A DNA stretch of 41,147 nt, from assembly GCA_947451385.1 (NCBI GenBank), contig CANFYZ010000030.1, forward strand, positions 1-41,147. Direction: 5' to 3'. A model generated the notes under the pieces. The model was given only the letters and a program-made list of their open reading frames with translations. It was not told the origin of the DNA and made no database searches. The DNA comes from Comamonadaceae bacterium (GTDB lineage Bacteria > Pseudomonadota > Gammaproteobacteria > Burkholderiales > Burkholderiaceae_C). This document shows, in pieces, positions 1 through 41,147 of this stretch. The first letter of the stretch is position 1. Each line of letters starts with the position of its first letter. A program made the translations under genes and the position numbers.

Positions 1-2
1 AA

Positions 3-182
3 GACCGCATCAACAGCTACGCCGATCCGGTGCAGGCGCGCAAAGACTTCATCAACCGCCAGCCCATGGGCCGCTTGGCGCAGGCGCATGAAATCGCCCC
101 CATCGTCACTTTTTTGGCCTCGGATGAATCCATTTTCGCCACCGGTAACGCCTATATGGTGGACGGCGGCATGACCATTTAA
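3..182 (+). CDS. SDR-family oxidoreductase, C-terminal fragment
   Basis: The window opens inside this gene; only the last 59 residues and a TAA stop are visible. The tail carries the usual end of classical short-chain dehydrogenases: an R-x-P-M-G-R segment, an E-I-A-x-x-V-x-F-L-A-S-D-E-S helix, then T-G-N-A-Y-M-V-D-G-G. The Rossmann motif and catalytic YxxxK lie outside the window. It sits 16 bases before a second SDR gene and an FAH-family hydrolase, so the three probably form one sugar-acid degradation operon. In L-fucose type pathways this position is often held by 2-keto-3-deoxy-L-fuconate dehydrogenase. That role is inference from context; the family assignment is firm. Confidence 0.85.
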   Translation, partial: DRINSYADPVQARKDFINRQPMGRLAQAHEIAPIVTFLASDESIFATGNAYMVDGGMTI

Positions 183-198
183 CTTGCAGAAAGACCGC

Positions 199-957
199 AT
201 GAATTTGCTCGACATGAAAGGCCGCCACGCGGTCATCACCGGCGCTGCCACCGGTTTGGGTTTTGCCATTGCAGAGCGTATGCTGGCCTCGGGCGCACGC
301 GTCACCATCTGGGACCGCGATGTGGCAGGCATGAATGCCGCAGCCGAAGCGCTGAAAAAACAGTTGGCGGGTGCGGTGGTCAACACGGTGCAAGTCGACG
401 TGGCCGACCACGCTTCGGTGGTGCAGGCTACCGCGCAAACCACGGCCCTGGCGGGGGTGGATGTGTTGGTCAACAGCGCGGGCATCACCGGCCCCAACAC
501 CAAGGTGTGGGACTACCCGGTGGACGCTTGGAAGCAGGTGTTCGATGTGAACGTACACGGCTTGTTTCATTGCTGCCGCGAACTGAGCGCGCACATGAAA
601 GCCCGTAACTACGGCCGCATCGTCAACATCGCCTCGGTCGCGGGCAAAGACGGCAACCCCAACGCCAGCGCTTACAGTGCCAGCAAAGCGGCGGTGATTG
701 GCCTGACCAAATCGCTGGGCAAAGAGCTGGCCGACACCGGTGTGCGCGTGAACTGTGTCACCCCGGCGGCTGTGAAGACGGCGATTTTTGATCAAATGAC
801 GCCCGAGCACATCCAGTTCATGCTCTCTAAAATTCCGATGGCGCGCTTTGGCGAGCCCGAAGAAGTCGCCGCCATGGTGACCTGGCTGAGCACCGAAGAA
901 TGTTCCTTCTCCACCGGCGCGGTGTTTGACCTGTCCGGTGGTCGTTCCACGTATTGA
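199..957 (+). CDS. SDR-family NAD(P)-dependent oxidoreductase
   Basis: A complete classical short-chain dehydrogenase of 252 aa. The cofactor motif G-A-A-T-G-L-G is near residues 15-21, an N-S-A-G motif follows near 93, the catalytic serine is about S146 and the Y-S-A-S-K motif is Y159 to K163. The ATG at 199 is preferred over an upstream TTG at 184 because it has a purine-rich stretch (AGAAAG) at the right distance and gives the usual SDR start. It lies between another SDR and an FAH-family hydrolase, which suggests oxidation of a sugar, sugar lactone or 2-keto-3-deoxy sugar acid. The exact substrate cannot be read from the sequence. Confidence 0.9.
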   Translation: MNLLDMKGRHAVITGAATGLGFAIAERMLASGARVTIWDRDVAGMNAAAEALKKQLAGAVVNTVQVDVADHASVVQATAQTTALAGVDVLVNSAGITGPNTKVWDYPVDAWKQVFDVNVHGLFHCCRELSAHMKARNYGRIVNIASVAGKDGNPNASAYSASKAAVIGLTKSLGKELADTGVRVNCVTPAAVKTAIFDQMTPEHIQFMLSKIPMARFGEPEEVAAMVTWLSTEECSFSTGAVFDLSGGRSTY

Positions 958-980
958 TTTTTTTTTCACTGAGAGGTTTT

Positions 981-1850
981 ATGAAACTCGTTCGCTATGG
1001 CCAAGTTGGCAAAGAAAAACCCGGTCTGATCGACGCCGACGGCCGTTTGCGTGACTTGAGCGGGGTGATCAAAGATGTCACGCCCGATCAACTCTCGGAC
1101 AAGGCGCTGGCCAAGCTGGCCAAAATCAAAACCGACAAGCTGCCCTTGGTGCGTGGCAAACCCCGCATGGGCAGCCCGGTGGCGCAGACCGGCAAGTTCA
1201 TTGCCATCGGCTTGAACTACGCCGACCACGCGGCCGAATCTGGCATGCCGATTCCCAAAGAGCCCATCGTCTTCATGAAGACCACCAGCTGTATCCAGGG
1301 CCCGAACGACGATGTGATGCTGCCCAAAGGCTCCAAGAAAACCGATTGGGAGGTGGAGCTCGGCGTGGTGATTGGCACCCGCGCGCGTTATGTGTCGCAA
1401 AAAGATGCGCTGGGTTACGTCGCCGGTTACTGCACCATCAACGACGTCAGCGAGCGCGAGTACCAACTCGAGCGCGGCGGCACCTGGGACAAGGGCAAGG
1501 GTTGCGACACTTTTGGCCCCATCGGACCTTGGTTGGTGACGCGCGACGAAGTGCCTAATCCACAAGCCCTGTCCATGTGGCTGGACTTGAACGGCGAGCG
1601 CATGCAATCCGGCAGCACCAAGACCATGATTTTTGGCGTGGCCAAGTTGGTCAGCTACGTCAGCCAGTTCATGACGCTCGAGCCGGGTGACATCATCACC
1701 ACCGGTACGCCACCCGGCGTGGGCATGGGCATCAAGAAAGATGGCCAGCCTGCACCCGTGTACTTGAAAAAGGGCGATGTCATGACCCTGGGCATCCAAG
1801 GCCTGGGTGAGCAAAGCCAAAAAGTGGTGGCCTTCAAGCTGCTGCCTTAA
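981..1850 (+). CDS. Fumarylacetoacetate hydrolase-family protein, probably a diketo-sugar-acid hydrolase
   Basis: The 289-aa protein has the FAH fold signature: G-L-N-Y-A-D-H-A-A-E at about 75-84, the metal-binding acidic run W-E-V-E-L-G-V-V-I near 125, D-V-S-E-R-E-Y near 158, and the C-terminal T-G-T-P-P-G-V-G. This family cleaves C-C bonds of diketo acids with Mg2+ or Mn2+. With two SDR genes directly upstream the best match is 2,4-diketo-3-deoxy-L-fuconate hydrolase of the non-phosphorylative L-fucose route; ureidoglycolate lyase-like or aromatic-pathway hydrolases are alternatives. The ATG at 981 follows GAGAGG and matches the family start; an upstream in-frame start at 954 would overlap the previous gene and add a non-conserved leader. 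A hairpin follows the stop. Confidence 0.88.
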   Translation: MKLVRYGQVGKEKPGLIDADGRLRDLSGVIKDVTPDQLSDKALAKLAKIKTDKLPLVRGKPRMGSPVAQTGKFIAIGLNYADHAAESGMPIPKEPIVFMKTTSCIQGPNDDVMLPKGSKKTDWEVELGVVIGTRARYVSQKDALGYVAGYCTINDVSEREYQLERGGTWDKGKGCDTFGPIGPWLVTRDEVPNPQALSMWLDLNGERMQSGSTKTMIFGVAKLVSYVSQFMTLEPGDIITTGTPPGVGMGIKKDGQPAPVYLKKGDVMTLGIQGLGEQSQKVVAFKLLP

Positions 1851-1864
1851 GGCGCTTGCGCCCT

Positions 1865-1895
1865 CACCGGCGAGCGGGCTCACCGCCCGCCGGTG
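1865..1895 (+). terminator. Hairpin, probable terminator of the SDR/FAH operon
   Basis: CACCGGCG at 1865-1872 pairs with CGCCGGTG at 1888-1895, and the inner GCGG/CCGC extends the stem. A second small inverted repeat, GGCGC-TT-GCGCC, lies at 1851-1862 just after the stop. The downstream sequence is only mildly T-rich, so termination efficiency is uncertain. Confidence 0.55.
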
Positions 1896-1967
1896 GTTCA
1901 TTTCGCTGCCCCTAGAACAAACCCTGATTCCTGCGGTGCGGCAAAGCCTCGGATTTTCGTGCAGAAT

Positions 1968-1981
1968 AGAACGATCGTTCT
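1968..1981. promoter_or_regulatory. Palindromic operator, probably for the adjacent TetR protein
   Basis: AGAACGATCGTTCT is a perfect 14-bp palindrome ending 12 bases before the tetR ATG. The AACGATCGTT core is typical of operators bound by TetR-family dimers. Its position just ahead of the tetR-acyl-CoA dehydrogenase pair suggests autorepression that also controls the downstream genes. The palindrome is seen; who binds it is inferred. Confidence 0.65.
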
Positions 1982-1993
1982 TTTTTGAAATCC

Positions 1994-2656
1994 ATGGCTT
2001 CCAATTCCACTCCTGCTTCTATCGCCACTTCGCGTCCTGAAGGGGTGGGGCGCGTGCTGCACAAAGGGCGACAAACCAAAGCGGCGATCGTGGAGGCCGC
2101 GCTGGGCCTGGCCGCACAAATCGGCCTCGAAGGCTTGTCCATTGGCGCGTTGGCCGAGGTCACGGGCATGAGCAAGTCGGGTGTGTTTGCGCACTTTGGT
2201 TCGCGTGAAGAGTTGCAAATCTCGGTCATCCGCGAATACCACGACCGCTTTGAACACGAGGTGTTTTACCCCGCTTTGCAAGAAGCGCGCGGCCTGCCAC
2301 GTCTCAAGGCCTTGTTTGACAATTGGATGCAACGCACCTCGGCCGAAATCGATTCGGGTTGTATCTACATCAGCGGTGCGGTGGAGTTTGACGACCGCCC
2401 CGGCCCGGTGCGCGATGCACTGGCCTCTACCGTCAACACCTGGCAGTCGGCCTTACGCCGTGCGGTTGAATTGGCGCAAAGCCTGCGGCAACTCGACCCG
2501 CAAGCCGACCCGCAGCAAATTGCGTTTGAAATTCACGGCCTGATTTTGGCCCTGCATTACGAAGCACGTTTCTTGCGCAACCCCGGTGCCGCGGAGCGCG
2601 CCCGCAAAGGCTTTACGCAGATCTGTGCGCGCTACACGCCCCACGCGGCGCCTTGA
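1994..2656 (+). CDS. TetR/AcrR-family transcriptional regulator
   Basis: The 220-aa protein has an N-terminal TetR helix-turn-helix: about residues 25-75 contain T-K-A-A-I-V-E-A-A, then L-S-I-G-A-L-A-E-V-T-G-M-S-K-S-G-V-F-A-H-F, the standard recognition helix, followed by a ligand/dimer domain of usual length. The ATG at 1994 is chosen; the open frame reaches back to a TTG at 1985 that lacks support. It is 30 bases ahead of an acyl-CoA dehydrogenase gene, and a perfect palindrome lies just upstream, so it is probably an autorepressor that senses an acyl-CoA or fatty acid. The ligand is inference from the neighbours. Confidence 0.92.
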   Translation: MASNSTPASIATSRPEGVGRVLHKGRQTKAAIVEAALGLAAQIGLEGLSIGALAEVTGMSKSGVFAHFGSREELQISVIREYHDRFEHEVFYPALQEARGLPRLKALFDNWMQRTSAEIDSGCIYISGAVEFDDRPGPVRDALASTVNTWQSALRRAVELAQSLRQLDPQADPQQIAFEIHGLILALHYEARFLRNPGAAERARKGFTQICARYTPHAAP

Positions 2657-2686
2657 TTTTTTTGTTCTGTTTCTTTTGGAGTTTCC

Positions 2687-4498
2687 ATGCCTGTTTACAA
2701 CCCGCCCCTGCGCGACATGCAATTTGTGCTGCACGAGTTGCTGCAACTGAACGCTGAACTCAAAGCCCTGCCGCCGTATGGCGACACCGATGCCGACACC
2801 GTCAATGCGGTGCTGGAAGAGGGCGGCAAATTTGCATCGCAGGTGGTGTTCCCGTTGAACATTTCTGGCGACAGCGAAGGCTGCACCCTGGACCGCACGA
2901 CGCATGAAGTCACACCACCCACTGGCTTCAAAGCCGCTTACCAACAGTATGTGGACGGCGGTTGGCCTGCCCTCAGCGGTGACCCGCAGTACGGCGGGCA
3001 GGGCCTGCCTTTGGTGGTGAACCAATGCTTTTTTGAAATGCTCAACTCTGCCAACCAGGCCTGGACCATGTACCCCGGTCTGTCGCACGGCGCGTATGCC
3101 TGCTTGCACGCGCATGGCATTGATGCACAAAAAGCGCTGTACCTGCCCAAGCTGTCCAGCGGCGCGTGGACCGGCACCATGTGCTTGACCGAGCCGCACT
3201 GCGGCACCGACCTGGGCCTGTTGCGCACCAAGGCCGAGCCGCAGCCGGATGGCAGCTACCGCTTGACGGGTGCGAAGATTTTCATCAGCGCCGGTGAGCA
3301 CGACTTGGCTCCCAACATCGTGCACCTGGTGCTGGCACGGCTGCCTGACGCGCCCCCCGGTAACAAAGGCATCAGCCTGTTTTTGGTGCCTAAATTCAAC
3401 GTGAACGCTGACGGTACTTTGGGCGAGCGCAACGGCATTCACTGCGGCGGCTTGGAGCACAAAATGGGCATCCATGGCAACGCCACCTGTCAGATGGTGC
3501 TCGACGGTGCCCACGGTGTCATGGTGGGCCAGCCCAACAAGGGTCTGGCGGCGATGTTTGTGATGATGAACGGCGCGCGCTTGGGCGTGGGCAACCAGTC
3601 ACTGGGCTTGACCGAAGTGGCTTTTCAAAATGCCTTGGCCTACGCCAAAGACCGCATCCAAATGCGTTCGCTCAGCGGTGTGAAATCCCCAGGCCAAGCG
3701 GCCGATCCGATCATCGTCCACCCCGATGTGCGTCGCATGCTGATGACGGCCAAAGCCTACGCCGAGGGTGGCCGCGCCTTGGCCTGCTACTGCGCGCTGT
3801 TGCTCGACAAAGAACTGCACCACCCCGATGAAACCGTGCGCACCGACAGCGCCGACATCCTGGCCTTGCTGACTCCCATAGTCAAAGCCTTTTTGACCGA
3901 CAACGGTTACAGCGCTACCACCCAGTGCCAGCAGGTGTTGGGCGGCCACGGTTACATCAAAGAATGGGGCATGGAGCAGTATGTGCGCGATGCCCGCATC
4001 AACATGGTTTACGAGGGCACCAACGGCATTCAGTCGCTGGACTTGCTCGGCCGCAAGGTGCTGGGCAACCAAGGCGCTTCATTGAAAAAATTTGGCAAGC
4101 AAGTCGAAGCCCTGGTGAAAGCCGAAATGGGCAACGAAGCCATGGGCGAGTTCATCCAGCCTTTGGCAGACATTGGCCAAAAAGTCACGCAACTGACCGC
4201 CGAGTTGGGCATGAAAGCCATGCGCAATGCCGACGAGGTGGGCGCAGCGTCGGTGGATTATTTGCGCGTGGTGGGCCACATGGTGTTTGCTTACTTTTGG
4301 GCCCGCATGGCGCAAGTTGCCTTGGCTGAAATCGCCAAAGCCGAGGACGCGGCGCAGCGCCCGGACCCCATCTACGCTGCCAAATTGCAAACTGCGCGCT
4401 TTTACTTTGCCCGCCTCTTGCCTGAGACCGCCGGCTTGATCCGCAGCGCCCGCTCTGGCAGCGAGGTGTTGATGGAAACCGATGCCGCCTTGGCGTGA
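2687..4498 (+). CDS. Acyl-CoA dehydrogenase, large (DmdC/FadE-like) class
   Basis: The 603-aa flavoprotein belongs to the long acyl-CoA dehydrogenase group of about 600 residues that includes 3-methylmercaptopropionyl-CoA dehydrogenase. Visible marks are the short N-terminal extension M-P-x-Y-x-P-P, the FAD/substrate segment M-C-L-T-E-P-H-C-G-T-D-L-G near 165-177, G-A-K-I-F-I-S-A-G-E-H near 195, and the C-terminal G-G-x-G-Y-I-K-E-W followed by V-Y-E-G-T-N, where E443 is the probable catalytic base. It introduces a trans-2 double bond into an acyl-CoA. A TGGAG ribosome site precedes the ATG. It follows tetR closely and leads into a DUF2147 gene and an enoyl-CoA hydratase gene, giving two consecutive beta-oxidation steps. 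Chain length preference is not readable. Confidence 0.92.
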   Translation: MPVYNPPLRDMQFVLHELLQLNAELKALPPYGDTDADTVNAVLEEGGKFASQVVFPLNISGDSEGCTLDRTTHEVTPPTGFKAAYQQYVDGGWPALSGDPQYGGQGLPLVVNQCFFEMLNSANQAWTMYPGLSHGAYACLHAHGIDAQKALYLPKLSSGAWTGTMCLTEPHCGTDLGLLRTKAEPQPDGSYRLTGAKIFISAGEHDLAPNIVHLVLARLPDAPPGNKGISLFLVPKFNVNADGTLGERNGIHCGGLEHKMGIHGNATCQMVLDGAHGVMVGQPNKGLAAMFVMMNGARLGVGNQSLGLTEVAFQNALAYAKDRIQMRSLSGVKSPGQAADPIIVHPDVRRMLMTAKAYAEGGRALACYCALLLDKELHHPDETVRTDSADILALLTPIVKAFLTDNGYSATTQCQQVLGGHGYIKEWGMEQYVRDARINMVYEGTNGIQSLDLLGRKVLGNQGASLKKFGKQVEALVKAEMGNEAMGEFIQPLADIGQKVTQLTAELGMKAMRNADEVGAASVDYLRVVGHMVFAYFWARMAQVALAEIAKAEDAAQRPDPIYAAKLQTARFYFARLLPETAGLIRSARSGSEVLMETDAALA

Positions 4499-4522
4499 TG
4501 GATGAGTCTCTTGGAACCGACC

Positions 4523-4966
4523 ATGAAAAAATTGAACCTGTTAGCTCTGTTGACCTTGCTGTGTGGCCACGCCGCTGCGCAGATGACACCGATCGGCACC
4601 TGGCACACCATCGACGACGAAACCAAGAAACCCAAGGGCGAGGTGCGCATCAGCCTGAATGCAGCAGGCACCTTGTCTGGCGTGGTGGAAAAATCGCTGA
4701 TGCCCGTGGCCGATGAAGACCCGCTGTGCAGCCTGTGCACCGATGACCGCAAAGGCAAACCCAAGATCGGTATGGAAATCATCCGTGGCGGCAAAAAAGT
4801 CGAAGGCAAAGACGTCTGGGAAGACGGCAAAATCTTGGACCCCAGCAACGGCAAAAACTACAGCCTGCGTCTGACCCCGATCGAGGGCGGTAAAAAAATG
4901 GAGGTGCGCGGTTACATCGGCAGCCCCATTTTGGGCCGGACCCAGATCTGGATCCGCGTCAACTGA
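4523..4966 (+). CDS. DUF2147 family secreted protein
   Basis: A 147-aa protein with an N-terminal signal peptide (M-K-K-L-N-L-L-A-L-L-T-L-L, cleavage after A-A-A or A-Q about residue 19-21). The mature part matches DUF2147: G-T-W-H-T-I-D-D near the start, a paired-cysteine C-S-L-C-T-D-D-R-K, then G-M-E-I-I-R-G, G-x-I-L-D-P-x-N-G-K and the end R-G-Y-I-G-S-P-I-L-G-R-T-Q-I-W. The second ATG at 4523 is preferred because the ATG at 4502 would place seven extra residues before the signal peptide. Members are small periplasmic or exported beta-rich proteins of unknown function. It sits between two acyl-CoA metabolism genes, and a role there is not evident. Confidence 0.85.
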   Translation: MKKLNLLALLTLLCGHAAAQMTPIGTWHTIDDETKKPKGEVRISLNAAGTLSGVVEKSLMPVADEDPLCSLCTDDRKGKPKIGMEIIRGGKKVEGKDVWEDGKILDPSNGKNYSLRLTPIEGGKKMEVRGYIGSPILGRTQIWIRVN

Positions 4967-4967
4967 G

Positions 4968-5001
4968 CCTCACGCGGGCGATTTCCTCACGCGGGCGCTT
5001 T
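4968..5001. repeat. Two-copy 17-bp tandem repeat
   Basis: CCTCACGCGGGCGATTT at 4968-4984 is followed directly by CCTCACGCGGGCGCTTT, one base different. It fills the gap between the DUF2147 gene and the enoyl-CoA hydratase gene. Confidence 0.85.
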
Positions 5002-5019
5002 CATTTCTAAGGAAACCCT

Positions 5020-5784
5020 ATGTCTGACATCCTGACCCACATCGATGCGGGCGTGATGACCATCACGTTCAATCGACTGGACAAAAAGAACTCCATCACT
5101 TCGGCCATGTACGGCACGATGGCCGACGCGGTGGACCAAGCCCGCAGCGATGCGGCGGTGCGCGTGGTGCTGATTCAGGGGCACGAGACGATTTTCAGCG
5201 CCGGCAATGACATCGGTGATTTTTTGAACAACCCGCCTTCCAGCAAAGAGGCGAATGTGTTTCGTTTTTTGCGCAGCATCGCGGCGTTGGAAAAGCCCCT
5301 GGTCGCCGCCGTGGCCGGGCCTGCGGTGGGCATCGGCACCACGCTGCTGTTCCATTGCGATTTGGTCTACGCTGGTGACAACGCTGCTTTCTCGATGCCG
5401 TTTGTGAATTTGGGCCTGTGCCCCGAAGCGGCTTCCAGCCTGCTGGCGCCGCGCATGTTCGGTTACCACCGCGCGGCCGAAGCCCTGATGTTGGGCGAGC
5501 CTTTTTATGCCGAAGCGGCGCAAGAAGTTGGCCTGGTCAACCGCGTGGTGCCACCCACCGAAGTCAACGCCATGGCGCAAACCCAGGCACGCAAACTGGC
5601 GGCCAAGCCGCTGTCCTCCTTGATCGAGACCAAGCGTTTGATGAAGGGCGCTCAAGCACAAGAGGTGCTGGCACAGATGGACGTGGAAGCGGCCAGTTTT
5701 GGCCGCATGCTGAGCGAGCCGGCGGCCAAAGAGGCCTTTGGTGCGTTCATGGAAAAACGCAAACCGGATTTTTCCAAGCTTTAA
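5020..5784 (+). CDS. Enoyl-CoA hydratase/isomerase family protein, isomerase-like
   Basis: The 254-aa crotonase-fold protein has the oxyanion-hole segment F-S-A-G-N-D-I at about 59-65 and A-V-A-G-P-A-V-G-I-G-T-T near 97-108. The active-site strand reads M-P-F-V-N-L-G-L-C-P-E-A-A-S-S. This has one glutamate (E136), in the place used by delta3,delta2-enoyl-CoA isomerases, and lacks the first of the two glutamates of standard hydratases. It may therefore move a double bond rather than add water. It lies behind an acyl-CoA dehydrogenase gene and ends in a strong terminator, so it is probably the last gene of that unit. AAGGAA precedes the ATG. Confidence 0.88.
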   Translation: MSDILTHIDAGVMTITFNRLDKKNSITSAMYGTMADAVDQARSDAAVRVVLIQGHETIFSAGNDIGDFLNNPPSSKEANVFRFLRSIAALEKPLVAAVAGPAVGIGTTLLFHCDLVYAGDNAAFSMPFVNLGLCPEAASSLLAPRMFGYHRAAEALMLGEPFYAEAAQEVGLVNRVVPPTEVNAMAQTQARKLAAKPLSSLIETKRLMKGAQAQEVLAQMDVEAASFGRMLSEPAAKEAFGAFMEKRKPDFSKL

Positions 5785-5794
5785 ACTGAGTACC

Positions 5795-5824
5795 CCAGCC
5801 CCGCTTCACGGGCTGGTTTGTTTG
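5795..5824 (+). terminator. Rho-independent terminator
   Basis: CCAGCCC at 5795-5801 pairs with GGGCTGG at 5810-5816 around an 8-base loop and is followed by TTTGTTTG. It closes the TetR/acyl-CoA gene unit. Confidence 0.85.
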
Positions 5825-5841
5825 CCGAAAGAATCTCTTGC

Positions 5842-6324
5842 ATGCCCCACCGCACAGCGACTCCCGTCACTTTTGAGCCCGAGTACCTGGAAGGGTTTCG
5901 CCAAATTTACGAAGAAAAAATTGTCTTCAACCACACGCTGGGACTGAAGCTGACGCGCGTGACGCCCGATGAGGTCACCGCCCGAATCTCGATGAAACCC
6001 GAACTGGTGGGACATTTCGCCTACAACCGCATCCACGGCGGTGTCATCAGCGCGGTGCTCGATGCCATCGGCAGCGCGGCGGTGCTGGCGGCTCTGGCCG
6101 CCAAACACATGGACGAGGCACCCGCCAAACGCCTGGAACGCTTTGCCAAACTGGGCACCATCGATTTGCGCATTGACTATTTGCGCCCAGGTATCGGCGA
6201 GTATTTCGACATACACGCCCAATGCCTTCGCGTGGGTTCGCGCGTCGGCTCCTCGCGCATGGAATTCTTGGGGCCAGACGGCACGTTGATGTCAACGGGG
6301 GCTGCGGCGTATATCGTGTCTTAG
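5842..6324 (+). CDS. Hotdog-fold thioesterase, PaaI/YigI-like
   Basis: A 160-aa single hotdog-domain protein. The helix and turn H-F-A-Y-N-R-I-H-G-G-V-I-S-A-V-L-D near residues 55-71 is the hallmark of PaaI/YigI thioesterases, where the H-G-G and the aspartate at the end of the helix take part in hydrolysis. The second half contains I-D-L-R-I-D-Y-L-R-P, also usual for the family. It probably hydrolyses acyl-CoA esters in the cytoplasm. The ATG at 5842 is preferred over a TTG at 5818 that lies in the tail of the upstream terminator. It follows the beta-oxidation genes but is separated from them by that terminator. Confidence 0.85.
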   Translation: MPHRTATPVTFEPEYLEGFRQIYEEKIVFNHTLGLKLTRVTPDEVTARISMKPELVGHFAYNRIHGGVISAVLDAIGSAAVLAALAAKHMDEAPAKRLERFAKLGTIDLRIDYLRPGIGEYFDIHAQCLRVGSRVGSSRMEFLGPDGTLMSTGAAAYIVS

Positions 6325-6329
6325 GGCTT

Positions 6330-6476
6330 TTATGGGGCCACCAACTGAATCACGAGTTTCATGCCACAGGCATCGGCGTATCTGAGCAAAGTGTTCAGCG
6401 AAGGGGAGTGTGATTTCTTACCCAAACTGGCCTCAATGCGCGCCACCACAGGCTTGAACTTGTGGGGGTCAGTCAT
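6330..6476 (-). pseudogene. Remnant of a HigA-like antitoxin
   Basis: The minus strand encodes 48 residues from ATG 6476 to TAA 6330. The part P-V-V-A-R-I-E-A-S-L-G-K-K followed by S-P-S-L-N-T-L-L-R-Y-A-D-A-C-G is the second half of the Xre-type helix-turn-helix of antitoxins paired with HigB/Gp49 toxins. The first half (usual antitoxins are about 90-110 aa) is missing; seven or eight unrelated residues replace it. The ATG overlaps the stop of the toxin remnant in the order toxin then antitoxin, as in intact modules. It is probably a non-functional deletion product, though a short peptide may still be made. Confidence 0.75.
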
Positions 6477-6579
6477 GGTGAATTTCCTTGAAACGTTTTC
6501 GAGCGATCGCTAATTCTTTAAGAGGCGTTGCTTGCGTCTTCTTGATGAATCCATGCAAGATGATGATGCGCCGCCTCGC
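6469..6579 (-). pseudogene. Remnant of a HigB/Gp49-like toxin, C-terminal end only
   Basis: About 36 residues remain in frame up to the stop at 6469. R-R-R-I-I-I-L-H-G-F-I-K-K-T-Q and then P-L-K-E-L-A-I-A-R-K-R is the C-terminal strand and helix of phage-derived Gp49-like/HigB mRNA interferases. Upstream (higher coordinates) the open frame continues to 6669 but no longer looks like a toxin and runs across cupin-coding sequence on the other strand. The N-terminal two thirds have been lost, so the gene is dead. Confidence 0.75.
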
Positions 6580-6952
6580 ACAAAGCCGTCTAACTATCCC
6601 GAGCTCTACCGATCGATGATGAATGGGAGGGTCAAGCGGCCCTTGGGTGACTTGTTCGGCCTCACCCACTTTGGTGTGAACCTGGTTGTCCTTCCAACTG
6701 GCGCAGTATCAGCCTTGTGACACGCGCACTCTAAGCAAGATGAATTTGTGTATGTGGTTTCAGGCGCCCTGGTGCTTCACACCGATGAAGGCGAAAAGCG
6801 GATGTCAGCAGGCATGTGCGCGGGCTTTCAAGCCGGGCAAGGTAACGCGCATCGGCTTGTGAATACATCCAACGCTGAAGCCGTTGACCTGGAAGTCGGT
6901 GACCGAAGTTCTGGCGATTCGGTGGCGTACCCAGATGATGACTTCAAAGCCT
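6553..6952 (+). pseudogene. Cupin-domain protein pseudogene
   Basis: One plus-strand frame encodes a cupin: R-T-K-P-S-N-Y-P-E, K-R-P-L-G-D-L-F-G-L, the metal-site stretch H-A-H-S-K-Q-D-E-F-V-Y-V-V-S-G, then M-C-A-G-F-Q-A-G, H-R-L-V-N and L-E-V-G-D-R. An in-frame TGA at 6718-6720 sits just before the first metal-binding histidine, where relatives usually have arginine (CGA to TGA would do). The C-terminus is also wrong: after P-D-D-D-F-K-A-F the frame runs on to a TAA at 7021 through sequence that belongs to the yciA-like gene on the other strand. The 5' end abuts the toxin remnant. Both ends thus look like deletion junctions. Confidence 0.8.
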
Positions 6953-7381
6953 TTACGCAATCGGCGTCGGCTGGCCTTGGGCATCGATCGCGACGTAAGT
7001 CAGGCTGGCTTCTGTCACTTTAAAGAATTCACCCTGCGAGCGAAAGCGTTCGGCAAAGACTTCCACCTTGACCGTGATCGAGGTGCGGCCGATGCGTTCG
7101 ACCTTGGAGAAAAACGACAAGATATCGCCCACCCGCACCGGTTGTTTGAAGATGAACTGGTTCACCGCCACGGTGGCCATGCGGCCGCGCACATGGCGCG
7201 CGGGCAGCACTGCACCGGCCAAGTCCACCTGGGCCATGACCCAGCCGCCAAAAATATCGCCGTTGGCGTTGCAGTCGGCCGGCATGGGAATGACTTTGAG
7301 CACCAACTCCTGGTCGGTGGGCAAAGGCACGGGGTTGATGCGGTCGTGTGTGCGGTCGTTTTTGCGGTCGTGTTGAGACAT
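6953..7381 (-). CDS. yciA: Acyl-CoA thioesterase, YciA-like
   Basis: The 142-aa hotdog protein carries the YciA/ACOT signature: L-P-T-D-Q-E-L-V-L-K-V-I-P-M-P-A-D-C-N-A-N-G-D-I-F-G-G-W-V (the N-x-N-G-D-I-F-G-G-W core) with the aspartate in M-A-Q-V-D-L-A-G, then V-A-V-N-Q-F-I-F-K-Q-P-V and G-D-I-L-S-F. It hydrolyses acyl-CoAs in the cytoplasm. The start may be ATG 7381 or the in-frame ATG 7393; the first is given because the protein start then resembles relatives. Its 3' end touches the cupin pseudogene. It is divergent from the ABC exporter gene, with about 60 bases for both promoters. Confidence 0.88.
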   Translation of the reverse strand: MSQHDRKNDRTHDRINPVPLPTDQELVLKVIPMPADCNANGDIFGGWVMAQVDLAGAVLPARHVRGRMATVAVNQFIFKQPVRVGDILSFFSKVERIGRTSITVKVEVFAERFRSQGEFFKVTEASLTYVAIDAQGQPTPIA

Positions 7382-7441
7382 GGTGCGTCTCATTTTCTAA
7401 TTCAGGCCACAATGCGGGCTGTTTGATTGAGATTGTCCACC

Positions 7442-9310
7442 ATGCGCCATCACGGCCATTCAGCCCCTGCCGCCCCCGCCGAAATCGCCAGCCCCGCCGC
7501 AGCGTCCGAGCCCTCGGACGGTCACACGCTCAAGCGTTTGCTGCCCTATTTATGGGCCTACAAATGGCGTGTGTTTTTTGCACTCGGTTTCATGGTGGGG
7601 GCCAAGTTGGCCAACGTCAGCGTGCCGATCTTGCTGAAAAACTTGATCGACACCATGACCTTGAAGCCCGGCGACCCGGCAGCCGTTTTGGTGGTGCCGG
7701 TGGCTTTGCTCTTGGCCTATGGGGCACTGCGTTTGACCACTTCGGCCTTCACCGAGCTGCGCGAGCTGGTTTTTGCGAAGGCCACGCAAGGTGCGGCGCG
7801 CAGCATTGCGCTGCAAACCTTTGAGCATTTGCATGCGCTGAGTCTGCGCTTTCATTTGGCGCGCCAGACCGGCGGCATGACGCGCGATATCGAGCGCGGT
7901 GTGCGCGGCATCGAGTCGCTGATTTCGTATTCGCTCTACAGCATCGTGCCGACCCTGATCGAGGTGGCTTTGGTGCTGTCCATCTTGGCTGTGCGCTTTG
8001 ATGCCTGGTACGCGGGCATCACCTTGTCGGCTTTGACGGTCTACATTGTGTTCACCGTGCGTGTGACCGAGTGGCGCACCCAGTACCGCAAACAGGCCAA
8101 TGATTTCGATTCGGCGGCACACACCAAGGCGATTGACTCCTTGCTGAATTACGAAACGGTCAAGTATTTTGGCAACGAAGCTTATGAGGCGGGTCGTTAT
8201 GACGAAAGCCTGGAGCGCCTGCGCCGCGCGCGCCTGAAGGCGCAAACCTCGCTGTCGCTGCTCAACACCGGTCAGCAACTGATCATTGCCGTGGCCCTGG
8301 TGGCCATGCTGTGGCGCGCCACCCAAGGCGTGGTCGAAGGCCGCATGACTTTGGGCGACTTGGTGATGATCAACGCCTTCATGATTCAGCTGTACATTCC
8401 GCTGAACTTTTTGGGGGTGCTGTACCGCGAGATCAAGCAAAGCCTGACCGACTTGAACAAGATGTTCGTCTTGATGGACCGCGAGCGCGAGGTGGACGAT
8501 GTGCCTGGCGCGCAGCCTTTGGTGCTGCGTGATGCACCGGCGTTGCGATTTGAATCGGTGTCCTTCGCTTACGAGCCGGACCGGCCCATTTTGCGCGACA
8601 TCAGCTTTGAGATTCCTGCTGGCAAAACCGTGGCGGTGGTGGGGCCCTCGGGCTCGGGCAAGTCCACTTTGGCGCGCCTGATGTTTCGTTTTTACGATGT
8701 GCAGCAAGGGCGCATCACCCTGGCCGGGCAAGACATTCGACAAGTCACGCAGGCCAGTGTGCGTCAGGCGATGGGCATCGTGCCGCAAGACACGGTGCTG
8801 TTCAACGACACCGTGGCCTACAACATCGGCTATGGCCGTACCGGCTCGACGCAGGCCGAGATCGAAGTGGCCGCCCAGGCCGCGCGCATCCATGACTTCA
8901 TTGCCTCCACCCCGCAAGGCTATGCCACCTCGGTGGGCGAGCGCGGGCTCAAGCTTTCGGGCGGCGAAAAGCAGCGCGTGGCCATTGCCCGTACTTTGCT
9001 GAAGAACCCGCCGGTGCTGGTGTTTGACGAAGCCACCTCGGCCCTGGACTCGGCCAACGAACGGGCCATCCAAGCGGAACTTGCCAGCGCCGCACAGAAC
9101 AAAACCACTTTGGTGATCGCGCACCGTTTGTCGACCGTGGTCGATGCGCACGAGATTTTGGTGATGGACGCTGGCCAGATCGTGGAGCGCGGCACCCACG
9201 CCCAGTTGCTCGCGGCGCAGGGGCGTTATGCGCAAATGTGGGCCTTGCAACAAAGCGCCGAGCCCGCGCCAGAAACGAGCCCGGCCGCGGCCGAGGTCAG
9301 CGCCGCATAA
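7442..9310 (+). CDS. ABC transporter, ATM1/HMT1-type half-exporter (fused membrane and ATPase domains)
   Basis: The 622-aa protein joins a type I exporter membrane domain (about residues 35-320, six segments; E-T-V-K-Y-F-G-N-E near 240 is typical of the ATM1 group) to an ATPase domain. The ATPase has Walker [10 protein letters not shown] near 400, signature L-S-G-G-E-K-Q-R near 505, Walker B V-L-V-F-D-E-A-T-S-A-L-D near 525 and H-loop I-A-H-R-L-S-T. It should act as a homodimer in the inner membrane. ATM1-type pumps move glutathione-linked or sulfur compounds and metals; the substrate here is unknown. The N-terminus is His-rich (M-R-H-H-G-H). The ATG at 7442 is used; the open frame begins at a TTG 15 bases earlier. 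Confidence 0.9.
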   Translation: MRHHGHSAPAAPAEIASPAAASEPSDGHTLKRLLPYLWAYKWRVFFALGFMVGAKLANVSVPILLKNLIDTMTLKPGDPAAVLVVPVALLLAYGALRLTTSAFTELRELVFAKATQGAARSIALQTFEHLHALSLRFHLARQTGGMTRDIERGVRGIESLISYSLYSIVPTLIEVALVLSILAVRFDAWYAGITLSALTVYIVFTVRVTEWRTQYRKQANDFDSAAHTKAIDSLLNYETVKYFGNEAYEAGRYDESLERLRRARLKAQTSLSLLNTGQQLIIAVALVAMLWRATQGVVEGRMTLGDLVMINAFMIQLYIPLNFLGVLYREIKQSLTDLNKMFVLMDREREVDDVPGAQPLVLRDAPALRFESVSFAYEPDRPILRDISFEIPAGKTVAVVGPSGSGKSTLARLMFRFYDVQQGRITLAGQDIRQVTQASVRQAMGIVPQDTVLFNDTVAYNIGYGRTGSTQAEIEVAAQAARIHDFIASTPQGYATSVGERGLKLSGGEKQRVAIARTLLKNPPVLVFDEATSALDSANERAIQAELASAAQNKTTLVIAHRLSTVVDAHEILVMDAGQIVERGTHAQLLAAQGRYAQMWALQQSAEPAPETSPAAAEVSAA

Positions 9311-9317
9311 TTGCGCC

Positions 9318-10250
9318 ATGGAAACCAAATGGCTTGAAGACTTTGTGAGCCTGGCTGAGACCCGCAGTTTCAGCCGCTCGGCCTTGCTGCGGCATGTCAC
9401 GCAACCGGCGTTTTCCAGACGCATTCAGTCACTCGAGGCCTGGGCCGGCACCGATCTGGTGGACCGCAGCTCCTACCCGACCTCGCTGACGCCGGCGGGC
9501 GAAACCTTGTACGACCAGGCGCTGGAAATTTTGCAGTCCTTGCAAAGCACCCGGGCCATGTTGCGCGGTCACGCGTCTGCCGGGCAGGACGTGATCGAAT
9601 TCGCCGTGCCGCATACGCTGGCCTTCACTTTTTTCCCGGCCTGGGTGAGTGGTTTGCGCGATGCCTTTGGCCCCATCAAAAGTCGGCTGATCGCGCTGAA
9701 CGTACACGACGCCGCCGTGCGCTTGGTCGAAGGCGGCTGCGATGTCCTGATTTCCTACCACCATGCCTCCGAGCCTTTGCAGCTCGATGCAGACCATTAC
9801 GACATGGTCACTTTGGGCCAAGAAGTGATGGCACCTTATGTCAAAGCGGGCGCAGACGGCCAAGCTTTGTGGGCCTTGCCGGGCACAGCGCAAAAACCGT
9901 TGCCGTATTTGGGCTACGCGCCTGGGGCCTATTTGGGTCGGGTGACCGATTTGATTTTGAAGCAAGCCGGTGCGGCCATTCACCTGGACCGGGTGTATGA
10001 AACCGACATGGCCGAAGGCCTGAAGGTGATGGCGCTGGAAGGCCATGGCATTGCGTTTTTGCCGTTCAGCGCGGTGCAAAAAGAGGTGGCGGCCCACAAA
10101 CTGGTCCCCATCGGCTGGCCCGAGGCCGAGTCCCTGCAAATCACCATGGCTGTGCGGGCTTATCGCGCCAAACCCAGTGCCAAACACGTGCCCAAACACA
10201 GCGCACAGGCGCTGTGGAGCTTTTTGTCGCAGTCCTTGGCCTCACAATAA
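9318..10250 (+). CDS. LysR-family regulator, HypT/YjiE-like
   Basis: A 310-aa LysR-type regulator. The N-terminal winged helix reads W-L-E-D-F-V-S-L-A-E-T-R-S-F-S-R-S-A then T-Q-P-A-F-S-R-R-I-Q-S-L-E, which with M-E-T-K-W at the start resembles the YjiE/HypT group (hypochlorite-responsive in E. coli). The substrate-binding domain fills residues 90-305. The start at ATG 9318 is 7 bases after the ABC exporter stop; the open frame reaches back into that gene but without homology. It lies directly ahead of and in the same direction as an amino-acid transporter operon and may regulate it; whether it senses oxidants here is unknown. Confidence 0.88.
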   Translation: METKWLEDFVSLAETRSFSRSALLRHVTQPAFSRRIQSLEAWAGTDLVDRSSYPTSLTPAGETLYDQALEILQSLQSTRAMLRGHASAGQDVIEFAVPHTLAFTFFPAWVSGLRDAFGPIKSRLIALNVHDAAVRLVEGGCDVLISYHHASEPLQLDADHYDMVTLGQEVMAPYVKAGADGQALWALPGTAQKPLPYLGYAPGAYLGRVTDLILKQAGAAIHLDRVYETDMAEGLKVMALEGHGIAFLPFSAVQKEVAAHKLVPIGWPEAESLQITMAVRAYRAKPSAKHVPKHSAQALWSFLSQSLASQ

Positions 10251-10279
10251 GAACACCTTGGAACTCTTTTTTGAGCTGA

Positions 10280-10322
10280 TGTGATAAAAATCACGACGCA
10301 TCCTGAGGCCATTCCGTATAAA
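10280..10322 (+). promoter_or_regulatory. Promoter with CRP-type site at about -41.5, upstream of gltI
   Basis: TGTGATAAAAATCACG at 10280-10295 is a close match to the CRP consensus (TGTGA-N6-TCACA); the G-C pairs distinguish it from an FNR box. A TATAAA -10 element is at 10317-10322. With transcription starting near 10329 the site is centred at -41.5, the classic class II activator position, and there is no good -35 box, as expected for an activator-dependent promoter. The bound protein is inferred. Confidence 0.6.
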
Positions 10323-10329
10323 GTCCGGT

Positions 10330-10392
10330 GATAGCCCGTATCATTTCTCTGGTGTAATTTCGTTTCTAATCCCGAGATGGCTTTGGGCTATC
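10330..10392 (+). promoter_or_regulatory. Leader inverted repeat ahead of gltI, possible attenuator or 5' stabiliser
   Basis: GATAGCCC at 10330-10337 is repeated inverted as GGGCTATC at 10385-10392, followed by TTTTC. If transcription starts near 10329, the first arm is at the very 5' end of the mRNA and the second arm is about 40 bases before the start codon. The loop of 47 bases is long, so a simple terminator is doubtful. Confidence 0.4.
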
Positions 10393-10432
10393 TTTTCAAA
10401 AACATCGCCATGTGCGATATCAGGAGTTTGGT

Positions 10433-11323
10433 ATGAAAAAAATCGGTTTGGCCATGGCCATGGCCCTGTTGGGCAGTGTGACTGCACAGGCAGACACCTT
10501 GGACAAAGTGAAAGCTTCGGGTTCGGTCACCATGGGTGTGCGCGACTCCTCCGGCGCTTTGTCATTCACATTGGGCGAAGGCAAATACGCGGGCTTCCAC
10601 GTGGAAATTTGCCACCGTATTTTGGCCAACCTCGAAAAATCGGTGGGTAAGAAACTGGAAGTGAAATACCTCTCAGTGACTTCGCAAAACCGTATTCCTT
10701 TGGTGCAGAACGGCACCGTGGACATCGAGTGCGGTTCCACCACCAACAACACAGCACGCCAAAAAGATGTGTCTTTCGCCTCCACCGCCTATGTGGAAGA
10801 AGTGCGCATTGCTGTCAAAGCCAACTCGGGCATCACTTCGATTTCTCAGCTCAACGGCCGCAACGTGGCCACCACCACCGGCACCACCTCGGTGCAGCTG
10901 CTGCGTAAGCACGAGCGCGCCAATGGCGTGGACTTCAAGGAAGTGTTTGGCAAAGACCATGCCGACAGCTTCTTGCTGCTTGAGTCCGGCCGTGCCGACG
11001 CTTTCGTGATGGACGGTCAGATCCTGGCCGGTAACATTGCGACGGCCAAGGCGCCTGCTGATTTCAAAATTGTCGGTGAAGTGCTGAGTGTTGAGCCTAT
11101 CGCCATCATGATGCGCAAGGACGACCCTGCACTCAAGCGCTTGGCTGATGACACCATTCAGGATTTGGTCAAGTCTGGCGAGATGGCCAAGATTTATGAC
11201 AAGTGGTTCATGCAACCCATTCCACCCAAGAACACCCGTGTGGGCTTGGCGGCCAGCGATGCCACCAAAGCCGCCTGGGCTAATTTGAACGACAAGCCGG
11301 CCGAAGATTACGCCAAGAAGTAA
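10433..11323 (+). CDS. gltI: Glutamate/aspartate ABC transporter substrate-binding protein
   Basis: The 296-aa periplasmic protein has a signal peptide (M-K-K-I-G-L-A-M-A-M-A-L-L-G-S, cleavage after A-Q-A near residue 20). Family 3 solute-binding features follow: S-G-x-x-x-M-G-V-R-D-S-S-G-A-L-S-F, G-F-H-V-E-I-C near 55, I-P-L-V-Q-N-G-T-V-D-I-E-C-G-S-T-T-N near 90 and A-D-A-F-V-M-D-G near 185, as in GltI/AatJ. It delivers glutamate or aspartate to the permease encoded downstream. AGGAG lies 7 bases before the ATG. Expression is probably driven by the CRP-type promoter upstream. A strong terminator follows the stop, so the binding protein can be made in excess over the membrane parts. Confidence 0.92.
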   Translation: MKKIGLAMAMALLGSVTAQADTLDKVKASGSVTMGVRDSSGALSFTLGEGKYAGFHVEICHRILANLEKSVGKKLEVKYLSVTSQNRIPLVQNGTVDIECGSTTNNTARQKDVSFASTAYVEEVRIAVKANSGITSISQLNGRNVATTTGTTSVQLLRKHERANGVDFKEVFGKDHADSFLLLESGRADAFVMDGQILAGNIATAKAPADFKIVGEVLSVEPIAIMMRKDDPALKRLADDTIQDLVKSGEMAKIYDKWFMQPIPPKNTRVGLAASDATKAAWANLNDKPAEDYAKK

Positions 11324-11340
11324 TCCAGTGACGCGCTGAC

Positions 11341-11374
11341 AAAACCCCGCCGGGGCAAACTTGGGCGGGGTTTT
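11341..11374 (+). terminator. Strong hairpin with T tract between gltI and gltJ
   Basis: AAAACCCCGCC at 11341-11351 pairs perfectly with GGCGGGGTTTT at 11364-11374 around a 12-base loop, and T residues continue. It lies inside the transporter operon, so partial read-through would set a high ratio of binding protein to permease. Confidence 0.85.
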
Positions 11375-11420
11375 TCTTTGGCGACTGCAAAGCAAACACC
11401 ACAGCAGAGGCGACAACAGA

Positions 11421-12143
11421 ATGAATCTGGACTGGCAAGTATTTCTAACCGACGACGGCAGCGGTCGCACCTACCTCGACTGGATGCTCGAGGCGTGGCG
11501 CTGGACACTCGCGGTGGCAGGCTGCTCTTGGGTGGTGGCGGTGGGCATGGGCGCGCTGATGGGCACGCTGCGCACTTTGCCCAGCAGCCCCTGGCTGGTG
11601 CGTTTGGCTAACGTGTGGGTGGAGTTGTTTCGCAATATTCCGCTGCTGGTGCAAATTTTCTTGTGGTACTTTGTGGTGCCCAAAATCTTTCCCTCTTTCC
11701 AGCAGGTGCCCGGCTTTGTGTTGGTGGTCTTTGCTTTGGGATTTTTCACCTCGGCGCGGATTGCCGAGCAGGTCAGGGCGGGCATCCAGTCCTTGCCCAA
11801 GGGCCAGCGCTACGCCAGCATGGCCATGGGTTTCACCACGGCGCAAACCTACCGCTATGTGCTTTTGCCCATGGCGTTTCGCATCATCTTGCCGCCGCTG
11901 ACCAGCGAGTCGATGAACCTCTTGAAAAACTCTTCGGTGGCCTTTGCGGTGTCCATCGCCGAGCTGACCATGTTCGCCATGCAGGCGCAAGAAGAAACCT
12001 CACGCGGCATTGAAATTTATTTGGCGGTCACCGCCTTGTATGCCTTGTCGGCCTTCGCAGTCAACCGTGCGTTCGCGTTGATTGAAAAGAGAGTGCAAAT
12101 CCCGGGCTTCATTGTGGCCGGCGGCACCGGTGGAGGTCACTGA
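11421..12143 (+). CDS. gltJ: Glutamate/aspartate ABC transporter permease GltJ
   Basis: The 240-aa inner-membrane protein belongs to the His/Glu/Gln/Arg/opine permease family. After a short N-terminus it shows a segment around W-T-L-A-V-A-G-C-S-W-V-V-A-V, the motif E-L-F-R-N-I-P-L-L-V-Q-I-F-L-W-Y near 72-87, and the ATPase-contacting EAA loop E-Q-V-R-A-G-I-Q-S-L-P-K-G-Q near 115-128. About five membrane segments are visible. The ATG at 11421 is chosen because earlier in-frame starts lie in the terminator. Its stop is one base before the start of gltK. Confidence 0.9.
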   Translation: MNLDWQVFLTDDGSGRTYLDWMLEAWRWTLAVAGCSWVVAVGMGALMGTLRTLPSSPWLVRLANVWVELFRNIPLLVQIFLWYFVVPKIFPSFQQVPGFVLVVFALGFFTSARIAEQVRAGIQSLPKGQRYASMAMGFTTAQTYRYVLLPMAFRIILPPLTSESMNLLKNSSVAFAVSIAELTMFAMQAQEETSRGIEIYLAVTALYALSAFAVNRAFALIEKRVQIPGFIVAGGTGGGH

Positions 12144-12144
12144 G

Positions 12145-12813
12145 ATGTTGGGACTGGACCTTTCCTTTTTTGACCTGGAGATGCTGCGCAAGTTTGTTTT
12201 GCAGGGCTTTCTCTTCAGTGTGCAGTTGACGGTGGTGGCGACTTTGGGCGGCATCGTGTTTGGCACTTTGCTGGCGCTGATGCGCTTGTCGGGCCAAAAG
12301 TGGCTGATGGCGCCGGCGGCGGTGTATGTCAACGCCATGCGCTCTGTGCCGTTGGTGATGGTGATTCTGTGGTTTTACCTGTTGATCCCTTTTTTGATCG
12401 GCAAGCCCATCGGTGCCGAGTTGTCTGCGGTCATCACTTTCATTGTGTTTGAGGCGGCTTATTTCAGCGAGATCATGCGCGCGGGCATTCAGTCCATTCC
12501 ACGCGGTCAGGTGTTTGCCGGACAGGCCTTGGGCATGACCTATGGCCAAAACATGCGCCTGGTGGTGTTGCCGCAGGCGTTTCGCAACATGCTGCCGGTG
12601 CTGTTCACACAGACCATTATTTTGTTTCAGGACACCTCTTTGGTGTACGCCATCGGCGCCTACGATTTACTCAAGGGGTTTACCAATGCGGGCAAGTTGT
12701 ATGGCCGCCCTGAAGAGGCTTATGTGCTGGCTGCAGCGGTGTATTTTGTGATCTGTTATGGCCTGTCGTGGTGCGTTAAGCGCCTGCAAACCCAAATCGC
12801 CATCGTGCGCTGA
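12145..12813 (+). CDS. gltK: Glutamate/aspartate ABC transporter permease GltK
   Basis: A 222-aa permease partner of GltJ. It has the family motifs V-N-A-M-R-S-V-P-L-V-M-V-I-L-W-F near 66-81 and the EAA loop with M-R-A-G-I-Q-S-I-P-R-G-Q near 110-122. The start one base after the gltJ stop gives tight translational linkage. GltJ and GltK form the heterodimeric channel in the inner membrane. Confidence 0.9.
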   Translation: MLGLDLSFFDLEMLRKFVLQGFLFSVQLTVVATLGGIVFGTLLALMRLSGQKWLMAPAAVYVNAMRSVPLVMVILWFYLLIPFLIGKPIGAELSAVITFIVFEAAYFSEIMRAGIQSIPRGQVFAGQALGMTYGQNMRLVVLPQAFRNMLPVLFTQTIILFQDTSLVYAIGAYDLLKGFTNAGKLYGRPEEAYVLAAAVYFVICYGLSWCVKRLQTQIAIVR

Positions 12814-12846
12814 AACGCGAACAGCCCTCTAGATTCGGAGAGAAAA

Positions 12847-13584
12847 ATGATTGAAATTCAAAATGTGTCCAAGTGGTACGGCCCGGTGCAGGTGCTCAAC
12901 GATTGTTCGGTGAACATCAACAAGGGCGACGTGGTGGTGGTGTGCGGTCCGTCGGGTTCGGGCAAATCAACCTTGATCAAAACCGTGAACGCGCTGGAGC
13001 CAGTGCAACAAGGCCACATCAAAGTCGATGGCATTTCGGTGACCGATGCAGGGACCGATTTGCCCGCATTGCGCGCCCGTGTGGGCATGGTGTTCCAGAG
13101 CTTTGAGTTGTTTCCGCATTTGTCGGTGACCGAAAACTTGACCATCGCCCAGGTCAAGGTGCTGGGCCGCTCGGAGGCCGAGGCCCAAGAGCGTGGCCTG
13201 AAGATGTTGGACCGCGTCGGCCTGTTGGCACACAAAGACAAGTTCCCGGGTCAGCTCTCGGGCGGCCAGCAGCAGCGGGTGGCGATTGCGCGCGCCTTGT
13301 CAATGGACCCGATCGTCATGCTGTTTGACGAGCCCACCTCAGCGCTTGACCCGGAGATGGTGGGCGAGGTGCTGGATGTGATGGTGCAACTGGCCAACGA
13401 AGGCATGACCATGATGGTGGTCACGCACGAGATGGGGTTTGCCCGCAAAGTGGCCAACCGCGTGATTTTTATTGACGTGGGCGGGCGCATTTTGGAGGAT
13501 TGCTCGAAAGATGAATTCTTCAATCACCCTGAAAACCGGCAACCGCGCACCAAAGATTTTTTGAACAAAATTTTGCAGCACTGA
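12847..13584 (+). CDS. gltL: Amino-acid ABC transporter ATP-binding protein GltL
   Basis: The 245-aa ATPase contains Walker [10 protein letters not shown] near 37-45, the Q-loop [11 protein letters not shown], signature L-S-G-G-Q-Q-Q-R near 137, Walker [13 protein letters not shown] and H-loop V-T-H-E-M-G-F. This is the standard subunit of polar amino-acid importers. GGAG precedes the ATG. It completes the GltIJKL set and is followed after 35 bases by the binding-protein gene of a second importer. Confidence 0.93.
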
Positions 13585-13619
13585 AACTTCTTCAACCCCA
13601 TTTGATTCACGAGGACACC

Positions 13620-14657
13620 ATGAAAAATTACCCAGTTTCCTTTCTCGCTTCGGCCCTGGTGTGTGGCCTGACGGTGTTGGCCAGCCCCTCGGCCCTGGCC
13701 GGCAAAACCCTGGACCAAATCAAACAGCGCGGCCAAGTGGTGTGCGGCGTCAATACCGGCCTGGCCGGTTTCTCGGCGGCGGATTCCAATGGCAATTGGA
13801 GCGGTCTGGATGTGGACGTCTGCAAGGCCGTGGCGGCGGCGGTGTTGTCAGACCCCAGCAAAGTCAAGTACGTGCCCTTGAATGCCCAGCAACGCTTTAC
13901 CGCCTTGCAATCGGGCGAGGTGGATGTGCTTTCGCGTAACACCACCTTCACCCTGTCGCGAGATGCCTCGTTGGGTCTGCAAGCCACGGCCGTGACTTAC
14001 TACGACGGCCAAGGTTTCATGGTGCCGGTGAAGAGCAAGATCAAAAGTCCGCAGCAGTTGAAAAATCAAACCGTGTGCGTGCAGTCCGGCACCACCACCG
14101 AGAAAAATCTGACCGACTTTTCCAAAGCCAACAAGCTCAATATCAAACCGGTGGTGTTTGAAAAATTAGAGGCCGCCAACGGCGCTTATTTCGCCGGCCG
14201 TTGCGTGGCTTACACCACCGACGCATCGGGCTTGGCCTCGATTCGCAACAAAGAAGCCAAGAACCCGGCCGAGCATGTGATCCTGTCTGAGTTGATTTCT
14301 AAAGAACCGCTCGGTCCAATGGTGCGCCGGGGGGATGACGAGTGGCAGGCCATCGTCAAATGGGTGATCTTTGGCTTGGTCGAGGCCGAGGAATACGGCG
14401 TGACGCAAGCCAACCTGGAAGCCTTGAAGGCCACCAGCGAAGATCCGGTGGTGGGCCGTTTGCTCGGTTCCAAAGAAGACACCGGCAAGCATTTGGGGCT
14501 GGACAAAGAGTGGTTGGCCCGGGCCCTCAAAGCCACCGGCAATTACGGTGAAATGTTTGAGCGCAATGTGGGCCCCAAGTCAGCCCTGGCTTTGCCGCGC
14601 GGCAGCAACAACCAGTGGAACAAGGGCGGCCTGATGTACGCCTACCCTGTGCGCTGA
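13620..14657 (+). CDS. aapJ: General L-amino-acid ABC transporter substrate-binding protein AapJ
   Basis: The 345-aa binding protein is longer than GltI-type proteins, as expected for AapJ/BztA. The signal peptide ends near A-L-A-G at residue 22-25. Then come K-Q-R-G-Q-V-V-C-G-V-N-T-G-L-A-G-F-S, W-S-G-L-D-V-D-V-C-K-A-V-A-A-A-V, L-S-R-N-T-T-F-T-L-S-R-D and Y-Y-D-G-Q-G-F-M-V-P. The C-terminus reads G-G-L-M-Y-A-Y-P-V-R, a family hallmark. It binds a broad range of L-amino acids in the periplasm. GAGGA precedes the ATG at 13620. It begins the second importer of the cluster. Confidence 0.93.
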   Translation: MKNYPVSFLASALVCGLTVLASPSALAGKTLDQIKQRGQVVCGVNTGLAGFSAADSNGNWSGLDVDVCKAVAAAVLSDPSKVKYVPLNAQQRFTALQSGEVDVLSRNTTFTLSRDASLGLQATAVTYYDGQGFMVPVKSKIKSPQQLKNQTVCVQSGTTTEKNLTDFSKANKLNIKPVVFEKLEAANGAYFAGRCVAYTTDASGLASIRNKEAKNPAEHVILSELISKEPLGPMVRRGDDEWQAIVKWVIFGLVEAEEYGVTQANLEALKATSEDPVVGRLLGSKEDTGKHLGLDKEWLARALKATGNYGEMFERNVGPKSALALPRGSNNQWNKGGLMYAYPVR

Positions 14658-14682
14658 ACCGCCACCCGCCTTGCCTTTGCCT

Positions 14683-15690
14683 GTGTCTGAGCCCCCGCTG
14701 ATCACCCGCCGCCCTTGGTCCTGGCGCAGCCAGGCTTTTCGGGGTGCGGTGTACCAGGTGCTCGCCGTGGTGGTGATCGTTGCCCTCCTGGGTTTTTTGG
14801 TACACAACACGCTCATCAACATGCGCTTGCGTGGCATCCAAAGTGGTTTTGATTTTCTCTGGAGTCCCTCCGGATTTGACATTGGCGAGGGACTCTTCAA
14901 CTTCGATTCGGCACAAAGCTACGCCATGGCTTTGCTGGCTGGTTTACTCAACACCTTGCGTGTCGCTTTGTTGGGCATGGTGTTGACCACGGTGTTGGGG
15001 GTGCTGGTCGGCGTGGGGCGATTTTCTCGCAATGCCTTGGTCCGAGGCGTGTGCCGTGTGCATGTGGAATTTTTTCGAAATGTGCCGGTGCTGCTGCAAT
15101 TGCTGATGTGGTACCTGGTCTTCACCGAGGTCTTGCCCGATGCCCTGGCGCCTTGGCGCTGGGGCTCGGTGTTTCTCAGCAAGGGGGGGCTGAGTTTCCC
15201 CAGCCCGTCCTGGGTGGACGGTGGCGTGGTGTGGGATACCCCGTTCATGGGCGAGTTTGCGGTCGAGGGGGGAGCCGCGCTGACGCCGGAGTTCATGGCT
15301 TTGTTGCTGGGCTTGTCCATTTACACCTCGGCCTTTGTGGCCGAAGTGGTGCGTGCCGGCATTGCCTCGGTGCCGACCGGCCAAGCCGAGGCGGCTCTGG
15401 CGCTGGGTTTATCGCCGCGTTTGCAAATGCGCTGGGTGACTTTGCCGCAAGCCTTGCGCGTCATCATTCCGCCATTGACCAACCAGTACCTGAACTTGAC
15501 CAAAAACTCGTCTCTGGCGGTGGCCATTGGTTACCCGGATGTGGTGTCGATCGCCAACACGGCGATCAACCAAACCGGTCGCGCGGTGGAGTGCATTGCG
15601 ATCATCATGCTGGTGTACCTGAGCACCTCGCTGAGCACCTCGTGGTTCATGAACGCTTACAACGCGCGCGCCGCTTTGCGCGAGCGCTGA
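14683..15690 (+). CDS. aapQ: General L-amino-acid ABC transporter permease AapQ
   Basis: A 335-aa permease with the AapQ layout: a first membrane segment near 20-45, then N-M-R-L-R-G-I-Q-S-G-F-D-F-L, the motif V-E-F-F-R-N-V-P-V-L-L-Q-L-L-M-W-Y and the EAA loop V-V-R-A-G-I-A-S-V-P-T-G-Q. A large periplasmic insertion separates two of the membrane segments, which is typical of this subunit. No ATG is available at the right place; the GTG at 14683 is chosen over TTG 14671, and either would give a good product. Confidence 0.9.
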   Translation: MSEPPLITRRPWSWRSQAFRGAVYQVLAVVVIVALLGFLVHNTLINMRLRGIQSGFDFLWSPSGFDIGEGLFNFDSAQSYAMALLAGLLNTLRVALLGMVLTTVLGVLVGVGRFSRNALVRGVCRVHVEFFRNVPVLLQLLMWYLVFTEVLPDALAPWRWGSVFLSKGGLSFPSPSWVDGGVVWDTPFMGEFAVEGGAALTPEFMALLLGLSIYTSAFVAEVVRAGIASVPTGQAEAALALGLSPRLQMRWVTLPQALRVIIPPLTNQYLNLTKNSSLAVAIGYPDVVSIANTAINQTGRAVECIAIIMLVYLSTSLSTSWFMNAYNARAALRER

Positions 15691-15696
15691 GCCAGA

Positions 15697-16812
15697 ATGA
15701 CGCCTTCGACTTTTCAACCCATTGCGCCACGCCCTGCGCCCCCAACGCCCTCTGGCTGGCGACATTGGCTGCTGACCCATTTGTGGCAAGACCCCGGCAC
15801 CCGTGTGACCACCGTGGCCCTGGTGGCCTTGCTGCTGTGGATCGGGGTGCCCCTGTGGGACTGGGCGGTGTGGAGCGCCCATTGGCAAGCCAATGCCGAT
15901 CTCTGTCATGCCGGCCAGGCGGACGGTTCCTCGGGTGCCTGCTGGGGGGTGATCACCGAAAAATTTCGCATCATCGTGTTGGGCCGTTACCCGTTTGATG
16001 CGCAATGGCGCCCCGTGCTGGCCACAGCGTTGTTGTTGGGCTTGCTGGTGGTCAGTTGCATACGGTTTTTCTGGCGTCCTTCTTTGGTGCTGCTCTGGGT
16101 GGCCGTGCTGACGGTGTTTGTCGCCTTGATGGGCGGGGGGTGGTGGCGTTTGACGCCAGTGGAAACCGATCTCTGGGGCGGTTTGCCCTTGACCCTGTTG
16201 CTGTCCTCCGTGTCGATCGTTGTGGCTTTCCCTTTGGCTTTGTTACTGGCGCTTGGGCGGCGCTCACATTTGCCCGCCATTCGCAGCCTGTGCGCGGTGT
16301 ATGTGGAACTGGTGCGCGGTGTGCCCTTGATTTCGGTGTTGTTCATGGCGTCGTTCCTGTTTCCATTGTTCATGCCGCAGGGTACGAACATCGACAAATT
16401 GCTGCGTGTGTTGGCCGGTATCAGCCTGTTTGCCGCCGCCTACATGGCCGAAGTCATTCGCGGCGGCTTGCAAGCCATTCCGCAAGGTCAGCTGGAAGGC
16501 GCGGCCACCTTGGGTTTGTCTTACTGGCAAACCCAGCGTTTGATTGTGCTGCCGCAAGCCCTGGCCATGGTGGTGCCCGGGTTGATGAACAACTTCATCG
16601 CCATCTTCAAAGACACCTCCTTGGTGACCATTGTGAGTTTGTACGAGCTGACGGGGGCCATGGGTTTGGCGCTGAACTCTGATGCCGATTGGCGTCCCTA
16701 CAAAATCGAAGCCTATCTCTTCATCGCGTTGATTTATTTTGTCTTTTGTTTTGCCATGTCGCGCTACAGCCAATGGGTGGAGCAGCAGGTGAACCGAGGC
16801 CGCCAGCGCTGA
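15697..16812 (+). CDS. aapM: General L-amino-acid ABC transporter permease AapM
   Basis: A 371-aa permease, the longer partner of AapQ. It has additional N-terminal membrane segments, the loop with I-T-E-K-F-R-I-I-V-L-G-R-Y-P near 88-101, V-E-L-V-R-G-V-P-L-I-S-V-L-F near 205, the EAA loop I-R-G-G-L-Q-A-I-P-Q-G-Q and the end segment with K-D-T-S-L-V-T-I-V-S-L-Y-E-L. It starts six bases after aapQ. With AapQ it forms the channel for the AapJ-bound amino acids. Confidence 0.92.
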   Translation: MTPSTFQPIAPRPAPPTPSGWRHWLLTHLWQDPGTRVTTVALVALLLWIGVPLWDWAVWSAHWQANADLCHAGQADGSSGACWGVITEKFRIIVLGRYPFDAQWRPVLATALLLGLLVVSCIRFFWRPSLVLLWVAVLTVFVALMGGGWWRLTPVETDLWGGLPLTLLLSSVSIVVAFPLALLLALGRRSHLPAIRSLCAVYVELVRGVPLISVLFMASFLFPLFMPQGTNIDKLLRVLAGISLFAAAYMAEVIRGGLQAIPQGQLEGAATLGLSYWQTQRLIVLPQALAMVVPGLMNNFIAIFKDTSLVTIVSLYELTGAMGLALNSDADWRPYKIEAYLFIALIYFVFCFAMSRYSQWVEQQVNRGRQR

Positions 16813-16821
16813 AAGCCCCCC

Positions 16822-17562
16822 ATGAATCCGCCCATCATCTCCTTTGAAAAAGTCAATAAATGGTTTGGTCAATTCCATGTGCTGCGCGACATTGAACTGC
16901 AAGTGAATGCCGGTGAGCGCATTGTGATTTGCGGCCCCTCAGGATCGGGCAAATCCACCTTGATTCGCTGCATCAACCGATTGGAAGTGCATCAGCAAGG
17001 CCGATTGATGGTGGATGGCATCGAGCTGGCCGACGATCTGAAAGCCATCGACCGGGTGCGCAAAAACGTGGGCATGGTGTTTCAACAATTCAATTTGTTC
17101 CCGCATTTGACGGTGCTGGACAACTTGACGCTGTCGCCCATCTGGGTCGGTGGGCTGTCCAAAAAAGAGGCCGAAGAACAGGCCATGCACCAGTTGGCCA
17201 GGGTCAAAATTGCCGAGCAAGCGCATAAATTCCCGCTGCAATTGTCAGGCGGTCAACAGCAACGTGTGGCGATTGCCCGGGCGCTGTGTCTGAAGCCCAA
17301 GATCATGTTGTTTGACGAGCCCACCTCCGCGTTGGACCCAGAGATGATCAAAGAAGTACTGGATGTGATGATCGAGTTGGCCCAACAAGGCATCACCATG
17401 CTCTGCGTCACGCATGAGATGGGTTTTGCCAAAGCCGCGGCCGATCGGGTGATCTTCATGGACGAAGGCCAAATCGTCGAGCAGGCCCCGCCGCACCAGT
17501 TTTTTGAGCAACCGCAAACCGACCGGGCGCGAGATTTCCTGTCGAAAATTCTCAGCCACTGA
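16822..17562 (+). CDS. aapP: General L-amino-acid ABC transporter ATP-binding protein AapP
   Basis: The 246-aa ATPase shows Walker [10 protein letters not shown] near 39-47, Q-loop M-V-F-Q-Q-F-N-L-F-P-H, signature L-S-G-G-Q-Q-Q-R, Walker [13 protein letters not shown] and H-loop V-T-H-E-M-G-F. It is close to GltL in this same cluster, but the two differ throughout, so they are old paralogues and not a recent copy. It ends the AapJQMP set; pyrC begins 30 bases later. Confidence 0.93.
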   Translation: MNPPIISFEKVNKWFGQFHVLRDIELQVNAGERIVICGPSGSGKSTLIRCINRLEVHQQGRLMVDGIELADDLKAIDRVRKNVGMVFQQFNLFPHLTVLDNLTLSPIWVGGLSKKEAEEQAMHQLARVKIAEQAHKFPLQLSGGQQQRVAIARALCLKPKIMLFDEPTSALDPEMIKEVLDVMIELAQQGITMLCVTHEMGFAKAAADRVIFMDEGQIVEQAPPHQFFEQPQTDRARDFLSKILSH

Positions 17563-17592
17563 CCGTGGCCGATTATTTGGGAGAATAGGGGC

Positions 17593-18666
17593 ATGACCGC
17601 CTCAACCCCATTGCCACCTGCCACCGCCGCTGTTCAAGCCAGCACTTTGACCCTGACCCGCCCTGACGACTGGCACCTGCATGTGCGTGACGGCGAGGCT
17701 CTGAACACGGTCGTGCCACACACTGCCGCTCAGTTTGGTCGCGCCGTCATCATGCCCAACCTGAAGCCGCCGGTCACCACGGCAGAGCAGGCCTTGGCGT
17801 ACAAAGCGCGGATTTTGGCGGCCGTGCCTGCAGGGTTGGCATTTGAGCCCTTGATGACCTTGTACCTGACCGACAACTTGGCGCCTGAAGAAATTGCCCG
17901 TGCCAAAGCCGCAGGGGTGGTGGCCTGCAAACTGTACCCGGCAGGGGCCACCACCAACAGCGACGCGGGGGTGACCGATCTGCGCAAAATCTACCCTGTG
18001 CTCGAAGCCATGCAGCGCGAAGGCTTGCTGCTGCTGGTACACGGCGAGGTGACCTCGCCTGAAATTGATTTGTTTGACCGTGAAGCGGTGTTCATCGACA
18101 CCCAACTGATCCCGTTGCGCCGCGATTTTCCTGAACTGAAAATCGTTTTTGAGCACATCACCACGCAAGAGGCTGCGCAGTATGTGGCGGCGGGCGACCG
18201 TTTCATCGGCGCCACGCTCACCGCCCACCATTTGCTCTACAACCGCAACGCCATCTTCACCGGGGGGATTCGTCCGCACTATTACTGCTTGCCCGTGCTC
18301 AAGCGCGAAACCCATCGTCAAGCTTTGATGGCGGCCGCCATCAGCGGCAACCCGCGCTTTTTCTTGGGCACAGACAGCGCGCCGCACCCGGCGCACTTGA
18401 AAGAACACGCCAGTGGGTGTGCCGGTTGCTACACCGCGCACGCGGCCATCGAGATGTACGCCGAAGCCTTCGACCAAGCCGGTGCGCTGCACCAACTGGA
18501 AGCCTTTGCCAGTTTCAACGGCGCTGACTTTTACGGTCTGCCGCGAAATACCGGCCGCATCACCTTGCGCCGCGAAAGCTGGACTCCGCCGGAGTCTTTC
18601 GCCTTCGGTCAAACCGAACTCAAACCCCTGCGCTCTGGCGAAGCTTTGCCATGGCGTTTGGTCTGA
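17593..18666 (+). CDS. pyrC: Dihydroorotase, class II
   Basis: The 357-aa enzyme closes the ring of carbamoyl-aspartate to dihydroorotate in pyrimidine synthesis. The metal site is complete: D-W-H-L-H-V-R-D with H28 and H30, the carboxylated lysine K113 in C-K-L-Y-P-A-G, then H-G-E, F-E-H-I-T-T and G-T-D-S-A-P-H. The flexible-loop region A-T-L-T-A-H-H is also present. The class II form (about 350 aa) is usual in beta- and gammaproteobacteria. Relatives often start around residue 15, so the N-terminus may be slightly over-long. Its end overlaps the next gene by 16 bases. Confidence 0.96.
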
Positions 18667-19445
18667 CCCCAGGACCGAAGCCGGTCCCGGGTGTTGCCGA
18701 CATCGATTGGACGGCCCCTTGGCTGTCCGACTGGCGAGCGGTGGGCCAGCCGATCGCCGAGCGCATTGCGGCGGGGTTGCCGCAACCTCAAGCGCTGAAC
18801 CAACACGACGCTCCCCAGCAGGTGCCCGTGCGCTTTGTGCCGCAAGCCGATTTGCCTGCAGACCAGGCCTATGAAGCATTCATTTTCAACAGCCACTGTG
18901 TGCCCACCCGAGAAGGCTTGCATGACTTTTTCAACGCTCTGTGTTGGATGCATTTCCCATTGACCAAGCAGCGTTTGAATGGCTTGCAAGGCCAAGCGAT
19001 TTCACAGGCCGGTGTGGGCGCGGTGCGTGGCCCGCTGCGCGATGCGGCCACCGTGTTCGACGAAAACGCAGCCCTGTTGCAAGCGCCTGATGTGCTGTGG
19101 CAGGCCTTGGTCGAGCGACGATGGCAGGAGGCCTTTGTGGCGTTGCGTCCCTTGTGGCAAGGCGCTCGCTGGTGGACTTTTGGTCATGCCGCGCTGGAAA
19201 AATTGGTGCAACCGTATAAATCCATCACGGTCCATGTCTGGCGCGTGCCCGAGGGCTTGCCTGACTTGCCTGCGATCGACGCTTGGCTGGCCCAGGACCT
19301 GCAGGCAGACAAGCTGGCGTCCAAGCCCTTTTGCCCCATGCCCGTGCTGGGTGTACCGGGTTGGTGGCCGGCCAATGAAGCCGCTGACTTTTACGCTGAC
19401 ACTGCCGTCTTCCGGCCGCTTCGCCCGGCCGTTTCGAAAACATGA
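18651..19445 (+). CDS. DUF3025 family protein
   Basis: The 264-aa protein matches DUF3025: P-I-A-E-R-I-A-A-G near the N-terminus, [30 protein letters not shown] near 80-108, and G-H-A-A-L-E-K near 180. The function is unknown; no signal peptide or membrane segment is apparent. It overlaps the 3' end of pyrC by 16 bases, so the two are probably translated together. Confidence 0.85.
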
Positions 19446-19482
19446 TTTACCCGTGATTTTTCAGGGAAATAAAAACGGGCGA

Positions 19483-19511
19483 CTTGATTTTGTGCGGCGC
19501 TCACCGCATAT
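19483..19511 (+). promoter_or_regulatory. Possible sigma-32 (heat-shock) promoter of htpX
   Basis: CTTGATT at 19483-19489 and CCGCATAT at 19504-19511 resemble the sigma-32 consensus (CTTGAAA and CCCCATNT) with a 14-base spacer, about 45 bases ahead of the htpX ATG. htpX is heat-induced in E. coli. Matches are partial, so this is a suggestion. Confidence 0.4.
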
Positions 19512-19555
19512 TCACTCATGCGCCTGGCCTTCGCTGGGCGGATTATGAAACCATC

Positions 19556-20431
19556 ATGAAGCGAATTATTCTGTTTGTCCTGACCAACTTGGCCGTGGTG
19601 CTGGTGCTGGGCTTGGTCGCCAATCTGCTGGGTGTGAACCGATTTTTGACTGCCAATGGTTTGAACCTGGGGGCCTTGCTCGGCTATGCCTTGGTCATGG
19701 GTTTTGGTGGTGCCATCATTTCCTTGTTGATCAGCAAGCCCGTAGCCAAATGGAGTTCAGGCGTGCAAGTGATTGAACAAGCGCAAAACACCGACGAAGC
19801 CTGGCTGGTCAATACTGTGAAAAAGCTCGCCGATGCGGCGCAAATCGGCATGCCCGAAGTGGGTATTTTTGAGGGTGAACCGAACGCCTTTGCCACCGGT
19901 GCTTTCAAAAACTCGGCGCTGGTGGCGGTGTCCACCGGCTTGTTGCAAAACATGACCCACGAAGAAATCGAGGCCGTGTTGGCGCACGAGGTCGCGCACA
20001 TTGCCAACGGCGACATGGTGACCATGACGCTGATACAAGGCGTCATGAACACCTTTGTGGTGTTCCTCTCGCGGGTGGTCGGTTATGCCGTGGACAGTTT
20101 CTTGCGCAAAAACGACGAGGAAAGCAGCGGACCCGGCATCGGTTATTACGTCACCTCTTTCGTGCTCGACATCTTGCTGGGGTTTGCTGCCGCCATTGTG
20201 GTGGCCTGGTTCAGTCGGCACCGTGAGTTCCGTGCCGATGCCGGCGCGGCCAGCCTGATGGGCCGTAAACAACCCATGATCAACGCCTTGTCTCGTCTGG
20301 GCGGCTTGCATACCGCTGAATTGCCCAAGAGTGTGGCCGCTTTCGGTATTGCCGGTGGCATTGGCCAGTTGTTTTCCACCCACCCGCCCATCGAAGAGCG
20401 GATTGCCGCCTTGCAAAACAACGCGGCGTAA
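19556..20431 (+). CDS. htpX: Membrane zinc metalloprotease HtpX
   Basis: The 291-aa inner-membrane protease degrades misfolded membrane proteins. Two N-terminal membrane segments (about 5-25 and 33-58) are followed by the zinc motif H-E-V-A-H at 144-148, two further hydrophobic segments, and the third-ligand region [10 protein letters not shown]. The C-terminus [13 protein letters not shown] is typical. The ATG at 19556 is preferred; the open frame extends upstream to 19484 without family similarity. A possible heat-shock promoter lies in front. Confidence 0.95.
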
Positions 20432-20458
20432 GACGCCTCCCCGCGGGGCTGCGGGGTA

Positions 20459-20492
20459 ACCCAAGCGACTGCCGTAAAGGGGGCGCTTGGGT
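20459..20492. terminator. Hairpin between htpX and the EamA gene
   Basis: ACCCAAGCG at 20459-20467 pairs perfectly with CGCTTGGGT at 20484-20492 across a 16-base loop. A second palindrome, CCCCGCGGGG, is at 20439-20448. There is no T tract, so this may be a weak terminator or a processing site. The 100-base gap holds nothing else I can name. Confidence 0.45.
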
Positions 20493-20532
20493 ACAGTCGG
20501 GTGGTGAATCTTGACGCCATCGGCCTGCGCGG

Positions 20533-21483
20533 ATGAAGCCCCGCAATCCCACCCCCCCCTCGATACAGCGTCTGTGGACGCTGATTCAAGTCCGTACCTA
20601 CCGGCGCATGATGACTTGGCCGGCGCCGGTGCGCGGCATGCTGTGGATGGCCTTGGGCGGCATTTTGTTTTCGCTGCTGAACACCATTGCGCGAACCATT
20701 TCGATGCAAATGGACCCTTACGAGGCCCAGTTTCTGCGTTATTTCTGCGGTCTGCTCATCATGCTGCCCCTCTTGTGGCGCGATGGTTGGGCCGCCTATA
20801 AACCGGTCGATGTCAAAGGCCAGTTCTGGCGCGGTGCCGTGCACACCTTGGGTTTGATTTTGTGGTTCACCGCTTTGCCGCAAATCCCGTTGGCCGACAT
20901 GACGGCGATCGGCTTCACCGGCCCGATTTTCATCATGCTGGGCGCCGCCTGGTTTTTGGGTGAACCCATGCACCGCGACCGCTGGATAGCCGCCTTGATC
21001 GGTTTTGCCGGCGTCTTGGTGGTGGTTTTGCCCAAAATGACGGGCTCAGGCGGCTGGTACAACCTGGTGATGTTGGCGTCTTCGCCGGTATTTGCGGCTT
21101 CTTTCTTGATCACCAAGGCGCTGACCCGGTATGAAAAACCTGGCGTGATTGTGTTGTGGCAATCGATCACGGTTTCCATTTTCAGCATTCCCATGGCCGT
21201 GATGCATTGGCAAAACCCGACGCTGTGGCAATGGGTCGGTTTCTTTGTGGCGGGCGTTTTGGGCACTGCCGGTCATTACAGCCTGACGCGGGCATTTCAT
21301 ACCGCTGACATTTCGGCCACCCAGTCGTTGCGATTCTTGGATTTGATCTGGGCTTCGCTGTTGGGCTGGCTGGTGTTCAGCGATGTACCCAGCCATTCGA
21401 CTTGGCTGGGGGCTTTGGTGATCCTGCTTTCCACCGTGTGGATTGCCCGCCGCGAAGGGCGGCGGCCCGCGCTGGCGGATTGA
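20533..21483 (+). CDS. EamA/DMT-family membrane transporter
   Basis: The 316-aa inner-membrane protein has about ten hydrophobic segments in two EamA halves (about 35-165 and 175-305). Recognisable pieces are L-W-M-A-L-G-G-I-L-F-S-L-L-N near 34-47, E-A-Q-F-L-R-Y-F near 64, P-L-A-D-M-T-A-I-G-F-T-G-P-I-F near 115-130 and A-T-Q-S-L-R-F-L-D-L-I-W-A near 255. The family moves amino acids, nucleotides or other metabolites; the substrate cannot be told. The ATG at 20533 is given, but a later ATG would also keep all segments. It converges on the 5'-nucleotidase gene with six bases between the stops. Confidence 0.88.
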   Translation: MKPRNPTPPSIQRLWTLIQVRTYRRMMTWPAPVRGMLWMALGGILFSLLNTIARTISMQMDPYEAQFLRYFCGLLIMLPLLWRDGWAAYKPVDVKGQFWRGAVHTLGLILWFTALPQIPLADMTAIGFTGPIFIMLGAAWFLGEPMHRDRWIAALIGFAGVLVVVLPKMTGSGGWYNLVMLASSPVFAASFLITKALTRYEKPGVIVLWQSITVSIFSIPMAVMHWQNPTLWQWVGFFVAGVLGTAGHYSLTRAFHTADISATQSLRFLDLIWASLLGWLVFSDVPSHSTWLGALVILLSTVWIARREGRRPALAD

Positions 21484-21489
21484 GCGCTT

Positions 21490-22386
21490 TCAGTCGTTTT
21501 GAATCCCGCTGGCCACATGGCCCGAGGGCACATGCCGCGCCGCCGATTCGATGTGACCGGTTTGGTCGTCAAAGAAAAAGTCCGGCTCAAACTCTTTCAA
21601 AAACTCGCCCTTGGCCAAGCCGCCCAGGAACATGGCTTCGTCCACCTCGATGTGCCAGTCCATCAGGGTGCGGATGGCGCGCTCGTGCGCCGGGGCGCTG
21701 CGGGCCGTGACCAGCGCGGTGCGGATGCGCATGGCCGGCGTGCCCTCTTGCTGCAAGCGGTGCAGGGCGGCCAACAGCGGCTTGAAGGGGCCGGCCGACA
21801 GTGGCTGCGCCGCTTTGTCTTTTTCATGCGCCTGAAATGCCGACAGGCCCTCGGACTGAAATACCCGCTCGGCCTCGTCAGAAAACAGCACGGCATCGCC
21901 GTCAAATGCGATCCGCACTTCGTGGGGGTTGGCTTCAGACGCGTGGGCTGAATGCGGGTACACCTGCGCTGCAGGCACGCCTGCTGCCAAAGCGGCGCGC
22001 ACGTCCGACAAATGGGTGGACAAAAACAGGTTCGCGTTGAGCGGCTTCAAATAGCGCCACGGCGACTGGCCGCGGGTGAAACTGCCGCGTTGAATCGGCA
22101 AGCCATAGTGCTGCGCCGAGCGAAACACCCGCATGCCCGAGACCGGATCGTTGCGCGACAAAATCACCACCTCGACGCGCTGCGACTGTGCATCATTGAA
22201 GGCCAAGAGCTTGCGCACCAAAGAGAACGCGACCCCCGGTTTGGCGGGCACTTCCAGACGCGCCAGTTGCAGCTTCATATAAGCCCGATCGTCGCCTTGC
22301 TCAAAGATCTGGTTTTCTTCCTCAAAGTCGAACAGGGCGCGCGACGATATCGCCACCACCAATTGACCTTCTAATGTTGCAGCCAT
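21490..22386 (-). CDS. 5'-nucleotidase, cytosolic type I-like (PF06189 family)
   Basis: The 298-aa protein resembles the cN-I type 5'-nucleotidases: an N-terminal V-V-A-I-S-S-R-A-L-F-D-F near 9-20, L-S-R-N-D-P near 77, and the acidic motif I-A-F-D-G-D-A-V-L-F-S-D-E near 158-170, with G-G-L-A-K-G-E and F-F-F-D-D-Q near the C-terminus. It would release inorganic phosphate from nucleoside monophosphates in the cytoplasm. It starts 13 bases after gspF on the same strand, so the two may be co-transcribed, although no functional link is evident. Confidence 0.82.
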   Translation of the reverse strand: MAATLEGQLVVAISSRALFDFEEENQIFEQGDDRAYMKLQLARLEVPAKPGVAFSLVRKLLAFNDAQSQRVEVVILSRNDPVSGMRVFRSAQHYGLPIQRGSFTRGQSPWRYLKPLNANLFLSTHLSDVRAALAAGVPAAQVYPHSAHASEANPHEVRIAFDGDAVLFSDEAERVFQSEGLSAFQAHEKDKAAQPLSAGPFKPLLAALHRLQQEGTPAMRIRTALVTARSAPAHERAIRTLMDWHIEVDEAMFLGGLAKGEFLKEFEPDFFFDDQTGHIESAARHVPSGHVASGIQND

Positions 22387-22399
22387 AGCGCACCTCGCA

Positions 22400-23629
22400 T
22401 CACTTGACCCATTGATTGAGTTGGATGATGGGCATCAGCACGGCCAAGACAATCACCATCACCATACCGCCCATGGCCACAATCAAGAGGGGCTCCAAAA
22501 TGGTCGCCAAGGCCAGCGCGCGCCGTTGCACTTCGTTGGACAGTTGTTGCGCTGCGCGCTGCAGCATCAAAGGCAGTTGACCGGTTTGTTCACCCAGGCG
22601 CGCAAACATGGGCAGCAGCCCAGGGAAACGCTTCTTTTGCGACAAAGCCATCGCCAGCGGAGCGCCCTCGCGCACCAGCACCCAAGCCTCAAGGGCATCG
22701 GCGCGCATGGCTTGGTTCGATAAGGTCTCTGCCGCGGTTTGCAAGGCCTTCAAAATCGGCACACCGGCCTGGGCCAACATGCCCAGCGTGCCGGCAAATC
22801 GGGCCGCGTTGTAGCCGGTTGCCAAGCGACCAATCAAGGGCAAGCGCAGCCATGCCGCATCAAAGCGCAACCGGAAGGCGGTCTGTTTCAGGGCCAACTG
22901 CAAGGCACCCGCGCCTGCCAGAACCAGCAGCGCCATTAGCCAGCCGTAATCTCGCACCCCGTCGCTCAAGGCCAGCATGGCCGTGGTCAGCCAGGGCAAC
23001 TGTTGCTTGCTCCCGGCAAACACCCCCGCCACCTGCGGGACCACTGAAGTCACCAAAAAAATCACAATTGCTAAAGCCACCAAAGAAACGATGGCGGGGT
23101 AAAGAGAGGCGCCAATTAATTTGGCTTTGAGGTTTTGTTGATCTTCCAAGTCGTCGGCCAATTGCACGAGAACCTGACTCAAATGACCACTTTGTTCCCC
23201 TGCGCCAATCACCGCGGTGTAGATCGGCGAGAACTCTCGCGGGTGTAAGCCCAAAGCGCGCGCCAAGCTGGAGCCGGCGTTCACTTCAGCGCGGATGCTG
23301 GCCACCAAGTGGCGCTGCATTTCTTCTTCAGCTTCTTCACTCAACGCCGCCAAGGCCCGCTCCAGCGGCAGGCCGCTGCTGACGAGACCCGCCAACTGGC
23401 GCGTCCAGACCGTGAGCGCAGCCGAACTGAAGGCCCGCCCCCCGCCAATGGAGCGGTTCCACCAGGCGATCTCGTTCTGCGGCGTGTCGATCGCCAAGGC
23501 GGCCACATTCAAGGGCACCAGTTGCTGCGCCCGCAGCTGAGTCCGCGCCGACTTGACGCTGTCGGCCTCAATCACCCCTTTGCGGGTGGCGCCGTCGGCT
23601 TGCAGTGCTTCATAAGAAAAGGCGGGCAT
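22400..23629 (-). CDS. gspF: Type II secretion/type IV pilus inner-membrane protein GspF
   Basis: The 409-aa protein has the GspF/PilC form: an N-terminal F-S-Y-E-A-L-Q-A-D-G-A-T-R-K-G-V-I-E-A-D-S, two T2SSF domains (about 65-190 and 270-390) each with the helix pattern of L-x-x-G-x-P-L-x-x-A-L, and three membrane segments (near 165-195, 215-240 and 370-395). The motif S-G-E or G-E-Q-S-G-H-L is present in both halves. It is the platform protein that couples the secretion ATPase to pseudopilus assembly. No other gsp gene is in the window. The start may be ATG 23629 or 23638; the open frame reaches 23677. Confidence 0.88.
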   Translation of the reverse strand: MPAFSYEALQADGATRKGVIEADSVKSARTQLRAQQLVPLNVAALAIDTPQNEIAWWNRSIGGGRAFSSAALTVWTRQLAGLVSSGLPLERALAALSEEAEEEMQRHLVASIRAEVNAGSSLARALGLHPREFSPIYTAVIGAGEQSGHLSQVLVQLADDLEDQQNLKAKLIGASLYPAIVSLVALAIVIFLVTSVVPQVAGVFAGSKQQLPWLTTAMLALSDGVRDYGWLMALLVLAGAGALQLALKQTAFRLRFDAAWLRLPLIGRLATGYNAARFAGTLGMLAQAGVPILKALQTAAETLSNQAMRADALEAWVLVREGAPLAMALSQKKRFPGLLPMFARLGEQTGQLPLMLQRAAQQLSNEVQRRALALATILEPLLIVAMGGMVMVIVLAVLMPIIQLNQWVK

Positions 23630-23886
23630 GGCCAACATTATGACCAGTGGGCTGGCCCCGTGAGGGACGGGGTCCACAGCCTGCCGTCTGAGTGCGTCAG
23701 CGCCCCCTTTTCGAGGTGTTTTGCGCTCATTTGGAGTGCTCTTTATCTGTATTTAATTAAAACATTTATTTACATTTTTATTAAAAATAAGTGTCTTTGG
23801 TAGCTTTGAATTTGAAATTCCTATGGTCAAATGAATAAATTGGAATTCAATAAATTCAGTAAAAAAATATTTAAAAGGCACTTTTA
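23630..23886. promoter_or_regulatory. AT-rich intergenic control region between gspF and the first repeat-protein gene
   Basis: The half next to gspF is GC-rich and carries a small hairpin (CCCCGT at 23656-23661 with ACGGGG at 23667-23672) that may lie in the gspF leader. From about 23740 the sequence turns strongly AT-rich, with runs such as TTTAATTAAAA and AATATTTAAAA. Two short elements, AACATTTATTTACA (23761-23774) and the near-palindrome GAATTTGAAATTC (23808-23820), recur upstream of the third repeat-protein gene. AAAAGG at 23873-23878 is the ribosome site for the next gene. Confidence 0.55.
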
Positions 23887-26694
23887 ATGAAATTGACGCT
23901 CAAAAATACACAGGTAACAGGCCTGTCAGAAACGCAAGGTTTTCTGATCTCACCGAATCACCCGGTCCGAATCCAAGCGGTACCCCAGAGCAAGGTGGAG
24001 CTGTTCATTGATGGTGTTAAACAAACCGGTACCGAGTTGGTCAACGGTAAACACGCTCAGCTGAAGAAGGCTGACAAAAATTTGGTGCTCAGTTTGGATG
24101 GTGAGCCCCTGGTTGAAATTACCGACTTTTATGCCACGGAGGGGGTTTCGTTGGATGGCGCCGGCTGGCAATTTTCAAACAATGACGCTCTGGGTGTACA
24201 GAACGGCACGGTGGTTTCGCTCGCAAATGATGAAATTACGCCGCAAGCCTTACCTTTGGCGGTATTGGCAGGTGCAGGTCCGGGATTGGGCTTAGTCGCC
24301 GTTTTAGGCGGTTTGGGCTTGATCGCAGCGGGCGGGGGGGGGAACAGCCTCAGCCCGCTAGAGGCTGCATTGGCCAAGATCGAGGCTTATAACAATGGCA
24401 ACGGTCAAAACACGCCGGTACCCACGGTACAAGATTACACCGATGCCGGCGTCACAGGCGTCACGGCAGACAACCTGATCGCTGTGAATGTGCAGGTGCT
24501 CAACCAATCCGTGGGTGGCGCCAACACCGACCTGAAAATTCAAACCGTCGTGACCGGTGTCAATAACGCTGTCGCCGCGCTGAGTGCCTTTGCCCAAGCC
24601 AACGCCTCGGGTTTAAGTAACGCGACCGGGTCTATTCCTGACTTGCTCAGTTTTTCGGATGCGGGCTTAACGGGCGTCACCGCCACCAATCTGAGCTCGA
24701 TCGACGATGCATTGGCCAGTGCCAAGGTGGACGCAAGCAGAACCGATACGCCCGCCAAGATACAGGCCATCATCAACGACTACATCGCGCTATTGGCCAG
24801 TGCGGACGGTATTGCCGGTAACACCTCCACGCCACTCACTGCAGCCCAGTTTGACGATATCGGCATCGACGGGGTCACGCCGGGCAGTAACCAAAACTTG
24901 TTGAACAGCGTCATCGATGGCAAATCGAAACCGGATGTCAACACCGTCTCTGAGGTGCAGGCTTTGGCCGATGCCGCCAAAGCGGTTATGGCCGGCGCCG
25001 CTGCAGGCACTGCACCCACCAAGGCGCAGCTGGAACTGCTGGGCGTTGCCAACATCACCGATGGCAATTTGGCCGCTGTACAAGCGGCCATCAATGCAAC
25101 AAACGACGATGGCAGCGGTGTGGACTCCTTGGCCAAGTTGCAAACCGTTGTGGCGAACACCGTCCTGAGTGCAATCGCACAGATCCAAGCCGCAGCCGAA
25201 GGCGATACCGCTAACGGCACCACACCGGCTTTAACGACATATGCCACGGCCGGCATCAGTGGGGTGACCGCAGGCAATCTCGCTGCCATCAACAGCGCCC
25301 TCGACAGCACGGTGGTCAACGGCAACAAAGCCGACACCACAGCCAAAGTGCAAATCATTGTGGATGCCTACAAAGCCATATTGACAGCAGCTGACGGCCC
25401 GATGGGTGCCAACGCAGCGCCCCTGACAGGCGACCAGTTCGCAGCGGTTGGCGTGACGGGGGTGAGCGGTAGCACAGCGCCAGCAGTGGGGACCGCGTTA
25501 CACCTTCTGGACGATTCGGTGGATTTAAGTGCCACAACGATGGTGAACACCTACCCGGCATTGCAGCACATGGCCGATGCTGCGGCACACGTCATGAGCG
25601 ACGTGGCAGGGGGCGCTACTGCCACTGTGGCTGATTTTGCTTACCTGGGCATCCTTGGCGTCACTGCGGCCAATCTGGGTGCAGTAAGAACTGGCATTGA
25701 CAACGCGACTGCCAGTACCGTTGACACGGTGGCCTCACTGCAAAGTGTTGTCAACAGCGTCATTGGCTCGCCCACTTTGGAAACAGCCCTGGGCAACGTG
25801 ACCAATCTCGATGTCACCTCCAACCTGGTTTTGACTTCCTTCAGCGCGGTCAAGTTGGGCGCCTCGGGCATGATTCATATTCATCAAACGGGGGGGGCTG
25901 GCTACAACGGGGCCATCACACCCAGCAGCCATGACGTTGACATTGATCTGTCGACCGCTGCGGGCCGCAGTTTGGTGACGATGGACGCCAGCGGCACCAA
26001 AATCACCATCAATCCCACCTGGGACTTGGACCTGGGCGCCAACTACACCCTGAGTATGGATGCGGGTGCATTTGTTGATCTGGCGACAGGTACCCACGAT
26101 TCACGCGCAGTCAGCGGCGTTGGCTTCAGCACCGTCACCCCCGGATTCCATGGCAGTGGCCATACGGTGGCACAAGACGCCGTCGCCTCGCAAATGATGC
26201 AGGCCGACGGCAGCCTGGCCGCCAGCAAATTTTGGGCAAGCATTCAAGACATCGGCAACAGCAACACCCCCATGGCCGAACTGGGCAGTTTGGCTGGCGG
26301 GGCCTATGCCTTGGTGGTCAAAAACTACGCTCAGGTTGCGGGCGGAACCCCCTTAACCGGTGATGGTGTGGCGCTGCGAGACACCAATGTGAGTGTCACC
26401 AATTTTGGCGCCAACGATGTTCTCTATATCGACAACCAAGCCAACAACGCGGCAATGCAAAAGATTGATCTGCGTTACAGCGACCTGTTGGCAGGCGGTG
26501 TCAACCATGGTGGAACGGCTGACCAAACCATTCTGAGTTTCGGCACCACGAGCCTTCAAAGTTACGGCACGTCCCAAATTGCATTGGGCTTTGAGGGCAA
26601 CAGCACGAACCAAGTGTTTCACGCAATCTACGACGTGCCCGGAACTCCTGGTTTTGCCAGTTTCTTGCATTCGCAACCTGTGATCGCGGGTTGA
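23887..26694 (+). CDS. Large repeat surface protein A: BapA-like prefix, seven helical repeats, shared C-terminal domain
   Basis: A 935-aa protein with no Sec signal peptide. Residues 1-120 are beta-rich and resemble the prefix of BapA-type biofilm proteins (E-I-T-D-F-Y-A-T-E-G-V-S-L near 77-90). Residues 122-152 form a Gly/Ala/Leu hydrophobic segment ending in G-G-G-G. Residues about 156-630 hold seven roughly 65-residue repeats marked by T-G-V-T-A-x-N-L and Q-x-I-V-D-A-Y. Residues about 632-935 are a beta-rich domain nearly identical to that of the next gene. I infer export by a type I system and a place at the cell surface or in biofilm matrix; no exporter gene is in view. A G9 tract at 24334-24342 could cause slippage. 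Confidence 0.82.
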   Translation: MKLTLKNTQVTGLSETQGFLISPNHPVRIQAVPQSKVELFIDGVKQTGTELVNGKHAQLKKADKNLVLSLDGEPLVEITDFYATEGVSLDGAGWQFSNNDALGVQNGTVVSLANDEITPQALPLAVLAGAGPGLGLVAVLGGLGLIAAGGGGNSLSPLEAALAKIEAYNNGNGQNTPVPTVQDYTDAGVTGVTADNLIAVNVQVLNQSVGGANTDLKIQTVVTGVNNAVAALSAFAQANASGLSNATGSIPDLLSFSDAGLTGVTATNLSSIDDALASAKVDASRTDTPAKIQAIINDYIALLASADGIAGNTSTPLTAAQFDDIGIDGVTPGSNQNLLNSVIDGKSKPDVNTVSEVQALADAAKAVMAGAAAGTAPTKAQLELLGVANITDGNLAAVQAAINATNDDGSGVDSLAKLQTVVANTVLSAIAQIQAAAEGDTANGTTPALTTYATAGISGVTAGNLAAINSALDSTVVNGNKADTTAKVQIIVDAYKAILTAADGPMGANAAPLTGDQFAAVGVTGVSGSTAPAVGTALHLLDDSVDLSATTMVNTYPALQHMADAAAHVMSDVAGGATATVADFAYLGILGVTAANLGAVRTGIDNATASTVDTVASLQSVVNSVIGSPTLETALGNVTNLDVTSNLVLTSFSAVKLGASGMIHIHQTGGAGYNGAITPSSHDVDIDLSTAAGRSLVTMDASGTKITINPTWDLDLGANYTLSMDAGAFVDLATGTHDSRAVSGVGFSTVTPGFHGSGHTVAQDAVASQMMQADGSLAASKFWASIQDIGNSNTPMAELGSLAGGAYALVVKNYAQVAGGTPLTGDGVALRDTNVSVTNFGANDVLYIDNQANNAAMQKIDLRYSDLLAGGVNHGGTADQTILSFGTTSLQSYGTSQIALGFEGNSTNQVFHAIYDVPGTPGFASFLHSQPVIAG
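24334..24342 (+). repeat. Homopolymeric G9 tract in the coding sequence of protein A
   Basis: Nine consecutive G encode three of the four glycines that end the hydrophobic segment (residues 150-152). One base gained or lost would shift the frame and cut the protein to its prefix. A second tract of eight G is at 25890-25897; the paralogous position in the next gene is not a G run. Confidence 0.85.
24352..25780 (+). repeat. Repeat array of protein A (7 units)
   Basis: One divergent unit is followed by two a-b-c triplets. Type a units contain N-L-A-A-I-N-S-A-L-D and Q-I-I-V-D-A-Y-K-A-I-L; type b contain L-x-L-L-D-D-x-V-D and A-D-A-A-A-H-V-M; type c contain N-L-A-A-V-Q-A-A-I. The two a units are about 593 bases apart. 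Confidence 0.8.
25781..26694 (+). repeat. Paralogous 3' block, copy 1 (matches 29547-30460)
   Basis: This 914-base end of gene A aligns without a single gap to the end of gene B at a constant offset of 3766 bases, through to both stop codons. Similarity is highest from about 25930 on; in one stretch aligned by eye (26181-26310) about nine bases of 130 differ. Confidence 0.9.
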
Positions 26695-26728
26695 TCCTGC
26701 ATCAGATTTTTTTATTCAAACCCTCATC

Positions 26729-26767
26729 TCTTCACTTCAACTCTTCACCTCAACTCTTTACTTTAAC
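26729..26767. repeat. Three tandem 13-bp repeats ahead of gene B
   Basis: TCTTCACTTCAAC, TCTTCACCTCAAC and TCTTTACTTTAAC follow one another directly, ending 15 bases before the start codon of gene B. They fill most of the 88-base gap between genes A and B. Copy number could affect spacing of a promoter or mRNA leader. Confidence 0.85.
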
Positions 26768-26782
26768 TTGAACGGAAACATC

Positions 26783-29700
26783 ATGGCTACCACATCAAAA
26801 TATTTCGTAATCAACCCGACCTCTGGCACCACCTCAGACTATCTTGATTTTGACCTGAACTATGGCGGGGGCACTATCAGCACGGTCGGGGCCGACATTG
26901 TCTACAACGGCACAGCTTCCGTTGACGGTATCTATGTGCGCCCCGGTATGACCTATGACCTGACAAATACGTCAGGCGGTATAGACAAAATATATTTTGG
27001 CGGCAACTTAAGCGATTACGTGAAGTCGTTCAACAGCGGCAACATGATTTTGCAGCGAACAGTGAACAGCCAATTAGAAAAAATCACCCTGAATCAAGGA
27101 AACTCTCTCAGCTCGGACGACTTGATTTTTCTCGATGGGAAAGTCAGCGCGAATGCGCTTTACATCAGTGGCGCCACTCTGCCGCCCTTGGATACGTCTG
27201 AAAACTCCAATGCGCCAGCGATTCCCTCCCCTCTGAATGCCACCATTCAGGCTTGGTCGACCAACCCGGCTGGCGTCGGTCAGAAGGGTGAGACATTTGC
27301 ATCGAGCAAACCCGGCATTTCATTGATCTTGAACGGCGGCAGTGGTGTGGACACGGTTTACGTTGCCGACGGCGAGATGGTCGACGCGACGGGGCTTGCT
27401 GGCAGTATCGACAAAGTCTATTTTCGTGGCACCTGGGAGTCGTATACAAAAACAGCCTTGGCCAATGGCAATTTGCAATTTGTCGGGTTGGCCAACGGCG
27501 AAAAAGTCACGGTGACTGCGGGCAATGGTTTTTCTTTTGATCAACTGATTTTTGCCAACGGTTCAGTCACCACCAACAACGCACAACTGGCCATCCAGAG
27601 CAACGCCACCGGCCTGATTGGCGCTGTTCAAAATAATGACCCGACGATCAAAACCCCGTTGTACAACGACCCACAGGTAGCCGCTGCACTGGCGGTTATT
27701 CGGGACGCAGCGCAAAACAACACCGCCACCGACACCACCCCCAGCCTGCTGACCTACATCACCGCAGGCGTGTTGGGCGTGACGGATGGCACCGCGGGCA
27801 ACTTGGCCGCCATCAACAGTGCGCTGTCCAGCAGCGCCATCGGCGGTTCACTCGCCGACACCACGGTCAAAGTGCAAACCATTGTCGATGCCTACAAAGC
27901 CATCCTCACCAGTGCCGATAACAACGCGACACCCAACACCACCACCGCGCTGACGCCTGCCCAATTCACGGCCGTGGGTGTGAATAACGTACCCACAACA
28001 GGCACGGCCTTGGCGCTGCTCGGCAACGTTGTGGACGTCAGCCAAACCACTGCCGTGGACAGCACTGGCGAATTACAGAACATGGTCAAGGCCGTCAATG
28101 ACATTGGTGCTGCCGTGGGTCAAGGCATGGCGACCACCGTGACTGAAGCTGACTTGATTGCATTGGGCATTCAAGGCGTATTGCCGACCAATATTGCGGC
28201 CATCCAGGCGGCCATCGGCACAGGTACCGCCACCAATGTCAATACCAAGGCCGCTTTGCAGTCCCTTGTGACCAACGCCATCAGCACCACCAATCTGGAT
28301 GCGGCGCTGACCGTCTTGAAAACTGCAGCGGCTGGCAACTCTGCCACCAGCCCTGTTGCCCTGACGGCATTGGAGTACGCCAAAGCTGGCCTCACCGGTG
28401 TAGATGCTGGCAATGTCGCGGCCATGAACAGCGCGCTGGACAGCGCCGTTGTTGGTAGTGCACAACTCAATACCGAGGCCTTGGCCCAAGGGATTGTGGA
28501 CGCCTACAAATCTATTTTGGCCAGCGCGGATGGGCCTACGGGAACCACCTCGACCCCCCTCACGGGTGAAGCGTACGCGCTCATCGGTGTGACGGGTTTG
28601 CAAGCCAGTGGCGCACCCGCAGCGGGCAGTGCCTTGTCACTCCTTGACAGCGTCATCGACATCAAAGCCACCACTGCGGTGGACACCGAAGGCAAGGTGC
28701 AAGCCTTGGCCGACGCAGCCAACCATGTGATGACCGCCGCCGGGCTGCCTAATGGCTCGACCAATCCGCTCACTGCTGCCGACCTGGCCGCTCTGGGGAT
28801 TACCGGCTTGACCGCCAACAACACGCAAGCCGTGATCAACGCCATCGTGGCCCAAACTTCAGATGCCAACGTCGACACGCTGGCCAAATTGCAGACCCTG
28901 GCCAACGCGGCAGAGACCAGCGCCACAACCGCCCTGAGCAAAATCATTGCCGCAGCCGATGCCAATAACGCGGTCAGTACCAGCTTGGCAGCCTCGGTCT
29001 ACAGCGACGCTGGGGTATCTGGCGTGACCGATGCCGCTCATTTACTGGCAGCCAACAGCGCCTTGGACAGTGGCATCACAGGTGTACAGGTCAACACCGT
29101 GGCAGGCGTGCAAAACTTGGTCAACGCCTACAACGCCATCTTGAGTTTGGCCGACAACATAGCCAACACCGCTACGCCTACCCTCACTGGCGATCAGTAC
29201 GCCGCCGTCGGTATCACTGGCGTGACGGGCTCGGCCTTGCCTGCGGCAGGCAGCACGGTGTATCTGCTCGACAGCGTGGTGGATGCGAAGTCCATCACCG
29301 AAGTCAACACCGTGCCTTTGTTGCAAAGCATTGAAACTGCTGCCGCCCACATCATGGCCGCAGGCAACAATGGTGCACAAACCATCACGGCTGTTGATCT
29401 CACCGCCTTGGGCCTCAACGGTAATTTCACCGATACGGCCACCTTGGCTGGCATCAATACAGCCATTCATGCGGCAGCATTGACGGGCGTTGATACCAAA
29501 GCTGAGCTGCAATCCATCGCTGATTTGGCGGCCCATGCCACCCTGAGCACGGCCCTGAATGGTGTGACCAATCTGGATGTCACCTCCAGTATCGTTTTGA
29601 CATCTTCAACCGCGGTCTCATTGAACTCCCTTGGCTTGATTCATATCCATGAAACCGGCGGTGTGGGCTACAACGGCGCCATCACAACAGGCAGTCATGA

Positions 29701-30460
29701 CGTTGACATTGATCTGTCGACCGCAGCGGGTCGCAGTTTGGTGACGATTGACGCCAGCGGCACCAAAATCACCATCAATCCCACCTGGGACTTGGACCTG
29801 GGCGCCAACTACACCCTGAGCATGGATGCAGGTGCATTTTTGGGTCTCTCAGGCAACCATAACGCCTCAGTGGCCGTCAGCGGCGTGGGCTTCAGCACCG
29901 TCACGCCTGGTACGCATGGCAGTGGCCATACAGTGGCGCAAGACGCCACCGCCTCGCAAATGATGCAGGCCGACGGCAGTCTGGCCGCCAGCAAGTATTG
30001 GGCAAGCATTCAAGACATCGGCAACATCAATACCCCCATGGCCGAACTGGGCAGTTTGGCTGGCGGGTCCTATGCTTTGGTGGTCAAAAACTACGCTTTG
30101 CAAGCGGGCGGAACCGCCTCAACCGGTGATGGTGTGGCGCTGCGAGACACCAATGTGAGTGTCACCAATTTTGGCGCCAATGACGTTCTTTACATCGACA
30201 ACCAGGCCAACAACGCGGCAACCCAAAACATCGATTTGCGTTACAGCGACCTGTTGGCAGGCGGTGTCAACCATGGTGGAACGGCTGACCAAACCATCCT
30301 GAGTTTCGGCACCACGAGCCTTCAAAGTTACGGCACCTCTCAAATTGCATTGGGCTTTGAGGGCAACAACACGAACCAAGTGTTTCACGCGATCTACGAC
30401 ATCCTGCCCACGGTAGGGTTTGCAACTTTCTTGCACTCCAATCCCGTGATTTCAGGCTGA
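26783..30460 (+). CDS. Large repeat surface protein B: two-copy beta N-terminal module, nine helical repeats, C-terminal domain shared with A
   Basis: A 1225-aa protein without signal peptide. Residues 1-290 contain two copies of an about 110-residue beta-rich unit: each has V-D-x-I/V-Y-V, then D-L/A-T-x-x-x-G-x-I-D-K-I/V-Y-F, and ends in L-I-F-x-x-G-x-V. The second copy opens with a single RTX-like nonapeptide, G-G-S-G-V-D-T-V-Y. Residues about 292-920 hold three a-b-c triplets of the helical repeat. The last 300 residues match protein A. ATG 26783 is chosen because M-A-T-T-S-K-Y-F-V-I-N also begins protein C. It is 88 bases behind gene A, so co-transcription is likely. An imperfect hairpin follows it. 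Confidence 0.82.
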   Translation: MATTSKYFVINPTSGTTSDYLDFDLNYGGGTISTVGADIVYNGTASVDGIYVRPGMTYDLTNTSGGIDKIYFGGNLSDYVKSFNSGNMILQRTVNSQLEKITLNQGNSLSSDDLIFLDGKVSANALYISGATLPPLDTSENSNAPAIPSPLNATIQAWSTNPAGVGQKGETFASSKPGISLILNGGSGVDTVYVADGEMVDATGLAGSIDKVYFRGTWESYTKTALANGNLQFVGLANGEKVTVTAGNGFSFDQLIFANGSVTTNNAQLAIQSNATGLIGAVQNNDPTIKTPLYNDPQVAAALAVIRDAAQNNTATDTTPSLLTYITAGVLGVTDGTAGNLAAINSALSSSAIGGSLADTTVKVQTIVDAYKAILTSADNNATPNTTTALTPAQFTAVGVNNVPTTGTALALLGNVVDVSQTTAVDSTGELQNMVKAVNDIGAAVGQGMATTVTEADLIALGIQGVLPTNIAAIQAAIGTGTATNVNTKAALQSLVTNAISTTNLDAALTVLKTAAAGNSATSPVALTALEYAKAGLTGVDAGNVAAMNSALDSAVVGSAQLNTEALAQGIVDAYKSILASADGPTGTTSTPLTGEAYALIGVTGLQASGAPAAGSALSLLDSVIDIKATTAVDTEGKVQALADAANHVMTAAGLPNGSTNPLTAADLAALGITGLTANNTQAVINAIVAQTSDANVDTLAKLQTLANAAETSATTALSKIIAAADANNAVSTSLAASVYSDAGVSGVTDAAHLLAANSALDSGITGVQVNTVAGVQNLVNAYNAILSLADNIANTATPTLTGDQYAAVGITGVTGSALPAAGSTVYLLDSVVDAKSITEVNTVPLLQSIETAAAHIMAAGNNGAQTITAVDLTALGLNGNFTDTATLAGINTAIHAAALTGVDTKAELQSIADLAAHATLSTALNGVTNLDVTSSIVLTSSTAVSLNSLGLIHIHETGGVGYNGAITTGSHDVDIDLSTAAGRSLVTIDASGTKITINPTWDLDLGANYTLSMDAGAFLGLSGNHNASVAVSGVGFSTVTPGTHGSGHTVAQDATASQMMQADGSLAASKYWASIQDIGNINTPMAELGSLAGGSYALVVKNYALQAGGTASTGDGVALRDTNVSVTNFGANDVLYIDNQANNAATQNIDLRYSDLLAGGVNHGGTADQTILSFGTTSLQSYGTSQIALGFEGNNTNQVFHAIYDILPTVGFATFLHSNPVISG
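27658..29546 (+). repeat. Repeat array of protein B (9 units)
   Basis: Three a-b-c triplets follow the linker T-P-L-Y-N-D, which also opens the array of protein C. The N-S-A-L core of the a units recurs near 27811, 28426 and 29053, spacings of about 615 and 627 bases. Confidence 0.82.
29547..30460 (+). repeat. Paralogous 3' block, copy 2 (matches 25781-26694)
   Basis: Second copy of the gap-free 914-base block that encodes the C-terminal domain of proteins A and B. Hallmarks in both are the I-H-I-H segment, D-V-D-I-D-L-S-T-A-A-G-R-S-L-V, W-D-L-D-L-G-A-N-Y-T-L-S and the end F-L-H-S-x-P-V-I-x-G. Confidence 0.9.
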
Positions 30461-30820
30461 TCACGGTTGTCTGCCTATGCCGCTACCTATGTCTTTGCCT
30501 CTTCGTCTGTCATCAGCACGTTAGGCATGGCTTAGGCACTTTGCAGGGGCAGCAGGCATCAGAGGGTCTCATCCTGCGAGGTTGAGGTCCCTCTTTCAAT
30601 TATTTTATTTATAACAATTATTTACAACTAAGTATGCGTAATGACGTTTCCCCAACACGAACCTCACAGATGGATGCTTAGAATTAAATTGGTCATTTTG
30701 AATACTAAAAATATCAAATAAATTATTTTTAGATGAATTTCAAATTGAAAAATATCTAATTGATATGAGCCACTGCGCCGCCGGCGTCAAAACTTAAAAC
30801 ACCTCTCACGGAGCACACGG
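30461..30820. other. 360-base AT-rich intergenic region ahead of gene C
   Basis: I see no gene here. The first 100 bases are mixed and end in the hairpin described separately. From about 30597 to 30770 the sequence is strongly AT-rich and looks like a promoter or nucleoid-protein binding region. It carries AACAATTATTTACA (30613-30626) and GAATTTCAAATTG (30735-30747), each a one-mismatch match to an element upstream of gene A (the second in reverse orientation). CGGAG at 30809-30813 is the ribosome site of gene C. Confidence 0.6.
30561..30600 (+). terminator. Imperfect hairpin with T-rich tail after gene B
   Basis: AGAGGG at 30561-30566 pairs with CCCTCT at 30589-30594; inner TCA/TGA and CCT/AGG pairs extend the stem. 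TTTCAATTATTTTATTT follows. It probably ends the A-B transcript. Confidence 0.55.
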
Positions 30821-33800
30821 ATGGCCACCACTTCTAAATATTTCGTCATCAATTCATCAGGCGATAGCCAGGACTTTCTGGATTTCGAACTGAACTACGG
30901 AGGGGGCAGCATTTCGACCGTGGGCCAGAATATTTTGTACAACGGCACATCCGGGGTCGATGCAATTTTTGTGCGTCCTGGCAGTACTTACGACCTGACC
31001 AACACCTCAGGCAATATCGACAAAATCTATCTCACTGGCAGCCTGAGTGACTATCACGCGCAGATCAACAACAACGGCAATCTGGTCTTAACGCGGAATG
31101 TGGGTGGCCAAATCGAATCGGTGACGCTCACCGCAGGAAACCAATTCAATTACGACAGTCTGATTTTTGCCAATGGCAAAGTCTCTAATAAAGATGTGTC
31201 AGAAGCCATCACAAATAACACGGCATTGCCCGTACCTAACGCAGCAGAAACATCTCTTCACCCCCTGGTCCCCAGTAGCCTCAGCGCTTCGCTTGAAGCG
31301 TGGTCCACGAACACCGCGCCTGTAGGACAAAAAGGGGAAACCTTTGCCTCCACCAAAGCAGGTGTTTCTTTGGTCGTCCACGGTGGCAGTGGCATTGATA
31401 CGGTGTATGTGGCCGATGGTGAAGTGGTCGATGCGACCGGACTGGCTGGCAGTGTGGACAAGGTGTACATGCGTGGGACCTGGGAGTCCTACGAAAAGAC
31501 CGTGCTGGCGAATGGCAACTTGGAGTTCAAACGGCTGATCAATGGATTCGAGGAAAAAGTAACGGTCACTGGCGGCAACGGATTTTCGTTCGACCAACTG
31601 ATTTTTGCTAACGGATCGGTCACCACCTTCAATGCGGTGATGGCTCTGGCTGTCAATCCTTTGGCGCCCATCACTTCGGTATCAGGAATAAACCTGACCA
31701 CCGTCACCCCGCTCTACAACGACTTTGAAGTGGCCGCCGCACTCGCGGCCATTCGGGATGCCGCGCAGAACAACACGGCAACCGACACCACGCCCAGCCT
31801 GACCACCTATGCCATCGCAGGCGTGACGGGTGTGGACGCCTCCAATCGGGCCGCCATCAACAGCGCGCTGTCCAGCAACCCGGTGACCGGCGCGCAAGCC
31901 ACAACCGCTGCACAAGTGCAAGGCATTGTGAATGCCTACACAGCCATTTTGGCCTCAGCGGACGGCCCGACGGGCAGCACGACCGCCATTCCACTGGCGG
32001 GTAACCTCTTTGCTGCCGTCGGCGTCACCGGTGTGGCCGGCATGACCCCCATCGCGGGCAGCGCGATGGCTTTGATGGACAGCGTGGTGGACGTGGCCAC
32101 CCACAGCCAGGTTGACACCGTGGCCGAGCTTCAAAGCCTGGCCGATGCCGCAGCGCGCGTCATGGCGGCTGCCGGTGGCACCACCTCACAAGCCACGGCC
32201 CTGACCCTGGACGACCTCACTGCGCTGGCCATCACCGGCGTGACCCCAGCCAACTTGTGGGCAGTCCAGTCGGCCATTCAAGCAGCCACGTCAGACACAG
32301 CGGTGGATTCGCAAATCGAACTTCAAGCCCTCGTCACGGCAGCCATCGATGGTGTGGCCATCGCATTGAACAAAATTCAATACGCTGCAGAAAACAACCT
32401 GGCCGCCTTGGGGGACCCGACCCATCCCGCATTGACTGTGCAAGTTTTCAATGCCGCCAGCATCAGCGGTGTGACGGCGGGCAACCTCGCCTCCGTCAAC
32501 AGTGCGCTAGACAGTGCAGCCGTCAATGGTGCGCAAGCCACCACGGCCACGCAAGTGCAAACGCTGGTGGATGGCTACAACGCCATTTTGGCCAGCGCAA
32601 ACGGCACCCACTCGCCGAGTGCGACACCACTCAGCGCTGCAGTGTATGCCGCCATTGGCGTGACCGGCTTGGCCGCCGCAAACGGCGCAGGCACAGTATT
32701 GGCGCTGTTGGACGATGTGGTGGACCTGAGCGTCAAAACCGCGGTGGACATGGAGTCCGAAGTCCAGGCCATGGCCAGTGCCGCAGCCCATGTCATGCAA
32801 GACGTGGGCACCGCCGGAACAGCGGCCCATGTGACTGTCGCCGATCTCGCTGCGCTGGGCATTGCTGGTGTGGGCGCGACGGAGTTGGTCGCAGTACGCG
32901 TTGCCATTCAAGCTTTGACCGACCCCAAGTTGGTGGATTCGCAATACGAATTGCAAACCCTGGTGAACACCACGCTCGGTAAATCTGCGTTGAACATCAT
33001 TGCCGCCGCCGCTGAAGCCAATACCGCTACAGCCACCTTGACCCTCGCCAGCTACACGGCAGCCGGCGTGACCGGTGTGGATGCAAGCAACCTCGCCCCG
33101 ATTAACAGCGCTCTGGACAGTGCCGCCATTGATGGCGCTCGCGCCGACACGCTGCCTCGCGTGCAAGCCATTGTGGACGCCTATCAAGCCTTATTGGCTG
33201 CGGCCAATGGCACACCAGGCAGCACACCGGTCACGGCGGAGCAATTCTTCGCCATTGGGGTGACAGGAGTCACCGGCTCGACCACAGACACCAGCACCGC
33301 CTTGCATTTGCTGGACGATGTCGCCGACTTGTCCGGCGCGTCCGCCGTCAACACCGTTGCCAAGGTGCAAGCCCTGGCCGATGCCGCCGCTCACGTCATG
33401 GAGCTCACCGGCAACCCGAACGCCAACCTCAGTGCCACCCTCAGTGCCAACCTCAGCCCCAGCGCGCAAGAACTGAACACCCTGCTGGGCAACAACCAGG
33501 TCACGCCCCTGAACCTGACGGCGATTCAAAACGCCCTGAAACTCGGGACCGATGCCGGCCTGGACACCCGCGCCGAGTTACAAGCCCTGGTGGACAACGT
33601 CAACAACATCATCTTGCCCGCGGCATTGGGGGCGATTCAATACGCAGCACTCAACAATGTGGCTGCAACAGGCGATGGCTCGCACAGCGCACTGAGCACC
33701 TCCACTTATGCCGCTGCAGGCGTGATCGGCGTGGATGCCAGCAACTTGGCTGCGGTCAACAGCGCATTGGACAGCGTGGCCATCACCGACGTTCAAACCA

Positions 33801-36800
33801 CCACCACCGCCCAAGTGCAAGCCATTGTGGGTGCTTACCAAGCCATCTTGGCCAACGCCGATGGCTGGTCTGACAACGATCCGCCTTTGTCAGGTGAGGT
33901 GTTTGCCGCTGTGGGCGTCACAGGCTTGCCCACGGGGGCACCTGCGGTAGGCTCCGCTTTGAACCTGCTCAGCAGTGTGGTGGACCAAAGCAAATCCACC
34001 TTCGTGGACAGCGTGACCGAACTGCAAGCCATGGCCGATGCGGCCAAGCACGTGCTGGTCGATGTGGGAGCCGCAGGCCCATCCGCGACCTCGTTAGCAG
34101 ATTTGCAGGCCTTAAACATCATCGGCGTTGACCCCAGCAATCTGGCAGCAGTGCAAGCCGCCATCAAAGGCCTGAACAGCACCAGCTTGGTCGACACCCA
34201 GGGGGAACTGCAACGCTTGGTGGACAGCTTGTTGGGCAACCTGGGCACAGCTCTGCTCAAGATCAGCGCCGCCGCCGAGAACAACAATGCCAACGGTGCA
34301 TTGGGGGTGGCAGCCATTGCTGTCGCCGACTACGTGGCGGCGGGTGTGACGGGTGTGTCCGACGGCCTCACCGGTAACTTGGCTTCCATCAACAGCGCGT
34401 TGAACAGCGCCGCCATCAATGGCGACATGACCGACACCACAGCCGAAGTGCAGGCGGTGGTCGATGGCTACAACGCCATTTTGGCCAGCGCAGACCACAC
34501 ACTCAATGCCATCAATCCGCTCAGCGCTGCGCAGTTCGCCAGCATTGGTGTGACCGGTGTGAGCGGCCCTTATGCCGCTGGCAACGCGCTGCACTTGTTG
34601 GACGACGTGGTTGATCAGGCGCTGGTTGCCTCTGTGGACACTGTGCCTGAGGTGCAGGCCATGGCCGATGCAGCCAAAGCGGTGATGACCGGCTCTGCTG
34701 CGGGCACAGGGCCCACCTTGGCCCAACTCGGGGTTCTGGGCATCACCGGCGTGACGGGAGGCAATCTGGTCGCAGTGCAAGCGGCCATTGCCGCCACACC
34801 CGATGACGGCACCGGTGTGGACACACAAGCTGAATTGCAAGCGGTCGTCAATGGCGGAGCGGCCGCAGCCGCCCTGGCTTTGAACGCCATCCGCGATGCC
34901 GCGGAAATCGACAGCGCAACAGACTCCAGCCCTGGTGCAGCAACTTACATGACAGCCGGCGCGACCGGGGTGACAGCGGTCAACCTGGCGGCCATCAACA
35001 GCGCGTTGAACAGCACGCCAGTAACGGGTGCAAAAGCCGACACCACTGACAAAGTGCAAACCATCGTCAATGACTACACCGCTATTTTGAACAGCGCCGA
35101 CGGTACAGCAGGCAATACCGCCACGCCTCTGACCGCAGCGCAATACACCGACATCGGCGTGACGGGCGTGAGCACCGGCAGTGCGCTGCATCTGCTCGAT
35201 GACGTGGTGGACGGCAAGGCGACAACGGCAGTGGACACGGTGGCCGAGGTACAGGCGCTGGCCGATGCGGCGGCGCACGTGATGACTGGCGCTGCGGGTG
35301 CCACCGCTCCCACGCTGGCGGAGTTGACCTTGCTGGGCATCACCGGTTTGACCGCCGACATCATGACCGGCGTGAGCGCCGCCATTGCCGGTACAGCGGA
35401 CAACGGCAGCAGTGTGGACACTGTGGCCAAGATCCAGGCCTTGGTGAATGGCGTGAACCATGCGCCTGTAGTCAACAGTCCGACGGTAAGCAGTGGCGTG
35501 GCGGGCTTATTCGCCCACTCCAGTGCAATGGGTACCGCCATTGGCGGACCGGCCATAGAACTGACGCCCGTATGGACTCCGGATGGTGAGGGCGGCTTTT
35601 ATAACCAACCCACCGTGGTGGGTTGGAGTCGCACTAACTTTTCCGGCAATATGGCGGTATATTGGGTACAAGACTACACCACCGTTCGTTACGGTGAACC
35701 GGCGTTGTCATTGAGTAGCCAACCTTGGGGAATCCAAAATTCAGCTTCTTGGCGAGACAACATCGATGGGGGTGTTTCGCACAACGGCGGTGGCTTCCTC
35801 GAATTGGGTAACACTCAGGTCCCTTGGATCTATTCGCTGACTGCCTTAAGCACAAACCTCACCGACTTGGTCGTCGGTCAGACTTATGTATACGGACTCC
35901 AATGGCAGCAAATGCGGTCTATGTATATCGACGAGAACGGCAGCAATTACTACTACGCTGGTGGCCAGTTGCTCATGAACATCAATGGGCGTAGTCAGGT
36001 CTACACCTCCTCGGGCCTGGCCGATGGCTGGAACACCGCGCTGTTCAGCTTCACCGCGGCCCATTCGACTGAAACGGTGCAGGTCTCTCTCAATGGCCTG
36101 GCTGGCGTCGACCCTACCCCCTATCCGGTGAAGTATGGCTGGGATGGAACTGGGGGAGATATCGCAGTCGATTCCCTGAGCACAGCCCAGATCATGGCCG
36201 CCAATCCTGCGGTGCAGGGTGCCGGTGCTACCACCAATGCCTTGTTTGGCTCGGTCAGTGACACCGATACGAGCGCTTCGCTGAAGGGCTGGGCCATCAC
36301 CAGCGCGGCCAATGACGGCGCAGGCCATCACTGGCAGTACAGCAGTGACCAAGGCACCAGCTGGCATGACATGGACAGTGCCAGCACGGGCCAGGCGATC
36401 TACCTGGCGACCACCGACTTGATTCATTGGACCGGTCTGAAAGGGACCAATACCGAGCTCGATGCGCGCGCCGTCGACAACACAGGCCCGGCATTGCATG
36501 CGACCAATGCGCTGGCAGGTTCGGTGGACACCACCCAAAACGGTGGCTCCACGGCTTACAGCGGCAACACGGCGGTCTTGGCGGCCCACGCGCCACCGCT
36601 GCTGCTGGACCTGAACCATGACGGCGAGATTCAATACAGCCAGATCGACATGACCCAAGACGGGCAGTCCGTCCACACCGCCTGGGTCGGCGCCAATGAT
36701 GGCATGTTGTTCTGGGACAAGTTGGCCGATGGCATCTTGCACGGCACTGATCAGTACGTGTTCGGCAAAAACACCGGCAGTGACCTCAACGGTTTGCGCG

Positions 36801-37138
36801 CCCAGTTTGACAGCAACAACGACTTTCAGTTCAATGCCCAAGACGCGCAGTTCAGCCACTTTGGGGTTTGGCAAGATGCCAACCAAAACGGCAACGTCGA
36901 CGCTGGCGAGTACCGCACGCTGAGCCAGTGGGGCATCACCTCGCTGGCGTTGAACAGCATCGAAGTGAACACCGCACCAGCCCAGGGCGTGAACGAGGTC
37001 GGACACACCACGGCAACTCTGGCCCAAGGCGGCTCGATGCTGGTGGTGGATGCGAACTTTGAATATTCGCACCTGACCTGGGTTGCCCCAACCTCACCGG
37101 AGCAGGCTTTCGCTCTCGGCAACCACGCGGTGATTTAA
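30821..37138 (+). CDS. Giant repeat surface protein C: beta N-terminal module, 18 helical repeats, sandwich and EF-hand-type C-terminus
   Basis: The 2105-aa protein has no signal peptide. Residues 1-295 match the two-copy beta module of protein B, including G-G-S-G-I-D-T-V-Y. Residues about 296-1546 hold six a-b-c triplets (18 units). Residues about 1547-1790 look like a beta-sandwich of carbohydrate-binding type (many W, Y, N and G; G-G-G-F-L-E-L-G-N-T), and about 1795-1890 resemble a cadherin/VCBS-like segment (S-V-S-D-T-D-T-S-A-S-L-K). Then come three calcium-loop motifs: D1930 D-L-N-H-D-G, D1997 D-S-N-N-D-F and D2019 D-A-N-Q-N-G-N-V-D-A-G-E, the pattern common near the end of RTX adhesins. 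I infer type I secretion and calcium-dependent folding outside the cell. The end differs fully from A and B. Confidence 0.84.
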   Translation: MATTSKYFVINSSGDSQDFLDFELNYGGGSISTVGQNILYNGTSGVDAIFVRPGSTYDLTNTSGNIDKIYLTGSLSDYHAQINNNGNLVLTRNVGGQIESVTLTAGNQFNYDSLIFANGKVSNKDVSEAITNNTALPVPNAAETSLHPLVPSSLSASLEAWSTNTAPVGQKGETFASTKAGVSLVVHGGSGIDTVYVADGEVVDATGLAGSVDKVYMRGTWESYEKTVLANGNLEFKRLINGFEEKVTVTGGNGFSFDQLIFANGSVTTFNAVMALAVNPLAPITSVSGINLTTVTPLYNDFEVAAALAAIRDAAQNNTATDTTPSLTTYAIAGVTGVDASNRAAINSALSSNPVTGAQATTAAQVQGIVNAYTAILASADGPTGSTTAIPLAGNLFAAVGVTGVAGMTPIAGSAMALMDSVVDVATHSQVDTVAELQSLADAAARVMAAAGGTTSQATALTLDDLTALAITGVTPANLWAVQSAIQAATSDTAVDSQIELQALVTAAIDGVAIALNKIQYAAENNLAALGDPTHPALTVQVFNAASISGVTAGNLASVNSALDSAAVNGAQATTATQVQTLVDGYNAILASANGTHSPSATPLSAAVYAAIGVTGLAAANGAGTVLALLDDVVDLSVKTAVDMESEVQAMASAAAHVMQDVGTAGTAAHVTVADLAALGIAGVGATELVAVRVAIQALTDPKLVDSQYELQTLVNTTLGKSALNIIAAAAEANTATATLTLASYTAAGVTGVDASNLAPINSALDSAAIDGARADTLPRVQAIVDAYQALLAAANGTPGSTPVTAEQFFAIGVTGVTGSTTDTSTALHLLDDVADLSGASAVNTVAKVQALADAAAHVMELTGNPNANLSATLSANLSPSAQELNTLLGNNQVTPLNLTAIQNALKLGTDAGLDTRAELQALVDNVNNIILPAALGAIQYAALNNVAATGDGSHSALSTSTYAAAGVIGVDASNLAAVNSALDSVAITDVQTTTTAQVQAIVGAYQAILANADGWSDNDPPLSGEVFAAVGVTGLPTGAPAVGSALNLLSSVVDQSKSTFVDSVTELQAMADAAKHVLVDVGAAGPSATSLADLQALNIIGVDPSNLAAVQAAIKGLNSTSLVDTQGELQRLVDSLLGNLGTALLKISAAAENNNANGALGVAAIAVADYVAAGVTGVSDGLTGNLASINSALNSAAINGDMTDTTAEVQAVVDGYNAILASADHTLNAINPLSAAQFASIGVTGVSGPYAAGNALHLLDDVVDQALVASVDTVPEVQAMADAAKAVMTGSAAGTGPTLAQLGVLGITGVTGGNLVAVQAAIAATPDDGTGVDTQAELQAVVNGGAAAAALALNAIRDAAEIDSATDSSPGAATYMTAGATGVTAVNLAAINSALNSTPVTGAKADTTDKVQTIVNDYTAILNSADGTAGNTATPLTAAQYTDIGVTGVSTGSALHLLDDVVDGKATTAVDTVAEVQALADAAAHVMTGAAGATAPTLAELTLLGITGLTADIMTGVSAAIAGTADNGSSVDTVAKIQALVNGVNHAPVVNSPTVSSGVAGLFAHSSAMGTAIGGPAIELTPVWTPDGEGGFYNQPTVVGWSRTNFSGNMAVYWVQDYTTVRYGEPALSLSSQPWGIQNSASWRDNIDGGVSHNGGGFLELGNTQVPWIYSLTALSTNLTDLVVGQTYVYGLQWQQMRSMYIDENGSNYYYAGGQLLMNINGRSQVYTSSGLADGWNTALFSFTAAHSTETVQVSLNGLAGVDPTPYPVKYGWDGTGGDIAVDSLSTAQIMAANPAVQGAGATTNALFGSVSDTDTSASLKGWAITSAANDGAGHHWQYSSDQGTSWHDMDSASTGQAIYLATTDLIHWTGLKGTNTELDARAVDNTGPALHATNALAGSVDTTQNGGSTAYSGNTAVLAAHAPPLLLDLNHDGEIQYSQIDMTQDGQSVHTAWVGANDGMLFWDKLADGILHGTDQYVFGKNTGSDLNGLRAQFDSNNDFQFNAQDAQFSHFGVWQDANQNGNVDAGEYRTLSQWGITSLALNSIEVNTAPAQGVNEVGHTTATLAQGGSMLVVDANFEYSHLTWVAPTSPEQAFALGNHAVI
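31708..35460 (+). repeat. Repeat array of protein C (18 units in six a-b-c triplets)
   Basis: The N-S-A-L core of successive a units lies near 31858, 32497, 33103, 33757, 34390 and 34997, so the long period varies between about 605 and 655 bases (about 200-218 residues). Triplet 3 has a longer c unit with a small internal repeat (S-A-T-L-S-A-N-L-S near 33425-33460). Confidence 0.85.
35605..35626. repeat. Perfect 10-bp inverted repeat inside gene C
   Basis: CCAACCCACC at 35605-35614 and GGTGGGTTGG at 35617-35626 are separated by only GT. It lies in coding sequence (N-Q-P-T-V-V-G-W) soon after the end of the repeat array, near the start of the unique sandwich-like domain. Confidence 0.8.
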
Positions 37139-37167
37139 AGCCCACGAAGCTGGAGGTCTGATGGCGC

Positions 37168-37869
37168 CTAAATCCAGGCCGTCAGCTCCCAGCGAAAGTG
37201 GTCTTCACGTCCTTCGTCGAGTTTTTTGCCGGCGCGTCTGAAACTACCGTCGGTTTCTCTGACCACCCAGCGTCCGATTTCGGGGGCCAACCAAAGCGTT
37301 TCACGGCGCACCAAGAACTGCTTGCCTGCGTCGTAATGGGTTTGGCGAATCCATTTTTCGATGCGAATGGTTTGAAAGCTCCCCAACGGCAGGTCCACGG
37401 TTTCTCGCCCCATCACTTGGGTGCGCGATTGGATCCAGTACCTGAAGGCCGAACTGCCCACCGTGTAATGCGTGTCAATGTCCTGCACGGCGCCGCTGTT
37501 CAAGGGCGCCAGCCACAAGAGCAGGGGTGTTTCATAGGTTTGCAACAGGTCCCAGGACGCGTCTTGCACCACCCAGCCCCAACGGCTTTGAATTTCACTG
37601 GCCAAGGGGCCCGTGTTGGCCGATTGCCTTTGCAACTCGATGCGTGGGCTGACGGCGGCTATTTTTTCTGTGAGGGTGTCAATCTGTTGACCGTTGTAGT
37701 GATTGAACTGCTGGTAAGTCCACGACTGACCGACCGCCGGCGGACGCAGCGCAGGCAAAGGCGTTTGCATTTGCGCCGGACGGATCTTCAAGGGAGAAAG
37801 CGGTTGCAAACTGCACCCCGCAGGCAGCGCCAATAAGGCGATGAGATTTCGGCGTGTGATCAAGTTCAT
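37168..37869 (-). CDS. Lipoprotein of unknown function
   Basis: The 233-aa product begins M-N-L-I-T-R-R-N-L-I-A-L-L-A-L-P-A-G-C, a signal peptide with lipobox L-P-A-G and lipidated C19. The rest is soluble and rich in W, Q and R (V-G-Q-S-W-T-Y-Q-Q-F-N near 45; P-L-G-S-F-Q-T-I-R-I-E-K-W near 165; W-L-A-P-E-I-G-R-W-V near 200), a pattern I know from outer-membrane-attached proteins of unknown role with a beta-rich fold. ATG 37869 is chosen because GGGAGAAC precedes it; a longer frame begins at 37890. It converges on gene C, with 29 bases between stops. Confidence 0.78.
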   Translation of the reverse strand: MNLITRRNLIALLALPAGCSLQPLSPLKIRPAQMQTPLPALRPPAVGQSWTYQQFNHYNGQQIDTLTEKIAAVSPRIELQRQSANTGPLASEIQSRWGWVVQDASWDLLQTYETPLLLWLAPLNSGAVQDIDTHYTVGSSAFRYWIQSRTQVMGRETVDLPLGSFQTIRIEKWIRQTHYDAGKQFLVRRETLWLAPEIGRWVVRETDGSFRRAGKKLDEGREDHFRWELTAWI

Positions 37870-38005
37870 TTTTGTTCTCCCGACGGTCATTATGGGTCTT
37901 GTCTGAGCCGCGTTGGCGACAACGACGAAGGAGCGGTCAGCCCAGAATGAGCGACTCTGCGTGCAATGGATTGACGCGGGCTAAGAACGATTTGGAGACA
38001 ATTCA

Positions 38006-39064
38006 ATGGGTGCAATTTCAAAATGGTTCGCGGCCGGCCTGCTGCTGCTGAACACCTTGACCGCCATCGCGCAACCTGCGCCGCAAACCGGTGTCTGGGT
38101 TGCGAAAGATTTTCGTTTTCACACCGGCCAGGTGCTGCCTGAAGTCAAACTCGGTTACACCACTTTGGGTAACCCGGCGGGCGAGCCGGTGGTGATCTTG
38201 CATGGCACGGCGGGTACGGGCGGGGGCATGCTGAACCCGGCGTTTGGCGGCGAGTTGTTTGGCCCTGGCCAACCGCTGGATGCGAGCAAATACTTCATCA
38301 TCCTGCCCGATGCGTTGGGCATGGGGGGCTCCAGCAAACCCTCTGACGGTTTGCGCGCCGCTTTTCCGCGCTACAACTATGACGACATGGTGCTGGCCCA
38401 GTACCGCTTGCTGACCGAGGGCCTGAAGCTCAAGCATGTGCGCATGATCCTGGGCAACTCCATGGGCGGCATGCACACCTGGCTGTGGGGCATGCAATAC
38501 CCTGATTTCATGGACATTTTGGTGCCCATGGCTTCGTTGCCCAGCGCCATGTCGGGGCGCAACTGGATGATGCGCCGCTTGATCATTGACTCCATCCGCA
38601 ACGACCCCGAATGGATGAATGGCAACTACACCCAACAACCGCGCAGCTTGCAATGGGCGTCGGTGTTTTACGCCACGGGCACCAGCGGTGGCAACCAAGG
38701 CCTGCAGCGCCTGGCGCCTACGCGTGAAAAAGCCGATCAATTACTGAACCAGCGCTTGGCCACCTCGATCAAGGCCGATGCCAACGACAACCTGTACCAA
38801 TGGGATGCCTCGCGTGACTACGATCCGTTGGCGCAGATTGGCAAGATCAAAGCGACGTTGCTGGCCATCAATTCGGCCGACGATGAACGCAACCCACCCG
38901 AATTGGGCGTGATGGAAAAAGCACTGCCGCAAATTCCGAATGCGCGCTTGCTGTTGATCCCGGGCAGCGAACAAACTGCGGGCCACGGCACCACCGGCCA
39001 AGCCAAATGGTGGAAACAAGAAGTGGCTGCCTTGATGCAGTCCGCACCGCGCAAAGCCCCTTGA
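38006..39064 (+). CDS. Exported alpha/beta hydrolase, MetX-like
   Basis: A 352-aa protein with a signal peptide (hydrophobic 8-20, cleavage after A-I-A-Q near 22). The alpha/beta hydrolase core has H-G-T-A-G-T-G-G near 67 (oxyanion region), D-A-L-G-M-G near 101, nucleophile elbow G-N-S-M-G-G with S152, acid in N-S-A-D-D-E-R near 292, and H in A-G-H-G-T near 325. The layout follows homoserine O-acetyltransferase-like hydrolases, but the signal peptide makes a role in methionine synthesis unlikely; an exported esterase or acyltransferase is more probable. TTTGGAG precedes the ATG. A beta-lactamase-fold gene follows after 25 bases. Confidence 0.85.
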   Translation: MGAISKWFAAGLLLLNTLTAIAQPAPQTGVWVAKDFRFHTGQVLPEVKLGYTTLGNPAGEPVVILHGTAGTGGGMLNPAFGGELFGPGQPLDASKYFIILPDALGMGGSSKPSDGLRAAFPRYNYDDMVLAQYRLLTEGLKLKHVRMILGNSMGGMHTWLWGMQYPDFMDILVPMASLPSAMSGRNWMMRRLIIDSIRNDPEWMNGNYTQQPRSLQWASVFYATGTSGGNQGLQRLAPTREKADQLLNQRLATSIKADANDNLYQWDASRDYDPLAQIGKIKATLLAINSADDERNPPELGVMEKALPQIPNARLLLIPGSEQTAGHGTTGQAKWWKQEVAALMQSAPRKAP

Positions 39065-39089
39065 AATTTTCAACAAGAAAGATCCCCAA

Positions 39090-40400
39090 ATGATGCAAAA
39101 AACTCCCAGCGCCCTGGCCCTCTTGACCGCCGCCTGCTTGATCGCCAGCGTGCCAGCCCATGTGCAGGCACAAGAATTTGTCAACAAACCCGCCGATTTG
39201 CCGTTCACTGCGGTGAATCCCAAAATCGCAGGTTTTTCTGAAGAAGGATTGCGCAACATCGATCGCTTCTTGGCCAATGAAATGGCGCAAAAGCGGGTGC
39301 CAGGTGCCGTCGTGGGTATTTTGCGTGACGGCAAACTGGTCTATTTGAAGGCGCACGGTGTGCGCGATCCGGCGACCCAAGCGCCGATGCAAACCGACTC
39401 GATATTTGCCCTGGCTTCCATGACCAAACCCATGGTCGCCGTGGGCGCGTTGGCCTTGACGCAACAAGGCAAGCTGCCCTTGTTTGGCAAGGTGGCCGAC
39501 CATTACCCCGAGTTGGCCAACATGAAAGTCGCGGTCAAAAAGGCCGATGGCAGCGTGGCGCTGGAGGCGCCCAAGCGCCAGATGACGATTCAAGACCTGA
39601 TGCGCCACACCTCGGGCCTGACCTATGGTGGCCGGCCCGATACCAGTGGCGCGGCGCTGGCCCCTTACCCCGCCGGGGGCGAATTGCCCAGCATGAAAGG
39701 CAGCGCCGCATTTGTGCAGCGCATCAGCGGCTTGAGTTTGGTGTACCAGCCGGGTACCGTGTTCGAGTACAGCCTGTCGTTTGACATGCTGGGCGCGGTG
39801 CTGGAAAAAGTGTCTGGCCAAAGTTTGGACGGTTATTTGCGTGAAACCCTCTGGGCCCCTTTGGGCATGGGTGACACCGGCTTTCATGTGGCTGCAGCCA
39901 AGCAGTCGCGCCAGGTCCATCCTTTCAAACTCAACCCCTTGGATGGCAAGCCGCAAAAAATTGAGATGCTTGAAAACGCCACCACCTTCGAATGCGGCGG
40001 TGGTTGCTCAAACGGCACTGTGCCCGACTACTTGCGTTTTGGCCAAATGCTGGTCAACGGCGGTGAGTTCAATGGCAAGCGGGTGTTGAGCCCACAGATG
40101 GTGCAGCTGATGACCAGCAACCACCTGACGCGCGCCATTGACAACCGTGTCGCCAATGTCGAGCCGCACCGTGACGGCTATGGCTTTGGTCTGGGCGTGG
40201 CCGTGCGCATGGAACCTGGCTTGGCCGCCGTGCCAGGCAATGCGGGCGAGTACAGCTGGAACGGCGCTTATGGCACCGGCTTTTTTGTCGATCCGAAAGA
40301 GAAATTGGTCGTCGTCTTCGGCACCGCCGCGCCAGGTGATTTGCGCAAGTACTACCGCGAGCAGATTCAAGACTTGGTCTACGGTGCCATGGTCAAGTGA
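39090..40400 (+). CDS. Exported class C beta-lactamase-fold serine hydrolase
   Basis: The 436-aa protein has a signal peptide cleaved after V-Q-A near residue 27. Its catalytic S-M-T-K is S110 to K113 (context F-A-L-A-S-M-T-K-P). The second motif is Y-S in F-E-Y-S-L-S-F-D near 225, and the third-motif region is the W-N-G-A-Y-G-T-G-F-F-V-D-P stretch near 390, as in EstB-type esterases and not the K-T-G of true beta-lactamases. R-H-T-S-G-L-T-Y near 172 is also usual. It is more likely an esterase or peptidase in the periplasm than an antibiotic-resistance enzyme. Its stop overlaps the SET-domain gene by four bases. Confidence 0.9.
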   Translation: MMQKTPSALALLTAACLIASVPAHVQAQEFVNKPADLPFTAVNPKIAGFSEEGLRNIDRFLANEMAQKRVPGAVVGILRDGKLVYLKAHGVRDPATQAPMQTDSIFALASMTKPMVAVGALALTQQGKLPLFGKVADHYPELANMKVAVKKADGSVALEAPKRQMTIQDLMRHTSGLTYGGRPDTSGAALAPYPAGGELPSMKGSAAFVQRISGLSLVYQPGTVFEYSLSFDMLGAVLEKVSGQSLDGYLRETLWAPLGMGDTGFHVAAAKQSRQVHPFKLNPLDGKPQKIEMLENATTFECGGGCSNGTVPDYLRFGQMLVNGGEFNGKRVLSPQMVQLMTSNHLTRAIDNRVANVEPHRDGYGFGLGVAVRMEPGLAAVPGNAGEYSWNGAYGTGFFVDPKEKLVVVFGTAAPGDLRKYYREQIQDLVYGAMVK

Positions 40401-40849
40401 CTCTGCGCTTCGAAACCCGCCGCTCTGCGGTGCATGGCACCGGGGTGTTTGCGCTCAGTGAGTATTCGGCGGGCGAGTTGATCATTGAATATGTGGGCGA
40501 GGTGATCTCTATGCAGGAGGCGATTCGTCGCCACCCGCATGACCCGCTGCAGCCGGACCACACGTTTTACTTTCACATTGACGACGACCACGTGATCGAT
40601 GGCTTGCACGGCGGCAACGCCGCGCGCTGGATCAACCATTCGTGCCGTCCCAATGCCGAGCCGCAAGAAGATCGGGGCCGAATTTTCATCCACGCTCTGC
40701 GACGCATTTGGAAGGGCGAGGAGATTACCTTTGACTACGACCTGTTCAGCGACGAGCCGATGACCGAGGCGCTGCGGGCGAAATACGCCTGCCACTGCGG
40801 TACCCCCAAATGTCGCGGTACGATGCTGGCCGCGGTTTCATCCGCTTGA
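40397..40849 (+). CDS. SET-domain protein, probable lysine methyltransferase
   Basis: A 150-aa single SET domain. G-T-G-V-F-A near 14-19 and I-E-Y-V-G-E-V near 30-36 are the first SET motifs; R-W-I-N-H-S-C at 77-83 and E-E-I-T-F-D-Y near 108-114 form the cofactor and active-site knot. A post-SET-like cysteine set, C132, C134 and C139 (with C83), can bind zinc as in eukaryotic enzymes. It would use S-adenosylmethionine to methylate a protein lysine; the target is unknown. The start is GTG at 40397, within a GTGA overlap with the previous stop, so it is translationally coupled to the serine hydrolase gene. Confidence 0.88.
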   Translation: MTLRFETRRSAVHGTGVFALSEYSAGELIIEYVGEVISMQEAIRRHPHDPLQPDHTFYFHIDDDHVIDGLHGGNAARWINHSCRPNAEPQEDRGRIFIHALRRIWKGEEITFDYDLFSDEPMTEALRAKYACHCGTPKCRGTMLAAVSSA

Positions 40850-40860
40850 AGGAATTGTGG

Positions 40861-41147
40861 ATGTCTGTGTGGGATATTGGCCTGGTGGGCCTGGGCGTGA
40901 TGGGTGAAAACCTGGCCCTGAATTTGGAGCGCAACGGTTTCGCCGTGGCCGGTTTTGATCTCGATGCCGGCAAGCGGCACAGCTTTGCACAGCGTACACA
41001 AGGCTTGCGAGCACAGGCGGCCGAATCGCTGGCCGCGATGGTGGCTCAACTGGCCGTGCCGCGCCGTGTCTGGCTGATGGTGCCTGCGGGTGCCCCGGTG
41101 GATGCGGTGCTGGCCGAATTGCGGCCCCTGCTGTCACCGGGCGATGT
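40861..41147 (+). CDS. gnd: 6-phosphogluconate dehydrogenase-like protein, N-terminal part
   Basis: The frame is open from ATG 40861 to the window end (95 residues). It begins with a Rossmann motif I-G-L-V-G-L-G-V-M-G-E-N-L-A-L-N-L-E-R-N-G-F, followed by V-W-L-M-V-P-A-G near 72-79. M-G-E-N-L-A-L-N is typical of decarboxylating 6-phosphogluconate dehydrogenases of the pentose phosphate pathway; 3-hydroxyisobutyrate dehydrogenase relatives usually read M-G-x-x-M-A-x-N-L here and are the alternative. AAGGA precedes the ATG. The catalytic domain lies beyond the window. Confidence 0.75.
   Translation, partial: MSVWDIGLVGLGVMGENLALNLERNGFAVAGFDLDAGKRHSFAQRTQGLRAQAAESLAAMVAQLAVPRRVWLMVPAGAPVDAVLAELRPLLSPGD

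Follow-up and report, generated by a model that had tools for sequence, protein, structure and literature searches.

Three adjacent genes for modular giant repeat proteins in a Comamonadaceae genome: a probable type I-exported adhesin set

Three co-directional genes of a Comamonadaceae bacterium, here named A, B and C, encode giant proteins in which one helical repeat is combined with different ends. Together they probably make up a set of type I-exported, Bap-like adhesins with A as its anchor, a reading that explains the size, composition and repeats of the proteins, their exporter linkage and the existence of an adhesin-type paralogue, D. The window analysed is the entire contig C30 (41,147 bases) of a draft genome of 3.1 Mb, in 107 contigs and 90% complete. 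The genes and their modules, with NTD for the N-terminal domain of B and C and CTD for the C-terminal module of A and B, are as follows.

23887..26694, plus strand: gene A, 935 aa, with N-terminal prefix, two super-repeats and CTD
23887..24366, plus strand: prefix of A, made up of a domain (about 130 aa) and, after it, a Gly/hydrophobic segment; also present in paralogue D and in relatives
24568..25767, plus strand: two super-repeats of A, helical
25768..26691, plus strand: CTD of A, with a Big_5 (SbsA Ig)-like first part of about 120 aa, then the remaining part and a tail
26783..30460, plus strand: gene B, 1225 aa, with NTD, three super-repeats and CTD
26783..27685, plus strand: NTD of B, two beta copies
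27686..29533, plus strand: three super-repeats of B, helical
29534..30457, plus strand: CTD of B, 85% identical to the CTD of A
30821..37138, plus strand: gene C, 2105 aa, with NTD, six super-repeats, Trp-rich module and a cap resembling a self-processing module
30821..31738, plus strand: NTD of C, 64% identical to the NTD of B
31739..35458, plus strand: six super-repeats of C, helical, the sixth shorter (194 aa)
35459..36310, plus strand: Trp-rich beta module of C, residues 1547-1830, with 10 of the 22 Trp of C
36311..36571, plus strand: linker/beta module of C, residues 1831-1917
36572..37135, plus strand: C-terminal domain of C, a homologue of the self-processing module of FrpC

A sequence-only reading of this DNA had already given the order of the genes, their lengths (935, 1225 and 2105 aa) and their shared modules, all confirmed on re-examination. 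The near absence of cysteine that it reported is in fact complete, A, B and C having none, and no Sec signal is evident in any of the three. The internal helical repeat that it saw in all three proteins is borne out as well: eleven copies of a super-repeat of about 205 residues were counted in the window (two in A, three in B and six in C), and long tandem extender repeats of this sort are a trait of Bap/LapA-like adhesins. The libraries searched returned no credible family match for the super-repeat. Structure prediction, a step proposed by the same reading, gave an all-helical AlphaFold model for the second super-repeat of A (ten-residue blocks averaging pLDDT 73-97), and the unit is predicted to be a compact all-helical domain. 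The super-repeat family also runs through open frames of genus relatives that are very long for bacteria, from 10695 to 17576 residues: 14860 and 16083 on C3 and C2 of G264, 15497 on C27 of G404, 17576 on C2 of G412 and 10695 on C36 of G400.

The flanking genes of the window are unrelated to the set. Before A come genes for acyl-CoA and amino-acid-type transport, a DUF3025 protein, an M48 peptidase, an EamA protein, a 5'-nucleotidase and a T2SSF-type protein; after C come an alpha/beta hydrolase, a beta-lactamase-family protein and a SET-domain protein. The neighbours of A-type genes in G474, G475 and G465 are different again, the genomic place of such genes being variable. No type I operon adjoins A-B-C within the window, where the sole ABC_membrane protein (7427-9310, 14 kb before A) has neither a HlyD nor an OEP gene next to it.

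Exporter genes are found elsewhere. A scan of genome contigs returned one relative, Rhodoferax lacus IMCC26218, in which genes for OEP, ABC and HlyD, an A-type gene and an NTD gene are consecutive on one strand. There the A-type protein, of 739 aa, consists of prefix, one super-repeat and CTD. The NTD gene starts with its NTD and continues over three open frames into repeats and, we assume, FG-GAP-like repeats. Its split into three overlapping frames (L058, 11655-24134) may reflect either an assembly error in the repeats or real frame breaks. Contig C12 of G087 keeps the order of R. lacus, with ABC, HlyD, a prefix frame, a CTD frame and an NTD gene; the prefix and CTD frames presumably belong to a single gene that an assembly gap interrupts, and no OEP gene was read in the stretch that was fetched. 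Dedicated exporter linkage, absent at A-B-C, is seen for the homologous pair of R. lacus, immediately upstream, and, as ABC plus HlyD, for that of G087.

The sequence-only reading had suggested that an exporter might be sought outside the window. Two OEP-ABC-HlyD operons of this type are indeed present in the genome, on two other contigs, C45 (beside paralogue D) and C57. The C57 proteins (identity to R. lacus 67% for ABC, 60% for HlyD and 44% for OEP) are closer to the R. lacus exporter than those of C45 (44, 41 and 28%), which makes C57 the best counterpart in this genome, and we infer that its operon exports A, B and C. For the three ABC proteins scanned, the best match was the LssB-type family TIGR03375, with 669.7, 635.9 and 623.9 bits, none above the cut-off of 693.1; all three HlyD proteins scanned exceeded the TIGR01843 cut-off, and the OEPs of C45 and C57 (119.4 and 126.6) stayed under the 225.15 of TIGR01844. 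In total, the genome has seven ABC_membrane matches. A third exporter, of PrtD size, lies on C6 (L076, 1-7974), with a 583-aa ABC frame, HlyD and an OEP-like gene, preceded by an adhesin-like frame ending in a Gly/Ser-repeat tail.

Paralogue D (C45, L009, 2-8671, minus strand; at least 2890 aa, open at the contig end) shares the prefix and helical repeats of A and carries Ca-stabilised adhesin repeats (NF033510, 130.5 bits, cut-off 50). It is divergent from the type I secretion operon at 9250-13972 of the same contig. Another Ig-like adhesin, truncated by the contig end, is represented on C57 (L075, 2-1157, plus strand) by its C-terminal part, which points towards the HlyD gene of the second operon and could be the end that gene D lacks. 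The cell-surface or biofilm function first proposed for the locus, with A anchoring and B and C extending, gains from the exporter upstream in R. lacus and G087 and from its counterpart on C57, the support overall being partial.

Among the three proteins, only A has the prefix domain, as had been noticed, but the relation of this prefix to BapA, also put forward then, stays below curated cut-offs. At E up to 1, A itself has no match to BapA_N (PF22783/NF033677). Over the 13 members of the prefix family, PF22783 gives weak matches in four, A not among them (best E 0.023), and NF033677 matches one (E 0.014). No genome of the 90 sampled in the genus passes the curated BapA_N cut-off; at E up to 0.1, there is a match in 15 of the 90, but also in one of 14 control genomes. 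Super-repeat and BapA_N-like prefix are tied together by a single frame of 1358 residues in G413, which has super-repeat matches and a BapA_N match (E 2.2e-5; 25.5 bits, cut-off 27). As judged from sequence, 'BapA prefix' is a weakly supported label for A. The closest relatives of A belong to G474 and G475 (prefix identity 69 and 71%). Both genomes gave no NTD and no CTD, though in each the A gene runs off the contig end. Prefix and CTD were seen together in one gene in A and in R. lacus and, presumably, on C12 of G087, and nowhere else.

The two-copy beta module described for B and C was confirmed as an N-terminal domain, 64% identical between the two, and the 300-residue C-terminus described for A and B was likewise recovered, at 85% identity. 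It had been allowed that the modules might turn out to belong to well-characterised families with a known combined function; they lie outside, or weakly inside, the named families searched. Neither the CTD of A nor the NTD of B passes a curated cut-off in these libraries. Of the eight NTD family members, three match HCBP_related (PF06594) at E up to 1 (8.9e-4 at best), the NTD of B not among them, and the NTD differs from this family in being a tandem pair that opens the protein. Big_5 (PF13205) is matched, at E up to 1, by five of the eight members of the CTD family (2.6e-4 at best); the CTD of A scores 19.7 bits, under the gathering cut-off of 23.6. The likeness to SbsA/SbsC-type Ig-like domains is confined to the first 120 residues or so of the CTD, for which SbsC was the top structural row. 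Predicted models are poor, with pLDDT 48.5 for the NTD and mostly below 60 for the CTD.

Gene C ends in another way. Its Trp-rich module, which has no Pfam or PDB match, is by composition and distal position a candidate ligand- or carbohydrate-binding region. The C-terminal domain had been read as an EF-hand terminus; it does have two EF-hand-like loops, but it is better described as a homologue of the Ca-binding self-processing module of FrpC, a statement of homology only. Residues 1939-2076 align to the FrpC/ApxIVA module (PDB 6sjw and 6sjx, E 1.2e-13), the domain matching 6sjw at E 1.6e-14, over 138 residues, and 6sjx at 3.4e-14. The P-x3-D-x-[DN]-x-D-G spacing and the pair of loops are kept, and both residues of the paired-Trp site align to Trp in C. 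All this would suit Ca2+-triggered cleavage before the C-terminal domain, followed by covalent coupling to a neighbour and cross-linking of a matrix (clip-and-link). That C processes itself in this manner is nevertheless extremely improbable. Where FrpC has its scissile Asp-Pro, C has Pro-Pro (residues 1925-1926, at an edge outside the HMMER alignment and placed by motif). Its spacing from the D-x-N-x-D-G loop is that given for FrpC in PMC7078468; two further acidic residues which that paper places near the cleavage site are other residues in C, the second of them in a stretch of modest alignment confidence. The module is C-terminal in C and not internal.

The distribution of NTD and CTD bears on how the three proteins relate to each other. 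Some part of A is matched in at least 25 of the 90 genus genomes. The NTD occurs in 4 of the 90, and the CTD (at least 241 of 280 profile positions) in exactly those four, five further genus genomes having short parts of the CTD profile only, mostly the Big_5-like part. Within a family sample of 399 genomes, long NTD and CTD matches were restricted, among the matches listed, to the genome studied here and G087; 14 further genomes had short CTD-profile parts, again mostly Big_5-like, and the NTD searches gave short weak matches in three genomes with the alignment as query and in one other, G246, with B alone, absences in such genome searches not being firm as a limited number of candidates was scored per genome. 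R. lacus carries both modules. The co-occurrence in relatives that the sequence-only reading had proposed to look for thus holds for A-type with NTD-type genes, while the exact A-B-C trio was met in this genome only.

All eight long CTD copies found (in four genus genomes and R. lacus) adjoin an NTD. The six gene-terminal ones are each followed, 58-360 nt downstream, by a same-strand gene starting with an NTD; the other two, both in G408, are internal, directly behind an NTD in the same chain, and stop before the end of the profile, covering 241-251 of its 280 positions. Taken with the prefix-CTD, NTD-CTD and NTD-cap architectures, which are most simply read as anchor, extender and tip whose CTD and NTD are partners, this suggests a docking pair: proteins would assemble head to tail outside the cell, from an anchor with CTD through a bivalent extender to interchangeable tips with NTD only. 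We hold this proposal tentatively, as possible but rather unlikely. Its cases do not count separately: A-to-B and B-to-C are paralogous; the C10 copy of G087 is a duplicate of the one on C12 (96.8% over 2378 bases), with its gene truncated ahead of the CTD; and G399 has a copy near that of G087 (89% DNA identity over 2867 bases). This leaves few independent cases, in about four lineages (the present genome, R. lacus, G087/G399 and G408). Co-occurrence and adjacency support a partnership, yet common descent of a small gene set could yield both.

Somewhat short of an even chance goes to another account, in which each of the three proteins is exported and works on its own, their modules shared through duplication only. 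The NTD would then be a surface retention domain, either a plug in the outer-membrane channel of the exporter or an outer-membrane binder, and the CTD a type I secretion domain joined to a binding domain. The presence of a duplicate among the six terminal CTD cases counts slightly for this account and against docking. The account would also suit the position of the modules, the NTD standing at the chain start in all copies read outside G408 and the CTD being gene-terminal in six of eight, the two internal copies having no last part, as if this were a secretion tail. Furthermore, among 13 NTD copies eight have a CTD beside them and five do not, in a count that leaves out a fragment at the end of C17 of G087 (a 14th match) and whose R. 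lacus contribution did not come from a genome-wide search. Genomes with several large adhesins are known, too: the opening of the abstract of PMC13090378 names two for D. vulgaris, with no mention of a shared exporter. Less easily fitted to independent action are the presence of NTD and full or nearly full CTD in the same four of 90 genomes and the adjacency of all eight CTDs to an NTD; for an N-terminal plug in particular, the NTDs of G408, which begin about 978 and 1927 residues into an open frame, are ill-suited. Docking and independent action both fall within the shared reading of type I-exported adhesins.

What follows the NTD varies: the cap resembling a self-processing module in C, and other stretches in R. 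lacus, G399 and G408, which we take to be FG-GAP-like. G399 has one CTD copy and four NTD copies. Three NTD genes stand behind one or two same-strand genes that we take to resemble a DUF1800/DUF1501 pair (L104, upstream of 16881; L107, upstream of 2017; L108, upstream of 3460). Near the NTD loci of G087 and G399 lies what is presumably a LuxR/LuxI-like quorum-sensing pair (L063, 6862-8706, minus strand; L105, upstream of 4383).

On the reading favoured here, A, B and C would leave the cell C-terminus first through an LssB-type ABC exporter, probably that of C57. By analogy with the N-termini of BapA and LapA, A would be the most likely cell-surface anchor, since it is the only one with a prefix domain. 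The helical super-repeats would serve as stalks, their length scaling with copy number (2, 3 and 6). With its NTD and CTD, B would be the extender, and C, combining NTD, longest stalk, Trp-rich probable binding module and a putative Ca-binding cap derived from a self-processing module, the distal tip. Under the docking proposal, the CTD of A would in addition dock onto the NTD of B, and that of B onto the NTD of C, so that the chain grows outward from the cell. An S-layer-like or matrix sheet, in place of extended adhesin chains, seems to us quite improbable. If the docking proposal is true, an end-to-end module pair explains why one N-terminal domain is common to several different tips, and one anchor could display several of them (compare the single CTD and four NTDs of G399). 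The NTD-CTD pair is a small, directly testable binding hypothesis, and R. lacus IMCC26218, an environmental bacterium, is in culture.

No name was found for the set, in keeping with the sequence-only reading, although type I-exported Bap-like giant adhesins are known. Like LapA, BapA, SiiE and BapP of Pseudoalteromonas, A, B and C are large, repetitive, modular and cysteine-free, with a type I operon in the genome (directly upstream in relatives) and Ca-stabilised adhesin repeats in D. No RTX repeat family appears among the Pfam matches of A, B and C at E up to 1. A LapG-type protease (PF06035) was not found in this 90% complete genome, so that cleavable retention in the style of LapA is not supported. 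The stalk differs in being made of a helical super-repeat of about 205 aa, not of beta-sandwich or Ig domains, and here three co-directional genes have common NTD and CTD modules. In most descriptions of giant type I adhesins, a single chain holds anchor, stalk and tip together; a division of these over co-directional genes, linked by a conserved end-to-end module pair, would, if true, offer cells a new means of constructing and varying a surface fibre. The proposed docking of CTD and NTD would be similar in manner to cohesin-dockerin systems, but for surface adhesins. As a kind, then, Bap/LapA-like type I adhesins are already known, and it is the split A-B-C version that we regard as new.
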